DNA of 64,000 bases from Acididesulfobacillus acetoxydans (GTDB lineage: Bacteria > Bacillota > Desulfitobacteriia > Desulfitobacteriales > Desulfitobacteriaceae): the NCBI RefSeq assembly GCF_902729405.1, contig NZ_LR746496.1:806001-870000 (forward strand), in the 5' to 3' direction. The notes under the pieces were generated by a model. The model saw nothing but the letters and a program-made list of their open reading frames with translations. It made no database searches and was not told the DNA's origin. Shown piece after piece: positions 1 to 64,000 of the stretch. Within the stretch, counting starts at the first letter, position 1; every line of letters starts with the position of its first letter. The translations under genes and the position numbers were made by a program.

Positions 1-2998
1 CCGCCAGCCGGCCGAACCGGTATCCCAATTCGCGCTTTTTCATGAAAGTGCAGAGAATATGGCCATATCCGGCATAAGCTACCGGCGTAGCGGGAGCAAG
101 CCCCTGCCGAAGTGAAATCAGGACGGCATTAAGGGTGAGCATCACCATAATAGGATTGGAATAGGAATATGCCGCAATCCCGGCGCTGCTGAGAATGCGC
201 ATAGCGGTGCGAAATTTTGGCTCCGTCATTTCCGGCATGTTTTTAAGATCAGCAAAATTGCGGCCCACCAGAGCCAGCCGGATCCGGAGATAGGCAGCCA
301 TGACATTCAGGCGGGAAGGCTTGCGCGGAATATTTACTCCTAACTGCTTCAGAAAATCCCTGGCCGTGCCGATCGCGTCCCCGAGCCTGTTTTGCACCGT
401 CAGAAACTCAATTCTCGTTTCGTAGACCACGGCCTTGTCCAGCAGGGCTTTCCCTTGCTGCAAAACCTCGTCTCCATATTGGTCCATCAGCCGGTACTCT
501 CCGCATAAATAGGCCGTCTCGACAGCTCCGTTATACAGGTCCAAAGCCGTCTCATAGTGGCTGCCCCAGGCGTCGTCCCCTAACAGGCGGATCCCCCGGC
601 GCATATAATCCAGAGCGCTTTCGTAGGCGGCGCACTGCTTCGATTTTTGGCCGGCCGCCAAATTGAGCCGGGCCAGGAGCAGGCTTTCATCCCCTGCCCG
701 GACAAGATTCCCGGCTAAGTTCAGATGGTCGGTCATCTCCAGCAGGTTTTCGGCCTGGGAAAACTCCGGACATTTCTGCCACAGCCAATGCCCCAAACGG
801 TAATGAATATCCTGTTTCTGGCCTTCATCCAGCAAGATATAGGCTGCCTGCTGCACCCGGTCATGGGCAAACCGGTAGCGGGCGGGCCCTGAATTACCAC
901 CGGCGGGCGCTGTGCCTGCCCGCTCCAGGGCCAGGATCAGCCCTTGGCCGGCGAGTTCCAGCACGGCGTCATTTACGGCTTCCGGGGGCATCCGCTGCAG
1001 ATAGGCCAGAGTTTCCGGATCAAACGTGTTATTGAGGCAAGCCGCCGCTTGGAGAATCCCGCCGGCAGGACCGGACAGGCGGGAAATCTTGCGCACCAGC
1101 AGATCCACGACATTGGACGTTACACCGCTCCGAAGAATCCGCTCCCCATCGACTTCCCAGTGCCGGGCGGCATGGTTGAAGCTGAGCAAGCCCTCCTCTT
1201 TCAGGGACCGGATAAAATGGTAAAGAAAAAAGGGATTCCCGTCCGTTTTCTCATAACAAAGCCGGGCCAGCCTCTCCATGGGGTTATCGCTCTCCTGCCT
1301 TAGTTTCGGTTGTTCATCGCCGTCTGAGACCCCCAATTCTATAAGTGGGGGTTCTACTTCGTTTTCTTTCTCCCCACTCTTCTGCAGCAGTTCCAGGACC
1401 AGCCTGCGAACCTGTGCAAACTCCAAGGGTTTAAGGGTGATCGTCTCCCCGGCGGCGGAACCTGTTCCCAGTTTTTCGATGACTGCGGACAAGGGGTGGG
1501 CAGGGCTGATTTCATCATCCCTGTAGGCTCCGATACACAGAATATGGACTTCTTCCGCTCCCGCGCCTATGAGTTCCAGCAGCTTAAGGCTGTTGATATC
1601 CGCCCACTGCAGGTCGTCCAGAAAAACTGCCAGCGGGCGGTCCGGGGAAGCTATGACCCGGAGGAAACGGACCATAGCCTGCTTAAACCTGTGTTGAGCT
1701 TCTAATGCCGGAAGATCCTCCGGTGGCTCTTGCACTCCGGTAATTTTGGCCAATCCGGGAAAAATGTCGGTAATAATCTTGCCGTTTTCCCCCAGCGCCT
1801 CCCTGATCTTCCCCTGCCACCCAGCGATACCGGAGGGGCCGAGGCTTAAGATTTCCTGGAACAGCCGCTCAAAAGCTTCGTTAAAAGCGGCATACGGGGT
1901 ATTCTTCTTATACTGATCGAACTTGCCCTGAAGGAACAGCCCTCCGCCTTGCTTGACCGGAGCGGCTAATTCATTGACGAACGTGGTCTTGCCCACACCC
2001 GCCGCCCCGGCGATCAGGAGAATCTGCGCCCTGCCCGCCCGCACTGGGGCAAGAGCAGCCAGCAGCCGTTTTTTCTCTTCTTCCCTGCCAATGGTTCGGG
2101 TCGGGATAGCCAGACGCTCAGAGAGATCATAGTGCCCAAGGGGAAAGCCGGGAATCCCGCCGCGGCCGGCCGCGTGGTCCAGCGTCTGCAAACACCTTTC
2201 CAGATCGGAGCGCAGGCCCGCCGCCGTTTGATACCTTTTTTCCGCCCTTTTCTCCATGAGCTTGCCCACAATAGCAGACAATACCTCCGGCACTTCTTCG
2301 TTGCGCCGGCAGACCGGTATGGCTTCCTGAGCCAGATGGGCATAGACACATGCGGCATAATCATCAGCCGGGAAAGGCACAACCCCGGTTAACATCTCAT
2401 ATAAAATGATCCCCAGAGAATAGAAGTCCCCCCGGCAGTCAACCTTTTGGACCACCCGGCCCGTTTGTTCCGGCGCTATGTAGCGCACGTCCAACCTGGC
2501 ACCGGCCAGGCTGCCAGGTTTATCTGCCGTGTACAGAGTTGCGGGCGCCGGATAAAAGCCGGTTAATTTGACGGCTGTATTTTGGCAGTCGATCAGGATG
2601 TTTTCCGTTGTTAAGTTATGATGGGCGATATGTGCCCTGTGAACGGCTTCAAGGGCAGCGGCAAGATGAATAGCAATCTCCAGGATCCAGGCAATGGCCA
2701 TGGGCCCCGAGGCCAGCCTGCCGGCCAGTACTTCGCCCTCAAAATCCTCCGTCACCAGGACCGGCGCCGAATGGTGGCGGGCAATTCCCTCTATTTTCAG
2801 GATGGCGTCATACCGGAGATTTCCGGTAATCTCCATTTCGCCTTTAAAATATGCCAGGGCTTCGCCATAATCATAAACATCCCGCAGCTTTTTTAAGATG
2901 ACCGGCGTGCCGTCTTTTTCCTCAATGGCTTTATAAAGGATGAAATACTTTCCTTCATAAAATTTATTTAGAATTCTGAATCCATCACTGGCAGCCAT
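1..2998 (-). CDS. Kinase-like/AAA ATPase signalling protein, 3' end outside window
   Basis: The frame is open from the ATG at 2998, preceded by GAAGGTAGGG, to the left edge: 999 residues without a stop. Residues about 10-270 have a serine/threonine-kinase fold with lysine K36 in PVILKK and an IAPEQTG activation segment. A P-loop ATPase follows, with Walker A GAAGVGKTT at 331-339 and a Walker B-like VFLDDLQWAD. A helical TPR-like region then runs to the edge. The order matches the large PknK/COG3899-type proteins, which often end in GAF and histidine-kinase domains; that end is not visible here. The catalytic loop reads HHNLTTEN at 126-133 where active kinases have HRDLKPEN, and the DFG position reads TGF at 146-148, so the kinase domain is probably inactive. 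A GC-rich palindrome lies inside the gene near residue 550. Confidence 0.85.
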   Translation of the reverse strand, partial: MAASDGFRILNKFYEGKYFILYKAIEEKDGTPVILKKLRDVYDYGEALAYFKGEMEITGNLRYDAILKIEGIARHHSAPVLVTEDFEGEVLAGRLASGPMAIAWILEIAIHLAAALEAVHRAHIAHHNLTTENILIDCQNTAVKLTGFYPAPATLYTADKPGSLAGARLDVRYIAPEQTGRVVQKVDCRGDFYSLGIILYEMLTGVVPFPADDYAACVYAHLAQEAIPVCRRNEEVPEVLSAIVGKLMEKRAEKRYQTAAGLRSDLERCLQTLDHAAGRGGIPGFPLGHYDLSERLAIPTRTIGREEEKKRLLAALAPVRAGRAQILLIAGAAGVGKTTFVNELAAPVKQGGGLFLQGKFDQYKKNTPYAAFNEAFERLFQEILSLGPSGIAGWQGKIREALGENGKIITDIFPGLAKITGVQEPPEDLPALEAQHRFKQAMVRFLRVIASPDRPLAVFLDDLQWADINSLKLLELIGAGAEEVHILCIGAYRDDEISPAHPLSAVIEKLGTGSAAGETITLKPLEFAQVRRLVLELLQKSGEKENEVEPPLIELGVSDGDEQPKLRQESDNPMERLARLCYEKTDGNPFFLYHFIRSLKEEGLLSFNHAARHWEVDGERILRSGVTSNVVDLLVRKISRLSGPAGGILQAAACLNNTFDPETLAYLQRMPPEAVNDAVLELAGQGLILALERAGTAPAGGNSGPARYRFAHDRVQQAAYILLDEGQKQDIHYRLGHWLWQKCPEFSQAENLLEMTDHLNLAGNLVRAGDESLLLARLNLAAGQKSKQCAAYESALDYMRRGIRLLGDDAWGSHYETALDLYNGAVETAYLCGEYRLMDQYGDEVLQQGKALLDKAVVYETRIEFLTVQNRLGDAIGTARDFLKQLGVNIPRKPSRLNVMAAYLRIRLALVGRNFADLKNMPEMTEPKFRTAMRILSSAGIAAYSYSNPIMVMLTLNAVLISLRQGLAPATPVAYAGYGHILCTFMKKRELGYRFGRLA
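1329..1352. repeat. GC-rich palindrome inside the kinase/ATPase gene
   Basis: Arms ACCCCCA and TGGGGGT enclose TTCTATAAG. It resembles the palindromes at 46988-47021 and 57534-57557. It is in frame in the host gene and encodes about eight residues (EPPLIELG) in a linker. Confidence 0.6.
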
Positions 2999-3055
2999 TT
3001 AAAGCCCTACCTTCTTAACTGCTTTTCCCCTGTCTGACCGTCAGAATGTTTCTTT

Positions 3056-3105
3056 ATCAGGTTAACATCAGTTTACCATATCAGGTTGCCACCTTAGTTT
3101 ACCAT
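3056..3105. repeat. Two tandem imperfect 24-26 bp repeats upstream of the kinase/ATPase gene
   Basis: On the plus strand both units start ATCAGGTT and end AGTTTACCAT (3056-3079 and 3080-3105). They lie 58-107 bp upstream of the minus-strand start at 2998, where an operator or activator site would be expected. GTAAC motifs follow at about 3113-3147. The binding protein is unknown. Confidence 0.45.
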
Positions 3106-3163
3106 GGCATTGTTACATGAAATCGTTCAATTGTTACCGCAATGTAACCGGCCAGCCCTCCGT

Positions 3164-3202
3164 AAAAAAGCAGCAGTCTTATCAATCAACTGCTGCTTTT
3201 TT
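3164..3202. terminator. Bidirectional rho-independent terminator
   Basis: Arms AAAAAAGCAGCAGT (3164-3177) and ACTGCTGCTTTTTT (3189-3202) are flanked by A and T runs on both sides. It would end the small minus-strand gene at 3219-3425. Confidence 0.8.
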
Positions 3203-3218
3203 TGCTGGGCACTTCATT

Positions 3219-3425
3219 TTATTGGATAACCGTCACTCCGTATGTTGTCCGCTGTTTTTGTTTGGTAATCGGCAACCCAAGTGGTAATCTGACCTTAATT
3301 GCTGTCCCATGGGTTGTCTTCAGAGTCTGCGTCGAAGGCGGCGACTGGGCAAAGGCGGTGGGCACGCCTGATGCAAGCATGGCCAGCATCAGCCATAATA
3401 CTATGCCCGTTTTAATTTGTTTCAT
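3219..3425 (-). CDS. Small secreted peptide, unknown function
   Basis: A 68-residue protein with a textbook Sec signal peptide: basic start MKQIK, hydrophobic core to about residue 22, and a likely cleavage site after AFA at residue 26. The mature part would be about 42 residues, basic, rich in Thr, Pro and Gln, and without cysteine. An AAGGAT element lies about 12 nt upstream of the ATG, and a strong terminator follows 17 nt after the stop, so it reads as a monocistronic unit. No family is recognised. The signal peptide and terminator support a real gene; its role is open. Confidence 0.5.
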   Translation of the reverse strand: MKQIKTGIVLWLMLAMLASGVPTAFAQSPPSTQTLKTTHGTAIKVRLPLGLPITKQKQRTTYGVTVIQ

Positions 3426-3524
3426 TATAAATATGGCATCCTTAGAACCGAAAGGAATACCCCCTTCCGGATTGAGTCGTCAGTGGGGAGAATAGACTTT
3501 GTTTTCGTAAATTTCTGCACATCC

Positions 3525-4262
3525 TGTGATACACTTCTACTGCGTTGGTCGTCAGAATCTAACCGCTGTGGAAGGTACATTGGTTCAGGCGGCTCAGGTA
3601 TGAATCAACCTAACGAGCGTTTATAGTTCTTTCAGAAGGAGATCCTTCAGTTCCAGTCGGGGACGGGGTGCAGGGTCCTGATCCGCATAGCCGACGGGCA
3701 TCAGAGCCACTATACTGTAATTGTCGCCGAGTCCCAGCACTTCTTTGGCCTTGCCCTGATCAAACATCATGACCCAACACGTTCCCAGTCCCAGGTCAGC
3801 AGCCCGCAAAGCCACGTGTTCAAGGGCGATGGCTGCATTGAGACGCAGATACCCTTGCGCAGTGGCTTTGTCCATTTGCCGGCGTTGGGCGTAGTCTTTC
3901 GAATCCAAGTCGGCCAGAGGAGTGTCATTGAAAGCTCCGGCTTCTTTGAGTTCACGCATCCGGGTTCCCAGTCCGCCAAAAGAATCGGCATCTACACAGC
4001 ATGCCAGGACGACAGGTGCCTGTGTGACAAAGGGGAGCGAAGTTGCCGCACTTAGACGTGCTCTTGCCTCCGGACTTTTGATCACAACAAAGCGGGTGGG
4101 CTGCAAGTTGCTCCCGGAGGGAGCAAGCCTGGCCGCCATCAGCAATTCCGTAATTGCTTCATCTGGGACAGCATCGGCTTTATACTTGCGGACGCTGTGC
4201 CTTTTTTTCATGGCGTCGATTAATTCCATAGTACTATCTCCTCCAATTGTGAGATTCCCGCT
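3525..4262. repeat. 738-bp segmental duplication, copy 1 (nitroreductase)
   Basis: Nearly identical to 16998-17735 with a constant offset of 13473 and no indels seen. It begins at TGTGATAC and ends at CCCGCT just upstream of the nitroreductase start, carrying the whole gene and its ribosome binding site. In this copy the next base joins directly to the 175-bp repeat at 4263; in copy 2 the iron alcohol dehydrogenase gene intervenes. Confidence 0.9.
3621..4229 (-). CDS. Nitroreductase family protein, copy 1
   Basis: A 202-residue FMN-dependent nitroreductase-family oxidoreductase. It shows the N-terminal RHSVRKYK motif and APSGSNLQPTRFVV, which bind FMN phosphate and substrate, and the C-terminal AADLGLGTCWV segment typical of the family. 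GGAGGAG sits 9 nt upstream of the ATG. The family reduces nitro compounds, quinones or flavins with NAD(P)H in the cytoplasm; the physiological substrate cannot be told. It differs from the copy at 17094-17702 at only two residues (A/S near residue 20 and D/N in the GLGDNYS segment), so both copies look intact and the duplication is recent or kept similar by gene conversion. Confidence 0.88.
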   Translation of the reverse strand: MELIDAMKKRHSVRKYKADAVPDEAITELLMAARLAPSGSNLQPTRFVVIKSPEARARLSAATSLPFVTQAPVVLACCVDADSFGGLGTRMRELKEAGAFNDTPLADLDSKDYAQRRQMDKATAQGYLRLNAAIALEHVALRAADLGLGTCWVMMFDQGKAKEVLGLGDNYSIVALMPVGYADQDPAPRPRLELKDLLLKEL

Positions 4263-4437
4263 GAAATAGCAAAGAAAAACAAACCAAAGGCGGCTGGACG
4301 TCGCCTCACCGGATCGGCCAGGAAGAACAAGGACCGTTCGAACGGCCTGGACGCTTCGGTGAACATCAGCAGGAACAAGAGGAGAATAGGAAGGAAAGCG
4401 GGGAGAAAGAGCGAGAAGAAGAAAGGCAGGATAAAGG
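4263..4437. repeat. 175-bp repeat, copy 1
   Basis: Matches 19229-19403 with very few differences. In one plus-strand frame it encodes a Gln/Glu/Arg-rich stretch that runs without a stop into the ABC-ATPase remnant at 4438. In copy 2 it continues into different sequence, so position 4437/4438 is a rearrangement junction. Confidence 0.85.
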
Positions 4438-4651
4438 TTTGGTCGAATTGGACACTCCGGCCAGGTTAATCAAAAAGGTGGGGAAAGTCGTGGTCGAATA
4501 TTTTGAGACAGGGGAAACTAAAGACGTTCTTTTTGAAACAAGAGAAGAGGCCATGGCCTCGGCAGCCAAACTAGCGGGGAGTGTTAAGATCCGTTCTTCT
4601 AATCTGGAAGATGTTTTTTTGCAGCTGACGAACAGAAGGGTTGGGGAATGA
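4438..4651 (+). pseudogene. C-terminal remnant of an ABC transporter ATP-binding protein
   Basis: The frame reads LVELDTPARLIKK..., and ends ...SNLEDVFLQLTNRRVGE. This is the C-terminal tail of ABC-2-type drug or antibiotic exporter ATPases, where GxLVxLDTPxxL follows the H-loop and NLEDVFLxLT is the usual last helix. Walker A, signature and Walker B are all missing, because the 175-bp repeat replaces everything upstream. The stop overlaps the start of the permease remnant, as in an intact ATPase-permease operon. It cannot hydrolyse ATP. Confidence 0.75.
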
Positions 4652-4652
4652 G

Positions 4653-4853
4653 ATGGGATTGGCCGCGATTATGTGGCAGGAGTATGTCTACTTTAAACGG
4701 AAGTTTGGGAGCATTACCCTGGGTTCCATGATCTCTCCGGTTCTCTATCTGATTGCTTTCGGCTGGGGTCTGGGCGGGGCAAAGCACACCCATGTGCCGG
4801 CGAAAGAACGTAAAGCCGGTTCGGAGGGCATGCCCAAGACCTTGCCCCGTTGA
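4653..4853 (+). pseudogene. N-terminal remnant of an ABC-2 permease
   Basis: Begins MGLAAIMWQEYVYFKRKFG and SITLGSMISPVLYLIAFGWG, the cytoplasmic lead-in and first membrane segment of an ABC-2-type permease. Near position 4780 it changes to unrelated sequence and stops at 4853. A working permease would have about six membrane helices, so this is a stump. With the preceding ATPase tail it marks a former exporter operon cut on both sides. Confidence 0.65.
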
Positions 4854-4960
4854 GCGGGGAGGAGAATCTTGCCGGTCGCGACCCAAGGAGCGAGGTAGAT
4901 GATGAAAGTCGTCAGCGCGATGAGGTAGACGACCGGGGTGCAGCGCCAACCAAGTCTTCT
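4782..4960 (-). pseudogene. Fragment of a membrane protein, opposite strand
   Basis: On the minus strand, just after a stop at 4961-4963, a frame reads CTPVVYLIALTTFIIYLAPW followed by VATGKILLPAQRGKVLG, one membrane helix and a polar loop. It runs into the antisense of the permease stump. There is no start codon with a ribosome binding site. No family is recognised; it looks like a third piece in the same junction zone. Confidence 0.3.
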
Positions 4961-5100
4961 TTACACCCGTCACAGGGTTTTGCGGCCGATCTGCAAATCG
5001 GTTATACTTAATTACGAGGCTCATTGCAGTAGGTGCAGGGTTTTTGAGAATTCGGCAGAGAATGGGCTTGAGAGCCGGGGGCTGTGAGGGAGGAACAGCT

Positions 5101-7917
5101 ATGATTGTACGTAGCGCGTCGGACAAGCAGGTTCTGCAATACGATATGCTGACTCATTTAGGGCAACAGCTCACATCTAGTCTCGATCCCAAAATTGTTC
5201 TATCCTTAATTACACAGTATGCGACAGAGCTATTGGATTCGCATAGTTCGGTCTTGTTGCTGCGGAATGAGTATACCGGAGAAACGCGCTACGTGTCTGT
5301 TTTTAATCTTGCAGAAGAAGAGTTTTTTAACAAAAGGCTTTCTTCCACGGAAAGCCTGGGGAGCCAGATTATCAATACACAGAAGCCCATTCTTCTCAAT
5401 GACTATGGAACATATGCTCGACGTGTTGCTATCCTAGAATCCTATGAAATTAAGGCCGTGATCGGTGTACCCATTATATGGCAGGATCAAGCCATTGGGG
5501 CGCTCAATGTGCACTCAAATAACCCGGATCAGCGATATACAGAGAACGATATCAAGATATTATCCAGTTTCGCCAACTTCGCCGCTATTGCCATAATCAA
5601 TGCTAGGGTTCATGCGCAAGTGCAGAACGAGTTACATCTGAGGCGTGCCCTGAACGAGATCATGCAGGTTTCCAGATTAAACTGCAGCCTGCAAGACCTT
5701 CTGACCAAATTGGCGGCTAAGATCAAAGGCTGGTTTATGGGACTTGATTTTGTCTTGATGGTTCTCAATCCGCTATCCAGTATCACACAGTTCGCCGGAA
5801 GCCATCCTCTTCCTCAAGAGCAGATGGAGAAATTGAAAGAACTGATGAACGTAACACTGGTGTCCGCGGAGGATAGCGAGGCTCTCCCCGGCGAACGCAG
5901 TGAATTGGTTCTGAGCACGGAGAATGCCTTGGCGATGCCTTTGGTGGGGAGGCACAGAAAACTGGGTTACATGGTATGCCTGAACCCCGACGTTTTCCTG
6001 GAGCATGATGGCATGCGGATCATGCAGAACATCACGGATCATGTCGCGCTCACCATCGAAAACGCACTGCTTCACTTGGAGACGAGGGGGGATCTCCAGC
6101 AGGCGTTGGAGCAAATGGGTGCTCTTAATTATGCTATCCGTGAGATTACGGAGTCGGCTTTGCTGGAGACGCTGCCCCAAAATATCGTAAACATGGCCCG
6201 CTCTCTCCTCGGCGCACAGGGTGGGTTGTTGCTGACCGGAGGAGAAGGGAAATCTTTGAGTCTTGCTGCTTTCTCGGGAATGGACGAGGCGCGTTCTGCG
6301 GAATTGAGCGCTCGAATTATCATGCATAGTAAACAGTACGCGATTACGAGGAACCACTACGTGGAGAACCTGTTGGGGTCCGGCGTGGAAGAAGTGGCGG
6401 GTGCGGATGGGCAAGGATATGCTTTCGCATTATTTCTGCCCATGCTATTTCAAAACGAGCGGATCGCACTTTTGGTCATGTTCCAGGCGGAGCCTTTTGT
6501 GCGCTCATCGGGGAAGGTTCTGGTCTCCAGGATTTTTGCGGATATCGCTTCAATAGCGCTTAAGAATGCAGAACTTTTTTCTAACGAGCGGAAAACTGTG
6601 CACGAGCTCCGTTACTACAGTGAGCAAATGAGGGCTTCCCAAGAAGCATTGGAGGATGTTTTTGCCCTCCATAACAAATTACTTCATCTTGTCTTAAATA
6701 ACCGACCTATCCAGGAAATCACAGATGCTGTCCATGGTTCAACCGGGCACGGGATTTTGGTGGAGGATCATATGGGCAATGTCCTTAGCCGATCTTCAGA
6801 AGACCTTCCTTTCTCCACCATATACAGCCAACGCGAGGTGCCCGATGTTATTGTGCACTATCAGAAAGCTTTGCGCAGCAAAGAACCTGTTACTTTGATT
6901 GATGCTCACGATTGCGTTCGGTATCTGGTTCCCCTTATCGTAGGGATGAAAGTGCTGGGATTCGTATCACTATTTGTCTGTTCCGACGCCATTGAAGTTA
7001 TGGACAGGCATATTATCGAATCTTCAGCCACAGCCTACGCCCTAACGATTTTGAACATAAACCGCTCCTTGGACATAGAGCGTCAGTTAAAAGGGCAGGT
7101 ACTGGAAGCCTTAATTCAGGAGTCTTACCCCGCCAAACAAAAGGACTTAGTTCACCGGGCGGGATATTTGGGGTTGAGTGCCGAAGCCCAGTATCGCATT
7201 CTTTTGATCCGAGTTGACACGAAAGAGCCCCTGCCTCAATTGGAGAATTTGCAGATCAAGCAGGAACTGTTAGAATCTGTGCCACAGGCAACCCTTCACT
7301 TTCCCATTAAACCCGCCTTTTTTTCTGATGCCCAAGGGCTGGTGATTGCCTGTCCTGTGACAGGGTCAACGGACGTCTCTCTTGAGAAGATCTTTTCACG
7401 TTTAGAAAAAGAAGTGGCAGTTCGTTTCAAGAGAAACGATAAGCTCTACTGCGGAGTGAGTTCCGTGTTGAATGGTTTATTGGAATTTCGCAAAGGGTAT
7501 CAAGAGGCGGGGAAAGCATTGCTTTCTGCCAAGACCTGGCGGATGGGTACGCTTCCGGTCTATTTTGACCGCTTGGGTATCGTTGGCTTTCTCTTCCAAG
7601 AAGGGAATGAGGACCTGTTGGATAGCTTTGTGCGAAATGCGATGGGCGGCTTGATCGAACTCGACGAGAAAGCCAAAATGTCTTTGGTGGATACACTGGA
7701 GCAATATCTGGATCATGATTGCAGTTTGATTGATACTTCGCAGGCGATGTTCATCCACACGAACACGTTGAAATATCGTTTAAAGAAGATTCAGGAGGTT
7801 ATTCAGGCGGACCTGACCAAGACAACGGATCGTGTCAATTTGTATTTTGCCTGCAAGCTCTTCAGGATAATGAAGGCCAAAGATCAACCCGAATTTACGG
7901 CATTGCTACAACCTTAG
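5101..7917 (+). CDS. GAF-domain/PucR (CdaR-like) transcriptional regulator
   Basis: A 938-residue protein from the ATG at 5101, chosen because GGGAGG lies about 7 nt upstream; an open frame extends further to 5044 but lacks such a site. Residues about 15-170 form a GAF domain; a second and probably a third GAF-like region follow to about residue 515. Residues about 560-860 resemble the sugar-diacid regulator middle region. The C-terminal 60 residues (IDTSQAMFIHTNTLKYRLKK) are the PucR-type helix-turn-helix. Such proteins sense small molecules through GAF domains and activate nearby catabolic genes. It converges with the PanB-like/MFS pair, its likely target. The ligand is unknown. Confidence 0.85.
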   Translation: MIVRSASDKQVLQYDMLTHLGQQLTSSLDPKIVLSLITQYATELLDSHSSVLLLRNEYTGETRYVSVFNLAEEEFFNKRLSSTESLGSQIINTQKPILLNDYGTYARRVAILESYEIKAVIGVPIIWQDQAIGALNVHSNNPDQRYTENDIKILSSFANFAAIAIINARVHAQVQNELHLRRALNEIMQVSRLNCSLQDLLTKLAAKIKGWFMGLDFVLMVLNPLSSITQFAGSHPLPQEQMEKLKELMNVTLVSAEDSEALPGERSELVLSTENALAMPLVGRHRKLGYMVCLNPDVFLEHDGMRIMQNITDHVALTIENALLHLETRGDLQQALEQMGALNYAIREITESALLETLPQNIVNMARSLLGAQGGLLLTGGEGKSLSLAAFSGMDEARSAELSARIIMHSKQYAITRNHYVENLLGSGVEEVAGADGQGYAFALFLPMLFQNERIALLVMFQAEPFVRSSGKVLVSRIFADIASIALKNAELFSNERKTVHELRYYSEQMRASQEALEDVFALHNKLLHLVLNNRPIQEITDAVHGSTGHGILVEDHMGNVLSRSSEDLPFSTIYSQREVPDVIVHYQKALRSKEPVTLIDAHDCVRYLVPLIVGMKVLGFVSLFVCSDAIEVMDRHIIESSATAYALTILNINRSLDIERQLKGQVLEALIQESYPAKQKDLVHRAGYLGLSAEAQYRILLIRVDTKEPLPQLENLQIKQELLESVPQATLHFPIKPAFFSDAQGLVIACPVTGSTDVSLEKIFSRLEKEVAVRFKRNDKLYCGVSSVLNGLLEFRKGYQEAGKALLSAKTWRMGTLPVYFDRLGIVGFLFQEGNEDLLDSFVRNAMGGLIELDEKAKMSLVDTLEQYLDHDCSLIDTSQAMFIHTNTLKYRLKKIQEVIQADLTKTTDRVNLYFACKLFRIMKAKDQPEFTALLQP

Positions 7918-7950
7918 GTGCAAGCCGACCAGAGGCAAAGATGAAGAGAG

Positions 7951-7982
7951 AAAAAAAGAGGCCTTCTCTCTTGCAAGAAGGC
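7951..7982 (-). terminator. Terminator of the MFS gene
   Basis: Read on the minus strand, GCCTTCT pairs with AGAAGGC and is followed by CTC and seven T. It lies 20 nt after the MFS stop. Confidence 0.75.
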
Positions 7983-8001
7983 TATGGCATGGCATCCTGA
8001 T

Positions 8002-9357
8002 TCACTTCGATATTTCCTCCAAGGTCAGACCTTTGGTTTCGATTCCCAAGGCCAGTACCAGTAAGGCGGCTATAGCGAAACTAATAGCTCCCAAACTGAA
8101 CACACCGACTTGCCCAATCGTGTTGACAACATACCCGACGATGACGGGGCCTGCAATCGCGCCAATGCGCCCGAACGCTGAGGAAAAGCCGGCTCCGGTT
8201 GAGCGGGCGTGGGTCGGATAGAGTTCCGGAGTATAGGCGTAAAGACAGCTCCACATCCCAAACATAAAGAACTGCATGATAAAGCCAGTAATGAACAACA
8301 TGGTGTAATCTGTGCTTTGGCCATACAGATAGGCGGTTACGGCACTCATAATCAGAAAGAGAACCGTTGTGGGTTTCCGGCCAACTTTCTCCAAAAGATA
8401 GGCGGCCACGAAAAAGCCGGGAATGCCCCCTGTTGTAATGAGGGTGAGAAACCCCACGGACTGGGTGATAGAAATGCCTCGGGAATTGAGGAGCACAGCC
8501 ATCCAAGACGAGAGACCGAAAAAACCGAGGAGGGAGAAGAACCACAAGCCAAAAGCCATAAAGGTTCGTTTTAAATACATTTTATCGAATAAGGTGAGAA
8601 TAGAGTTTTTCTGCGTGCTGAGTTCAGCGAAAAATGGTTTGGCCGCTGGCAGAGGTTTATTTGTTCGTTTGGCGATTTCCCGTTCTATACCCGTTAGAAC
8701 GACGTTAGCCTCTTGAATACGGCCCTTATCGGCTAGCCACCGGGGTGACTCAGGCAGGTGTCTGCGGACGAAGAAAATCACGATGGATAGGAGTCCGACG
8801 ACCACGAACACCCAGCGCCAACCGACGCGCGGCAGCAGAAAATAGGCAATTCCTCCCGAAAGAACGTAGCCTACGGCCCAGAAACCCTCCATAAAAGCGA
8901 TATATTTTCCCCTTACATCGGCAGGTACAAACTCGGAGACTAGTGCCTGGGCGACCGGGGCTTCACCGCCCACGCCCAAACCGATCAGAAAACGAAAAAC
9001 CATAAGTGCCCCTATACTCCACGCTCCCGCCGCCAGAAAACTGGCGATGCCCCAGATAATCATGCTGATCTGGAAAGTCATCTTGCGGCCAAACCGATCG
9101 GCGGCAACACCGACTAAGACATTGCCCGCTAACTGCCCGGCGAAAGTCATGGATGCCAGAAAGCCGATTTGGACCGCTGTGAGATGAAAATAAACAGTCA
9201 GAGCACCCATCAAAAAGGATAATAAGGCTACATCTACTTGGTCTGCCAACCAGGCGGTGGCAATGACCGTGAAGAGTTTTCGCTGGAAAGATGTCATGGG
9301 CAGTCTTTCGAGCCGACCGGGAATATTCATTTGTGCGGCCGTTTCATTCGCGTCCAT
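8002..9357 (-). CDS. MFS transporter (sugar/aromatic-acid porter type)
   Basis: A 451-residue twelve-helix major facilitator from the ATG at 9357, preceded by GGGAG. Family marks include the loop 2-3 motif GVAADRFGRKMTF, RFLIGLGVGGEAPVAQALVSE in helices 4-5, and PESPRWLADKGR and PELYPTHARSTGAG in the second half. These match the group that includes niacin, aromatic acid and sugar porters. It probably imports an organic acid or similar small molecule by proton symport. It follows the PanB-like gene on the same strand after a 232-bp spacer holding a hairpin at 9512-9536, and faces the GAF/PucR regulator. The substrate is not determinable from sequence. Confidence 0.85.
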   Translation of the reverse strand: MDANETAAQMNIPGRLERLPMTSFQRKLFTVIATAWLADQVDVALLSFLMGALTVYFHLTAVQIGFLASMTFAGQLAGNVLVGVAADRFGRKMTFQISMIIWGIASFLAAGAWSIGALMVFRFLIGLGVGGEAPVAQALVSEFVPADVRGKYIAFMEGFWAVGYVLSGGIAYFLLPRVGWRWVFVVVGLLSIVIFFVRRHLPESPRWLADKGRIQEANVVLTGIEREIAKRTNKPLPAAKPFFAELSTQKNSILTLFDKMYLKRTFMAFGLWFFSLLGFFGLSSWMAVLLNSRGISITQSVGFLTLITTGGIPGFFVAAYLLEKVGRKPTTVLFLIMSAVTAYLYGQSTDYTMLFITGFIMQFFMFGMWSCLYAYTPELYPTHARSTGAGFSSAFGRIGAIAGPVIVGYVVNTIGQVGVFSLGAISFAIAALLVLALGIETKGLTLEEISK

Positions 9358-9589
9358 ATTCCGCTCACTCCCTAGTTTTTTGTCTAACACGCGCTTTGGG
9401 TCTTTGCTTGGAGTGCCGACTGTTCGGTCACTGACATGGGGTAGGCGTGCTTTCAATCTGGGTACAAGCCTTCTTGAACTTCCCGGACGAAGTGCTGAGA
9501 CCCCTGGAGGACCGAAACAAGTCCAAAGCTTGTTTCGACATTTTTCCCTGGGAAGTGCAAGCAGACAGGTCTTGAGCTGTCTGGGAGTA

Positions 9590-10447
9590 CTATTTCAACA
9601 GCTCCAATAGGCGTTCGTGCTCGCCGGGTTTCATAGACACGGTGTGTTTGGCTTCGGGGTACTTGGTTGTAACCACATCATCCCGGTACGCCTTATACAC
9701 ATTTTCCATAGTTTCTAAAAGATTGACGTAAACCTTAGAGTGTTTCGGGACATATCCATCATGAATGCGCAGCATGTCACCGGCTATAATGTGCACGCCG
9801 TCACAGTAAGGTCCCGCCCCGAGACTAATGACAGGAATGCTTAATCTTTCGGTGATAATTTTAGCCAATTCTTGTGGGACTACTTCCAGGAGAAGAGAGA
9901 AACAACCGATTTCTTGCATGATACGAGCATCCTCAATGAGGGCTTTGGCCTCTTGTGCTGTTGTTCCGATAGCCCTAAATCCTCCCATTTGCGCTTCCCG
10001 CATCGGTGTCAACCCAATGTGCCCCATAACCGGAATTCCGGCTTTAATGATAGCTTCGATGTTTCCGGCGATGTGTTTGGTTGCTTCGCATTTCATCACG
10101 TCGGCCCGCCCTGCGCTGACGAAACGACCGGCGCTCTTGATGGCCTCCTCTTTGGACACATGGTAGCTCATATAGGGCATGTCCGCCATGATGAGTGCAT
10201 ACTTAATTCCACGGGAAACCGCTTGGACCATGGTGAGTTCTTCTTCATAAGGTACAGTGAGGGTGGTGTCTCTTCCAAATAGGGTCATAGAAGTCGCATC
10301 ACTCACACAGGCGATATCGAGACCGGCGCGATCCGCCGCAACCGCGTTTGGATAATCGCCAAAGCCCGCCATAGTAATTAATTCATGTTTTTTCTTTTTT
10401 CCCTGAAGATAGGGAATGGTAACTTTTTTTCGTTTAATTTCGTCCAT
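9590..10447 (-). CDS. PanB-like 3-methyl-2-oxobutanoate hydroxymethyltransferase family protein
   Basis: A 285-residue PanB-superfamily enzyme. PanB adds a hydroxymethyl group from methylene-tetrahydrofolate to ketoisovalerate to give ketopantoate. Seen here are the metal-binding aspartates in VSDATSMTLFGRDTT and MADMPYMSY, the GHIGLTP motif, and the catalytic glutamate in LLLEVVPQELA. AAAGGGGTTG precedes the ATG. The segment after GHIGLTP reads MREAQMGGFRAIG rather than the usual PQSxxxxGGYxxQG, and panC and panD are absent, while an MFS transporter and a GAF/PucR regulator are adjacent. It may therefore be a PanB paralogue acting on a different 2-oxo acid in catabolism. Confidence 0.8.
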   Translation of the reverse strand: MDEIKRKKVTIPYLQGKKKKHELITMAGFGDYPNAVAADRAGLDIACVSDATSMTLFGRDTTLTVPYEEELTMVQAVSRGIKYALIMADMPYMSYHVSKEEAIKSAGRFVSAGRADVMKCEATKHIAGNIEAIIKAGIPVMGHIGLTPMREAQMGGFRAIGTTAQEAKALIEDARIMQEIGCFSLLLEVVPQELAKIITERLSIPVISLGAGPYCDGVHIIAGDMLRIHDGYVPKHSKVYVNLLETMENVYKAYRDDVVTTKYPEAKHTVSMKPGEHERLLELLK

Positions 10448-10766
10448 TTCAAAGCAACCCCTTTCCGTTGTGTTAAGTTAATTATAGATCTCACGCATAA
10501 GGTTTTCCTATATCTATGATAAACAAAACTTAAATGGGGTTTTGTCTTTGCCGGACAACGGCGGAAAAGGCTTATTCGTCATGGACCGGGTCCTATGCCG
10601 GTAAACATTAACCAGTTCGAACACTTGCTGGCAACCGCGGGACAGTAAAAAGGCGCCCTCTTGAAACAATGTTTCTCGATGAGCACCTCAATTTAGTGGC
10701 GTCCAAATATTCGTTTCAAAGTCCAGCTTCTGGCAAGAAGTCCGGTCTCAAGAAAGCTAGTCGGTG
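10448..10766. other. Intergenic region, no gene seen
   Basis: About 320 bp between two minus-strand genes. The part nearest 10448 should hold the promoter of the PanB-like gene, but no clear -35/-10 pair was found. No convincing coding frame or hairpin. Confidence 0.4.
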
Positions 10767-11969
10767 CTAACTGAGGCCCAGACAACGGCGTAAATCATCG
10801 TGGTCCCAATGCGTCCAGTGTTCAGAGCGCGCCAGGTAACGTGGAGTGGAGCCCAGACCCAACAGATAGCGGTTTCTCCAGTGTGCGGCAAGATCGGCAA
10901 AAGACAGATCATTATACGCGGGTTCAGTCCGCCTGCCGCCCAGAAAATCCCCCAGGTTGGAAATGTGCGGAATGATAAACAGTTCGCGGGGAATCCCATG
11001 CTGAGCGAGAGAACTGGGTAGGCCGAGGGCTCGCAAAGCCAGAGTGATTACCGTGCGCTTGATCTTTGGGCCCGTGCCGAATCCTGTCACTCGCAATTCC
11101 GGATGAAAAGCACGAACAAAATCTTTGAGTTCCTGGTATAGCGTGTCCGAACAGTGGTAGGTTCCCCATCCGGATGTCTGACCCAAGGAAAAGGTGAGCC
11201 AATGGTTCTGTCCTCGGCTGGTCTTACCTGCGGAAACCCTATTGTACAAGGAACTGCGGCCGAAAGCCGAGAGGGTGGTAATGGCAACTAGACGGGCGGG
11301 CAGGAGCTCTTGTCTGAGTTCGGAGCGGGTTAACCGGTATTTTCGTTCATATGCCAGACGCACATCGCGGCTAGCTGCGGCCATGACGGCCAGTTTCCCG
11401 CCCAAAAAGCCATTGTATGGAGGTACGGCACCTAAGACAAAGGCATCCATGGTCTGGTTAATCAGGACCACCTTTTGCGCTCGGGGGATCTGATAAAAGT
11501 TGTCACGCAGGGCCAAGTCGATGGGTGGAGACTGCAAGCCAATGAGTCCCATTAACTTATCATGGTATCGGTCCCAAAGCAGGAAACGCAGGCGTCTCCC
11601 GTATCCTTTAGAGTAGGGCAATTGCCAGGTATAGCGAGCTAATCGAAACAGGTCCGCCATGGGTCCTTTTTCCACTGGGATAAGTTCTGGCTGAACTTTG
11701 GCGGGGTCTAAACCCAAACCGCACGCGAAAAAGGAGCGGTAACGCTGGTAAGATTGCTGGATCCAGGATTTGTTCCGCTCCAGTTCCTGATAGCGGTGCC
11801 AATAGTGCATTTCTCGGTAAAGGTTTTTCATGGGGGCGTTCGGTGGACCGGTTATGCCGTGGACATGACCTAACTCACGGATAATCTTGTCACGCAGTTC
11901 ATCGGAAGAGGGGGCAAAAGTGTACGGGTGTCTCCATACTCCATGCGTAAAATCAAAGATATTGCTCAT
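10767..11969 (-). CDS. DruA-like DUF4338 protein, solitary
   Basis: A 400-residue protein with the DUF4338 core: LMGLIGLQSPPIDLALRDNF, then VVLINQTMDAFVLGAVPPYN and FLGGKLAVMAAASRDV. This is the domain of DruA in Druantia anti-phage systems; single DUF4338 genes are also common outside complete systems. No large helicase (DruE-like) or other Druantia gene lies in the window. The ribosome binding site is weak (no AGGAGG within 20 nt of the ATG). Neighbours are a PanB-like gene and a broken chemotaxis receptor, so no defence context is evident. The biochemical function of DruA is not established; nothing more is claimed. Confidence 0.75.
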   Translation of the reverse strand: MSNIFDFTHGVWRHPYTFAPSSDELRDKIIRELGHVHGITGPPNAPMKNLYREMHYWHRYQELERNKSWIQQSYQRYRSFFACGLGLDPAKVQPELIPVEKGPMADLFRLARYTWQLPYSKGYGRRLRFLLWDRYHDKLMGLIGLQSPPIDLALRDNFYQIPRAQKVVLINQTMDAFVLGAVPPYNGFLGGKLAVMAAASRDVRLAYERKYRLTRSELRQELLPARLVAITTLSAFGRSSLYNRVSAGKTSRGQNHWLTFSLGQTSGWGTYHCSDTLYQELKDFVRAFHPELRVTGFGTGPKIKRTVITLALRALGLPSSLAQHGIPRELFIIPHISNLGDFLGGRRTEPAYNDLSFADLAAHWRNRYLLGLGSTPRYLARSEHWTHWDHDDLRRCLGLS

Positions 11970-12171
11970 AACTAGAATATTCGCCAGAAGTTTCCATTAT
12001 CCTGCACGAGCCCTAATAATAGTTGGGCATCCGGAAAAAAATCCGGCAGATGCAGCAGGAATTCCCGCCAAGCTGTCGAATGTGGCCAAGAACTTTGCGG
12101 CAATACTTGACAGCATTCGGCGAAATTCGGGCATAGCTGTCAAGGGATAAAGAATCTAAGGGGGTCTTTGG

Positions 12172-13896
12172 GTGAGGTTTCTCAACAACGTAACCTGGAA
12201 AGTCAAGCTCACGACCGGCTTTGCGGTGCTCGTAGTGTTAGTCGCTTTTATGGGTTATCTAGGAATTATGGAAATGGGCGAGATCGATGCCAGGGGAGGC
12301 AAAATTTATTCTGATAGTCTTGTACCTGTTATTGAACTGAATCATATTAAGGCGGATCTGAGAGAGAGCACCGTTGATATCCAACAGCTTTATATCGAAC
12401 AGGATAAAATCCAGCACACGAACAGTTCCCAGCAGCTTCAAGCGGCCGAGGCCCAATTTAGAAAAGATGAGCAGATCTACGAGAAGAGCTTTGCGGATGG
12501 ATTGCCGCCTGGGGACAAGAGCTATTTTTCCGCTTATGAGCGAGCCGTTGCCGATTATTGGGCCTCCTATGATCGTGCGGTCCAATTTTTAGCGGCAAGA
12601 AACTATCCAGCAGCGGGTAAGATTCTGCAAGGCGGGATGCAAACGACTAATGAGACCTCTATCGAGAATCTGAATAAGTTGATTGCGGCGGCTGAAAACG
12701 GAGCCCGCAGCAGAAACGAAGATAACCATCAAGTCTTCCTTGGCACAAGGATGGTGGTGCTCAGCGTTCTCGGGTTCAGTCTGTTGGTTGCTCTGCTGCT
12801 AGCTTCCTACCTGTCCATCAATCTCTCCCGTCGCCTCTCTGAAATTGCGCAATTTGCCGGCGGTTTTGGACTGGGCGATCTAAGCCGGGAACTCAGATTG
12901 TACGGTAGAGATGAAATCGGGAAAATGGGGGATGCTCTGAGGCAGGCGATGCAAAACGTTCGCGAACTTCTCGTTGCAATTCATGACGGTTCCGAGTCGA
13001 TGAGTGCCTAATCGCAGGAACTCTCAGCCACGATGGAAGAGCTTTCAGCCACGATGCAGACCATTCAGGGATCGGCGGAGCAGATTGCCCAAGGAACAGA
13101 AGAGCTTACTGCCAGTACGGAGGAAATGGGCGCTTCGGCCTGGGAAATGCAAGAATTTACAAAGCAGTTAACGGTCAGGGCGGACACGGGACGGAATAAT
13201 GCCTTAGCTATTAAGGAACGGGCCAGTGAGATAAGGAGTCGGGGCGTACGGGCTGTGGAGGAGGCGAATGTGATTTACAAGGACAAGGAAGCCAAAGTCA
13301 GACAAGCTTTGGAGCAGTCGAAGGCAGTGGACCAAATCAAGGTCATGGCAGAGGCTATTGGGGGAATTGCTCAGCAAACCAATCTGTTATCACTAAATGC
13401 CAGTATCGAAGCCGCACGTGCGGGAGAGGCTGGGCGAGGGTTTGCGGTTGTTGCCGATGAAGTTCGAAAGCTGGCGGAACAGTCCGAGACAGCGGTCAGC
13501 AACATCCATAATGTCGTCAGTGACGTCCAAAAAGTCTTTGGAAATCTCGTGACCAACACCCAAGCATTACTGGTGTTCATTGAGACCAAGGTTCGCCCTG
13601 ACTATGAAGCCTATGCTCAGACTGGCAATCAATATGAAGAGGATTCCAAATTCGTCACGGAAATGTCTCAGGAACTGGCCGAAGCAACCCTGTCTATGAG
13701 CAAAGTTATTGCTCAAATCAGCGCGACGATTCAAAATGTGGCGGCAACCGCGGAGGAGTCTGCCTCCGGCTCGGAGGAAATATCCTCCATAGTGGACCAG
13801 ACGGCTACCGCGGTAGAACAAGTCAATCAATCGGCCCAGGCTCAAGCGCGGCTGGCGGGGAAGTTAAGTGAGTTGGTGGGGAAATTTAAGGTGTAA
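12172..13896 (+). pseudogene. Methyl-accepting chemotaxis protein interrupted by an in-frame TAA
   Basis: Translation starts at a GTG with AAGGGGG upstream. TM1 is near residues 12-32, followed by a four-helix-bundle sensor region, TM2 near 190-212 and HAMP. Codon 280 (13009-13011) is TAA. The same frame continues at once with [15 protein letters not shown] and the full signalling domain: the hairpin tip [20 protein letters not shown] and [17 protein letters not shown], ending at 13896. Both halves are well preserved and unshifted, so the break is a single nonsense codon, for example TCA to TAA. Unless it is read through, the receptor would lack its kinase-control domain. An internal ATG at 13033 could give a soluble signalling fragment. 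Confidence 0.85.
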
Positions 13897-13942
13897 GGTC
13901 GCTGCGCCAAGCAAGAAAGAGGATGGTGTTACGAATACAGAA

Positions 13943-14233
13943 ATGGAAGAAACACTGAAAGCCTTCGCGAATACTCTCCGTTCCTTGGGGCACTCGGAAA
14001 AGGAAATTGAAACAATGATCGCCCCGGTCTACGAACTGTACAGAGAACTTAAAGCGGACCTGGCCCGATTGACGGAATCGTCGCGGGAGGATGGGGATCG
14101 ATGCTCTTTTCCGACAAATGGAACCTCGGAGGCTCCATTCTTTGGAGGTAAGGGCGACGGTTTCGCCCTTACCGGTCTGGGTAATTTCCGCGCTTATACA
14201 AAGTCTTTAATTGTTAGCAGACAGGCATCGTGA
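13943..14233 (+). CDS. Small charged helical protein downstream of the chemotaxis receptor
   Basis: A 96-residue frame from the ATG at 13943, starting 47 nt after the receptor stop. Its first 50 residues (METEETLKAF-like, then LRSLGHSEKEIETMIAPVYE and LYRELKADLARL) are helix-forming and look coding. The rest is low in coding character and runs through an 11-bp hairpin at 14147-14173, so the native gene may have been shorter and extended by a frameshift. GAGGATG lies about 15 nt upstream. No family is recognised; position suggests co-transcription with the receptor. Confidence 0.4.
   Translation: MEETLKAFANTLRSLGHSEKEIETMIAPVYELYRELKADLARLTESSREDGDRCSFPTNGTSEAPFFGGKGDGFALTGLGNFRAYTKSLIVSRQAS
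14147..14173. terminator. Terminator-like hairpin without T run
   Basis: GGTAAGGGCGA (14147-14157) pairs perfectly with TCGCCCTTACC (14163-14173) around a 5-nt loop. No T run follows. It may still end the receptor transcript. Confidence 0.45.
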
Positions 14234-14354
14234 AACTATCTCTGGATGGGGTAAGCAAGGGCATCGGAGATGGGTCTTCACGCCAGAAGAGGGTATTGCC
14301 ACCATTTACACCCCCGCAGTTTGCTTTGTTCTCCCGTAACCGTAAGTTCCTTCT

Positions 14355-15587
14355 TTACGCGTCCGCCATCAGCCGTTTTTCACCGGAGATTTCCTGGATG
14401 GGTCGAATATCCTGGGACACCTCCATCGTGCCCAGATACTCGCCTTGTGCATTTCTGACGGCAAAGTAGCGAATGTAGACATACTGGTTTCCCATGTTTA
14501 GCCAGAAATCCTCGTGGTCCTTTTTCCCGGATTTTAGGTCTTCGACAATTTTCTGCACGATATGTACACTTGCCGGAGGATGACAGTTCTCAACCAGCCT
14601 GCCGATAATGGTTTTGGGTCGCGCAAAAATCCGTTCTTTGCCCTGGGTAAAGTACTTGACGGTATTGTTCTTGTCGACGAACGTGATATCTATGGGTAAG
14701 GTATTGAGCATCGCATTTATCTCTTCCGGCAAGAGAAGCCCGGCGTCAAAGTGAACATAGGTTGTCTGGGAAGTCTCTTCCCTAAACTCCGGCTCATGAT
14801 CCGCGTGCGCAGACGTGGAAGCCGCCTCCGGCATCGGCGGGTCGATCAAGCAGTAGCCGATTTCGGGGCTTGCCTGGGCGATCTTCATCCACTCCGGGTC
14901 TGTCAAAGAGTCCGAGGCCATAGGAAAAAGGATGTTCTCTTCTTTGAAAATCATCTCTTTCAGCCGGGTTGCAGCCTGAGAAGCTTTTTCAATGACGGTG
15001 GCTGCATTTTCGGGGACATCAGCCAGAAGTTTTCGCGTCTCTTTGATAAGAATCCGAATTTCATCATCAACTCCCCACATGACTTGGGGAGGGGCGGTGA
15101 TCTTATGTTTTTCCATATAGGGGAAGAGCAAATTTTCTTTGCGGGAGTAGTGCTTATCAATTTCCCCCAACAGCGTAAAATCGGCAGCAAGTTCTTTCCG
15201 TTTCGCCACACTGTCTGCCGTCTTCAGTTCTTCCAAATGCGGTAGGATATGCTCATTTAGCAATTTCTCCAGTTCTCTGTTTTCCAATTTAAAGGTGTAG
15301 ATGGGGTGAGCAGGATTTTCTTCACGCGGCCGGGGCGCGTGAATTTCTTCGATTGATCCCTTAAATACCGACGCGTGTACATCACAAAGTCGTTGGACTT
15401 CCTCGACGGGCATCCCTTCGAGGATTAAGGCTTGTTCCATTTCCGCTATCTCTGACGCCGAAACGCCTTCGATCAAGGCGGCAAAGCGGTTCTTAACCTC
15501 CTCAACACTACTGCCTTGATGCAGGTCTGTAATTAATTCCTTGAGTACTCTTTGCCGATAGACTCGGTTATTGATGGCTTCACTCAT
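14355..15587 (-). CDS. DUF438/hemerythrin/PAS protein
   Basis: A 410-residue cytoplasmic protein. The N-terminal about 75 residues are a DUF438 domain. Residues about 90-230 form a hemerythrin-like four-helix bundle with histidines and glutamates in HILPHLEEL, HYSRKENLLFPYME, WGVDDEIR and FKEENILFPM, the expected di-iron ligand pattern. The C-terminal about 110 residues are a PAS fold (PIDITFVDKNNTVKYFTQGK). The architecture is common in anaerobic Firmicutes and is thought to sense or handle oxygen, nitric oxide or redox changes. It stands alone and converges with the small gene at 13943. The partner is unknown. Confidence 0.85.
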   Translation of the reverse strand: MSEAINNRVYRQRVLKELITDLHQGSSVEEVKNRFAALIEGVSASEIAEMEQALILEGMPVEEVQRLCDVHASVFKGSIEEIHAPRPREENPAHPIYTFKLENRELEKLLNEHILPHLEELKTADSVAKRKELAADFTLLGEIDKHYSRKENLLFPYMEKHKITAPPQVMWGVDDEIRILIKETRKLLADVPENAATVIEKASQAATRLKEMIFKEENILFPMASDSLTDPEWMKIAQASPEIGYCLIDPPMPEAASTSAHADHEPEFREETSQTTYVHFDAGLLLPEEINAMLNTLPIDITFVDKNNTVKYFTQGKERIFARPKTIIGRLVENCHPPASVHIVQKIVEDLKSGKKDHEDFWLNMGNQYVYIRYFAVRNAQGEYLGTMEVSQDIRPIQEISGEKRLMADA

Positions 15588-15670
15588 ACGATTTACTCCC
15601 TCTACAGTTTAATCCTTCGTCCTTACGGGGATTAGCCTTTCCTGTCTAGACTCGGTTGAATTAGATTTGA

Positions 15671-16075
15671 TTATACCACCTTTGTGCGGAAACTCCACCG
15701 CAAGGCCCATCTTACAAGGGGGCGCCGGCGCAAGACATGGAACGATTGTACGAAGAAGCACCTTACACTCTCTTGGCAACGGTAAATTTCCCTAAGGCAA
15801 CGGCAGCGAAAAGTTTTAGCGGTGGCGTAGTTTTTGCGTGGAAATATCCGGAATTTGATAATTGACACAATCAAAATAATCAACACAATCGTTATGACGA
15901 CATCTACATCAACGAGTACAACACACCCGGAGGCTTGTGGGTTACCAATCATTGGTTCTGCAGTCTGGGCTGCGGAATGAGCGAGGATGGATTACAGGTC
16001 ATCAGTCCGTTACTTTCGGGCATCTACCTTACACCGCATCCCGTGAGGGGTGCCTTCTACCCACTACGCGTGTAG
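15671..16075 (+). pseudogene. Possible decayed gene with an in-frame TGA
   Basis: One plus-strand frame runs from 15671 to the TAG at 16073 with a single internal stop, TGA at 15863-15865. The frame has an ATG at 15737 (MERLYEEAPYTLLATVNFPK). After the TGA it has an Asn/Gln/His-rich stretch, then YDDIYINEYNTPGGLWVTNH. Composition looks coding on both sides. The opposite strand (15671-15952) also has an open frame with one hydrophobic helix, so the strand is not certain. No family is recognised. The TAG ends one base before the ATG of the candidate toxin peptide. Confidence 0.3.
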
Positions 16076-16076
16076 A

Positions 16077-16187
16077 ATGATCAGAGATTTCGTTGTGGCT
16101 ATGATCATCACAGATATTCATCGCTTGGCATGGGCAACCTTAGTCGTCGCGGTGCTGAAATTCGTCCTTGAGATACTGAAAAAGTAA
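16077..16187 (+). CDS. Candidate type I toxin peptide (holin-like/TxpA-like)
   Basis: A 36-residue peptide: short charged start MIRDFVVAMIITDIHRL, one hydrophobic helix and a basic end EILKK. Size, single helix, lysine tail and the fusion of the stop codon to the left arm of a strong terminator all match the holin-like toxin group of Firmicutes (TxpA/BsrG type). Such peptides insert in the membrane and are silenced by an antisense RNA from the convergent strand, and a good convergent promoter is present at 16314-16343. No strong ribosome binding site precedes the ATG; a GTG at 16050 is an alternative start. It may be a relic rather than an active toxin. Confidence 0.5.
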   Translation: MIRDFVVAMIITDIHRLAWATLVVAVLKFVLEILKK

Positions 16188-16217
16188 CCCCACCCCGCAA
16201 AGAGAAGGTTACTTTTT
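16179..16217. terminator. Bidirectional terminator shared by toxin and antisense RNA
   Basis: Arms AAAAAGTAACC (16179-16189) and GGTTACTTTTT (16207-16217). The left arm contains the stop codon of the 36-residue peptide. Confidence 0.75.
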
Positions 16218-16307
16218 CATTACGACCTTTTTCTCGTCCTATCCCATTGTGGCCGCACACCTGCGGTTCGTTGTGCTGGGACGCGGGATATTAGCCGCGT
16301 TCTCTTT
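16179..16307 (-). ncRNA. Candidate antisense RNA opposing the toxin peptide
   Basis: A minus-strand promoter with TTGCAT (16338-16343), an 18-bp spacer and TATAAT (16314-16319) predicts a start near 16307. Transcription would run to the shared terminator, giving an RNA of about 130 nt with no good coding frame. The 3' overlap with the peptide mRNA is the arrangement of TxpA/RatA-type systems. Promoter and terminator are seen; the regulatory role is inferred. Confidence 0.5.
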
Positions 16308-16313
16308 GTCTAT

Positions 16314-16343
16314 ATTATACCGCAAAATTAAGCGAGTATGCAA
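16314..16343 (-). promoter_or_regulatory. Sigma-A promoter of the candidate antisense RNA
   Basis: TTGCAT, 18 bp, TATAAT, reading on the minus strand. Confidence 0.6.
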
Positions 16344-16352
16344 CAGTAAGAC

Positions 16353-16365
16353 AAACGCTCGTTAG
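16353..16365. repeat. Inverted repeat, left (AAACGCTCGTTAG)
   Basis: 13 bp, exact reverse complement of 17083-17095. The pair brackets the integrase remnant region. A third copy, in the same orientation as the right end, is at 3610-3622 in duplication copy 1. Confidence 0.55.
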
Positions 16366-16386
16366 ATGCATGGAAGGGGGGATCTT

Positions 16387-16581
16387 GTGTTAATCCAGAC
16401 TGACTTGTGCAATCTGTATGGCACCAATCCAGAGAAAATGTCGCTGGCTCTTAATATGGTGCCTGTCCATGAGGATATTTCCAAGCAAAAGATTGCGGAA
16501 CTGTTCGAGGAGCTGCGCTGTTTTGAGCAGACTGTTAAGGTTCTGGCCCAGCTATCCTTTGCCGCTCAAAAAGGAGCCTGA
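16387..16581 (+). CDS. Small protein of unknown function upstream of the integrase remnant
   Basis: A 64-residue frame from a GTG at 16387, chosen because GGAAGGGGGG lies 5-6 nt upstream. It reads VLIQTDLCNLYGTNPEKMSL and ends with an amphipathic helix (KIAELFEELRCFEQTVKVLA). No family is recognised. It ends 15 nt before the integrase remnant and lies between the 13-bp inverted repeats, so it may belong to the same old mobile element. Confidence 0.4.
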   Translation: MLIQTDLCNLYGTNPEKMSLALNMVPVHEDISKQKIAELFEELRCFEQTVKVLAQLSFAAQKGA

Positions 16582-16596
16582 TTAGTCGGAGAGGCG

Positions 16597-16932
16597 GTGA
16601 AACACCTAAGCTCGCAGCAGGCCGGTATCCGGCAAAACGGGCGGGCCGTTCCGATGATGGCAGGAATTCTCAGCCAACGGGGGCGAGGACCCAAACGCCT
16701 TACGGCCAGCGGTATCGGGCAGGTGATTGATCAATACGCATACCTGGCGAAGCTTCCCCAACTGCACCCGCACGCACTTCGGCACACGTTTGCCAAGAAC
16801 ATGCTGAACGCGGGAGAAGGGCTGGAGATGGTCGCGGAGTTTCTAGGGCACAAAAGACTTGACACCACGAGAACGAAGCCGACGGAGCAGGAAAAAGCGC
16901 GGGCCGTGGAGAAACTTTCGTGGAGAAAATGA
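16597..16932 (+). pseudogene. C-terminal remnant of a tyrosine recombinase
   Basis: The 111-residue frame holds only the C-terminal catalytic part of a phage/transposon integrase: HPHALRHTFAKNMLNAG (the HxxR box) and VAEFLGHKRLDTTR. The following segment, normally xIYTxP with the catalytic tyrosine, here reads TKPTEQEKARAVEKL, so the nucleophile is gone. About 200 N-terminal residues, including the first catalytic arginine, are missing. It is inactive and marks a past insertion close to the 13-bp inverted repeats and the duplication boundary at 16998. Confidence 0.8.
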
Positions 16933-17082
16933 GAAAATAGGAATGGAATGGAAGGAGCTGCCGAATGACAAAAAAGGCAATCGCAGCCCATATGTGATGT
17001 GATACGCTTCTACTGCGTTGGTCGTCAGAATCTAACCACTGTGGAATGTAAATCGGTTCAGGCGGCTCAGGTATGAATCAAC

Positions 17083-17095
17083 CTAACGAGCGTTT
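17083..17095. repeat. Inverted repeat, right (CTAACGAGCGTTT)
   Basis: Reverse complement of 16353-16365. It overlaps the stop codon of the nitroreductase at 17094. Confidence 0.55.
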
Positions 17096-17702
17096 ACAGT
17101 TCTTTCAGAAGGAGATCCTTCAGTTCCAGTCGGGGACGGGGTGCAGGGTCCTGATCCGCATAGCCGACGGGCATCAGAGCCACTATACTGTAATTGTTGC
17201 CGAGTCCCAGCACTTCTTTGGCCTTGCCCTGATCAAACATCATGACCCAACACGTTCCCAGTCCCAGGTCAGCAGCCCGCAAAGCCACGTGTTCAAGGGC
17301 GATGGCTGCATTGAGACGCAGATACCCTTGCGCAGTGGCTTTGTCCATTTGCCGGCGTTGGGCGTAGTCTTTCGAATCCAAGTCGGCCAGAGGAGTGTCA
17401 TTGAAAGCTCCGGCTTCTTTGAGTTCACGCATCCGGGTTCCCAGTCCGCCAAAAGAATCGGCATCTACACAGCACGCCAGGACGACAGGTGCCTGTGTGA
17501 CAAAGGGGAGCGAAGTTGCCGCACTTAGACGTGCTCTTGCCTCCGGACTTTTGATCACAACAAAGCGGGTGGGCTGCAAGTTGCTCCCGGAGGGAGCAAG
17601 CCTGGCCGCCATCAGCAATTCCGTAATTGCTTCATCTGGGACAGAATCGGCTTTATACTTGCGGACGCTGTGCCTTTTTTTCATGGCGTCGATTAATTCC
17701 AT
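17094..17702 (-). CDS. Nitroreductase family protein, copy 2
   Basis: A 202-residue FMN nitroreductase-family protein, identical to the copy at 3621-4229 except for two residues (S in place of A in KADSVPDE, N in place of D in GLGNNYS). It has the same GGAGGAG ribosome binding site. It lies 42 bp downstream of the iron alcohol dehydrogenase on the same strand, so the two probably form an operon here, a link that copy 1 lacks. Substrate unknown. Confidence 0.88.
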   Translation of the reverse strand: MELIDAMKKRHSVRKYKADSVPDEAITELLMAARLAPSGSNLQPTRFVVIKSPEARARLSAATSLPFVTQAPVVLACCVDADSFGGLGTRMRELKEAGAFNDTPLADLDSKDYAQRRQMDKATAQGYLRLNAAIALEHVALRAADLGLGTCWVMMFDQGKAKEVLGLGNNYSIVALMPVGYADQDPAPRPRLELKDLLLKEL

Positions 17703-17744
17703 AGTACTATCTCCTCCAATTGTGAGATTCCCGCTTTCACTCGT

Positions 17745-18908
17745 TTACAGAGCAGCCCTGAGAATTTGCAGGACATCTTCCGCATTGACCGGCCTGAATT
17801 CGCCGAGTGGACCCGATTTTGTCGCCGCTCTGGCCATCACCTCAAGTTTGTCCTCGGGGATATTGATTTCATGCAGAGATGTGGGCAAACCTAAAGAGAC
17901 AAAGAATTCTCTGGTCTTGGCAATGGCCTGCCGAGCTGCAGCGAAAGCATTGTCCTGTGGATTCAGACCCCAGACATTGACCCCATATTCTTTGAAGGTG
18001 TCAACCGTCTGCTCGGAGAGGACATACTCCATCCAGTGGGGAGTTAAAACCGCCAGACCCACCCCGTGTGTAATATCATAGTAAGCACTGAGTTCGTGTT
18101 CAATGGGATGTACGGTCCATTTTCTTTCTTTCCCGTAACTTAAAAGTCCGTTAATGGCCAAACTTGATGCCCACATGAGGTTGGCTCGCGCTTCATAATC
18201 TTCAGGGTTCTCCATGGCCTGAGGTCCGTACCGGATACAGGTTTTCAAAATGCCTTCCGCTAGGCGGCTCTGTAAAAAGGCGCTTCGCGTTTTGCTGAAA
18301 TAGGATTCAAAGACATGACTCATGATGTCCGCGGTACCCGCGGCTGTCTGGTTTTTGGGGACGCTGAAGGTATACGTGGGATCAAGGATTGAGAATACCG
18401 GGCTCAGGGACGGATGGCCTATGCCGACCTTCTGATGGGTCTCAGGATTGCTGATGACCGCCATGGGATCCATTTCCGAACCGGTTGCAGCGAGAGTAAG
18501 GATGGTCCCAAGCGGTAGAGCTTTTTCAATCTTGGCCTTACCAATCATGAGATCCCAGGGATCCGAACTGTAATAGAACCCAGCGGCGATAATTTTGGCG
18601 CAATCGATCGTGCTTCCTCCGCCGACGGCAAGAATGAAGTCGATCTCGTTTTTGCGGCAGAGATCAATTCCCTTACGGACACTGGTAACCCGAGGATTCG
18701 GTTCGACACCTGAGAGTTCCCAAAATGGGATGTCAGCAGACTGAAGAAGTTCTATGACATTGGCATAGAGTCCCATCTTTTTGATACTTCCTCCGCCGTA
18801 AACGAGGAGGAGCTTGGATCCGTATCTTCTGATTTGGTTGCCCAGGACTTTGAGCTGACCCTCACCAAAAAAGACTTCTGTCGGAATTCGGTAATTGAAG
18901 TTCAACAT
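17745..18908 (-). CDS. Iron-containing alcohol dehydrogenase (butanol dehydrogenase type)
   Basis: A 387-residue group III alcohol dehydrogenase. The start is the ATG at 18908 with AAGGAG 8 nt upstream; an earlier in-frame ATG at 18932 lacks a site. It shows the nucleotide-binding AVGGGSTIDCAKIIAAG and LAATGSEMDPMAVIS, and the metal ligands in TADIMSHVFE, HPIEHELSAYYDITHG and LTPHW. This resembles the NAD(P)H-dependent butanol dehydrogenases (BdhA/YqhD type), which interconvert aldehydes and alcohols in the cytoplasm. It precedes nitroreductase copy 2. It is absent from the duplicated locus at 3.5-4.4 kb. Confidence 0.88.
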   Translation of the reverse strand: MLNFNYRIPTEVFFGEGQLKVLGNQIRRYGSKLLLVYGGGSIKKMGLYANVIELLQSADIPFWELSGVEPNPRVTSVRKGIDLCRKNEIDFILAVGGGSTIDCAKIIAAGFYYSSDPWDLMIGKAKIEKALPLGTILTLAATGSEMDPMAVISNPETHQKVGIGHPSLSPVFSILDPTYTFSVPKNQTAAGTADIMSHVFESYFSKTRSAFLQSRLAEGILKTCIRYGPQAMENPEDYEARANLMWASSLAINGLLSYGKERKWTVHPIEHELSAYYDITHGVGLAVLTPHWMEYVLSEQTVDTFKEYGVNVWGLNPQDNAFAAARQAIAKTREFFVSLGLPTSLHEINIPEDKLEVMARAATKSGPLGEFRPVNAEDVLQILRAAL

Positions 18909-18932
18909 GGCAAATTCTCCTTTCCGCAGCAA

Positions 18933-19228
18933 GTCAATTGTATCTCTAAGGATTTATTTTCGCAACGTCTTAGACTAAACCGACAACGGATGGCAGCGGC
19001 CAAATGTGAAATGAGGGGTAGACATGCCTTTCGAAGGGGTGGATGGAATCAAAATTCACGATGGAGAAAGCGGAAGCGTGGCCGAGGTAATATGCCAACA
19101 TGCACACCGTCCCCATCACCCACGGTTCGATCAAGCAGGGAACTTTCACCCCTAGATAGAGAATGTTGTGGCGCACTTGGAATATAGAGAGAAGGGGTTT
19201 GGTACAAAAACACTAAAAGAAAGCTTTT
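18933..19228. other. Intergenic region, no gene seen
   Basis: Short frames on both strands (for example 19023-19157 plus) have no ribosome binding site or recognisable family. Its right end abuts the 175-bp repeat. Confidence 0.4.
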
Positions 19229-19403
19229 GAAATAGCAAAGAAAAACAAACCAAAGGCGGCTGGACGTCGCCTCACCGGATCGGCCAGGAAGAACAAGGAC
19301 CGTTCGAACGGCTTGGACGCTTCGGTGAACATCAGCAGGAACAAGAGGAGAATAGGAAGGAAGGCGGGGAGAAAGAGCGAGAAGAAGAAAGGCAGGATAA
19401 AGG
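19229..19403. repeat. 175-bp repeat, copy 2, start of an open Glu/Gln/Arg-rich frame
   Basis: Matches 4263-4437. The plus-strand frame through it stays open to about 19719 and becomes less charged (DIDITFPFLNLILTFGTSLS), but has no start with a ribosome binding site. It may be the tail of a lost gene. Confidence 0.7.
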
Positions 19404-19664
19404 GAAGTTTTCGAACACGGCGGAACCAGAAGCGGACAGAGTGGAACCTGCGGGTGCAGTGGAGCCGAAAGAAGACCGGGAGGGAGAGGCTAACCGGCGG
19501 CAAAAGGAGCCGGTTGGACAACAGTGCCAAGAATCCGGGTATAACGGTGGCGTCAAGGATAAGACGGCAGATATTGACATAACGTTTCCGTTCTTGAACC
19601 TGATCCTAACCTTTGGAACGAGTTTAAGTATAACCACCGTTCCTGAGGAACCGCTGACAGATCA

Positions 19665-20546
19665 TCATCTTTTTTTTAAGTACCCAAACTCCCTGAGGGC
19701 CCGCTCAATGCCATTCTGAGAAGTCGTCACAGGAATACCCGCCTCCTTTATTTTGTCGCAAGATAAACGTAAGTCTCGCTTATGCTCCCGGTATTTATCG
19801 TCATCCGGCAAGATTATTCCCGAAATTCTCTCTTTCTTTAAGCCCAGTCGTTCTAGGATGAAGATGGCTGTCTCATAGGTACTTTGCTGGTTCTCTGATC
19901 CAACATGATAGGTTCCAAATGGGAGCTCCAAAAGTTCTCTGAAATGATCAATGATGTCATAAACGTACGTGATTCCCCGGAACTCGTTGACCGGCATTTT
20001 AATCGGTATGCCACTTACTGCTGCTCCTAGTACGTTTTGGAAGAGATTTACTCCCAGAGGCATATTCCTTTCCGGCAGGCCGAAAAGCCAACTAAACCTT
20101 AAAATCCAAAGGTCTTCAATTTCCTTTGTCAATAATTCTTCCGCTTCAAGTTTCGTTTTCCCATAGACGGTATTGGGAACGGCTTTGCCTTTTTCCGAAT
20201 AAGGGCCATCTTCTGGATTTCCGTTAAAAACCTGCTCACTACTAAAAAAAACCAGCTCGGCGTTGACTTCTTTGGCAGCTTTAGCGAGATTTACGGAACT
20301 TGTCACATTAACCTCATAAGCTAAATCCGGCTCCCGTTCGCAAGCTGCAGTAGCTGTCATGGCTGCTCCGTGGATGATGAGATCCGGCTGGATTTGGCGG
20401 ATTACCCGGGATACCTCTGGAGCATTGGTGATATTGACCTCCTTACGGTTTAGAGGGATCATGTCATAACTTGAACGGTAGGAGTGGATTAAGCGTGAAT
20501 TGAGAAAACCATTTGCTCCGCTGACCGCGACTTTCAAAGTTTTCAT
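19665..20546 (-). CDS. SDR-family NAD(P)-binding protein, RmlD (dTDP-4-dehydrorhamnose reductase)-like
   Basis: A 293-residue extended short-chain dehydrogenase/reductase. The start is the ATG at 20546, with GGAGG 8 nt upstream. It has the N-terminal Rossmann motif VAVSGANGFLNSRLI, IIHGAAMTATAACEREPDLA, and the catalytic YGKTKLEAE (Tyr and Lys). The order of motifs follows the RmlD/MAT2B-like group, which reduces dTDP-4-keto-6-deoxysugars. No other rhamnose or nucleotide-sugar gene is nearby, so the actual substrate is unclear. It is monocistronic on the minus strand next to the repeat zone. Confidence 0.75.
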   Translation of the reverse strand: MKTLKVAVSGANGFLNSRLIHSYRSSYDMIPLNRKEVNITNAPEVSRVIRQIQPDLIIHGAAMTATAACEREPDLAYEVNVTSSVNLAKAAKEVNAELVFFSSEQVFNGNPEDGPYSEKGKAVPNTVYGKTKLEAEELLTKEIEDLWILRFSWLFGLPERNMPLGVNLFQNVLGAAVSGIPIKMPVNEFRGITYVYDIIDHFRELLELPFGTYHVGSENQQSTYETAIFILERLGLKKERISGIILPDDDKYREHKRDLRLSCDKIKEAGIPVTTSQNGIERALREFGYLKKR

Positions 20547-20864
20547 TCTCCAACCTCCATTTACCATCTTCACTCACTGTTATTCCTTATCTTTCATGTT
20601 CGCCTTCTATTTCCACGTCACTTATCTTGAAACCTTACTATCTTTATACTACCTTTGTCTGTTTTGAGCAAGAAGCAGGTAACGACAGTGGTGTTTTGGG
20701 CAATTGTCTATAAAGCCTTATTCCGGGGGCTTTTAAGCAATTGTTTGTTTTTGCCATAAGAATAATGCGTCTTTTTAACCATTTACTTTCTGTCTAAACC
20801 AACGGCTTTGTGCTAAGCTTAGATTATCTTACAAACTCGTTCTATTTATTTAAGAGGAGAGCCA

Positions 20865-21710
20865 ATGGTACGTTTGGTTTGTCTGGATGTGGATGGGACC
20901 TTAGTCGATGATCAGAAAAGGATTCCTCCGCAAGTTCTTTCAGCTTTGCATAGACTGCAAAAACAGGGAATTCGCGTGACCTTGGCCTCAGGAAGGCTTA
21001 TTTCTTCACTAGAAAGTTATGCGAGCTCAATCGGTACGGAAATGCCTTTGATCGGTCTTAACGGAGCTTGGGTGGGAAAACCGGGGGCTCCTCCTTGGCT
21101 TCGCTTGCCTCTGCAGACCGAGGGGCTTGTTCCCTTAATTGAACATGCCCAAACCGACGGACTCCACGTGAGTTTGTACTTTGCCGACGGCATTATGCTG
21201 AAGAAAAATCCGCTGGAGGATGAAACTTGGCTGGATTTCCATTGGAGTTTAGAGAAAGTCCGGGCGGAGATCGTTGATAATTGGCCACTTTCCCCTCGAA
21301 ATAATTCCCTGCTCATGGAGCGGCCGATCATGAAAATGCTTGTTTCTGGAAATCCCGAAGCTGTCGCGGAATTTAACGCAGAACATGAGGCAAAGTATAG
21401 GAGTTACTACTGCTTTGTGCAGAGTAATGACAAACACTTGGAAATTGTCTCACGAGACGCCTCCAAAGGGGAAGCCCTGCGTGTTGTAGCCGAAAGATTG
21501 GGGATTAAACAACACGAGGTGATGGCTTTGGGTGACCATTATAACGATATATCCATGTTGGAATATGCCGGTTTCGGGGTGGCGATGGGCAATGCACCGC
21601 AGGCAGTCCAAAAAAAGGCTGACTGGGTAACGAAACGCAATACAGAAATGGGTGTCGCCGTCGCTTTAGCTCATGTTTTCGGAGAATGGGTGGTTAATGC
21701 TTCATGCTGA
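20865..21710 (+). CDS. Cof-type HAD-IIB sugar phosphatase-like protein
   Basis: A 281-residue haloacid dehalogenase-type hydrolase. It has motif I CLDVDGTLVDD (nucleophile Asp), motif II TLASGR, the cap domain, and motifs III/IV in KGEALRVVAERLGIK and MALGDHYNDISMLEYAGFGVAMGNA. AAGAGGAG precedes the ATG. Cof-type enzymes dephosphorylate sugar phosphates or pyridoxal phosphate in the cytoplasm with relaxed specificity. It lies 180 bp upstream of the PTS/glycyl-radical cluster on the same strand but is separated by a 34-bp palindrome, so it may be its own unit; removal of a toxic sugar phosphate for that cluster is a possible role. Confidence 0.85.
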   Translation: MVRLVCLDVDGTLVDDQKRIPPQVLSALHRLQKQGIRVTLASGRLISSLESYASSIGTEMPLIGLNGAWVGKPGAPPWLRLPLQTEGLVPLIEHAQTDGLHVSLYFADGIMLKKNPLEDETWLDFHWSLEKVRAEIVDNWPLSPRNNSLLMERPIMKMLVSGNPEAVAEFNAEHEAKYRSYYCFVQSNDKHLEIVSRDASKGEALRVVAERLGIKQHEVMALGDHYNDISMLEYAGFGVAMGNAPQAVQKKADWVTKRNTEMGVAVALAHVFGEWVVNASC

Positions 21711-21798
21711 CAGTAGAAGTGGCCGTGATGCAGAAGCGTCTGAAAAAGGCATCGAAAATGGGCTTGACAGAATAAAAAGAAAATAACAAGGGACAATA

Positions 21799-21832
21799 AA
21801 AGGCATTGCCACATTAATGTGGCAATGCCTTT
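21799..21832. terminator. Perfect 34-bp palindrome between the HAD gene and the PTS cluster
   Basis: AAGGCATTGCCACATT mirrored with no loop. It is followed by GAATTTTC rather than a clean T run, so it may be a terminator or an operator for the PRD regulator gene 60 bp downstream. Confidence 0.5.
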
Positions 21833-21891
21833 GAATTTTCTAACGAATTGGTTTGTGTTAATCTAAAGATGCACTGAGGAGGAAAACCGTC

Positions 21892-23919
21892 ATGATAACG
21901 AAGCGGAGTTATCAGCTTGCACGGGAACTGTTGCTGACGAGGCACCCGATGACTCTAGAGACCTTAGCACGCAGACTGGGGGTGTCAGCCAGAACTGTCA
22001 GAACGGAACTGGATGCACTGGAAGGCTGGCTGAGTGAAGGTTCTCAACTGATTCGGAAGCCGGGAGTGGGTATTGCTCTCACGTTGAGTGAGGCGGACCA
22101 CCGCAGGGTATTACAGGAGTCGATGCCGGAAAAAATACTCGAACCCTTTTCCCCATCGGATAGGCAACGTTTCATTTTTCTCAAGCTCTTGCAAAGCGAC
22201 CCTAATTTCCGTACCATGCAGCAGTTTGCGGATGTACTTTATGTCAGCAGGCTTGCGATTAACAAGGATCTTGAAACCGTTGAAAAATCCTTAACCTTCT
22301 ATAACCTCAAACTCGTGCGCAAACCCCATTATGGCATCGAAGTCGAAGGCTCCGAAGAAAATTGGCGTAAAGCTGTCGCCGATTACCTGGTCAGCTTGGT
22401 CGACAAAGACGTATTGGTTGATGTTTTGAACCAGAATATTGAACATTCCCTACTGGATTCTTCACGAATTGACCCCGTTAGCTACAGGCAAATTCGTTCA
22501 CTTTTTCCAGAGAACGAAATAAGGATAGTTCGCGAGATTTTGGAAGAAACTGAGCATGAAAGGGGGACTTATTTTACTGACGACAATTTTGTAAGTCTTT
22601 TAATTCATTTGGTTATCGGTTTGGAACGTATCAAACAGAATAAGGCTTTAACCATGCCGGAAGCGCAATTGGAGTTTCTGCGCCGACAAAGTGAATTCGC
22701 CTTAACGAGTCAAATAGCTCATAGGCTGGAGAATGCGTTTCACATCCAGGTACCCGAGGCTGAGATCGGCTATATGACCTTACACATCCTAGGAGCCAAA
22801 GTGGAACATGGTTCCTTGGATGTCAACTTGGCTTTACAGGATTTTGAACCGGAACTGGTAAGACTGGCTCAAGGCATGATTAAAGAGGCTGAAGGAGCAC
22901 TCCATCTCAAGTTTACCTCGGACAAACAGCTTTTACTCGGCTTGTTATTACACTTACGCCCCGTAATCAACCGCTTAAAGTATGGTATGTCTTTGCGTAA
23001 TCCCATTCTGAATCAGATCAAAGAGCAATACCCAACCGTATTTGGAGCAGCTTGGATTGCAGGAGCCTATCTGGAGAAAGAATTAGGGATTAAAGTCAGC
23101 GAGGAAGAGATAGGTTACCTGGCCATGCACTTAGGGGCAAGTGCGGAACGCCAGAAGCATCCGAAAAGGGTGCTTGTTGTCTGCAGTAGCGGTGTAGGAA
23201 CGGCTCAACTTCTAGCTTCCAGGCTGCGGAAAATGTCTTCTTCCTTGGAAGTGGTAGATATGGTTTCTGCGTTGAGGATCCAAGAAAGATGCCGGAATCT
23301 CACGGAAAAGATTGATGCCATTGTCACGACTGTTCCCCTCGGCGGAAATTTTGGCTATCCTATGATCCGTGTTTCCCCCCTTTTAACGGATCAGGATCAA
23401 CAGCGCTTGTTGGAGTTCCTGAGTTTACCGCAGGCGGCGGCCCCCCTGGAAGAGTCATCTGACGTGAAGCAGAGGGTGGAGCGTCCTGAGTCATCATGGT
23501 TTAAAGAAGAACTCATGCTTAACGGGATACCTTGTGGGAGCCGTGAAGAGGCAATAGATGCCTTGGGAAATCTTCTTGAGAATAACGGCCAGGCCCGTTC
23601 CGGTTTTACAGGAAGTGTCATTCAGAGGGAAAAGTTAAGTTCAACCGCAGTGGGACATGGGATAGCGATACCTCATGGCAACACGGCCTATGTCTCCAAA
23701 TCGGCTATAGCGGTCGCTTTGCTTCAAGAAACGGTAGACTGGGAAGGCGAGCCGGTGGATTTGATCTTCATGCTGGCTTTAAAGACAGAACAAGTTAGAT
23801 ATGCGAGTGGATTCTTTAAGCGTTTCTATGAAGCCGTTGACAATCCTAAATGGGTTCGCCCATTGAAAGCTTGTAAGACTGCCCAAGAGATGGCTGAATA
23901 TCTAACGCGAAATTTTTAA
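21892..23919 (+). CDS. PRD-domain transcriptional activator with PTS EIIB/EIIA domains
   Basis: A 675-residue MtlR/LicR-like regulator. The N-terminus has a helix-turn-helix (LETLARRLGVSARTVRTELD) and a second Mga-like one near residue 110. Two PRD domains follow at about 185-400, with histidines in LLIHLVIG, MTLHILGA, LLLHLRPV and LAMHLGAS. An EIIB-like domain at about 420-510 has CSSGVGTAQL, and an EIIA-2 domain at the end has GIAIPHGN. Phosphorylation of the PRDs by HPr and of EIIA/EIIB by the transporter tells such proteins whether substrate is being imported. AGGAGG precedes the ATG. It stands first in the cluster and is the likely activator of the genes at 23954-35549. Confidence 0.88.
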   Translation: MITKRSYQLARELLLTRHPMTLETLARRLGVSARTVRTELDALEGWLSEGSQLIRKPGVGIALTLSEADHRRVLQESMPEKILEPFSPSDRQRFIFLKLLQSDPNFRTMQQFADVLYVSRLAINKDLETVEKSLTFYNLKLVRKPHYGIEVEGSEENWRKAVADYLVSLVDKDVLVDVLNQNIEHSLLDSSRIDPVSYRQIRSLFPENEIRIVREILEETEHERGTYFTDDNFVSLLIHLVIGLERIKQNKALTMPEAQLEFLRRQSEFALTSQIAHRLENAFHIQVPEAEIGYMTLHILGAKVEHGSLDVNLALQDFEPELVRLAQGMIKEAEGALHLKFTSDKQLLLGLLLHLRPVINRLKYGMSLRNPILNQIKEQYPTVFGAAWIAGAYLEKELGIKVSEEEIGYLAMHLGASAERQKHPKRVLVVCSSGVGTAQLLASRLRKMSSSLEVVDMVSALRIQERCRNLTEKIDAIVTTVPLGGNFGYPMIRVSPLLTDQDQQRLLEFLSLPQAAAPLEESSDVKQRVERPESSWFKEELMLNGIPCGSREEAIDALGNLLENNGQARSGFTGSVIQREKLSSTAVGHGIAIPHGNTAYVSKSAIAVALLQETVDWEGEPVDLIFMLALKTEQVRYASGFFKRFYEAVDNPKWVRPLKACKTAQEMAEYLTRNF

Positions 23920-23953
23920 TAGATAACTACTTTTCGGAGGTAAAGAAAAGACA

Positions 23954-24406
23954 ATGGGACAGCTAGTGAGAACAGAATTAATGGACCTAAATCTTAAGGC
24001 GACAGACCGCACAAGTGTTATCAGGGAATTAACGCAACTGCTGGATAAGGAAGGTTGCCTATTTTCCCAGGATGGGTTTCTCCAGGATGTATTTAAACGG
24101 GAGGAGACGGGAAATACTGCGGTCGGATTTGGTGTAGCTATTCCCCACGGAAAGTCGCCGGCCGTTAAGGAGGCAGCGGTTGTCTTTGGACGGTCGGAGG
24201 CAGGAATCGACTGGGAGGCTTTTGACGGATCACCGGTTCATACTGTCTTTTTACTGGCAGTACCGGATCAGCAAGCTTCCAACGAACATCTTAAGATTCT
24301 GGCCATGTTGTCGCGAGCCTTAATTAACGAGGAATTCCGCCAGGAATTGTCTGAAGCCAAAACAAAAGCAGAAATCCTTGGAATTCTGGAGAAGGTGACC
24401 CAATAG
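23954..24406 (+). CDS. PTS fructose/mannitol-family EIIA
   Basis: A 150-residue cytoplasmic phosphocarrier of the EIIA-2 family, with the active histidine in VGFGVAIPHGK. It takes phosphate from HPr and passes it to the EIIB encoded at 25598. It starts 34 nt after the regulator with GGAGG upstream and is followed by the membrane component. A second EIIA-2 sequence is fused to the regulator, probably for sensing only. Confidence 0.9.
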   Translation: MGQLVRTELMDLNLKATDRTSVIRELTQLLDKEGCLFSQDGFLQDVFKREETGNTAVGFGVAIPHGKSPAVKEAAVVFGRSEAGIDWEAFDGSPVHTVFLLAVPDQQASNEHLKILAMLSRALINEEFRQELSEAKTKAEILGILEKVTQ

Positions 24407-24482
24407 CGAAGTTCGAGAGATGAGACTATCGCCATGAGCATCCGCTTAAAAAGCAAAACTTCGAGTTGAAAGGATGATTAAG

Positions 24483-25550
24483 ATGAGTGAATTTTCCAGT
24501 TTGATGAAGCGTACCCGGGAACATTTGATGAGCGGTGTTTCCTATATGATTCCATTCATTGTGGCCGGTGGTATTCTTTTAGCGCTTTCGGTTTTACTCT
24601 CCGGGCAACCAGCGGAACCTAAAAGTTCTTATTTCCTGGATGGGCTGTTCAAAATAGGGGGCGCCGGATTTACGTTGTTCATACCGATTTTAGCCGGCTT
24701 CATTGCCTTTTCCATGGCTGACCGGCCGGGCATTGCGCCGGGGGCTATAGGCGGCTTAATTGCCAGCCAGGTTGGAGCAGGATTTCTCGGCGGAATTATC
24801 GCCGGCCTCGTCGCCGGGATCGTTGTCTTCTATCTCAAGAAGATTCCAGTTCCCAAGACCATTAAGCCGGTTATGCCGATTTTCGTCATTCCGATTGTCG
24901 GGACATTTATCGTCGGCGGCTTAATGATGTTTGTGATTGGTACTCCCATCGCTTCCTTGATGGCTGGACTCACTGCCTGGCTAAAAACTATGAGCGGCGC
25001 TAACAAAATAGTTCTGGGACTTATTCTGGGTGCTATGATCGCTTTTGATATGGGTGGTCCTGTTAACAAAGTGGCCTATACTTTTGCAGTTTTCATGCTG
25101 GGTTCGGGGATCTATAATATTATGGGGGCTGTCGGTGTTGCCATCATGACTCCTCCTGTTGGCATGGCGGTCGCTACTTTTCTGGCACCGAAGAAATACA
25201 CCTATGAAGAACGTGAAAACGGAAAAGCGGCGATACTGATGGGGCTGATCGGGATAACCGAGGGGGCTATCCCCTTTGCGGCCGCTGACCCGCTGCGGGT
25301 TATTCCTTCTTTGATGGTAGGCTCGGCAGCCGGTTCGGTTACGGCGATGCTCTTGAATGTCGGAAACCGTGCGCCCTGGGGTGGCTGGATAGTCTTGCCG
25401 GTTGCAACCAATGTTTTGGGCTATATTATTTCATCCTTGGTCGGTGTGGTGATAACAGCTTTCCTGGTCAATGCGCTGAAAAAGCCGGTGGTCGACAAAG
25501 TTGCGACAGAAACCGATGATGATCTCAGCGGCATAGAAATCGAACTATAA
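24483..25550 (+). CDS. PTS fructose-family EIIC permease
   Basis: A 355-residue integral membrane protein. The ATG at 24483 is preferred over the one at 24474 because GAAAGGATG lies at proper spacing. It begins with the family motif HLMSGVSYMIPFIVAGGIL and has about nine or ten membrane segments, with AFDMGGPVNKVAYTFA and GITEGAIPFAAADP, the conserved substrate-site signatures of fructose-type EIIC. It imports and, with EIIB, phosphorylates a sugar. The EIIA-EIIC-EIIB arrangement as separate proteins resembles E. coli Frw. The substrate is inferred from the glycyl-radical genes downstream to be a 1,5-anhydrohexitol or related sugar rather than fructose. Confidence 0.9.
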   Translation: MSEFSSLMKRTREHLMSGVSYMIPFIVAGGILLALSVLLSGQPAEPKSSYFLDGLFKIGGAGFTLFIPILAGFIAFSMADRPGIAPGAIGGLIASQVGAGFLGGIIAGLVAGIVVFYLKKIPVPKTIKPVMPIFVIPIVGTFIVGGLMMFVIGTPIASLMAGLTAWLKTMSGANKIVLGLILGAMIAFDMGGPVNKVAYTFAVFMLGSGIYNIMGAVGVAIMTPPVGMAVATFLAPKKYTYEERENGKAAILMGLIGITEGAIPFAAADPLRVIPSLMVGSAAGSVTAMLLNVGNRAPWGGWIVLPVATNVLGYIISSLVGVVITAFLVNALKKPVVDKVATETDDDLSGIEIEL

Positions 25551-25597
25551 GGGAAGCTAGACAGTACTAGGAGTCAATGAGTTCAGGAGGAAGATAT

Positions 25598-25921
25598 ATG
25601 AAGATCTTAGCGGTTACAGCTTGCCCTTCGGGTGTGGCACACACTTATATGGCTGCCGAGGCTTTAACCAAGGCAGCCAAGCAAAAAGGACACAGCATTA
25701 AAGTTGAGACCCAGGGTTCCATCGGGATTGAGAATGCAATTACCCCGAAAGATGTAGCGGATGCTGACATCGTAGTTTTAACAAAAGATATGGCCATTAA
25801 AAACAGAGAGCGCTTTGCCGGGAAAACCATAATTAATGTTGGGGTCGGAGATGCGGTGCGCAAAGCCGATATAATCGTTGCCAAGGCCGAAGAGGTCATT
25901 GCCCAAAAAGGACAAAGTTAG
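25598..25921 (+). CDS. PTS fructose-family EIIB
   Basis: A 107-residue protein from the ATG at 25598, with AGGAGG 7 nt upstream. The phosphorylated cysteine is in the motif AVTACPSGVAHTYMAAEAL; VETQGSIG and VVLTKDMAI are also typical. It transfers phosphate from EIIA to the sugar bound to EIIC. It follows EIIC by 47 bp. Confidence 0.92.
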   Translation: MKILAVTACPSGVAHTYMAAEALTKAAKQKGHSIKVETQGSIGIENAITPKDVADADIVVLTKDMAIKNRERFAGKTIINVGVGDAVRKADIIVAKAEEVIAQKGQS

Positions 25922-26036
25922 AGGGTTAGGGGGGCGGGGGCTCCCCTCTTTCGTCTTTAGGAACGAAAGTCCGTTGTCACGCTTGCGGTTCGGCGATGAG
26001 TCGAAGAAGCTTAAACAGTAAGACGGAGGAAAAAAC

Positions 26037-26300
26037 ATGCTGGAAAGACAATATACGATTACGAATAATCAAGGGCTTCATGCCCGTCCGGCTAGCCTGC
26101 TTGTCCAAATGGCGAGTCAAAGCAAATCCAGTGTTACCCTTATTAAAGAAGGTAAAGAGTATAATGCTAAAAGTGTTTTAGGTATCATGAGTGTCGGGGC
26201 CCAAAAGGGTGACGTTATCTCCATTCGCATTGACGGGCCGGATGAGGCTGAGACAGATACCAAAATTCAGGCTTTATTTAAAACTAATTTCGGGGAGTAG
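26037..26300 (+). CDS. ptsH: HPr phosphocarrier protein
   Basis: An 87-residue HPr. The active His is in GLHARPASLLVQMA, and the regulatory serine is in AKSVLGIMSVG with the usual context for HPr kinase. GGAGG precedes the ATG. It is immediately followed by Enzyme I and lies inside a substrate-specific operon, so it may be a dedicated phosphocarrier. A second HPr gene ends the next cluster at 42259. Confidence 0.92.
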   Translation: MLERQYTITNNQGLHARPASLLVQMASQSKSSVTLIKEGKEYNAKSVLGIMSVGAQKGDVISIRIDGPDEAETDTKIQALFKTNFGE

Positions 26301-26311
26301 AGGTGCAGAAA

Positions 26312-28009
26312 ATGCTTGGTGTCGGAGTATCACCGGGGATAGCCATTGGAAAAGCTTGGGTCGTAAAAGAAGAAAACCTCTCTATAACGCAACAGAGCAC
26401 CCGCACACCTACGGAAGAAATAGAGCGCTTAAATGACAGTCTGGTTTCGGTTCGACGGCAGCTGGAACAGATTAAAGAACGGGCAGTTCGGGAATTGGGT
26501 GACAAAGCGCAGATTCTCGATGCCCAAATATTGGTAACACAAGATGAGGAGTTATTGGGGGTTGTCCGTGAGCATATCAATGCCGGAAAGACAGCCGAGG
26601 CAGCCTTAGAGTCCGGTGTCGAATTCTATGCCAAAATTCTCGAGGGGATGGATAACGAATACATGCGGGAAAGAGCTGCCGACTTGCGGGATGTCGGCGG
26701 GCGCATCATCCGCCATCTCCTAGGAGCGAAGCAGCAGGATCTTTCCAACTTGACCGAGGATTATATTATTGTCGCTGAGGATTTGACGCCATCAGACACG
26801 GCCGGTATGAATAAGACCCATGTGCTGGGATTTGTGACCGACATTGGGGGAAGAACATCCCATACGGCCATCATGGCCCGTTCATTGGAAATTCCGGCTA
26901 TTGTCGGCACGAAAGAGGGAACCAGCCGGATTAAGAGCGGGGATCTCCTGATTCTCGACGTTGCCGAGGGAGAAATCATTATCCAGCCTGATTCGGCCCA
27001 GGTCGCGATGTACGAAAAACAACGCACAAGGATAGAAGCAGAAAAACAGCGCTTGCAAAAGCTAATAACGGAGCCCAGCCTCTCGCTTGACGGTCACAAG
27101 GTCGAACTCGCCGCCAATATCGGGACGCCGAAAGATTGTACCGGGGCTTTAAACAACGGTGCTGAGGGGATAGGGTTATTCCGGACAGAATTTCTTTATC
27201 TTAACCGGGATCGCTTGCCGACAGAAGAGGAACAGTTTGAAGCTTACAAATCGGTCTTGGCAACAATGGCTCCGAGGCCGGTTGTGATCCGGACTTTGGA
27301 TGTTGGCGGCGATAAAGAGATAAGCTATTTGAACTTACCTAAGGAGAGTAATCCTTTTTTAGGCTACCGCGCAATCCGGGTTTGTCTGAGGCAAACTGAC
27401 ATTTTCCGGACCCAACTGCGGGCTTTGCTACGTGCCAGTACCTTCGGCAACTTGAAAATTATGTTCCCGATGATTTCCAGCCTGGATGAAGTACGTCAGA
27501 CCAAAAGGATTTTGGAGGAGGTCAGAGCGGAATTAAAACAAGAAGGGGCGTCCGTCTCTTCCGAGATTGAAGTCGGTATCATGATCGAGATCCCAGCTGC
27601 AGCCATGATCTCTGATGTCTTGGCCCAAGAGGTGGATTTTTTCAGTATCGGGACCAATGACTTAATCCAGTACACGACAGCCGTCGACCGCATGAACGAG
27701 GGGATTGCTCATCTCTATACACCTTTTCATCCGGCCGTTCTGCGTCTGATTCAGACGGTGATCGAGAATGGCCACAAATCAGGAATCTGGGTCGGCATGT
27801 GCGGGGAGGCCGCCGGGGATCCGGCCTTGATTCCGCTGTTTTTAGGCATGGGTCTCGATGAGTTTAGTATGAGTGCGATTTCCGTGCTTCCGGCCCGTGA
27901 ACTCATCAGTCGCTTAAACCGTGAAGAACTGAAGAAGAAAGTACCGGAAATCCTGCAGGCGGGAACAGCTCAGGAGGTTAAGGAAAAGATGGGGGCGCTG
28001 GGATATTGA
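26312..28009 (+). CDS. ptsI: Phosphoenolpyruvate-protein phosphotransferase (Enzyme I)
   Basis: Enzyme I takes phosphate from phosphoenolpyruvate and gives it to HPr. The protein is about 565 residues; a GTG at 26303 three codons earlier is an equally possible start. It begins LGVGVSPGIAIGKAWVV, has the active histidine in GGRTSHTAIMARSLEIPAIVG, the PEP-binding FRTEFLYLNRD, and the C-terminal GMCGEAAGDPALIPLFLG with the conserved cysteine. It starts 2-11 nt after HPr, so the two are translationally coupled. All domains are present. Confidence 0.93.
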   Translation: MLGVGVSPGIAIGKAWVVKEENLSITQQSTRTPTEEIERLNDSLVSVRRQLEQIKERAVRELGDKAQILDAQILVTQDEELLGVVREHINAGKTAEAALESGVEFYAKILEGMDNEYMRERAADLRDVGGRIIRHLLGAKQQDLSNLTEDYIIVAEDLTPSDTAGMNKTHVLGFVTDIGGRTSHTAIMARSLEIPAIVGTKEGTSRIKSGDLLILDVAEGEIIIQPDSAQVAMYEKQRTRIEAEKQRLQKLITEPSLSLDGHKVELAANIGTPKDCTGALNNGAEGIGLFRTEFLYLNRDRLPTEEEQFEAYKSVLATMAPRPVVIRTLDVGGDKEISYLNLPKESNPFLGYRAIRVCLRQTDIFRTQLRALLRASTFGNLKIMFPMISSLDEVRQTKRILEEVRAELKQEGASVSSEIEVGIMIEIPAAAMISDVLAQEVDFFSIGTNDLIQYTTAVDRMNEGIAHLYTPFHPAVLRLIQTVIENGHKSGIWVGMCGEAAGDPALIPLFLGMGLDEFSMSAISVLPARELISRLNREELKKKVPEILQAGTAQEVKEKMGALGY

Positions 28010-28109
28010 TCAGTCTGAACTGACTACGGAGCTCATCAGGGCCAGCGGACAAGTATAATATCTGGCTTCCGGCCTCGGGCCTCTGATTTCTGGAAAGGGA
28101 GATGTTTAA

Positions 28110-28787
28110 ATGCTTTATCTATTAGACACAGCCAATCTTGCCGATATCAAACGCTCTTACGATTTATATCCGATTGCCGGAGTTACGACGAATCCGACGA
28201 TCATTGCCCGCGAAAAGACGGATTTCTTACAGAGGATTCTGGAAATCCGCAGCATTATCGGAGAAAACGCTATGCTGCATGTTCAGGCTCTGAGTAAGAG
28301 TGCTGACAAAATTGTCAGTGAAGCAGAATACCTGAACGAAAAAGTGGGGGGAAACCTCTATATCAAGATTCCGGTAATTCCGCAAGGGATTAAAGCCATG
28401 AAACTCCTTAAGGAAAAAGGGGTAAAGACTACTGCAACGGCTATCTTCACACCTCAGCAGGCTTTAATGGCTGCGGTAGCCGGGGCTGAATTCCTGGCAC
28501 CCTATGTCAACCGGCTTGATAATATCTGTGCGGACGGGATTTCGGTGGTCGGGGAGATCGTTCAACTGTTGCAACTGTATCATCTTCCGGCCAAAGTATT
28601 GGCGGCCAGCTTCAAGAGTGTTGAACAGGTGCATAAGGTTAGCCTCTACGGAAGTCACGCTATTACAGCGAGCCCTGAAATTATAGATGCTTTGTTACAA
28701 CACCCCTTGACTGATGCCAGTGTCGACCGGTTTGTGAAGGACTGGGAAGAGGTATACGGCGTGGGGAAGATTACGAAAGATCTCTAA
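28110..28787 (+). CDS. fsa: Fructose-6-phosphate aldolase-like (transaldolase family)
   Basis: A 225-residue small transaldolase-family protein, about the size of E. coli FsaA/FsaB. It has LLDTANLADIKRSYDLYPIAGVTTNPTII, the Schiff-base lysine in LYIKIPVIPQGIKAMK, and FLAPYVNRLDNI. GGAGATG precedes the ATG. FsaA/FsaB cleave fructose-6-phosphate to dihydroxyacetone and glyceraldehyde-3-phosphate, and 1-deoxyfructose-6-phosphate to hydroxyacetone and glyceraldehyde-3-phosphate. Its place right before the glycyl radical enzyme favours the second reaction here. Confidence 0.85.
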   Translation: MLYLLDTANLADIKRSYDLYPIAGVTTNPTIIAREKTDFLQRILEIRSIIGENAMLHVQALSKSADKIVSEAEYLNEKVGGNLYIKIPVIPQGIKAMKLLKEKGVKTTATAIFTPQQALMAAVAGAEFLAPYVNRLDNICADGISVVGEIVQLLQLYHLPAKVLAASFKSVEQVHKVSLYGSHAITASPEIIDALLQHPLTDASVDRFVKDWEEVYGVGKITKDL

Positions 28788-28929
28788 AAAAAATGTTTGT
28801 TCCAGGAAACAAGGCAAAGCACTGGAATTAAAATGCCATAGAAGACTTGCAAACGTCATGAAGACTGATGAACCTTAGTTTTTAATGCTGAAAACTAGTT
28901 TTGCGCTCTTCAGAAGGGAAGTGGAGAGA

Positions 28930-31227
28930 ATGGTATCAGAGAGAATTCAAAATCTGAAAGATGAGATGCTGAAAGCCAGGCGGGACATCTCCCTGGAAAG
29001 AGCTTCGATCTATACGAAGAGTTACCGGATGACTGAAGGTGAACCGGCTATCATTCGCCGGGCCAAGGCGACGGCCCAGGTTCTGGCGGAGGTGGAAATA
29101 TCCATCCGCGAAGGTGAGCTTCTGGCAGGGAACCGGACCGTTAAGCCGCGTTCAGGCATCGCCTCGCCGGAGATGGATCCCTACTGGATTTACGAAGAGC
29201 TGGACACTCTGCACTCACGTCCCCAAGACAAGTTCTATGTCAGTGACGAGGCTAAAAAGCTCTACCGCGAAGAGCTCTACCCTTATTGGCGCGGTCATTC
29301 CCTTAAGGATTTTATCAATGCCCGCCTGACCAAGGAAGTAAAGGAAGCTCAGGAAACGCATATTGTTAATCTTAATCAAACAGATAAGGGACAAGGCCAT
29401 ATAATTATGGGCTACCGGGATCTGCTTAGTCTCGGGTTGGGTAATCTTGTCGACAGGGTTAGGGCCAAGCAGGAAAAAGAGCCGGAAAATGTGTTTTATC
29501 AGGCAGCGCTCATCACTTTGGAGGCTACGGTCAAACACATTTTACGCTATGCAGAATTAACGAAGACCTTGGCTGAGAAGGAGGAGAATCCTTCGCGCCA
29601 AAGGGAACTTCTCGAGCTAAGCCGGGTATGCAGCAAGGTTGCCGTTCATAAACCCGATACTTTCTACGAGGCAACCCAGTTATTCTGGTTTATTAATCTC
29701 GCGGCCCAGTACGAATCTAATGCCAGCTCGATTTCGCCCGGTCGCTTTGACCAATATATGGTTCCTTTCTACCAAAGAGACAGGGAAAACGGTGTTCAAG
29801 AGGAATTTATCAAAGAGGTCCTGCGCAGTCTTTGGCTTAAAATGAATGATGTTGTCCTTTTAAGAAGTGAGGATAGCGCCAAATACTTTGCCGGTTTTCC
29901 GACAGGCTATACCATTATTTTGGGCGGACTGGATGAGCGGGGCCACTGCGCCGTCAATGATCTATCCTATTTAATCCTGGACACTTATCAGGATATCAGG
30001 CTGCCCCAACCCAATCTGGGCGTCCGGATTAACGAATTCACTCCGCGTCGCTTCTATAATAAGGTAGTGGAGACCATTCGCTTGGGTACGGGAATCCCCC
30101 AAGTGTTTAATGATGAAGTGATTATCCCCGGTTTCCTCAATCGCTCGGTTTCCCTCGAAGAGGCTAGGGATTATGCGGTTGTGGGTTGTGTAGAGCTCTC
30201 GATTCCGGGAAAGACCTATGGCCTGCATGATATCGCCTTATTTAATTTGTTGAAGGTCATGGAAGTCACTCTGGCTGAGAAGGCCGGCGAATTTGACGAT
30301 TTTGCGGCCGTTAAAGCTGCTATAAAAGAAAACATCCGGAGATATGTCGCCTATATGGTGGAAGGTTGCAATATTGTTGAAACGGGTCATCGCGATTTTG
30401 CTCCTATACCGTTTCTGTCCTGCTTTGTCGACAGTTGCCTGGAAAAGGGTGTCGATGTCTCAGCCGGAGGTGCCAAATTTAACTTTTCCGGAGTACAAGG
30501 AATAGGTACGGCCAATCTTAGCGATTCCCTTTATGTGATTAAAAAACTCTGCTACGAAGATAAAAGAATGACGCTTTCCGAATTGCTGAGTTCTCTTAAA
30601 GTGAATTTCGAGGACGAAGGCGGTGAAGCGTTAAGGGCAAGGCTTATCCATAAATACGCCAAATACGGAAATGATATCTCTGAGGTCGATGACATCGGAG
30701 CCGAGATACTGGCTTACTATTGTAAGACAGTAGAAGGGTATACCAACGAACGTGGCGGGCGCTTTCTTCCTGGTTCTTACACAGTCTCCGCTCATGTGCC
30801 TTTGGGGGCGGCAGTGGGAGCCACGGCAGACGGACGCAAAGCGGGAGAGCAATTGGCTGATGGCGGATTGTCTCCGATGGTAGGCAGGGATGAGAAAGGG
30901 CCGACAGCTGTTTTGAAAAGCGTTAGTCGGTTAGACAACTATCTTACGTCGAATGGCAGCCTCCTAAATGTTAAATTTCACCCTAAGGCTTTGGAAGGGC
31001 AGGCCGGGATCAACAAAATGATCGGCTACCTGCAGGCTTTTATGAAGCTCAAAATCCAGCATATCCAGTTTAATATCATCTCTGCCGATACGTTAAGGGC
31101 CGCGCAAAGAGAACCCGAAAAATACCGCAACCTGGTCGTCCGGGTCGCCGGATACAGTGCGATTTTTATCGAGCTCAATAAGGCCATCCAGGATGATATC
31201 ATTGCCAGAACGGAACATGTTTTTTAA
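28930..31227 (+). CDS. Glycyl radical enzyme, PflD/YbiW-like (predicted anhydrohexitol-6-phosphate lyase)
   Basis: A 765-residue glycyl radical enzyme from the ATG at 28930; an upstream frame to 28885 lacks a good start. The thiyl cysteine is C420 in VVGCVELSIPGK and the glycyl radical site is G741 in RVAGYSAIF. There is one cysteine, not the Cys-Cys pair of pyruvate formate-lyase, and a glutamate two residues on, as in the eliminating or dehydrating branch. E. coli PflD and YbiW, also next to PTS and Fsa genes, are known to open the ring of 1,5-anhydromannitol- and 1,5-anhydroglucitol-6-phosphate to 1-deoxyfructose-6-phosphate. The neighbourhood here (PTS before, Fsa upstream, activase downstream) supports that reaction. 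The exact epimer is not known. Strictly anaerobic. Confidence 0.85.
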   Translation: MVSERIQNLKDEMLKARRDISLERASIYTKSYRMTEGEPAIIRRAKATAQVLAEVEISIREGELLAGNRTVKPRSGIASPEMDPYWIYEELDTLHSRPQDKFYVSDEAKKLYREELYPYWRGHSLKDFINARLTKEVKEAQETHIVNLNQTDKGQGHIIMGYRDLLSLGLGNLVDRVRAKQEKEPENVFYQAALITLEATVKHILRYAELTKTLAEKEENPSRQRELLELSRVCSKVAVHKPDTFYEATQLFWFINLAAQYESNASSISPGRFDQYMVPFYQRDRENGVQEEFIKEVLRSLWLKMNDVVLLRSEDSAKYFAGFPTGYTIILGGLDERGHCAVNDLSYLILDTYQDIRLPQPNLGVRINEFTPRRFYNKVVETIRLGTGIPQVFNDEVIIPGFLNRSVSLEEARDYAVVGCVELSIPGKTYGLHDIALFNLLKVMEVTLAEKAGEFDDFAAVKAAIKENIRRYVAYMVEGCNIVETGHRDFAPIPFLSCFVDSCLEKGVDVSAGGAKFNFSGVQGIGTANLSDSLYVIKKLCYEDKRMTLSELLSSLKVNFEDEGGEALRARLIHKYAKYGNDISEVDDIGAEILAYYCKTVEGYTNERGGRFLPGSYTVSAHVPLGAAVGATADGRKAGEQLADGGLSPMVGRDEKGPTAVLKSVSRLDNYLTSNGSLLNVKFHPKALEGQAGINKMIGYLQAFMKLKIQHIQFNIISADTLRAAQREPEKYRNLVVRVAGYSAIFIELNKAIQDDIIARTEHVF

Positions 31228-31402
31228 AGGTGAGCATGTTTTTGCCGAAACTCCGCAATAATTTGTCGGTCAACCGGCATAGATTAGGTGCCTCATTTAA
31301 TTGCGGATGACGGCTGGAAAAATGCTTAGATAATGCTTAGTTATAAGCCACAAATCGCTTCTCCTGCCGAAAGGCCTTGAATTTGTAAAGTAATGCTAGG
31401 AT

Positions 31403-32236
31403 GTGATCTCTGTGCGAGCGCTGATATTTAACATCCAGCGGTACAGCATCCATGATGGTGGGGGGATCCGGACGATTGTCTTTTTCAAGGGTTGCCCCCT
31501 TCACTGTCCCTGGTGTGCCAATCCCGAATCTCAGAGTTTTGAGAGCGAAATTATGAAGCTCAAATCCCAATGTATCCACTGTAATGTCTGTGCCGGTAAT
31601 GCAGCGGAGTGTCCGTCCGGGGCCTTGGCGGAGCAGGGAAAGTGGATGAGCGTCGACGAAGTCCTCGCGGAAGTATTAAAAGACAGTGTTTTCTTTAATA
31701 CTTCCGGTGGAGGGGTTACCTTGTCCGGTGGAGAGGTGCTCTCCCAGGCGGATTTCGCTGCGGAATTACTGAGGCAGCTGAAGGAACTGGGAATCCACAC
31801 AGCGATCGAGACCAGCGGGTTTGGCCGCTGGGAGGCTTTGGAGGGCTTGGCTGAATATGCAGATGTTATTCTCTATGATCTTAAAATCATGGATCCTGAA
31901 CAAAGTAAAAAGACGCTCGGTGCGGATTCGGAAATCATCTTGAAGAATCTGGCCAAACTTGTTGACAAGGGTTGCCGGGTGATCCCCAGAGTTCCTTTGA
32001 TCCCAGGGTTTACGATGGACGAGAAGAATATCACGACTATTAGCGATCTGGCTCAAAGATACGGACTGAAGGAGATTCATCTACTCCCATTTCATCAGTA
32101 CGGAAGCTCGAAATATGAAAGCCTGGGCAGGGATTATGCCCTTAAAGATCTGGCGGTTCCGACCGATGAAGAAGTGAACGCGATTAAGTCTAAATTGGAA
32201 GCACGAGGGTTTATGGTGGTCATCGGAGGAGGCTAG
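31403..32236 (+). CDS. Glycyl-radical enzyme activating protein (radical SAM)
   Basis: A 277-residue radical SAM activase of PflA/PflC type. The SAM-binding cluster motif is CPLHCPWCANPE (CxxxCxxC). An inserted ferredoxin-like motif CIHCNVCAGNAAECP supplies an auxiliary 4Fe-4S cluster; only one such four-cysteine set is visible, where many activases have two. Further marks are TLSGGEVLSQADF, AIETSGFG and the C-terminal LLPFHQYGSSKYESLG. It abstracts hydrogen from G741 of the adjacent enzyme. The start is the GTG at 31403 or 31412; the ribosome binding site is weak. It lies 175 bp downstream of its target. Confidence 0.88.
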   Translation: MISVRALIFNIQRYSIHDGGGIRTIVFFKGCPLHCPWCANPESQSFESEIMKLKSQCIHCNVCAGNAAECPSGALAEQGKWMSVDEVLAEVLKDSVFFNTSGGGVTLSGGEVLSQADFAAELLRQLKELGIHTAIETSGFGRWEALEGLAEYADVILYDLKIMDPEQSKKTLGADSEIILKNLAKLVDKGCRVIPRVPLIPGFTMDEKNITTISDLAQRYGLKEIHLLPFHQYGSSKYESLGRDYALKDLAVPTDEEVNAIKSKLEARGFMVVIGGG

Positions 32237-32367
32237 ACCTTCACCTGAGCCGCTGAAGCTGTATACTAAGCCTGCGTCATCGCAGCCCGCTGACACCCGT
32301 AAGAGTGCAGGCCCTCGAACCTCGTGCCTTGAACCTCGATTTTCGAGGAAGGAAGGATGGATGTTTT

Positions 32368-33621
32368 ATGAAACGGGTGAATATCGGGGTGGTTGGTTTT
32401 GGAGGCATCGCCAAGGTTCATGCCTTGGCTTGTTACGCCCTGAAACTGTACTACCATGATGTGCCTTTTGAGGCGAATATCCTGAAAGCTTACCGGAGGG
32501 AAAAGCCTCAGGATCGCGGAATTTTCCAGGAGGTTGCGACTTCTCTTGACGATCTCTTACTGGATTCGGACATTGATTTAATCGATATCTGCACTCCGAA
32601 CCACCTGCATTATGAACAGGTGAAAAAGGCGCTGGAAGCAGGTAAAGCGGTGTATTGTGAAAAGCCTTTGGCTCTTAATTATCAGGAAGCCGGGGCTTTA
32701 GTACAATTAGCGGAAGCGAAGGACCTTATCAATCAGGTTGCCTTCATGTACCGCTTTATGCCTGCGGTTGTGAAGGCCAGAGAATATGTCAGAAGCGGGG
32801 AATTAGGCGAGATCCTCCATTTCAGATTTACACTTTACCATAAAGGCTATTTGAGTGAGCGTCCTTTAAGCTGGCGGGAGCAAAGAGAGTTTTCCGGCGG
32901 CGGGGCCATCATGGATTTGGGGATTCACATGGTGGATTTGGTGAGGTATATGTTGGGCGATATTTCTTCGCTCCGGGCTGAGCTCTTTACCCATAGCGAA
33001 GAAAGGTTCTTAAATGTTGCTGACCACTCGCAAGGCAAAGCACAGGTAGATGTGGATGAGTATGCGAAACTCGATGTCAGGTTGCAAAAGGGCGGGCTGG
33101 GAACCATTGAATGTTCAAGAATTTCCTCGGCCTTACATGAGAATACTGTCATTGAGATTTACGGCAGCCAAGGGAGTATTAAAGTCACGGACGCTGAACC
33201 CCGTTATCCGGAGATTCATAAGCATACTGAAAATATAACCTCAATAGGGGACTCGGTCCTATTAGGAAATTCCACGAGCAGCAATCGCGGAGTAAATAGT
33301 GCCGCCTTAGAGAATACGGTCAAGGCCGGAAATTCCGCAGGTAAAGAAACGGCGGATTCTCTGGTGAGGGTGCCTCCTGAAAACCCGTTTACTGAGTTTT
33401 GCCTAAGAGTCTATCCCAGTGAAAAGATTTCTTTGGGCCCGGCGGTTGATATGCATCTCACGAGTCTATACAATATGCTTTTAAACTTTGCCCGGGGAGA
33501 AATTGTCTATGAGGAAACCCCAACGTTTCGGGAAGGTGCTATGGCGCAAAAACTGATCCAAATGGCATTATTATCCCAGCAGGAAGAAAATCGCTGGGTT
33601 AAATGGGATGAGGTAGGTTAA
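32368..33621 (+). CDS. Gfo/Idh/MocA-family oxidoreductase
   Basis: A 417-residue NAD(P)-dependent oxidoreductase from the ATG at 32368. It has the Rossmann motif GVVGFGGIAKVHALA, IDICTPNHLHYEQ, the family motif YCEKPLALN, and GGAIMDLGIHMVDLVRYML in the C-terminal domain. Members oxidise or reduce sugars, inositols and sugar phosphates; 1,5-anhydro-D-fructose reductase, which makes 1,5-anhydromannitol, belongs to this family. In this cluster it could produce the glycyl-radical enzyme's substrate from 1,5-anhydrofructose or its 6-phosphate. That is inference from context. It is followed after 4 bp by the PfkB kinase. Confidence 0.85.
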   Translation: MKRVNIGVVGFGGIAKVHALACYALKLYYHDVPFEANILKAYRREKPQDRGIFQEVATSLDDLLLDSDIDLIDICTPNHLHYEQVKKALEAGKAVYCEKPLALNYQEAGALVQLAEAKDLINQVAFMYRFMPAVVKAREYVRSGELGEILHFRFTLYHKGYLSERPLSWREQREFSGGGAIMDLGIHMVDLVRYMLGDISSLRAELFTHSEERFLNVADHSQGKAQVDVDEYAKLDVRLQKGGLGTIECSRISSALHENTVIEIYGSQGSIKVTDAEPRYPEIHKHTENITSIGDSVLLGNSTSSNRGVNSAALENTVKAGNSAGKETADSLVRVPPENPFTEFCLRVYPSEKISLGPAVDMHLTSLYNMLLNFARGEIVYEETPTFREGAMAQKLIQMALLSQQEENRWVKWDEVG

Positions 33622-33625
33622 AGAC

Positions 33626-34552
33626 ATGATCACCACGTTAACTCTAAATCCGGCGGTTGATAAAACGTCGGTGGTTGCAGGGCTAACATTCGGCGGACTT
33701 AACCGTGTGCAGGAAACCATGCAGAGTCCGGGCGGCAAAGGGATTAATGTATCTAAGGCTTTGACCAGGCTGGGGACAAACACCTTGGTTCTGGGGATAA
33801 GTGCAGGTGATACAGGAAAATGGATCGAGAGATATCTCCAAGAGAAGAATATTCCTTACGACTTTGTTCAAGGGAGCGGACAAACGCGGACCAACCTGAA
33901 AGTTTTTGATCAAAGCACCGAAACGATTACTGAATTTAATGAGTCAGGTAGTCCTGTTGATAGGAAGATGATCGATGAAATTATACAAAAGGCCCGGCAG
34001 TATGCCGAGCAGAGTGAGTTCTTGGTCTTGGGCGGCAGTGTCCCGGCCGGTGTCAGGGAGGATATTTATTCTGAGCTTATTTCTTCTCTAAAGGATAAGG
34101 TTAAGATTGTTCTTGATGCTGACGGAGCTTTGCTTGCCCAAGGGATAGAGGCTTCTCCCTGCATAATAAAACCGAATGTCTACGAACTTGAGAAGTTATT
34201 TAACAGGAAACTGGAAAGTGAAGAGGAGATCCTTGCCTGCGGCAAAACACTCTTAAGAAAAGGGATTGCCAAGGTTGTCATCTCCATGGGTGCTGCAGGG
34301 AGCTTATTAGTTAGCGATGAGGGTTGTTACAAGGTGCTGCCGGTTAAGGTTCCGGTAAAAAGCACGGTCGGCGCCGGAGATTCCATGGTGGCCGGTTTTT
34401 TGCATGGCTTGAGCCGAGGCAGGAAAGTTGCTGAAGCTTTACGTTTGGCGGCAGCCTGTGCCACAGCAGCCGTCATGACTGAGGGCAGCGAAACGTTTGC
34501 AGTGGAGGTTCTGGAGAGTGTGCTGCCGGATATTCAGGTGCAGGAAGTATAA
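33626..34552 (+). CDS. PfkB-family sugar-phosphate kinase (1-phosphofructokinase/LacC type)
   Basis: A 308-residue ribokinase-fold enzyme. It has the N-terminal LTLNPAVDKTSVV and SPGGKGINVSKALTRLG, the anion-hole and catalytic signature STVGAGDSMVAGFL with the catalytic Asp, and the LacC/FruK-type LGGSVPAGV. These kinases phosphorylate fructose-1-phosphate or tagatose-6-phosphate. It is translationally close to the upstream oxidoreductase. Its substrate here is unclear: 1-deoxyfructose-6-phosphate has no C1 hydroxyl to phosphorylate, so it may serve another sugar that uses the same PTS. Confidence 0.82.
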   Translation: MITTLTLNPAVDKTSVVAGLTFGGLNRVQETMQSPGGKGINVSKALTRLGTNTLVLGISAGDTGKWIERYLQEKNIPYDFVQGSGQTRTNLKVFDQSTETITEFNESGSPVDRKMIDEIIQKARQYAEQSEFLVLGGSVPAGVREDIYSELISSLKDKVKIVLDADGALLAQGIEASPCIIKPNVYELEKLFNRKLESEEEILACGKTLLRKGIAKVVISMGAAGSLLVSDEGCYKVLPVKVPVKSTVGAGDSMVAGFLHGLSRGRKVAEALRLAAACATAAVMTEGSETFAVEVLESVLPDIQVQEV

Positions 34553-34625
34553 GGAAAACACCAGAGAACTTGTTTCGTTGACATATCAAGGCTGGGCAGA
34601 ATTTTTATTTAGGGGGTGAGTCTTT

Positions 34626-35549
34626 ATGTATCCGTTAAAATTTTTACCGGTTTACAAAGAACGTGTTTGGGGCGGCCACAATTTGGCGAGATTGTTAGGC
34701 CGTAAACTCCCGAAAGATAAAATAGGAGAGAGCTGGGATCTTTGCTGCCATCAAAACGGGATGAGCATTGTCGCCAATGGCCATTTAAGAGGCAAGACGC
34801 TGGCTGAGCTCATGGCCGAGTATAAAGAAGAGTTAATGGGTAAAGCTTATGATCCCGCCGGTTATTTTCCGCTCCTAATCAAAATAATTGATGCCAATAA
34901 CAAATTATCAGTTCAGGTTCACCCTGATGATGAATATGCCCACGAGGTAGAGGGTGAACCGGGCAAAGCAGAAGCCTGGTATGTCATCGAGGCGAAACCG
35001 GATGCTAAAATAGTTTATGGTTTAAAGGATGAGGTGTCCAGAGAGAATTTCAGGCAAGCGGTCAGAACCGGTGAGATCATGGCTTGCCTCAGGGAAGTAC
35101 CGGTCAAGCAGGGAGATATCATTTATATTCCCAGCGGCTTAATCCATGCCCTGCTGGCGGGTGTCCTGGTCTATGAGGTACAGCAAAATTCAGATACGAC
35201 CTACCGGGTTTACGATTACGGACGTCTGGACAAAGATGGCAAACTGAGAGAGCTGCATATAGAAAACGCGCTGGATGTGATTAATTTTAGCGGACAGGAA
35301 GATACCCATTTTGACAAAGACATGATTGATTCTCCTTATTTTCAAATGGAAAGAATCAGGATTGACAACGAACGGTCTGATAAATTAAACGATAGTTTTT
35401 TAATATACTGCATCATCGGCGGCAAGGGAGGAATTGCCTATCATGGGGGAATTGAAGCAATAAATAAAGGGGAGACGGTCCTCGTTCCTGCTTCTTTAAA
35501 GGAGGTTACCGTCAGAGGAAATTTAGAACTATTGAGGATTTGTATTTGA
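34626..35549 (+). CDS. manA: Mannose-6-phosphate isomerase, class I short form
   Basis: A 307-residue cupin-type isomerase that interconverts mannose-6-phosphate and fructose-6-phosphate. Zinc ligands are in LSVQVHPDDEYA and in KAEAWYVI; the second half has IPSGLIHALLAGVLVYEVQQ and DTTYRVYDYGR. Length fits the Firmicutes form. AGGGGGTGAG precedes the ATG. It ends the cluster and is followed by a hairpin at 35551-35588. Its presence suggests that a mannose-configured sugar phosphate enters this pathway. Confidence 0.88.
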   Translation: MYPLKFLPVYKERVWGGHNLARLLGRKLPKDKIGESWDLCCHQNGMSIVANGHLRGKTLAELMAEYKEELMGKAYDPAGYFPLLIKIIDANNKLSVQVHPDDEYAHEVEGEPGKAEAWYVIEAKPDAKIVYGLKDEVSRENFRQAVRTGEIMACLREVPVKQGDIIYIPSGLIHALLAGVLVYEVQQNSDTTYRVYDYGRLDKDGKLRELHIENALDVINFSGQEDTHFDKDMIDSPYFQMERIRIDNERSDKLNDSFLIYCIIGGKGGIAYHGGIEAINKGETVLVPASLKEVTVRGNLELLRICI

Positions 35550-35550
35550 C

Positions 35551-35588
35551 CCCACACGGAAAGTGCCTCAAACCCTTATCCGTGTGGG
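35551..35588 (+). terminator. Hairpin at the end of the glycyl-radical cluster
   Basis: CCCACACGGA (35551-35560) pairs with TCCGTGTGGG (35579-35588) directly after the manA stop. No T run, so termination is likely but not certain. Confidence 0.5.
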
Positions 35589-36004
35589 TATCTTGGCGAT
35601 CCGGCCAGGGTGTGTTCCTGCACGCCCCTGGCAAATCCGCCACTTCGAGGCAAAATTTCCGGGCCTCCTTTTGGATCGGTTTGACTGCACCAATGCCCAG
35701 ATGACGGAGCAGAGGAACTCCTGTAACGGGCTTATCGTCTGCAGCAGCTGGGTGCCCGGAATTATGACCGGATTCTCCGGGCAGCGAGGAGCATTGCGGA
35801 CTCCAATGGTTGAGAGGGTGAAGGCAGCGGAAGAACCTGCAAGGGTCTCTTGCGCTGCTTTTTACTTTTGGCTCATAATCCAGGCGGAAATATTTCATAT
35901 TAATTTTGTCATTGATCACACTGACAGGTTTGCTTTTGTTTGAATTGTAAAAAAACTAGCGAGAGTTTACCATTAAACTATAACCAAATAAGGAGGTAAG
36001 CCTA
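35589..36004. other. Intergenic region before the mannitol-type cluster
   Basis: About 415 bp. Overlapping open frames exist on both strands, but none has a ribosome binding site or recognisable family. The right end should hold the promoter for the mannitol-type operon (a weak TTGAAT and TAAACT lie around 35940-35990). Confidence 0.4.
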
Positions 36005-37453
36005 ATGGCAACAAACGTAAATGTCATGGACAGGAGCTTCAAGGGCAAAGCCGCGTTGCAGAAGTTCGGGGGATTCCTGGCCGGAATGGTTATCCCGAAC
36101 ATTGGTGCCTTCATCGCTTGGGGCTTGATTACAGCATTCTTTATCCCAACCGGTTGGCTTCCCAACGCTTACTTGGGCAAACTGGTCAGCCCGATGATTT
36201 CCTATCTGCTGCCGATTCTGATTGGGTATACAGGCGGCAAACTGGTGCACGATACCCGTGGAGGTGTGGTCGGGGCCATCGCTACCGCCGGAATCGTCGT
36301 TGGCGCCGACATTCCAATGTTTCTCGGCGCTATGATCATGGGGCCTCTCGGGGGCTGGCTGATCAAAAAATTCGACGAGATGGTTGATGGAAAAGTGCCG
36401 ACCGGCTTTGAGATGCTGGTTAACAACTTTTCGGCCGGGATTCTGGGGGCGCTGCTCGCCCTTCTCGCCTTCTCCGGCATCGAACCGGTGGTTCAGGGTT
36501 TCTCGATGGCGCTCGGAAACTTGGCGATTGCCGTCACGAACGCCCACTTGCTTCCTCTGATTGCGATCTTTATCGAACCCGGCAAGGTCTTATTCTTGAA
36601 TAACGCAATCAACCATGGTATTCTTGCCCCGCTCGGTATTGAACAAGTTAAACAAGCCGGAAAGTCCATCTTCTTTCTCCTGGAAACCGACCCTGGCCCG
36701 GGTCTGGGAATTCTTCTGGCCTACTGGGTTTACGGGAAAGGAACTGTTAAGCAGTCCGCACCCGGTGCGATCATCATTCAGTTCTTCGGCGGTATTCACG
36801 AAATATACTTCCCGTATATTCTGATGAAACCATTGCTTCTGCTCGCTGTCATCGGCGGCGGTATGGCTGCGGATTTCACCTTCGTCCTGACGAAGGCCGG
36901 ACTTGTCGCGACGCCTTCGCCGGGAAGTATTTTCGCAGAAATGGCGATGACACCAAAAGGCGGGTTTGTCCCGGTGCTTCTGGGAATTGCGGTTGGTGCC
37001 GCCGTATCCTTCCTTATCGGTTCTGTGATCCTTAAAAGGGATAAGACCGAAGGCGATGCGGGTTCCCTCGACGCGGCCAACGAAATGATGTCGATGATGA
37101 AGGCCCAGAGCAAAGGGCAAAACGTCAGCCCGCGAGCGGCAGCAGACCCAAGTGCCAAAAGTGTAAGCGAACTGCCTCGTCTGATTGTTTTCGCCTGTGA
37201 GGCTGGGATGGGCTCCTCTGCGATGGGAGAATCTATCCTTAAGAAACAGCTTAAGGACGCAGGCCTCAACATTCAAGTGAAGCACACGCCGGTGAACCAG
37301 ATCCCGCCGGAGGCGGAAGTGGTTTTCACCCAGGAAAGTCTTGCGGCGCGTGCAGCCCAGGTTGCGCGTGCAGCGGAAATCGTTCCGATTAAGAATTTCC
37401 TGGATAAGACGGCTTATGAGACCTTCGTAAACGAATTAAGAAACAGGTCGTGA
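36005..37453 (+). CDS. mtlA: PTS mannitol-type EIICB
   Basis: A 482-residue membrane transporter with the EIIC domain at about 15-345 and an EIIB domain at about 390-480. Signatures are [33 protein letters not shown] and the mannitol-permease motif [13 protein letters not shown]. The phosphorylated cysteine is in [18 protein letters not shown] is separate (39518), as in many Firmicutes. It imports a hexitol, probably mannitol, as its 1-phosphate. AAGGAGG precedes the ATG. It opens a tightly packed cluster whose dehydrogenase is not MtlD. Confidence 0.9.
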
Positions 37454-37460
37454 TGCCATT

Positions 37461-39521
37461 GTGGAACTGACTGTCCGGCAGAAGTTCATTCTCCATAATT
37501 TAATAGAGAAAGGCCCTTTGACCTTAAAGGGCCTTTCACAACAGATCGATGTCAGCGAGAGGACAATTCTGCGGGAGACATCTGCCCTGAATGAATGGCT
37601 GAAGCCATACAAGCTGCGGATTTCCGACAGCGCCGGCTTGCTCCGACTGAACGGGCAGAAAAAAGAGCTGGACGCGATCCGGGAACGCCAGCAGGAAATT
37701 CCGCTCCTTTGGATGTTGAATCAGGAGCAGAGGCAAGCGCTGATCACGGCTCAGCTGCTGCTGGCGGACGAGCCGATCAAATCCGCTTATTTCAGCCACC
37801 AGTTCAACGTCGTTGAAGCCACTATTGTGTTCTATCTGGACAAAATTGAAACGTGGTTAAAAAATAAGGGTCTGGTCTTAATTCGCAAGAGGGGGTACGG
37901 CCTGGAAGTGGAAGGGTCTGACTGGCACAAGAGGAACGCCTTTGTCGACCTTGTTTACAGCTACCAGCCGATGAGCGAACTCTTAAGCTTCCTCTACGAA
38001 GACGTCCAAGACTATCCTCTCCTCGCCTTCTTCAAGGTTACCTTCGGGGAAGACATGCTGCAGGCGGTCAAGGGCCTGATGGAAAAGCTCAACCGGCAGG
38101 GCCTGTTTCCGAACGACATCCGCTTTTTTGGCGCCTTCATGCACATCCTGATCTCGATCAAGAGGACGGATTCCCACGCGCCCATCCGTCTTCCGGAGGA
38201 GGCCGTGCGGGATATCCTGACCTCGGCGGAATTTGATTTCATGACAGACATCCGGGCAGTCCTGGAGGAGCAGGGAATCAAATTTCCGGAAAGTGAGCTA
38301 GCCTATCTGGCCGTTCATCTCAAGGGAGATAAGACATTTTCCGAAGGAACTCCCGGGACGAAGGAGCTAGGGTTTGACCTGGAGGATTTGGTCCGGGAAG
38401 CCGTTTACATCGTGGAGAAAAAGCTGAGCCTGCCGATTAATGTCGATCAACAGCTGCTGACGGGGCTCGTCCAGCACATCGATCCGGCGCTTTACCGCCT
38501 GAGCAGGGGCCTGGAAGTAAGAAATCCGATCATCGATGACATCAAGCAGTATTACCCAAATCTCTACCAGGCGGTAGAGCAGGCTTGCAAACTGGTGTTC
38601 TCGAAATACAACCTGGTCATACCCGAAAGTGAAGTGGGGTATGTCACTATGCACATCGGAGCGGCAATCGAAAGACAACACGGGGCCGAAAACAAGCTCA
38701 GCGCTTTGATCATCTGCCCGAACGGCTTGAGTACAGCGAAGATGCTGAGCAGCAAACTGACAAGAAACTTTCCGGAGATCGACCGGATCGAGGTTTGCTC
38801 CCTGCGGGAGATGAACGAAAAGCTCAAGGCAGGGTATGATATGGTGCTGTCCACAGTCAGCCTGGACAAGAAAACGGACGAGGATGTCGCCGTGGTTTCC
38901 CCTTTCCTTTCCCAAGACGATCTGGAAGCGGTAAACAGCCTGATCCGGAGAAGAAAGAAGAAGAACCGCTGGAGGGAAAGTTTAGGCTTGCCGGCCGGAG
39001 AAGAGCGATCGGAAAGGGAAGAAGATCTGAATCTTACCAATGAGCTTTTGCAAAACGTCCAGCTCAAGCTGCTGGATGCGGAAAGCTATCCGGAAGTGAT
39101 TGATAAGATCGTACGCGAAATATGCCGTGAGGATGCCGCCGGAATTATTGAAGCATCCAAGGAGGAAGTGCTAAAGACTCTTATCAGCAAAAGAGAAGAA
39201 AAAGGAAATGTGATCATTCCGGGGAGCCACATGGCTCTTCTCCATGTGCGGAGCGATGAGATCAAAGGGCCTTTCATCGCCGCCTACAGGCTTAAGAAGT
39301 TTATTGAAATGAAAAGCCTCGGCTTCGCCCTGGAAAAGGTCGATACGTTTTTTATTATGTTGGCGCGGAAATCGGAGAGCAACTATCTCCTGGAGCAGCT
39401 GGGGAAAATCAGCGTTGCTCTTGTCGAAAACCGGGAGTTTTGCGAAAGCCTGAGAATCGGCGACCGACAGGATATTCGGAAGGCGCTAATCGAAATACTC
39501 AACCGGGAGGCAGAACAATGA
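37461..39521 (+). CDS. mtlR: Mannitol operon activator, MtlR type
   Basis: A 686-residue PRD regulator starting at a GTG 7 nt after mtlA. The N-terminal helix-turn-helix is LKGLSQQIDVSERTILRETS. PRD histidines are in AFMHILISI, LAVHLKGD, LVQHIDPA and VTMHIGAA. An EIIB-like domain near 415-505 has CPNGLSTAKML, with an asparagine after CP rather than the usual small residue. The C-terminal EIIA-like domain has SHMALLHVRSDE, keeping one histidine. It senses PTS phosphorylation state and activates the hexitol genes. It resembles the regulator at 21892 in layout, but the two sequences are not close copies. Confidence 0.88.
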   Translation: MELTVRQKFILHNLIEKGPLTLKGLSQQIDVSERTILRETSALNEWLKPYKLRISDSAGLLRLNGQKKELDAIRERQQEIPLLWMLNQEQRQALITAQLLLADEPIKSAYFSHQFNVVEATIVFYLDKIETWLKNKGLVLIRKRGYGLEVEGSDWHKRNAFVDLVYSYQPMSELLSFLYEDVQDYPLLAFFKVTFGEDMLQAVKGLMEKLNRQGLFPNDIRFFGAFMHILISIKRTDSHAPIRLPEEAVRDILTSAEFDFMTDIRAVLEEQGIKFPESELAYLAVHLKGDKTFSEGTPGTKELGFDLEDLVREAVYIVEKKLSLPINVDQQLLTGLVQHIDPALYRLSRGLEVRNPIIDDIKQYYPNLYQAVEQACKLVFSKYNLVIPESEVGYVTMHIGAAIERQHGAENKLSALIICPNGLSTAKMLSSKLTRNFPEIDRIEVCSLREMNEKLKAGYDMVLSTVSLDKKTDEDVAVVSPFLSQDDLEAVNSLIRRRKKKNRWRESLGLPAGEERSEREEDLNLTNELLQNVQLKLLDAESYPEVIDKIVREICREDAAGIIEASKEEVLKTLISKREEKGNVIIPGSHMALLHVRSDEIKGPFIAAYRLKKFIEMKSLGFALEKVDTFFIMLARKSESNYLLEQLGKISVALVENREFCESLRIGDRQDIRKALIEILNREAEQ

Positions 39522-39964
39522 ATCGGACAATTTTGAACGAAAACAATGTGGTACTCAATGTTGCGAAAGAGACGAAACGTGAAGCGATTGCCCGGGTGGG
39601 AAGGCTCCTCGTGCAGAACGGCTATGTCGGAGAGAAATATATCGAAGGGATGCAGAAGAGGGAAGAAAGCCTGAGCACGTATGTGGGAAACGGGGTGGCC
39701 ATACCCCACGGCATGCCCGAATATATGCGGTATATCCGCAAGTCCGGTCTGGTCGTATTTCAGTATCCGGAGGGAATCGATTTTGGCGACGGCAACCGGG
39801 CTTATCTGTTAATCGGAATCGCCGGCAAGGATGATGAACACATAGAGATCCTAGCCGGAATCGCTCTGGTCTGCCAAGAGGAAGAGAATGTGCTGAAACT
39901 CCGGCAGGCAGCTTCCAAAGAGGAAATCATCGAGATCCTGACGGACGGTGAGCAGGATGATTAA
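39518..39964 (+). CDS. mtlF: PTS mannitol-type EIIA
   Basis: A 148-residue EIIA-2 protein from the ATG at 39518, which overlaps the mtlR stop (ATGA), with GGAGG 8 nt upstream. The active histidine lies in VGNGVAIPHGMPEYM. It phosphorylates the EIIB domain of MtlA. Overlap with neighbours on both sides indicates translational coupling in one operon. Confidence 0.9.
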   Translation: MNRTILNENNVVLNVAKETKREAIARVGRLLVQNGYVGEKYIEGMQKREESLSTYVGNGVAIPHGMPEYMRYIRKSGLVVFQYPEGIDFGDGNRAYLLIGIAGKDDEHIEILAGIALVCQEEENVLKLRQAASKEEIIEILTDGEQDD

Positions 39965-40886
39965 GACGGTGACACTGAATCCCGCCGTCGACAAGACGGT
40001 TGAAATCGACAACTTTGCCGTGGGGACGGTCAACCGGATTTCCACGCTGCGTCTGGATGCAGGCGGCAAGGGCATCAATGTGGCCAAAGTGCTGAAGGTA
40101 CTGGGGGCGGAGTGCAAAGCGACCGGAATTCTGGCCGGACACAACGGGCGTTTCATACAAGAGCAAATGGATGGGTGGGAGATCGAGAACGATTTTGTTT
40201 TTATCCCTGGAGAGACGAGGACGAACCTTAAAGTGGTAGATCCGGTCAGCCGCTCTTACACGGATATCAATGAGCCGGGCGGGGAGGTTTCCGCCGCCGA
40301 ATTGGATCGTTTGGAAGAAAAGATCTTTTCCGATCTCGAGCGCGCTGGAATTTTGATCTTGTCCGGGAGCGTTCCGGCCGGAGTGGGTCCGGATATTTAT
40401 GCCAAGTGGATCCGGCGGGCGGAGCGAGCAGGAGTGAAAACGATTCTTGATGCGGACGGGAAGCTGCTGCGGGAAGGAATTAAGGCGCGGCCCGCTCTGA
40501 TCAAACCGAACATTCATGAACTGGAGGCCCTGCTCGAGCGAAAACTCCCCGGTCCGGAGGCGGCTGCCGAAGCGGCGCGGGAGCTCTTGGCCGCCGGAAT
40601 GGGTATGGCGGTCGTCTCTATGGGCGCTCAGGGGGCAGTTTTCGTGCGCAAGGAAGAGGCTTACTACGGCGAGGCTTTTCCCGTAGAGGCGAAGAGCACC
40701 GTGGGCGCGGGTGACGCGATGGTAGCCGCTTTGGCTTATGCTCTGGCAGAGGGTTATTCTTTGGCGGAGACAGTCCGCCTGGCTGTGGCAACGAGCGCGG
40801 CCCAAATGATGACTCCGGGGACTCAGCCGCCGGAGGAGGATATGGTGCGAACGTTGGAGAAACGGGTCTCTTACCGCCCAATTTGA
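39957..40886 (+). CDS. 1-Phosphofructokinase-like PfkB kinase
   Basis: A 309-residue ribokinase-fold kinase. It starts at the ATG at 39957, overlapping mtlF by 8 bp. It has VTLNPAVDKTVEIDNF, LDAGGKGINVAKVLKVLG, ILSGSVPAGVGPDIY and the catalytic STVGAGDAMVAALAYA. It most resembles FruK/LacC enzymes that phosphorylate fructose-1-phosphate to fructose-1,6-bisphosphate. Its place inside a mannitol-type PTS operon that lacks mtlD suggests that the pathway passes through fructose-1-phosphate. It is a paralogue of the gene at 33626. Confidence 0.85.
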   Translation: MIKTVTLNPAVDKTVEIDNFAVGTVNRISTLRLDAGGKGINVAKVLKVLGAECKATGILAGHNGRFIQEQMDGWEIENDFVFIPGETRTNLKVVDPVSRSYTDINEPGGEVSAAELDRLEEKIFSDLERAGILILSGSVPAGVGPDIYAKWIRRAERAGVKTILDADGKLLREGIKARPALIKPNIHELEALLERKLPGPEAAAEAARELLAAGMGMAVVSMGAQGAVFVRKEEAYYGEAFPVEAKSTVGAGDAMVAALAYALAEGYSLAETVRLAVATSAAQMMTPGTQPPEEDMVRTLEKRVSYRPI

Positions 40887-40989
40887 GGTTTTGCAGGCAC
40901 AAATCGTCTGCGGTTGGAAAAACGCCTGCCTTGTACCAGCAGTCGCTAGAATCATTTGACAGACACTAGAATAATTTGGAGGAAAGATC

Positions 40990-42246
40990 ATGAAAACAAA
41001 AGCAGTTCGTCTATACGGTGCCAACGACTTGAGAATGGAAGAGTTTGAGCTCCCAGAAATTGAGGAGGATGAGATCCTGGTCGAGATCATTTCCGACTCT
41101 GTCTGTATGTCCACGTACAAAGCGGCTATTCTCGGAAAAGGGCACAAACGCGTGCCTCAGGATGTCGACCGGAACCCAATCATCGTCGGCCACGAATTCT
41201 CCGGCAACATTGTCAAGGTCGGGGCGAAACTTCAAGATAAATTTCAGGCGGGAAACAAGTTTGCTCTCCAGCCGGCTCTGAACTACAAAGGAACGATGTG
41301 GTCGCCGGGATACTCTTACAAGTATTTTGGCGGAGACGCCACCTACAACATCATTCCGAAAGAGGTCATGGAGATCAACTGTCTCCTGGACTACCGCGGA
41401 GACACCTACTACGAGGCTTCTTTGGCCGAACCGATGTCCTGCATCATCGGGGCCTTCCACGCCAGCTACCACACGCACATGGGCAGTTACGAGCACCGCA
41501 TGGGAATTGTCGAAGGAGGAAAAATGGCCCTGCTGGCGGCAGCCGGACCGATGGGCCTGGGTGCGGTCGACTACGCCTTGCACTGTGATCGCCGGCCGGG
41601 GTTCCTGGTCGTGACGGATATCGACGAGGAGCGGATCGGGCGGGCCAAGCAGATATTCACTCAGGAAGAAGCGCGCAAGTGCGGGGTGGAATTGCACTTT
41701 GTCAATACCAAGGATTTGCCTGATGTGCCCGGATATCTGAAAGAGCTGACCGGAGGCAGTGGTTACGATGACGTGTTGGCCTTCACTCCGGTTAAGCCGG
41801 TGGTCGAACTGGCCGACAAAATCCTGGGACGCGACGGCTGTCTCAACTTCTTCGCCGGACCGACAGACAACCAGTTTTCGGCGGAGATCAATTTCTACAA
41901 TGTCCACTATTCTTCCACCCATGTGATGGGCACCACCGGGGGAAACACAGATGATATGATTGAGTCCTTGAAAATGACGCAAAAAGGACTGATCAACCCG
42001 GCGGTGATGGTGACGCATATCGGTGGTCTGGACGCTGCAGCGGAAACCGTTCTGAACCTGCCTCATATTCCCGGGGGGAAGAAGCTTATCTATACTCACA
42101 TTAACATGGAGCTTACAGCCCTCGACGAACTGGCGGAGAAAGGCGAACGGGACCCACGTTTTGCCAGGCTGGCGGAAATCGTCGGTCAGAGTAAAGGACT
42201 GTGGTGTGACGAAGCGGAAAAGTACTTGTTGGAGAACTGGAAATAG
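40990..42246 (+). CDS. Zinc-dependent dehydrogenase, L-sorbose-1-phosphate reductase (SorE)-like
   Basis: A 418-residue medium-chain dehydrogenase. It shows CMSTYKAAILGKGHKR and the zinc-site IIVGHEFSGNIVKVG, then the nucleotide-binding MALLAAAGPMGLGAVDYAL with VVTDIDEERIGRAKQIF. The C-terminus HVMGTTGGNTDDM matches sugar-phosphate dehydrogenases of SorE type. SorE reduces the keto group next to the phosphorylated carbon of L-sorbose-1-phosphate. The same chemistry in reverse on mannitol-1-phosphate would give fructose-1-phosphate, the substrate of the upstream kinase. TGGAGG precedes the ATG. The specific substrate is inferred. Confidence 0.78.
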   Translation: MKTKAVRLYGANDLRMEEFELPEIEEDEILVEIISDSVCMSTYKAAILGKGHKRVPQDVDRNPIIVGHEFSGNIVKVGAKLQDKFQAGNKFALQPALNYKGTMWSPGYSYKYFGGDATYNIIPKEVMEINCLLDYRGDTYYEASLAEPMSCIIGAFHASYHTHMGSYEHRMGIVEGGKMALLAAAGPMGLGAVDYALHCDRRPGFLVVTDIDEERIGRAKQIFTQEEARKCGVELHFVNTKDLPDVPGYLKELTGGSGYDDVLAFTPVKPVVELADKILGRDGCLNFFAGPTDNQFSAEINFYNVHYSSTHVMGTTGGNTDDMIESLKMTQKGLINPAVMVTHIGGLDAAAETVLNLPHIPGGKKLIYTHINMELTALDELAEKGERDPRFARLAEIVGQSKGLWCDEAEKYLLENWK

Positions 42247-42258
42247 GAGAAGAAGAGA

Positions 42259-42534
42259 ATGCGTACGGAGACCGTGACCATCCTCAACGAAACAGGTCTG
42301 CATGCCCGGCCGGCCTCACTTTTCGTCCAGACGGCATCCCGGTTTAAGGCTGAGGTTAGCCTGGAAAAAAGCGGCAAGAGAGTTACCGCCAAATCCATCC
42401 TCGGAGTGCTTTCTCTCGGCGTGACACAGGGCGACCAGGTTGTTCTGACGTGTGTTGGTCCGGATGAAGAAGAGGCACTTGGCCAACTGGTTGAACTTGT
42501 GCACTCGAAGTTTGGAGAAAAAAGCGAAGCTTAG
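42259..42534 (+). CDS. HPr-family phosphocarrier protein, second copy
   Basis: A 91-residue HPr with the active His in NETGLHARPASLFVQTA and the regulatory serine in AKSILGVLSLG. It starts 12 nt after the dehydrogenase, in the same operon, and is followed by a terminator. Clearly different from the HPr at 26037, so the two PTS clusters each carry their own phosphocarrier. No second Enzyme I is seen, so it must use the one at 26312 or one elsewhere. Confidence 0.9.
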   Translation: MRTETVTILNETGLHARPASLFVQTASRFKAEVSLEKSGKRVTAKSILGVLSLGVTQGDQVVLTCVGPDEEEALGQLVELVHSKFGEKSEA

Positions 42535-42547
42535 ACTGGCGTTTCTG

Positions 42548-42583
42548 AAGCCCCCGGCACTGAAAACGGTGCGCGGGGGCTTT
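42548..42583 (+). terminator. Terminator of the mannitol-type operon
   Basis: AAGCCCCCG pairs with CGGGGGCTT after an inner GCAC/GTGC stem; a short TTTG follows. It begins 14 nt after the HPr stop. Confidence 0.7.
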
Positions 42584-42612
42584 GCCGTTCCTACCGTCTT
42601 CCGGATCCGGGT

Positions 42613-42747
42613 ACGCACTGGCACGTCGATGAGACACGCTGGATGCTCATCGCTGAGAAAGGAGGGAAGCAGGGGTATTGCCGGTGGCTCTGGGCTTTCG
42701 TATCAGAGCGGGCCACCGTGTTCGTCCTGGATCCCCACCGTGCCTAA
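42613..42747 (+). pseudogene. IS66-family transposase remnant
   Basis: A 44-codon plus-strand frame reads HWHVDETRWMLIAEKGGKQG, then [20 protein letters not shown]. This is the segment around the first catalytic aspartate of IS66 transposases (HxDETxW, then YLWxF and YxLDPSR). No start codon and no further catalytic residues remain. Its last bases overlap the stop codon of the sigma-54 activator on the other strand. Confidence 0.65.
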
Positions 42748-44738
42748 AGAAGTTTGAACTGATGCATTTTTCGGTAAAGTGCGCTGCGGGAAATGCCCAA
42801 GGTGCGGGCAACGGCACTGACATTGCCTACTTCCCTGGATAATAGGGTAAGTATTTCCTGACGTTCATGCTCGGCGAAGCTTTGTCGGAATTGCTGCCGC
42901 AACATTTTCATTTTCAGTGGCTGCTTGGGGTCGGAATGACTCTTTCGTTCGGCGGACGCAGCGACAGTGAGAATTTCTTGTGGAAGAAGTTCGGTGGAAA
43001 GAACGCCATTAGGTGTTGAGTAGATCATTCGTTCTACAACGTTTTGAAGTTCGCGGATATTCCCTGGCCATTCATACGCGCGCAGATGCTCGAGAATATT
43101 CCGCTCAATGCTTTGCAGAGTAATACCAGATTTGCGGCAAACAGCGGTCTGAAATGTGCTGAAGAGCAGAGGAATATCGTCTTTTCTCTCCCGCAAGGGA
43201 GGCAGTTGCAAGAAGATGACATTTAGGCGGTAGTACAGGTCCTGGCGAAAGCTGCCTTTTTTTACTTCTTCCTTGAGGTTCTTATTCGTTGCGCATAGGA
43301 TACGCACGTCGGTACTAATGACCTTGCTGGAACCGAGACGCGTGATTTTCTGATCCTGTAAAACCCGGAGAAGAGTAATCTGTTGTTCCAAAGGCATTTC
43401 TCCAATCTCGTCTAGGAAAAGGGTTCCGCCTGAAGCTAATTCGAATTTACCGGGTCGTCCACCCCGGCCAGCACCAGTAAAAGCACCCTCTTCATACCCG
43501 AAGAGTTCGCTAGCCAGAAGTTCGTGCGGGATAGCACCGCAGTTGATAGCAACGAACGGACCTGTATGGCGTGAACTGTGATTGTGAATGGCTTGGGCAA
43601 AGACTTCTTTGCCTGTGCCGCTTTCCCCTTGCAAAAGAACATTCGCGTCGTTTTTGGCTGCGAGCAAGGCTAGTTTTATGGCTGTCTGCAGGCGTTCGTT
43701 TTGGCCGATGATGTCGCTGAAGTGAAAGTTGGCCGGAACAGCGGTATAGCGGTTAGCCGGGTTTTTAATCTCGTCAATCGGCTTGAGAAAAAGTATATTT
43801 CCCAAGATATTGTTCTGTTCATCTTTAAGAGGTTTGGCTGACAGACGACAATAGGCGGGATCGTGCTTTCCATAGAAAGCCGTTTCCGCTGAGGCCAAAG
43901 GGCTACCTTTACCTAACGTTTCTAGGGCGTGTGGTTTAAGGTCCAGGAATCTGGTGATTCTTTGACCGCAAATTTTGGCCGCAGGATAGGCAAGGATCTT
44001 TTCTGCGACGGGATTGACTTCTTGAATTTCCGCTTGCTGATTTATGAGAAGGACTCCGTCAGAGACGGAGAAGAAAATACTATTGAGATGATTATTTAGA
44101 ACTGTCAACCTATGGCTCTTCTCTTCAATGTCTAAATACCCTTGGATCGCCTCGACTGCGGCCACTACCATACCCAAGGTATGAAGGTGAGCACGGGAGC
44201 AAGGACCAGACATTTGTAAGGCACCTACGATGTGGCCCGTGAGATCGCGGATCGGAGCGGCCGAGCATGTCCAACCCCGAAGTTTGTCGCAATAATGCTC
44301 GGCTCCGGAAATCTGTACGGGGTGGTTTAGAGCCAAAGCTGTGCCTAAGCCGTTGGTGCCCACTTCTCTTTCCTGCCAGTTTCCGCCTAAGTAAAGATTT
44401 AAGTGAACAGCTCGGGTCAGGGTGGACTTATCGCCGGCGATGTCGATGACATATCCTTCGTCGTCGGCTAGAAGAACAATAAAACCCGATTCGGTGACCA
44501 GCTGATGAAGTTTATCGATAATAGGTTGAGCAGTGGATATCAAGTGATGTTTATGCAGGCGCAGTTCTGCCAGCTGTTGAGAGTTTAGGACGACATGGCT
44601 TACCCCGTCTTCAGGGTTAACTCCGGTCTGCCGTGAACGCTGCCAGGAAGCGGCAATTTCCGGCCGTATTCCCAGGGAGATATTCCCTGTTTCAACGAAT
44701 TCTTGTCTGATTATTTCGAGATTTCCGGTGGCATTCAT
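42744..44738 (-). CDS. Sigma-54-dependent activator, AcoR-like (GAF-PAS-AAA-Fis)
   Basis: A 664-residue activator from the ATG at 44738, with GAGGGTGAG upstream. The N-terminus to about residue 210 is the AcoR-type GAF signal domain ([20 protein letters not shown]). A PAS domain follows near 225-330. The AAA+ domain has Walker [16 protein letters not shown] and the sigma-54 contact loop EEGAFTGAG. The C-terminal Fis-type helix-turn-helix is [20 protein letters not shown]. It binds upstream DNA and opens sigma-54 promoters in response to a small molecule, in AcoR acetoin. It is divergent from the aldehyde dehydrogenase, whose sigma-54 promoter lies at 45120. The ligand may be an alcohol, aldehyde or acetoin-like compound. 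Confidence 0.88.
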
Positions 44739-45119
44739 CTTCTCACCCTCTTTTCTTCGAAATCTCTCACAGAGATAGAAAATGTTCTCACTTGCCAATC
44801 ATACTGTTCTGTTAACTATTATAGTGGACATGATAAAAACCTTCAAGCTTAGAGCGTTATGCTAGCGGAAGATGACAACTCCCAAATGAAGCCGTCGAAA
44901 CGCCAAGAGAAACGGCGATGCCTGGTAAGTCCCGCCTTGCACTGTACATTCTATGTCGCGCACGAAGAACAAAAAGAGGACAGACGCGGGACACTCTGTA
45001 ACAGCCTTCGCCAAAGGCTGATTGAAAATATAAGTAGGCAAGCTTTAGGAGCGTGGGTACCCAAGCTGTTTCTCTATAGGGCAGCAAAAGGACAGCGAAG
45101 AACACGTGAGCATCTGTGA
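44739..45119. promoter_or_regulatory. Divergent control region with a candidate activator site
   Basis: No gene seen. An inverted repeat GTCCCGC (44929-44935) and GCGGGAC (44986-44992) lies 130-190 bp upstream of the sigma-54 promoter, a typical distance for an enhancer site of the divergent activator. This is a candidate only. Confidence 0.35.
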
Positions 45120-45134
45120 TGGCATGAAATTTGC
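45120..45134 (+). promoter_or_regulatory. Sigma-54 promoter of the aldehyde dehydrogenase operon
   Basis: TGGCAT, 5 bp, TTGC: GG at -24 and GC at -12 with the required 10-bp spacing. It is about 70 bp upstream of the ALDH start and next to a sigma-54 activator gene. Confidence 0.75.
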
Positions 45135-45202
45135 ATCGTAAGCATACTGACAATTCATCGAGTGATGAACTGATTAATAATTAAGGAGAGATACTAATCG
45201 AC

Positions 45203-46678
45203 ATGCAAAAACCAATGGACGCAAGCTACAAGCTCTATATCGGGGGCCAATGGGTAGAGGGGGCGGAAGGGAAAACCTATAAAAGCTATTGTCCGGCAAA
45301 CGGTGAGTTTCTGGCGACCTGCGTCGATGCCGGCAAAGAAGACGTAGACCGCGCAGTAAAAGCTGCTTGGCAAGCTTTTCCGTCCTGGAAAGAAAAGAGC
45401 CCGCAGGACCGTGCCGCAGTCCTCCTAAAGGTTGCCGATTTGATTGACGCTAATGCGGAGAAATTGGCTATGATTGAAACTTTGGATAACGGCAAGCCGA
45501 TTCGGGAAACCACCGGGATTGATGTTCCTCTAAGTTCTGATCATTTCCGCTATTTCGCATCAGCTGTTCGGACGGAAGAAGGTCGGGCTGTGATGATCGA
45601 CAAGGATACCTTAAGTCTTATTCTGCACGAACCGCTTGGTGTCGTTGGGCAGATCATCCCTTGGAACTTCCCGCTGCTCATGGCGGCTTGGAAAATAGCT
45701 CCCGCTCTGGCGGCCGGGAATTGCGTTGTGATCAAGCCATCTTCAGCAACGCCTTTAAGCATTTTGGAATTGGCAAAAATCCTTGGTCAAGTCTTGCCAC
45801 CCGGTGTCGTCAATGTGGTTACTGGTAGAGGATCTACGACTGGGAATTACATGTTGTCCCATCCGGATTTTAGTAAGCTGGCCTTTACCGGTTCAACCGA
45901 AGTAGGATATACGATTGCAGATGCGGCAGCGAAGAAATTGATTCCGGCGACTTTGGAACTTGGCGGAAAATCGGCAAACATTTATTTTGAAGACTGTCCA
46001 TGGGAGAAAGCTCTGGAAGGTGTACAGATGGGTGTTTTGTTGAATCAAGGACAAGTTTGTTGTGCCGGTTCGCGTGTTTTTGTGCAGGAAGCGATCTATG
46101 ATAAGTTCCTGGCGGCGGCGGTAGATGCTTTCGGTAAAGTCAAGGTGGGCCTCCCATGGGAAAAAGATACGCTGATGGGGTCACAGATTAACCAAATGCA
46201 GTTGGAAAAAATTCTTGCCTACGTGGAAGTCGGAAAAAAGGAAGGGGCGAAGGTCGCCTGTGGCGGTAACCGCCTGACCAACAATGGTCTTGATAAAGGG
46301 TTTTTTATGCAACCGACCATTCTTGCCGACGTGGACAACAAAATGCGGGTGGCTCAGGAAGAAATCTTCGGACCGGTGGTTTGTTTCATTAGGTTTCAAG
46401 ATGAGGAAGACGTAGTCCGGATGGCCAATGACAGCGAATACGGTTTAGGAGGAGCGGTTTGGACGAAGGATATTAACCGTGCCTTCCGAGTGGCTAGGGC
46501 TGTCGAAACCGGGCGGATGTGGGTCAACGATTACAATAATCTACCAGCACATGCACCGTTCGGCGGCTACAAAAAATCCGGAATCGGACGGGAAACGCAT
46601 CTCATGATGCTTGACCATTATAGCCAGAAGAAGAATATCTTCATCAGTCTGACGGAAAAGAAAGCGGGACTCTACTAA
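45203..46678 (+). CDS. NAD(P)-dependent aldehyde dehydrogenase
   Basis: A 491-residue aldehyde dehydrogenase of the broad ALDH superfamily. It has IIPWNFPLLMAAWKIAPALA and KPSSATPLS for the cofactor, AFTGSTEVG, the general base in TLELGGKSANI, the catalytic cysteine in LNQGQVCCAGSRVFV, and EEIFGPVV. AAGGAGAG precedes the ATG. It oxidises an aldehyde to the acid. With the iron alcohol dehydrogenase at 47148 it would convert a primary alcohol to an acid, under sigma-54 control by the divergent AcoR-like activator, as in ethanol, acetoin or propanediol use. Confidence 0.9.
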   Translation: MQKPMDASYKLYIGGQWVEGAEGKTYKSYCPANGEFLATCVDAGKEDVDRAVKAAWQAFPSWKEKSPQDRAAVLLKVADLIDANAEKLAMIETLDNGKPIRETTGIDVPLSSDHFRYFASAVRTEEGRAVMIDKDTLSLILHEPLGVVGQIIPWNFPLLMAAWKIAPALAAGNCVVIKPSSATPLSILELAKILGQVLPPGVVNVVTGRGSTTGNYMLSHPDFSKLAFTGSTEVGYTIADAAAKKLIPATLELGGKSANIYFEDCPWEKALEGVQMGVLLNQGQVCCAGSRVFVQEAIYDKFLAAAVDAFGKVKVGLPWEKDTLMGSQINQMQLEKILAYVEVGKKEGAKVACGGNRLTNNGLDKGFFMQPTILADVDNKMRVAQEEIFGPVVCFIRFQDEEDVVRMANDSEYGLGGAVWTKDINRAFRVARAVETGRMWVNDYNNLPAHAPFGGYKKSGIGRETHLMMLDHYSQKKNIFISLTEKKAGLY

Positions 46679-46728
46679 CGTAAGCTCAAGGAAAAGAGCA
46701 GAGCCGGTTGTTCAACGGAGGAGACAGA

Positions 46729-46974
46729 ATGATCAATCGAGATTCTTCGGTGGAAGAAATCATGGAGATACCGGGAGTGATGACGTTTTTCATTGAGAAC
46801 GGTATTTCGCCGTTCTCCTGCGCCGGATCATTTCCAGGAAGTTTAGGTAAGCTTCTCGAACTAAAAAGGGTGTCGCCGGAAAAGCAAGAGGCTTTCATTA
46901 AAATGTTAAGCGAACTCGTTCAGCAGAAGCTGAACATCGAGACTTCAGTGGGGAGTCTACCCCCACTGAAGTAG
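46729..46974 (+). CDS. Small DUF1858-like protein
   Basis: An 81-residue protein from the ATG at 46729, with GGAGGAG 7 nt upstream. EEIMEIPGVMTFFIENGISP, a single cysteine, then two helices resemble the DUF1858 fold, a small domain that often carries a redox cysteine pair; here only one cysteine is present. Its last residues (SVGSLPPLK) are encoded by a GC-rich palindrome, so the original C-terminus may have been altered. It sits between the aldehyde and alcohol dehydrogenases in one operon. Function unknown. Confidence 0.55.
   Translation: MINRDSSVEEIMEIPGVMTFFIENGISPFSCAGSFPGSLGKLLELKRVSPEKQEAFIKMLSELVQQKLNIETSVGSLPPLK
46943..46971. repeat. GC-rich palindrome overlapping the 3' end of the small gene
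   Basis: CTTCAGTGGGG (46943-46953) pairs with CCCCACTGAAG (46961-46971). Confidence 0.65.
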
Positions 46975-46987
46975 AGTACAGGGAACT

Positions 46988-47021
46988 ACTCCCACCTGTA
47001 GAAGTCTGTAGAAGTGGGAGT
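46988..47021. repeat. GC-rich palindrome, CTGTAGAAGT-containing
   Basis: ACTCCCAC (46988-46995) pairs with GTGGGAGT (47014-47021); the inner part contains GTAGAAGT twice. Similar to 57534-57557. Confidence 0.6.
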
Positions 47022-47147
47022 CTCGCGATTGGATGAATTTGAGAAGAAGGGTTACGAAGCGGGGCAACGATGAAAATTGGGAAATTGGTAAGAATGCCTC
47101 AATCTGGCTTTGTTGTTCCAATTATTGAAAAAGGAGTGAATTGTCTT

Positions 47148-48311
47148 ATGGCTTTAGGTGAACAAGTTTTTGGCTATTTTATGCCCACTGTGAACCTGAT
47201 GGGTATCGGATCGGCTCAAGAAATCCGAGCCCAAGTCAAAATCTTAGGTGGTTCTAAAATCCTCCTGGTCACAGATAAAGGGCTTGTCATGGCTGGAATT
47301 GCTGAGCAAATAAAGAACCAAGTGGAATCGACCGGAGGAGTAGTATTTCTCTACGACAAAGTGCAGCCCAACCCGACGGATAGAAATGTGGAAGACGGCC
47401 TCAAGATGTTTAAAGACAACGCCTGTAACATGGTCATCTCTCTCGGGGGTGGGAGTTCCCACGACTGCGCCAAAGGAATCGGGATTTTGGCTTCCAATGG
47501 CGGTAATATTCGCGACCTCGAAGGGGTCGATAAATCCCAGAAAGCGATGCCCCCTTTTATTGCTATTAATACTACAGCTGGTACTGGCAGTGAAATGACC
47601 CGTTTCTGTATCATTACTGACACAGACCGCCATGTGAAAATGGCTATTGTGGACTGGCGAGTTACCCCTAACGTGGCTATCAATGATCCTTTACTCATGG
47701 TGGGAATGCCTCCGGCATTGACGGCAGCTACTGGCATGGATGCTTTAACTCATGCAGTGGAAGCATATGTCTCGACCATCGCCACCCCGATTACTGACTC
47801 TGCTGCCCTAATGGCCATCAAGCTTATCTCCGAAAACTTAAGAAATGCGGTGGCCAACGGACAAAACGTTGAAGCACGGGATAAAATGGCTTATGCTGAG
47901 TTTCTGGCAGGTATGGCTTTTAACAACGCGAGCCTGGGATATGTCCATGCTATGGCACACCAACTGGGTGGTTTTTATGACCTTTCTCACGGAGTCTGCA
48001 ATGCTATTCTGCTTCCTCACGTAGCAAATTATAATATCCTGGCTAATCCTCAACGTTTTGCTGATATTGCCGGGGCTATGGGGAAAAATATCGAAAGGCT
48101 TTCAGTTCGCGACGCAGCAGACGTGGCAATCGAGTCCATCCGATGTCTGTCTCAAGATGTCGGCATTCCATCGGGTCTTAAAGAACTTGGCGTTAAAGAG
48201 GAGGATTTCCTGACCATGGCGCAAAACGCCATGAAAGACGCATGTTCCTTTACAAACCCACGTATCTTGACTTTGAAAGAAGTCATTGAACTCTACAAAC
48301 GAGCCCTGTAG
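47148..48311 (+). CDS. Iron-containing alcohol dehydrogenase (group III)
   Basis: A 387-residue protein from the ATG at 47148, with AAAGGAGTG upstream; the earlier in-frame ATG at 47070 adds 26 residues without family character. It has LGGGSSHDCAKGIGILASNG, TTAGTGSEMTRFCIIT, and metal ligands in TGMDALTHAVEAYVS, YVHAMAHQLGGFYDLSHG and CNAILLPHV. It is closer to the methanol/1,3-propanediol/ethanol dehydrogenase group than to the enzyme at 17745. It ends the sigma-54 operon and is followed by a terminator. Confidence 0.9.
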   Translation: MALGEQVFGYFMPTVNLMGIGSAQEIRAQVKILGGSKILLVTDKGLVMAGIAEQIKNQVESTGGVVFLYDKVQPNPTDRNVEDGLKMFKDNACNMVISLGGGSSHDCAKGIGILASNGGNIRDLEGVDKSQKAMPPFIAINTTAGTGSEMTRFCIITDTDRHVKMAIVDWRVTPNVAINDPLLMVGMPPALTAATGMDALTHAVEAYVSTIATPITDSAALMAIKLISENLRNAVANGQNVEARDKMAYAEFLAGMAFNNASLGYVHAMAHQLGGFYDLSHGVCNAILLPHVANYNILANPQRFADIAGAMGKNIERLSVRDAADVAIESIRCLSQDVGIPSGLKELGVKEEDFLTMAQNAMKDACSFTNPRILTLKEVIELYKRAL

Positions 48312-48371
48312 TATTCTGATTTTCCCAGGTGACGGATATAGCATTTACGGATGCGTGGATCTGCTTCTATC

Positions 48372-48407
48372 GCCGGCTGGCACTAAGCTGCCGGCATTCT
48401 TTTTTTA
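48372..48407 (+). terminator. Terminator of the alcohol/aldehyde dehydrogenase operon
   Basis: GCCGGC (48372-48377) pairs with GCCGGC (48390-48395), extended by TGGCA/TGCC, then ATTCTTTTTTT. Confidence 0.8.
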
Positions 48408-48633
48408 TTAAGAATCCTAAGTTTGGCGTAAATTTTTTCCAGATATAGACGCAGCAAGGGCTGCGGGGTTTTACTCGGCGTGATTTTGGGACTACAACGT
48501 AGTCTCAGCCTTCCTCAGAACTTTTTTATACCATTTTGGTTCACCAGCGTATTCACATTCCAACGACTGTATCACCTGGCTTTGTTCGTTATCAAACTCG
48601 GTTATTTTCAGAGTCGCCAAATATTGATCTTAG

Positions 48634-48783
48634 CACATCGACATAGGTACTTCTTCACGGGCAGGGGCGGAACAGCTAGTACGAATCGGAGACGCGCTTG
48701 TCTTTGAAGGTGCCTATGCGGACATGGGCAGACGTATTATGTCCAAAGCCCTGGATAATCGTATTGGCTGCTTCAGCCCATGA
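48634..48783 (+). pseudogene. M42-family peptidase fragment
   Basis: A 49-codon frame after a TAG at 48631 reads HIDIGTSSRAGAEQLVRIGD, then GRRIMSKALDNRIGC and stops at 48781. This matches the middle of M42 glutamyl aminopeptidase/endoglucanase-like proteins (DIGxxSREEAexxGxRxGD and GKALDNRxGC with the metal-binding Asp). No start, N-terminal half or later catalytic residues remain. It abuts the promoter of the cobalamin riboswitch operon. The preceding 200 bp (48420-48630) shows nothing recognisable. Confidence 0.7.
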
Positions 48784-48792
48784 CCAAAAAGC

Positions 48793-48821
48793 TTGACAAG
48801 CTTTGGCAAAAGAGCTAAACT
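48793..48821 (+). promoter_or_regulatory. Sigma-A promoter of the bzaAB operon
   Basis: TTGACA (48793-48798), 17-bp spacer, TAAACT (48816-48821), about 30 bp upstream of the riboswitch. Confidence 0.75.
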
Positions 48822-48849
48822 CAGAGTGAAAAATGTGAATATCCATACT

Positions 48850-48992
48850 ACAGGTGCCCAAAAAGGGAGAATAGGAAACCGGGTGTGATTCCCGGACGGA
48901 CCCGCCACTGTGAAGGTGAGCTGTTGCCATAACCACTCCAAAAGGGGGAAGGGGCAAGACAGCGATGAGCCTGAGTCAGGAGACCTGCCTGT
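48850..48992 (+). promoter_or_regulatory. Cobalamin riboswitch
   Basis: All conserved blocks are in order: AGGTGCCC, GAGAATAGGAAACCGGGTG, GATTCCCGGACGGACCCGCC followed by ACTGT, GGGAAGGGGC, and the B12 box region GAGCCTGAGTCAGGAGACC with TGCCTGT. A terminator at 49050-49077 follows, so cobalamin should switch off the downstream genes by early termination. Confidence 0.95.
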
Positions 48993-49049
48993 AAATATCT
49001 ATACCGGCCTCGCGAGTAAGGTTGGTTAGGTGAGGATAATGGTAAAATC

Positions 49050-49077
49050 CACGCCCTATTTCGGCGTGGTTTTTTTA
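49050..49077 (+). terminator. Riboswitch expression-platform terminator
   Basis: CCACGCC (49050-49056) pairs with GGCGTGG (49064-49070), then seven T, 27 nt before the bzaA start. Confidence 0.9.
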
Positions 49078-49103
49078 TTTGACAAAAAAAGGAGGATGCC
49101 AGT

Positions 49104-50402
49104 ATGACACAGCTCAGCACGGCCCTAAAAGGCGGGATTACGCCGGAAATGGAATATGTGGCTGCCAGGGAAAAACTTACGGCCGAATTTGTCAGACAGG
49201 GAGTGGCGGCAGGGACCATCGTTATACCTCGGAACATACGTCGTCAAAACATGAGCCCCACCGGCATCGGGAAAGGGCTGAAAACGAAAGTAAGCGCCAG
49301 TGTCGGTTTGTACGGCTCCAAAGGAAACATCGAGACGGAACTGGCCAAGATCAGAACAGCCGTAGAAGCGGGAACGGATTCTATCATGGATCTAAGCGTC
49401 AGCGGGGATATTGACGCCATGCGCAAGGAAAGCCTGACAGCGACCATGACACCGCTGGGAACGTTGCCCTACTATCAGGCCGTGGCCCAAACGGCCCAAA
49501 AGTACGGTTCATCCCTGAAGATGGAAGTTGAACAATTATTCGAAGTGATTGAACGAGAGGCGGCTGACGGTGTTGATTTTATGGCCCTGCACTGCGGCAC
49601 TACCATGAGCGCTGTGGAGCGGGCTAAACAAGAAGGCAGGCTTGATCCTCTGGTAAGTTACGGTGGTTCTCATTTGATCGGCTGGATGTTGCATAACCGG
49701 CGGGAAAACCCGCTCTATGAGCATTACGACCGAGTTTTGGACATTGCCCGTAAATATGATGTTACGGTCAGCCTTGCTGACGGGATGCGGCCGGGTTGCC
49801 TGGCGGATTCACTGGACGGGGCTCAGGTGCAGGAAATGGTGGTCATGGGTGAGCTGGTACGGAGGGCAAGGGAAGCAGGGGTGCAGGTCATGGTGAAAGG
49901 ACCCGGGCATGTTCCTTTGAGCCAGCTAAAAGCGACCGTGACTTTGCAACAGAGCCTATGCCAAGGAGCCCCCTACTTTGTGTTCGGTCCGGTGGTGACG
50001 GATATTGCCGCCGGCTATGACCATATCAGTGCGGCTATCGGCGGGGCCATCAGCGCTTGGGCCGGGGCCGGGTTTTTATGCTATGTAACACCGGCAGAAC
50101 ATATCGGACTGCCTGATGTTGACCAGGTTCACGAAGGTGTGGTGGCGGCTCGGATTGCAGCCCATGCCGCCGACTTAGCCAAGGGTCTGCCCGGGGCCGC
50201 AAAATGGGATCTGGCGTTATCCCGGGCCAGGAAGGCCTTGGACTGGCAAAAACAGATCGACTTGGCGATAGACCCGGGACGCGCTGAAAAGATAAAGAAA
50301 ACCAGAAGCGACGATAGCGTGGCCGGATGCGCCATGTGCGGAAAGTACTGCGCCATGGAAATTGTCGCGAAATATCTGGGCACCGCGAGAGTGAGTTGTT
50401 AA
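49104..50402 (+). CDS. bzaA: ThiC paralogue, predicted BzaA (5-hydroxybenzimidazole synthesis)
   Basis: A 432-residue ThiC-family radical SAM enzyme, with AGGAGG before the ATG. ThiC converts aminoimidazole ribotide to the pyrimidine of thiamine; BzaA and BzaB, paralogues found in tandem, turn the same precursor into 5-hydroxybenzimidazole, the cobamide lower ligand. Family motifs include DSIMDLSVSGDIDAMRKESL, VDFMALHCGTTMSAVE, VSLADGMRPGCLADS and VMVKGPGHVPLSQL. The C-terminal cluster motif is CAMCGKYC, C-x2-C-x3-C, one residue shorter than C-x2-C-x4-C of ThiC. The cobalamin riboswitch and a second copy downstream support BzaA rather than ThiC. Confidence 0.83.
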   Translation: MTQLSTALKGGITPEMEYVAAREKLTAEFVRQGVAAGTIVIPRNIRRQNMSPTGIGKGLKTKVSASVGLYGSKGNIETELAKIRTAVEAGTDSIMDLSVSGDIDAMRKESLTATMTPLGTLPYYQAVAQTAQKYGSSLKMEVEQLFEVIEREAADGVDFMALHCGTTMSAVERAKQEGRLDPLVSYGGSHLIGWMLHNRRENPLYEHYDRVLDIARKYDVTVSLADGMRPGCLADSLDGAQVQEMVVMGELVRRAREAGVQVMVKGPGHVPLSQLKATVTLQQSLCQGAPYFVFGPVVTDIAAGYDHISAAIGGAISAWAGAGFLCYVTPAEHIGLPDVDQVHEGVVAARIAAHAADLAKGLPGAAKWDLALSRARKALDWQKQIDLAIDPGRAEKIKKTRSDDSVAGCAMCGKYCAMEIVAKYLGTARVSC

Positions 50403-50534
50403 GATACCGGGTGGCTCAAACTTGGACCGGCGAGGACGGGGATATTCCCGAAGTACCACGGGGTCAGAAGGTTTCGTCCTCGAATAGTCCTTCGGCGGGG
50501 TCTAACGAAAATATTCAAGGAAGGATGAAGAAAA

Positions 50535-51824
50535 ATGACTCGGGTAACTCAGGTATTGGCTGCCAGGGCGGGCGAGATTACGCCGGAGATGGAAACAGTC
50601 GCTAAACGGGAAAATGTGGACGTCAAATCTATCTTGGAGGGAGTTGCATCCGGCCAGATCGTTATTCCCCACAATGTGAACCGGAAAGAGTTCAATTACT
50701 GCGGGATCGGTCAGGACTTGCGCATCAAAGTCAATGCCTTAATCGGCACCTCCAGCAATCGTGAGGACCTGTCGCTGGAGGAAAGAAAACTGGCTTTTGT
50801 GGAAAGGGCAGGCTGTGATTCCCTGATGGATTTAAGCACCGGTGGGAATATTGACGGCATGAGGCGACTGGCCTTGACCAAAGCAAAGATTGCCGTCGGC
50901 TCTGTGCCTATCTATCAGGCCGCGATCGAAGCCATCGAAAAACGGGGCAGCATTGTGGCCATGACCGCCGGGGATATGTTTGAGACGATCGAAAAACAAG
51001 CGATAGACGGTGTGGACTTTATGGCCATTCACAGTGCGTACAATTTTGATGTCCTAAAGCGGCTGCAGGGAACGGGGCGAGTCACAGATGTGGTCAGCCG
51101 CGGGGGTTCCTTTCTCACGGCTTGGATGCTGCATAACAACCAAGAAAACCCGCTCTACGAACAGTTTGACCGCTTACTGGAGATTTTGAAAAAATACGAT
51201 GTAACCCTAAGTATGGGGGATGCCATCCGTCCCGGTTCCACCGCCGACTCCCTGGATGCCGCCCAACTGCAGGGACTGATCGCAGCCGGAGAACTTGTAG
51301 CCCGAGCTCAGGCTGCCGGAGTTCAGGTGATGGTGGAAGGACCGGGACACGTTCCCATGAACCATGTGGAGGCGACTATCCAAGTACAGAAACGGCTATG
51401 CCATGGGGCGCCTTATTTCATTTTGGGCACCTTGGCGACCGATGTGGCACCGGGATATGACCATATCACGGCCGCTATAGGCGGGGCCATCGCCGGCGCG
51501 GCCGGTGCTGACTTTCTTTGCTATGTGACCCCGGCTGAGCATCTGGGCTTGCCGACGGAAGAAGATGTCAAAGAGGGAGTCATTGCGGCCCGGATCGCCG
51601 CTCACGCAGCCGATCTCGCCCGTGGAAACAAACAGGCCTGGGAAAAGGACAGGCAAATGGCGCAGGCCCGGGTCGCCCGGAATATTGATGGGCAGATAAG
51701 CCTTTCTCTGGATCCTGAAAAAACGAGAGTTGCCCTGGCCGCCGGAGATGACCACTCGTGTGCGGTATGCGGACCGAATTGCGCCGCCCAGGTCGCGGCC
51801 AAGTATTATGGAATTGTTTCGTAA
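50535..51824 (+). CDS. bzaB: ThiC paralogue, predicted BzaB (5-hydroxybenzimidazole synthesis)
   Basis: A 429-residue ThiC-family protein 132 bp downstream of bzaA on the same strand, so also under the cobalamin riboswitch. It has DSLMDLSTGGNIDGMRRLAL, VDFMAIHSAYNFDVLKRLQ, LSMGDAIRPGSTADSLD and VMVEGPGHVPMNHVEA. The C-terminal motif is CAVCGPNC, again C-x2-C-x3-C. Where the pair is known, both are needed to make 5-hydroxybenzimidazole. No bzaC, bzaD, bzaE or cobT follows, so the expected lower ligand is the unmethylated 5-hydroxybenzimidazole unless those genes lie elsewhere. Which gene is A and which B is inferred from order. Confidence 0.82.
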   Translation: MTRVTQVLAARAGEITPEMETVAKRENVDVKSILEGVASGQIVIPHNVNRKEFNYCGIGQDLRIKVNALIGTSSNREDLSLEERKLAFVERAGCDSLMDLSTGGNIDGMRRLALTKAKIAVGSVPIYQAAIEAIEKRGSIVAMTAGDMFETIEKQAIDGVDFMAIHSAYNFDVLKRLQGTGRVTDVVSRGGSFLTAWMLHNNQENPLYEQFDRLLEILKKYDVTLSMGDAIRPGSTADSLDAAQLQGLIAAGELVARAQAAGVQVMVEGPGHVPMNHVEATIQVQKRLCHGAPYFILGTLATDVAPGYDHITAAIGGAIAGAAGADFLCYVTPAEHLGLPTEEDVKEGVIAARIAAHAADLARGNKQAWEKDRQMAQARVARNIDGQISLSLDPEKTRVALAAGDDHSCAVCGPNCAAQVAAKYYGIVS

Positions 51825-51864
51825 CAGCGCGGCCGCAAATAATTGCCGGAGAGGTTGTGAACTA

Positions 51865-51895
51865 CCCCCGCTTACGTTTCGCTAAGAAGCGGGGG
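51865..51895. repeat. IS200/IS605-end-like hairpin
   Basis: CCCCCGCTT (51865-51873) pairs with AAGCGGGGG (51887-51895), followed by CTTCTCGG, as at ends of IS200/IS605 elements. No transposase is present. Confidence 0.5.
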
Positions 51896-51950
51896 CTTCT
51901 CGGCGAACACTTGGGCGTTGGCTTCCTGTTTCATCAATCGTTGCCCTCGT

Positions 51951-51977
51951 CCAGCACTCAAGGTTTCTGAGTGCTGG
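51951..51977. repeat. Perfect hairpin CCAGCACTCA/TGAGTGCTGG
   Basis: 10-bp arms around a 7-nt loop, within the decayed region after bzaB. It lies 127 bp beyond the bzaB stop and may act as a terminator, although no T run follows. Confidence 0.45.
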
Positions 51978-52116
51978 ATTAGGTCTTACGCAATTTCCAC
52001 AGGCGTAACTTCGGGCGGTTCCCGCCCTACAGAAAATCTATGTTTGGGCCATGGCGCTAAGTCCACGCTCTAAGATGAGTTTAGCACTCACTAGAAATCA
52101 GCCCTCTACTCTATAT

Positions 52117-52154
52117 ACGACTGATTATATTATAATACGACTGATTATATTATA
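52117..52154. repeat. Two tandem 20-bp AT-rich repeats
   Basis: ACGACTGATTATATTATAAT at 52117-52136, then the same first 18 bases from 52137. Confidence 0.75.
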
Positions 52155-52225
52155 CCAGAACAATTTATACCAGAACATTTTATACCAGAACATTTTATAC
52201 CAGAACATTTTATACCAGAACAATT
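52151..52225. repeat. Five tandem 15-bp repeats (TATACCAGAACATTT)
   Basis: Units begin at 52151, 52166, 52181, 52196 and 52211; the first and last end AATT, the middle three ATTT. No spacers. The region 51825-52665 contains no gene that can be supported. Confidence 0.85.
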
Positions 52226-52272
52226 TGCCAAATACTATACGCTTTTTTGTGAATGTCCATATAGCGATTCAT

Positions 52273-52305
52273 CCCCCGCCTATAGAGGCCTATAGAGGAC
52301 GGGGG
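52273..52305. repeat. IS200/IS605-end-like hairpin
   Basis: CCCCCG (52273-52278) pairs with CGGGGG (52300-52305), followed by ACTTCTCGC as in the hairpin at 51865. The loop holds CTATAGAGG twice. The two hairpins may be the ends of one decayed element of about 440 bp. Confidence 0.45.
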
Positions 52306-52665
52306 ACTTCTCGCAAGCCATGTTAAAAAATGGAGTTGACTTTGGCTGGAGAGTGAGTTCCTCCCGGAAAAAGCCGGTCTGTTGACTTAAACATGTTCAT
52401 CCATACGTATAATGCATATAATGGGAGAGTTTTTTCTGGAACCTGGGTCCGGGAAGAACTGGCCCGGCAAAGATTCGCTACGACAGAGCTTCTGCCCCTG
52501 ACGACGGACACGGCCGTCATCTTTGCCAGCCAAAAGATCGGCCGTGATTTTGTTTGGGGCAGGGCTCGCCGGTATCTTGCCGCCTCTCTTTTTGGTGGTC
52601 TCCGGCCAAACGTCGTAATCTATGCAATCTATAAAGAAAATTGCCCCGGAAACGGAATTCGGTAT

Positions 52666-52693
52666 TGACATTTGGGGGTCACATGCTAAAATA
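52666..52693 (+). promoter_or_regulatory. Sigma-A promoter of the tRNA genes
   Basis: TTGACA (52666-52671), 16-bp spacer, TAAAAT (52688-52693), about 100 bp upstream of tRNA-Tyr. Confidence 0.7.
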
Positions 52694-52794
52694 AGTTTTG
52701 TGCTGCAATTACTGCAACCGATCCTGCAACTGAATCAAAATGCTGCAGGATAAACCAGGATACCGAGGGTTTTTTTGTCTTCCCGATTTTTCAT

Positions 52795-52878
52795 GGGCAG
52801 GTGGCCGAGTGGTTAAAGGCGGCAGACTGTAAATCTGTTCCGGAAGGTACGGTGGTTCGAATCCATCCCTGCCCACCA
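52795..52878 (+). tRNA. tRNA-Tyr (GTA)
   Basis: Acceptor GGGCAGG pairs with CCTGCCC. The anticodon loop CTGTAAA carries GTA; there is a long class II variable arm, GGTTCGAATCC in the T arm, and an encoded CCA end. Confidence 0.95.
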
Positions 52879-52881
52879 ATT

Positions 52882-52963
52882 CAGAGGTCGGAAGTCAGAG
52901 GTCGGAAGTCAGAAATCAAAGATCGAAAGCCGAGCGCCGGAAGTCGGAGATCGAAGGCCGGAC
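52882..52963. repeat. Degenerate GGTCGGAAGTCAGA-type short repeats between the tRNAs
   Basis: GAGGTCGGAAGTCA occurs twice in tandem, then decays into related heptamers. No function seen. Confidence 0.5.
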
Positions 52964-53046
52964 AGTTCGTATGGAGTATTGATACCAAGAGGGAAGTCAT
53001 TCTGGAAATTGTGGCAGTTATCCTCTGGTTTGAGACAATTGATCAG

Positions 53047-53121
<75 letters not shown>

Positions 53122-53310
53122 AGACTTCAAAAGGCAGCGTGGCTGCCTTTCTTTCGCTGGATGGCTTCCGGCGGCAAGGCGAAAGGGGTTTCGCAGTCAG
53201 ACAGTTAAATCCGGAAATCCCCGCGGGATCAAGATCAATTAAGTTGTTGCGGCGCACTTGGCGCATCTGGAGCATCCGGCGCGCTTAAAGGTCAGAAAAT
53301 CAGGCTTTTC

Positions 53311-53339
53311 TTGACATGATATGTGTCATATGATAAATT
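53311..53339 (+). promoter_or_regulatory. Sigma-A promoter of rpmG
   Basis: TTGACA (53311-53316), 17-bp spacer, TAAATT (53334-53339). The spacer contains the inverted repeat ATATG/CATAT. Confidence 0.75.
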
Positions 53340-53391
53340 ATTGGGAGCAATGGGTTTATTTCCAGGGCCATACAGTGGGAGGTGTTCGTGG

Positions 53392-53541
53392 ATGCGCGTT
53401 GGTATTATCTTAGCATGTACGGAATGCAAACACCGGAACTATGCGACGGTAAAAAATAAAAAGACCAACCCAGATCGCTTGGAGGTCAAAAAGTATTGTA
53501 AGTTTTGCAGAACACATACGTCGCATAAGGAGACGAAGTAA
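53392..53541 (+). CDS. rpmG: Ribosomal protein L33
   Basis: A 49-residue bL33 from the ATG at 53392, with GGAGGTG 8 nt upstream. Zinc-type cysteine pairs are in [10 protein letters not shown] and [11 protein letters not shown], so this is the zinc-binding (C+) form. It belongs to the large ribosomal subunit. The position before secE-nusG is the usual one in Firmicutes. Confidence 0.95.
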
Positions 53542-53548
53542 TTTTTTT

Positions 53549-53618
53549 TGCCTTCGTCGAGAAAAAGGCGTGCCATCTCGTAATGCCTTCGTCGAGAAAA
53601 CGTGTGCCGTCTCGTAAA
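53549..53618. repeat. Two tandem repeats of about 35 bp downstream of rpmG
   Basis: TGCCTTCGTCGAGAAAA...GTGCC(A/G)TCTCGTAA occurs twice. CGAGA and TCTCG within each unit can pair as a hairpin, so these may be terminators or leftover small elements. Confidence 0.6.
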
Positions 53619-53828
53619 ATCGGCGCTGAGCTTGGCCGGTTTGAACGGCGCCTCCGGCCGTTGCGCCGGGAGCGGCCGGAGTGTTGTGGCGGGATGCGCA
53701 TAGGGGTTTCCCAGTGGGACTGGCTGTACGCCCGGGAACGTTGTTAAGAACCTGGTTGCGTGACCGTATGGTGCGCAGGCCGGCGTATGGTTCGGAGGTC
53801 CGTAGGTCTAATTTAAGGATGTGATGCA

Positions 53829-54050
53829 ATGGGCGCCGCAAGGAAACCCGGAAATGCTCAGGGCCAAATGACGAAATCCACGGAGTATTTTCGGGGGGTT
53901 TGGGCTGAATTAAAGAAGGTGCATTGGCCGACCCGGCAACAGCTTCTCGTTTATACGGGGGTTGTCGTGCTGTCGGTGGCTATAGTGGCCATCTTGATGT
54001 GGATTGTGGACAGCGCTTTAACTTTGGCGTTGGCCAGGTTCCTTCCTTAA
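53829..54050 (+). CDS. secE: Preprotein translocase subunit SecE
   Basis: A 73-residue SecE. It has a cytoplasmic amphipathic helix (STEYFRGVWAELKKVHWPTR) with the conserved KKVxWPxR and one membrane helix (VYTGVVVLSVAIVAILMWIV). AAGGATG precedes the ATG. It clamps SecY in the Sec translocase. It is followed by a 230-bp spacer with repeats before nusG, longer than usual. Confidence 0.95.
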   Translation: MGAARKPGNAQGQMTKSTEYFRGVWAELKKVHWPTRQQLLVYTGVVVLSVAIVAILMWIVDSALTLALARFLP

Positions 54051-54067
54051 GGAAGGAGATACCCGGG

Positions 54068-54182
54068 TTGACTTCATACTTCTAGGAAGCAAATACTGTG
54101 GGACACCCGGGATGCCCGGGATGTCCCCGGCAGTTGACTTCATACTTCAAGGACGCGGATACCCGGGTTGACTTCATACTTC
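54068..54182. repeat. Three copies of TTGACTTCATACTTC between secE and nusG
   Basis: Copies at 54068-54082, 54134-54148 and 54168-54182; two are preceded by ACCCGGG. A GGGATGCCCGGGATGTCCC stretch lies between the first two. Confidence 0.8.
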
Positions 54183-54282
54183 CGACCGGGGTTTGCCGCC
54201 GGGGCAGCTCCGACAGATAAACGTTAAGGCTTGGGTTAATTTCACAGGGAGGTTAGGGCTTCGTTTGGTGCCCTGATGAGCG

Positions 54283-54810
54283 ATGGAGAAGAACTGGTAC
54301 GTCATTCATACGTATTCCGGCTACGAGAACAAAGTCAAGACGAACTTGGAGAAGCGGGTTGAATCCATGAACATGGAGGACAAGATCTTTCGGGTGCTTG
54401 TCCCCATGGAGGATGAGATCGAAATCAAGAACGGGAAGAAAAAGGTTGCCAAGCGCAAGGTGTTTCCCGGGTATGTCTTGGTTGAGATGGACATGACGGA
54501 CGACTCCTGGTATGTCGTGCGCAACACCCCGGGAGTGACGGGGTTCGTCGGGACCGGCGCCAAGCCGATTCCTTTGTTGGAATATGAGGTGACAAGCATT
54601 CTCCGTCAGATGGGCTACGAAGAAGTCCGGACCAGAGTGGATTATTCGGTGAACCAGAGTGTCCGGGTGATTACGGGGCCTTTCAAAGATTTTATTGGGG
54701 TAATCCGGGAGATTCTCGAAGACAAGGGAAAGCTTCGTGTCATGGTTTCTATGTTTGGCCGGGAGACCCCCGTGGAATTGGAGTTTGCGCAAGTCGAAAA
54801 GATTGATTAA
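54283..54810 (+). CDS. nusG: Transcription termination/antitermination protein NusG
   Basis: A 175-residue NusG. The NGN domain is at about 1-110 ([46 protein letters not shown]). The KOW domain is at about 122-172 ([38 protein letters not shown]). It binds RNA polymerase and links it to pausing, Rho or ribosomes. A stop codon lies just upstream in frame, so the ATG at 54283 is the only start, yet there is no clear ribosome binding site. Confidence 0.96.
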
Positions 54811-54859
54811 GGACATTCCGAACTCGATTAAGGATATCCCGAAAAGGAGGTGTTTGTTT

Positions 54860-55285
54860 ATGGCAAAGAAAGTTGTCGGTTTGGTCAAGTTGGCGATCAC
54901 GGCAGGTAAGGCTACACCCGCGCCTCCGGTCGGTCCGGCACTCGGTCAGCATGGGGTCAATATTATGGCGTTCTGCAAAGAGTACAACGAGCGCACCAAA
55001 GACCAAGCCGGGCTTATTATTCCGGTGGAAATCACAGTATTTGAAGATCGCTCATTTTCGTTCATTACGAAGACGCCGCCGGCCTCGGTGCTGCTGAAAA
55101 AAGCAGCCAATATCAATTCCGGGTCGGCAGAGCCCAACCGTAAAAAAGTTGCTAAAGTCGACAAGGTCAAGGTTCGTGAAATCGCCGAGTTAAAAATGAA
55201 GGATCTCAATGCCGCCAGTGTCGAGGCCGCCATGCGGATGGTGGAAGGAACGGCCCGAAGTATGGGTATTGAAATTGCCGAGTAG
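54860..55285 (+). CDS. rplK: Ribosomal protein L11
   Basis: A 141-residue uL11 from the ATG at 54860, with AAAGGAGG upstream. [20 protein letters not shown], the flexible Pro-rich N-terminus, and [13 protein letters not shown] are characteristic. It forms the stalk base and binds 23S rRNA at the GTPase centre. First of the rplKA pair. Confidence 0.97.
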
Positions 55286-55358
55286 TCGGCTGCAGCGCCG
55301 GCTCAGAAGAAAGATAGTGGGAGGGCTTGAGCCCGTTTCACCACTGGGAGGTTAAGGT

Positions 55359-56051
55359 ATGCCGAAGGCAGGAAAGAATCGTCAGGAAGCAGTCAAACTG
55401 TATGACCGCAACGCCCTGTTTGAGCCCTCGGAAGCGGTGGGCATCGTCAAGAAGATCGCCAAAGCGAAGTTTGACGAAACTGTGGATGCCGCTTTCCGTT
55501 TGGGGATCGATACCAGGCACGCGGATCAGCAGATCAGGGGAGCGGTAGTTCTCCCTCACGGAACCGGTAAAAGTAAGACGGTTTTGGTTTTCGCCAAAGG
55601 TGACAAGGCGAAAGAGGCCGAGCAGGCCGGAGCCGATTTTGTCGGAGCCGAAGAAATGGTGGAAAAAATTCAGCAAGGTTGGTTTGATTTTGACGTGGCG
55701 GTCGCAACCCCCGACATGATGGGTATGGTCGGTAAATTGGGCCGGATGCTGGGACCTAAGGGCCTGATGCCGAATCCGAAAACCGGGACAGTCACTTTTG
55801 AAGTGGCCAAGGCCATTCACGAAATCAAGGCCGGTAAGATCACTTACCGTGCCGACAAAGCCGGGATTATCCATGCCCCCATCGGCAAAGTCTCTTTTTC
55901 CGAAGAACAATTGCTGGATAACTACCGGGTGCTGGCGGAGACTTTGATTAAGGTAAAACCCGCCGCTGCCAAGGGTCAATATATTCGAAGTGTCACCTTG
56001 TCCTCTACGATGAGCCCTGCCGTAAAAATTAATCCGCTTAAGGCGCATTAG
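55359..56051 (+). CDS. rplA: Ribosomal protein L1
   Basis: A 230-residue uL1. It has [20 protein letters not shown], the conserved [20 protein letters not shown] and the C-terminal [22 protein letters not shown] precedes the ATG. It forms the L1 stalk at the E site and often represses its own operon. Confidence 0.97.
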
Positions 56052-56059
56052 CCTGAAGC

Positions 56060-56236
56060 GGATGGGCAATTTCGGAGCCGCCGTCGGTAAATATTCATGA
56101 TCAGACCCGGAATGAGAATATGGCCGCCGCTGAAGACAGCAGGAGCCTTTGGGCTTAATCTTATATCCTGCCGAGGTTGGACAGATCGCTGACATAAGTT
56201 CAGCTTTCTTAACCTCTGCTGCGGCAGAGGTTTTTT
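56060..56236 (+). promoter_or_regulatory. Ribosomal protein L10 leader with terminator
   Basis: The conserved core GACAGCAGGAGCC with TTATATCCTGCCGAGGT (56130-56177) matches the L10 leader, which binds L10 or L10-L12. The terminator AACCTCTGC/GCAGAGGTT with six T follows at 56211-56236; its left arm can pair with CCGAGGTT as an antiterminator. It autoregulates rplJL. Confidence 0.9.
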
Positions 56237-56283
56237 GACTGGCGGAAAAGACGATTAAAAATTCCGGGAAGGAGGTGTCAATC

Positions 56284-56802
56284 ATGCTTAACCATGAGGA
56301 GAAGGCTCAGGTGACGGCAGAGATCCGGGAGAAATTGGGCAGTTCGACGGGAGTGGTTTTGGCGGACTACCGCGGTTTGACCGTCGCTCAGGTGACTCAA
56401 TTGCGTGTAAAACTGCGTGCAGCCGGGGTGGAATATCGGGTTCTGAAGAACACACTGGTGAAGAGGGCCGCGCAGGAGGTCGGTGTCCAGGGTTTGGATC
56501 CGTTTCTGGAAGGGCCTACGGCCGTTGCCTTTAGCGCTGACCCTGTAGCGCCTGCCAAGATTCTCTCCGAGTTTGCCAAGACCAATAAGAATTTCGTGAT
56601 TAAAGCGGGTGTGCTCGAAGGGAAGGTCATCGGTGCGGACGGGGTAAAAGTTCTGGCGGACCTGCCGCCGCGCGAGGTGCTCTTGGCGCAGGTGCTGCGC
56701 GGGATGCAGGCTCCTTTGGCCGGAATGGTCAACGTTCTGCAAGGCCCGATTCGCAAACTCGCGTATGTATTGGAAGCAATACGGCAAGCGCAGGAAGCCT
56801 GA
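56284..56802 (+). CDS. rplJ: Ribosomal protein L10
   Basis: A 172-residue uL10. The ATG at 56284 is chosen because GGAGGTG ends 6 nt upstream; a GTG inside that site is too close. It has [31 protein letters not shown] and a C-terminal helix that binds L12 dimers. It carries the L7/L12 stalk. Confidence 0.96.
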
Positions 56803-56839
56803 GAGAAAAAGTATATTTATATTTTAGGAGGAAACAAAA

Positions 56840-57220
56840 ATGTCAAAGACCAGTGAAATTATCGAAGCCGTTAAAGGCCTCTCTGTTCTGGAACTGTCCG
56901 AGTTGGTCAAAGCCTTTGAAGAAGAGTTCGGGGTCAGCGCGGCGGCCCCGGTGGCGGTGGCGGCGCCGGGAGCGGCTCCCGGCGCCGCGCCGGCTGCGGT
57001 GGAAGAGCAAACCGAGTTTGATGTCATCCTGGTCGAAGTCGGGTCCTCCAAGATTAACGTCATCAAAGCCGTCCGCGAAGTGACCGGCTTAGGGCTAAAA
57101 GAAGCGAAAGACCTCGTCGACAGCGCTCCGAAACCTATCAAAGAGAAGATCTCCAAAGAGGATGCGGAAGCGTTAAAGACCAAATTGAGCGATGCCGGTG
57201 CCAAAGTCGAAGTAAAATAA
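56840..57220 (+). CDS. rplL: Ribosomal protein L7/L12
   Basis: A 126-residue bL12. The N-terminal dimerisation domain ([16 protein letters not shown]) is followed by an Ala/Pro/Gly hinge and the C-terminal factor-binding domain ([34 protein letters not shown]). AGGAGG precedes the ATG. A strong terminator follows. Confidence 0.97.
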
Positions 57221-57245
57221 GGCTAACGGTACTGCCGGGGAGTGA

Positions 57246-57276
57246 GGCGGGGTGTTTTTCAACACCCCGCCTTTTT
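57246..57276 (+). terminator. Terminator after rplL
   Basis: GGCGGGGTG (57246-57254) pairs with CACCCCGCC (57263-57271), then five T. Confidence 0.9.
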
Positions 57277-57375
57277 CGCGGCTCCCCCGCCGGACAGCGA
57301 TTTCCGGAGCAGGTGATCATTTTCGGGAAACGGCAAAAATTTCGGCTATTGCGCAAATAAATTTCGGATTAGTCC

Positions 57376-57404
57376 TTGACACAAGGACGTAATAATGGTA
57401 TCCT
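57376..57404 (+). promoter_or_regulatory. Sigma-A promoter of rpoBC
   Basis: TTGACA (57376-57381), 17-bp spacer, TATCCT (57399-57404), predicting a start near 57411 and a 350-nt leader before rpoB. Confidence 0.75.
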
Positions 57405-57533
57405 TAATAATTGTTACTGTGGAGAATTGGTAAATCCTATCAGAAGGACCATATTCATGTCCACTTTGGATCTGTCCGGATGGTGCGGCACGAAGGAGGA
57501 TTGTTTCTTGCCGCCATTTATCCAAAGCGTAAG

Positions 57534-57557
57534 ACTCCGACTTCTATAAGTGGGAGT
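57534..57557. repeat. GC-rich palindrome in the rpoB leader
   Basis: ACTCCGACTT (57534-57543) pairs with AAGTGGGAGT (57548-57557) except one mismatch. Same type as 1329-1352 and 46988-47021. Confidence 0.6.
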
Positions 57558-57629
57558 GGATCCTACGTACCCCGCTTCGGTGGGGGTAGACTCCATCCTT
57601 CGGCACAAAAGCATAATTTCACGCTCTGT

Positions 57630-57664
57630 GCCTACGATAGTCTCCACCGGAGACTATCGTAGGC
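57630..57664. repeat. Perfect 16-bp hairpin in the rpoB leader
   Basis: GCCTACGATAGTCTCC (57630-57645) pairs perfectly with GGAGACTATCGTAGGC (57649-57664) around ACC. An 18-bp palindrome GTTCAGCTTAAGCTGAAC follows at 57676-57693. Confidence 0.85.
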
Positions 57665-57765
57665 GAAGTCTCGATGTTCAGCTTAAGCTGAACGAGTTTA
57701 CTGAGAGTTGGGCTTTGAACCGCTTGCCTGTTTCGGAAAATCAAACTTGAGGGGTGAAGCATCAA

Positions 57766-60700
57766 ATGTTCTATCCTGTTAAGGTTGGGACAAGGGAACG
57801 TTGGAGCTATTCAAGGATCCGGGAAATTCTCGAAATGCCGAATCTGATTGAAATCCAGCAAAACTCCTATCTTTGGTTCCTTGAAGAGGGATTGCGCGAA
57901 ATGTTTCGTGACATTTCCCCCATTCAGGATTTCACGGGTAATTTGGTTTTGGAATTCATTGATTACAGCCTGGGAGATCCGAAATATGAGGTCGAAGAAT
58001 GTAAAGAACGCGATGTGACCTATGCCGCCCCTCTCAGGGTCAAGGTTCGCCTTATAAATAAAGAAACCGGAGAAGTAAAAGAGCAGGAAGTGTTCATGGG
58101 GGATTTTCCCCTGATGACAGAAAAGGGAACTTTTATCATCAACGGTGCGGAGCGAGTGATCGTCAGCCAGCTGGTTCGTTCCCCGGGGGTCTATTATTCC
58201 GAACAGATCGATCCGACCGGCAAGAAACTTTACGGTGCGACGGTTATTCCGAACCGGGGTGCCTGGCTTGAATTTGAGAGTGATCTGAACGATAACCTTT
58301 ATGTCAGGGTGGATAGGACGCGTAAGCTGTCCGCGACCATTCTGATCAGAGCGTTGGGATACAGCAGCAACGGTCAGATCTTGGAACTGTTTGATGATCG
58401 TCCCGAAATTCGGGGGACGTTGGAAAGGGATAACTCCGAGTCGACGGAGGAGGCTCTGGTTGAAATATATAAAAGGCTGCGTCCCGGTGAGCCTCCGACG
58501 GTTGACAGCGCCCGTTCTCTGTTGGAAACCCTCTTTTTTGATCCCAAACGTTACGACTTGGCGAAAGTCGGACGCTACAAGCTGAACAAAAAGTTGGGTT
58601 TGGATATTCCCATGAATGTGCGTCATTTGACGAAGGAAGACATCATAGCGGCGATGAACCGGATGCTCTTCCTCATGACCGGGGAAGGACATGGCGACGA
58701 TATTGATCATCTGGGCAACCGACGCCTTCGGTCGGTCGGAGAACTTCTGCAGAATCAGTTCCGGATCGGGCTATCGCGCATGGAACGGGTTGTGCGGGAA
58801 CGGATGACGATTCAGGACGTGGATGTGATTACACCTCAGGTGCTGATCAACATTCGCCCCGTCGTGGCGGCGATCAAAGAGTTCTTCGGCAGCAGTCAGC
58901 TCTCCCAGTTTATGGACCAGACCAATCCGCTGGCGGAATTGACCCATAAACGGCGTCTCAGTGCCCTGGGTCCGGGGGGGTTGAGCAGGGAAAGGGCCGG
59001 GTTCGAAGTTCGGGATGTGCACCACTCACACTATGGCAGGATGTGCCCGATTGAAACCCCGGAGGGTCCGAACATCGGCTTGATCGGTTCTTTGAGTACT
59101 TATGGCAGGATCAATGAATACGGGTTCATCGAGGCTCCGTATCGCAAGGTCGACCAAGACGAGGGTATTGTCACGGACGAGATTCATTATCTTACGGCGG
59201 ATGAAGAAGAGAAATACATTGTGGCGCAGGCCAATGCCCTTTTAGACGCGGATGGCCGCTTTGTCGCTGAGAAAATCGACGCCCGCCATGGTGCGGATTT
59301 TGTCTTGGTTGCCCCTAACCGCATTGACTACATGGATGTCTCGCCCAAGCAGATGGTTTCCATAGCCACGGCTCTTATTCCGTTCTTGGAACATGATGAC
59401 GCGAACCGGGCTCTGATGGGCTCAAACATGCAGCGCCAGGCTGTGCCCCTCTTGCGGGCCGACGCGCCCCTGGTCGGAACGGGGATGGAATATAAGGCGG
59501 CCAAAGATTCGGGTGTTTGCGTCTTGGCGAAAAAAGGCGGAGTGGTGGAACGGTCGACCGCGGATGAGATCATCATCCGCGGTGACGACGGGACGACCCA
59601 GAAAAATAGGCTGCTTAAGTATTTGCGTTCGAATCAGGGCACCTGTATCAACCAGCGTCCGATCGTGAGTAAAGGTGAAGTCGTCAGCGCGGGGCAAATC
59701 GTTGCGGACGGACCGTCGACGGAGCAGGGCGAACTTGCCCTTGGGCACAATGTCCTGGTGGCCTTTATGACTTGGGAAGGGTACAACTACGAGGATGCCA
59801 TCCTCATCAGTGAAAAGTTGGTCCGCGAGGACTATTATACATCTATTCATATTGAAGAATATGAGGCAGACGCCCGGGATACTAAGCTGGGTCCGGAAGA
59901 GATTACGCGCGACATTCCCAACGTAGGTGAGGATGTGCTCAAAGACCTGGACGAGCGCGGCATTATTCGCATCGGTGCCGAGGTACACCCCAGCGACATT
60001 CTGGTAGGAAAGGTGACACCGAAAGGTGAGACAGAACTCACGGCGGAGGAGCGTCTTTTGCGGGCCATCTTCGGTGAGAAAGCCAGGGAAGTGAGAGACA
60101 CCTCTCTCCGGGTTCCGCATGGGGAGGCCGGGAAGATTGTCGATGTCAAGGTTTTTACCCGGGAAAACGGGGACGAGTTGGCACCGGGAGTAAACGAACT
60201 GGTTCGGGTCTACATTGCTCAAAAGAGAAAGATCTCCGTGGGAGACAAGATGGCGGGCCGGCATGGCAACAAAGGCGTCATTTCCCGGATCATGCGCCAG
60301 GAGGACATGCCTTTTATGCCGGATGGCACACCGATTGAGATCGTGCTCAATCCGCTCGGGGTTCCTTCACGGATGAATCTGGGCCAAATCATGGAGACTC
60401 ACTTGGGCTGGGCTGCCAAGACCCTGGGCATTCGTGTTGCCACCCCTGTCTTCGACGGGGCCACAGAGGACGATGTCTTTGCCACTTTAGCCAAGGCCGG
60501 ACTGCCGGAGGGGGGGAAAACGGTTCTCTACGACGGGCGGACCGGAGAACCTTTCGACAATAAATTGACCGTCGGTTATATGTATGTTTTGAAACTGCAT
60601 CATCTGGTTGACGATAAAATCCATGCCCGTTCGACAGGGCCCTATTCTTTGGTGACCCAGCAGCCTCTGGGGGGGAAGGCTCAGTTCGGCGGGCAGCGTT

Positions 60701-61131
60701 TCGGGGAGATGGAAGTCTGGGCTCTGGAAGCTTACGGTGCCGCTTACACCCTGCAGGAGATTTTAACGGTGAAGTCTGATGATATTGTCGGCCGGGTTAA
60801 AACCTATGAAGCGATCGTCAAAGGAGAGAACATTCCCGAACCGGGGGTTCCCGAATCATTCAAGGTCCTGATCAAGGAACTCCAGAGCCTGGCTCTCGAC
60901 GTCCGGGTTCTCTCCGAAGACGATGAAGAAATAGAGATCCATGAAATCGACGAGGATGTCACTGAGACCGCAAAGGAGTTGGGGATTGACCTGCATGAAG
61001 AGATGCCTGTGGCCGAGGTTGTGGCAAGCCCCGGCGACGAGGAGGAAGAGTTCATCGACGACGATGAAGAGATTGCCGAGGACGAACAAGGTTTAGAAGA
61101 CGAACAAGGTTTAGAAGACGATCTTGAGTAG
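57766..61131 (+). CDS. rpoB: RNA polymerase beta subunit
   Basis: An 1121-residue RpoB. The ATG at 57766 is preferred because GAGGGGTG lies 9 nt upstream; a GTG at 57754 overlaps that site. The rifampicin region reads [32 protein letters not shown], the susceptible-type sequence. Further conserved parts are [20 protein letters not shown] and [20 protein letters not shown]. The C-terminus is a long acidic tail with a tandem 6-residue duplication ([17 protein letters not shown]). With RpoC it forms the catalytic core. Confidence 0.97.
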
Positions 61132-61266
61132 GCTCCATGCCGGTTTTGCGACACAGGAGAGTCCCCGCCGCGGATAAGTGAAGCCGGGCCTGCAGGCTCA
61201 TTCCTTGGCGGAGTGGGTTGTCTGCACCTGTTTCCCTGATCCTCAGGGGCGAAAGGAGAGAGAAAC

Positions 61267-64000
61267 TTGCTGGACGTCAACAACTTTGACCGTATGCGCA
61301 TTGGTCTCGCTTCCCCGGAAATGATTCACAACTGGTCTTACGGAGAGGTTAAGAAACCCGAAACCATTAATTACCGGACGCTCAAACCGGAGCGGGAAGG
61401 GCTGTTCTGTGAGAAAATCTTCGGACCGACCCGGGATTGGGAGTGTCATTGCGGTAAATATAAGAGGGTGCGCTACAAAGGAATCGTGTGCGATCGCTGC
61501 GGGGTGGAAGTTACGCGTTCCAAGGTGCGCCGGGAACGGATGGGGCATATAGAGTTGGCGGCGCCGGTGTCTCATATTTGGTATTTTAAAGGGATTCCCA
61601 GCCGCATGGGACTTCTCCTGGACATGTCCCCCAGGGCCCTGGAAAAAGTTCTCTACTTTGTTTCTTATATAGTAACTGAGGCTGGGGATACTTCGCTCAT
61701 GCCGAAACAGCTTTTGACCGAGACCGAGTACCGGGAGTACCGGGAAAAATACGGGACGCGTTTTGAAGCGGGCATGGGGGCGGAATCCATCAAGAAACTC
61801 CTCGTCGAAATCGACTTACTGAAACTCAATGATGAGCTGCGCACCGAACTTAAGGAAGTAACCGGTCAGCGCAAGGTGCGGGCGATCCGCCGGCTGGAAG
61901 TGGTTGAGTCCTTTTTGCAAAGCGGGAATCGGCCCGAATGGATGATCCTGGATGTCGTGCCGGTGATTCCCCCGGAACTCCGGCCCATGGTCCAACTGGA
62001 CGGCGGCCGCTTCGCCACTTCCGACTTAAACGATCTTTACCGCAGGGTGATAAACCGCAACAACCGTTTGAAACGCCTGCTCGATCTGGGTGCGCCGGAT
62101 ATTATTGTGCGCAATGAGAAACGGATGCTGCAGGAAGCGGTGGACGCCTTGATCGATAACGGACGCCGCGGGCGGCCGGTAACCGGTCCCGGCAACCGCC
62201 CCCTTAAGTCGCTCAGCGATATGTTAAAAGGTAAGCAGGGGCGTTTCCGCCAGAACCTGCTCGGCAAGCGCGTGGATTATTCCGGCCGTTCGGTGATTGT
62301 CGTGGGGCCGAACCTCAAGCTGCATCAGTGCGGACTGCCCAAAGAAATGGCCCTCGAACTTTTCAAACCTTTTGTCATGAAAAAGCTGGTCAACGAAGGG
62401 CACGCCCATAACATTAAAAGTGCGAAACGGATGGTAGAAAGGGTTCGTCCCGAGGTTTGGGATGTTTTGGAGGAGGTCATCACCGGTCACCCGGTTCTGC
62501 TCAACCGGGCGCCTACTTTGCACCGGCTGGGGATTCAGGCTTTCGAACCGGTATTGGTTGAGGGGCGCGCTTTACAGATTCATCCCCTGGTTTGCACGGC
62601 TTATAATGCCGATTTTGACGGGGACCAGATGGCTGTGCACGTGCCGCTGTCGGTGGAAGCCCAGGCCGAAGCGAGGCTGCTTATGCTTTCCGCTCACAAT
62701 ATTCTCAACCCCAAAGACGGCAGACCGGTGGCTCAACCGAACCAGGACTTGGTTCTGGGAGCTTACTACTTGACGATTGACCGTCCGGGGGCTACGGGCG
62801 AGGGCAAGATCTTCCGGGATGTCGATGAAGCGCTCTTGGCCATGGACAGCAAGGAACTCCATCTGCAAGCCATGATGAAAGTGCGCTCGCTGGGCAAACT
62901 GGTCGAGACAACGGTGGGGCGCATCCTTTTCAACTCGGTTATTCCCACCGGGAAGAGTGAGCCTTACGTGGTCAACGTCCCGGGGGGACCTGATTACATC
63001 AACGAAGTGGCCGGTAAAAAAACTTTGGCCAATATCGTGGCCAAAACCTATCGCGTCGGGGGATATGCGGCCACAGCCACCCTCTTGGACGGGATCAAGA
63101 GTTTGGGTTTCAAGTACTCCACTCGGGCCGGGATCACGGTCGGCCTCTCGGATATTGTGGTGCCGGCGGAGAAGAAACGGATCTTGTCGGAGGCCGACGG
63201 TCTCGTCGCCAAGATCGAGCAGCAGTACCGGCGGGGACTGATCACAGACGAAGAACGCTACGCCTTGGTTATTGACACCTGGACTAAAGCCACGGATTCT
63301 GTCACTAAGGCCCTAATGGACACTTTGGACAAGTTTAACCCGGTCTACATGATGGCCAACTCCGGTGCGCGCGGCAACATTCAACAGTTGCGCCAGTTGG
63401 CGGGAATGCGGGGCTTAATGGCAGACCCGTCCGGCCGGACGATTGAATTGCCGATCAAGGCGAATTTCCGGGAGGGCCTGACGGTTTTGGAATACTTCAT
63501 CTCCTCGCACGGAGCCAGAAAGGGCCTGGCGGACACGGCTTTGCGGACAGCCGATTCCGGTTATCTCACGCGCCGTCTGGTCGACGTGTCTCAGGATGTC
63601 ATCGTCCGCGAAGACGATTGCGGTACGACGGCCGGCATTACCGTTGAGGACATCAAAGACGGGCCGGAAGTGATCGAAAAACTGGAGGAGCGGCTGGTCG
63701 GACGTTTTCTCTTGGAGGATGTGTATCACCCGGAGTCGGGGGAAATTCTGGCGACAAGCGAGGAAGAGATCAACGAAGACCAGGCAAAACTCATCGCCAA
63801 GTTCTACAAGTCGGTGCGGATTCGCTCGGTGTTGAACTGCAAGACCCGTTTCGGCGTCTGCAAAAAGTGCTATGGGCGCAATTTAGCCACGGGACGCCCG
63901 GTCGAACAGGGTGAGGCAGTGGGAATCATTGCCGCTCAGTCTATCGGCGAGCCGGGAACCCAGCTGACCATGCGCACGTTCCACACGGGTGGGGTCGCCG
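61267..64000 (+). CDS. rpoC: RNA polymerase beta' subunit, 3' end outside window
   Basis: 911 codons are visible. The start is a TTG at 61267 with AAAGGAGAG upstream; the resulting [18 protein letters not shown] matches the usual Firmicutes N-terminus. The zinc cysteines are in [22 protein letters not shown], the active-site magnesium loop is [13 protein letters not shown], and the second zinc site is [14 protein letters not shown]. It ends in [20 protein letters not shown] just before the trigger-loop region. It lies 135 bp after rpoB in the same operon. Confidence 0.97.

Follow-up and report, generated by a model that had tools for sequence, protein, structure and literature searches.

Introduction

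Among the described defence systems, DISARM and Dpd carry a DNA-modification arm. Modification enzymes can also be found on their own. Orphan DNA methyltransferases may outlive their nuclease, and they serve as an analogy in this study. A helicase of the YprA family is described, in passages of PMC12458937, as common to DISARM, Dpd and Druantia type I (druABCDE); the whole words DruA, GNAT and acetyltransferase are absent from the main text of that paper. The search for orphan genes of the Doron systems was unproductive for its authors, according to a passage of PMC8565338. In the literature searched, outside which most subscription papers lie, no description or name was found for a neighbourhood composed of DruA, NurA and HerA. 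NurA and HerA together with Druantia, as well as DruA with IS66, were also absent from it. Among the matches listed, none combined Druantia with GNAT. Papers that contain Druantia with Mom, and NurA and HerA with antiphage, do occur. No report of an activity for DruA was found in the literature searched.

Here, a druA gene is described that lies in a window of 64 kb, the whole stretch of DNA that was analysed. The gene resembles Druantia type I in encoding a full-length PF14236/PADLOC DruA1 protein, which has 30–35% identity to its DruA counterparts in three plasmid systems. It differs from Druantia type I because neither a DruE/MZB helicase nor DruB–D was found, and because its clade is mostly linked with HerA and NurA. 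With the DruA-NurA-HerA neighbourhood it shares nearest kin in HerA-linked loci, but NurA and HerA were not found in its own genome. We favour, at a probability of roughly 0.4, the explanation that its product is a nucleic-acid-modifying acyltransferase which has outlived its restriction partners.

Identity and surroundings of the window gene

The druA gene is an intact, full-length DUF4338/DruA gene on the minus strand (10767–11969). It is an open reading frame of 400 codons with an ATG start and encodes 400 aa. The initial annotation had reported a DUF4338/DruA gene at exactly these coordinates, and the copy is indeed a full-length one. The window protein matched PF14236 (DruA) of Pfam at 5.3e-82 (275.7 bits, cut-off 27), covering profile positions 4–297 of 297. 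The PADLOC profile DruA1 (PDLC00002) matched its residues 33–397 at 4.8e-85. No Pfam family other than DruA was matched at E≤1, no NCBIfam match lay above cut-off, and the PDB sequence search returned no meaningful solved structure. It is the single full-length DruA copy of its genome (4.52 Mb, single contig, 97.7% complete). A single-protein search of genome contigs, viral contigs and phage records gave no close homologue. In the search of the own genome and relatives, two of the 100 genomes matched, the own genome and G071, the latter through a piece at the end of a contig. Two conserved segments were recognised in the alignment, both on the minus strand. The first, PPYNGFLGGKL (residues 183–193, 11391–11423), contains Gly191. 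The second is TTLSAFGRSSLYNR (residues 231–244, 11238–11279), and its TTLSA variant is common to the window protein, L067 from Tengunoibacter and L068 from Nostoc.

A PanB-like gene of the ketopantoate hydroxymethyltransferase family (PF02548), with no known role in DruA function, lies at 9590–10447 on the minus strand. On the other side, a chemoreceptor gene on the plus strand (12172–13896) is split into two ORFs, a sensor part (12172–13011) and a signalling part (13033–13896). Further away is an integrase fragment of 111 aa (16597–16932), whose match to the phage integrase family is confined to the C-terminal portion of that family. The surroundings are therefore as first described, with a metabolic gene, a broken receptor and a mobile-remnant zone. 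Because the best PanB-like protein of the sister genome G001 is only 43% identical, the druA region does not look shared with that genome. Elsewhere in the window, a cobalamin riboswitch (48836–49006) and a ribosomal protein L10 leader (56112–56245) were seen, both on the plus strand.

Partners were searched in the window and in the whole genome. Profiles of DruE, NurA and HerA found nothing at E≤1e-4 in six-frame translations (pieces of at least 50 aa) of the 64-kb window. DruB, DruC and DruD of the three plasmid systems had no tblastn match in the window, which is a weak test as these proteins are divergent. Ten neighbouring ORFs (5044–20573) had no PADLOC match at E≤0.001. The earlier observation that no DruE or other defence gene is visible holds as far as PADLOC, the profiles and the window reach. 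Neither NurA (PF09376) nor the MZB domain of DruE (PF09369) was found genome-wide (4.52 Mb); with the PF09369 model, the DruE found in a relative scored 52 bits. Genome searches with the HerA of one kin and with a family of about 426 aa, described below, were empty and were run without a positive control. A DruE query gave a 67-residue match of 19.8 bits at an unrelated place. DUF87 had three weak matches in the genome, FtsK, a T2SSE-type ATPase and a 253-aa P-loop ATPase, and these were rejected as HerA since they are other ATPases. As far as can be recognised, the window druA is an orphan, with no partner nearby or genome-wide.

Neighbourhoods of full-length relatives

The genomes of 84,980 species were scanned by profile with alignment A1, and 390 relatives were obtained. 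The best 80 of the 390, in order of similarity to the window protein, were kept, and the census is accordingly biased towards relatives of that protein. The census comprised 91 loci, these 80 and 11 others, after 4 of 95 had been dropped (L062, L065 and L066 as the same records as L096, L137 and L146, and L053 as a fragment). Six-frame profiles were applied within 8 kb of DruA. HerA with NurA was found in 37 loci, DruE in 25, HerA alone in 8, NurA alone in 2, all three in 1 and none in 18. Since these loci also supplied the sequences for the profiles, the counts are not independent of the Pfam-named examples. NurA and/or HerA is thus near DruA in 48 of the 91 loci and DruE in 26, one locus (L092) being in both counts, with a partial DruE 7 kb away on the opposite strand. 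A consistent non-defence neighbourhood in relatives, which had been proposed as the sign of a housekeeping role, was not seen. Of the 40 loci with NurA, 36 (36/91 overall) encode it on the strand of DruA and at most 300 bp downstream. When ten example neighbour proteins were named by Pfam, NurA was assigned in four and DUF87 (HerA) in three, and the HerA of L068 and L067 is also Pfam-confirmed. The DruA-NurA-HerA neighbourhood spans Chloroflexota, Bacillota, Cyanobacteriota and other phyla. Among plasmid records, 13 had a match, and in 3 of them the match extends over at least 80% of the query. In all three of these, a DEAD/DEAH helicase of about 1800 aa is near DruA, as in canonical Druantia I.

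Some loci contain additional genes. A pair near DruA, a protein of 852–883 aa and another of 395–407 aa, is shared by L102 (5316–9065), L123 (10962–14788) and L117 (5621–9492). The larger protein in L102 has ORC-CDC6-like and kinase-like domains, and its partner has no Pfam match. In L065 (11652–15856), a UG25-type defence reverse transcriptase immediately precedes full-length DruA, and a NurA-like frame begins at the contig end. A DruA-NurA-HerA locus, L042, encodes a 1013-aa protein (212–3253) with AAA_11/AAA_12 helicase, PLD nuclease-like and zinc-ribbon domains, which is MkoA-like in PADLOC.

For 92 rows, a maximum-likelihood tree was quickly computed, in which branches are long (0.92 for the end branch of the window protein). 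The window protein groups with L067, L068 and L069 at an SH-aLRT of 98; L068 and L069 are near-identical Nostoc loci and count as one. All three nearest kin have a HerA-type ATPase, which adjoins DruA on the opposite strand in Nostoc and lies 2.6 kb downstream in Tengunoibacter. The next supported set has 41 rows (26 with NurA/HerA, 10 with none and 5 with DruE). Rows labelled NurA/HerA and rows labelled DruE form clusters in the tree, none of 500 shuffles being as low. These labels come from an ORF-based table and not from the six-frame census, and a few rows differ (L081 and L127 are "none" in the former and NurA with HerA in the latter). We read the window druA as an orphan of the DruA-NurA-HerA neighbourhood.

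A protein of about 426 aa adjoins the HerA-type ATPase in four loci (L067:12404–13693, L068:12956–14236, L069:12956–14236 and L086:6661–7941). By eye, its DGS and LLKDGR segments resemble NurA motifs. Its assignment as NurA is doubtful, with no Pfam match in three tested proteins, no profile match and an AF2 model of pLDDT 30.

Predicted fold and a possible link to Mom

The AF2 model of the window DruA, built with 51 sequences, has a mean pLDDT of 87.1 and a pTM of 0.86. Foldseek against the PDB returned mostly acetyltransferases, with a best E no better than 0.17. VIA-align on 660 Foldseek chains placed Mom of phage Mu first (8bv8, Z 9.7, 171 residues, 3.9 Å), with KKT23, SACOL1063, Naa60 and others next at Z scores between 8 and 8.9. 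Mom leads the other GNATs by no more than the margin of 1 at which ranks count as tied. By title, the top 50 are acetyltransferases or acetyltransferase-containing, except Mom, four ribosome-assembly complexes and one toxin. According to the predicted model, the window DruA is a GNAT-fold protein. Its core comprises residues about 93–346 (10932–11693 on the minus strand, coordinates computed from residue numbers), as judged from the model and the VIA-align ranges. When the model was searched against BFVD with Foldseek, four matches were found at E≤0.001, three to proteins of giant viruses and one to a phage fragment. The three giant-virus proteins (A0A3G4ZXG3, A0A5K0UAJ3 and A0A3G4ZRA1, from Faunusvirus, Yasminevirus and Dasosvirus) are uncharacterised and gave E from 5.7e-13, for Faunusvirus, to 2.1e-7. 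Excerpts of published work report phage proteins with DruA-like structures (PMC12774648) and, independently, name DUF4338 a GNAT domain (PMC10853773).

The DUF4338 family has a second, short branch, and profiles of both branches were compared with that of Mom. The short DUF4338 profile (14 rows) matched the phage Mom profile (12 rows) with a probability of 95.4 and an E of 1.9e-8 over 143 columns, and with a probability of 93.7 when query and target were swapped. The long and short DUF4338 profiles matched each other with a probability of 96.5 and an E of 9.3e-10. Controls with NurA, HerA, the family of about 426 aa and 14 ordinary GNATs, the latter being those of 30 fetched loci that passed a simple ORF and motif filter, stayed below 2 against each of the three alignments. 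Direct comparison of long DruA with Mom gave a probability of 0.3, and 0.1 with a single Mom, so a direct profile link was rejected. A pooled profile of long and short sequences reached 2.3 against Mom, and the window protein had no profile match to PF25680 (Mom) in Pfam at E≤1. The link of full-length DruA to Mom, as judged from sequence profiles, would run only through the short branch and is indirect for the window protein.

Asn121, Ser124, Asp149 and the YxAxN segment of Mom align with like residues in the short branch. At the Ser124 position, Ser is invariant in all 14 short-branch rows, and a PDB title names S124A an inactive mutant. Aligned via the short branch, this position falls on Gly191 of the window protein. 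With Ser replaced at this position, long DruA may have another chemistry or may serve for binding only. Overall, DruA is like Mom in the GNAT fold of the model, with Mom at the top in VIA-align, and in the match of the short branch. It is unlike Mom in lacking a direct profile match, in the Gly at the Ser124 position, and in its N-terminal helices and C-terminal extension.

These data bear on what DruA would act on. It might be a GNAT for protein or tRNA, such as a sensor, a regulator or a toxin-like effector, whose nuclease or helicase partners handle DNA separately. The altered Ser position fits such a role, as do the many protein and small-molecule acetyltransferases and the GNAT-like toxin that lie within 1 to 2 Z units of Mom. 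However, the short branch matches Mom and not the alignment of 14 ordinary GNATs, and DNA-processing enzymes are the constant neighbours of DruA. We consider this alternative somewhat unlikely. In the favoured reading, that of a modifying acyltransferase without its restriction partners, nucleic acid would be the substrate.

State of the gene and lone copies

A gene stranded from its defence locus may have lost its function. The window druA stands alone, with the split receptor gene and the integrase fragment close by, its start codon lacks a good ribosome-binding site, and lone copies are dispersed across the tree, all of which would agree with a functionless remnant, recently stranded and with its frame still open. 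The codon score of druA is the 12th lowest among the 33 window genes. On the other hand, the gene is full length and retains 54 of 56 near-invariant residues. In alignment A2, composed of 50 of 64 named DruA rows and the window protein, its two deviating positions give rank 30 of 51. At a looser 70% threshold it deviates at 0.130 against a median of 0.091, rank 37 of 51. The gene does not look decayed. Moreover, no piece of NurA, HerA or DruE remains in the window. A functionless druA is unlikely in our judgement.

Lone full-length DruA occurs in other genomes also. Among the 18 partnerless loci of the census, 9 have DruA less than 400 bp from the downstream contig end, L104 and L120 have a neighbour from the DruB-position cluster, and L102 and L123 have another gene pair in common. 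Only 5 of the 91 loci (L060, L061, L063, L070 and L109) have over 9 kb of sequence on each side of DruA and yet contain none of NurA, HerA and DruE. The initial annotation had called lone DUF4338 genes common, which does not apply to full-length DruA. The lone label, whose rows include contig-end loci, is unclustered on the tree (17 changes against 17.6, with 229 of 500 shuffles as low). Repeated loss therefore fits better than a single lone lineage. For the window gene, too, loss of the partners would be preferred to arrival of druA alone.

The five lone loci could instead mean that DruA acts alone, or in trans with an unrelated nuclease or helicase of the host, as a one-gene defence or for self-marking. 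Host helicases do exist. Against this, the lone state is rare and has no lineage of its own, and the lone DruA of L109 is the most diverged of the 51 rows at near-invariant positions. An autonomous role of this kind appears quite improbable, and any function of the lone copy is putative.

Short, transposon-borne DUF4338 genes

Four ORFs for short DUF4338 proteins, each about 300 aa long, are present in the own genome, along with two weakly matching fragments. In the copies that were read, the short gene is just downstream of a transposase with an IS66 domain (PF03050, 182.6 bits). The IS66-type element with its short DUF4338 passenger has 2,714 bp (L162:534–3247, corresponding to 2219065–2221778 of the own genome contig, G000:C1). 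Further copies are L163 and L164, and L165 is partial. Its ends are 24-bp imperfect inverted repeats with 4 mismatches. Perfect 8-bp direct (target) repeats flank all three complete copies, and the fourth copy is without its left part.

In other Bacillota, 10 proteins adjoining or fused to short DUF4338 were scanned, and 7 of the 10 have transposase domains over the cut-off. These domains are of IS66 in L030 and L034, of Tn5 type in L021, L037 and L038, and DDE_Tnp_1_assoc in L024 and L025. They are below the cut-off in L023 and L029, and the neighbour in L022 is a multicopper oxidase, not a transposase. In L037 (1–2265) and L038 (1–2259), DUF4338 and the Tn5-type transposase are fused in a single frame of about 750 aa. 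With the own IS66 protein as a query, an IS66 gene was found in the 1.5-kb flanks of only 1 of 19 loci (L020), and the carriers of short DUF4338 are therefore varied.

The window gene belongs to the same Pfam family as these passengers of IS66, Tn5-type and DDE_Tnp_1-type elements, and the profiles of the two branches match, as given above. The passengers have about 300 aa, an adjoining or fused transposase and multiple copies, none of which applies to the window gene. The terminal repeats that had been suggested around 10.6–12.1 kb were searched within 10440–12180, where only short, weak pairs were seen and none was convincing. The window holds no ends of the IS66 element of the own genome, and neither terminal inverted repeats nor a transposase adjoining or fused to druA was found. 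The window gene itself does not look mobile. Although the short branch travels on IS66 and Tn5-type elements, in the own genome too, the idea that the window gene is such a passenger can practically be dismissed, as it is single-copy, has no ends or adjoining transposase, and belongs to a different branch (29.5% identity to the short passenger of the own genome over only 61 residues). The proposal that DUF4338 genes may be mobile thus stands for the short branch and is not supported for the window gene.

Conclusions

The explanation favoured here, a nucleic-acid-modifying acyltransferase outliving its restriction partners, starts from an intact and conserved gene, its clade, the partners found in relatives and recognised nowhere here, the model fold and the profile matches. 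Mom of phage Mu, a putative distant relative of DruA, moves an acyl group onto the N6 of adenine, as stated in a part of PMC7824862. DruA may likewise add an acyl or similar group to a nucleic-acid base. HerA-NurA, or DruE in Druantia I, would act as the effector, sensing either the mark or the lack of it and destroying foreign DNA, and DruA with either of them would form a modification-plus-restriction system. An orphan modification enzyme would be harmless, like an orphan methyltransferase, and for this reason a lone DruA could persist after the nuclease arm was lost. The proposed way of life is alike in both cases; DruA is not a methyltransferase, and its modification is putative.

A wider proposal is made more tentatively, and we regard it as possible though doubtful. 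The whole DUF4338/DruA family might be GNATs of the Mom type that mark nucleic-acid bases. Under this view, Druantia I, with DruA and DruE, and a second, undescribed system of DruA, NurA and HerA would both restrict on the basis of modification. The marks set by the short proteins would lie on transposon DNA, and the window gene would represent a new kind of orphan modification enzyme.

The DruA-NurA-HerA neighbourhood is a candidate defence system. DruA is the first gene of Druantia I, and the Mom link makes a modified-base activity directly testable. If it is true, Druantia I would come into line with DISARM and Dpd as a system with a helicase and a modification arm.
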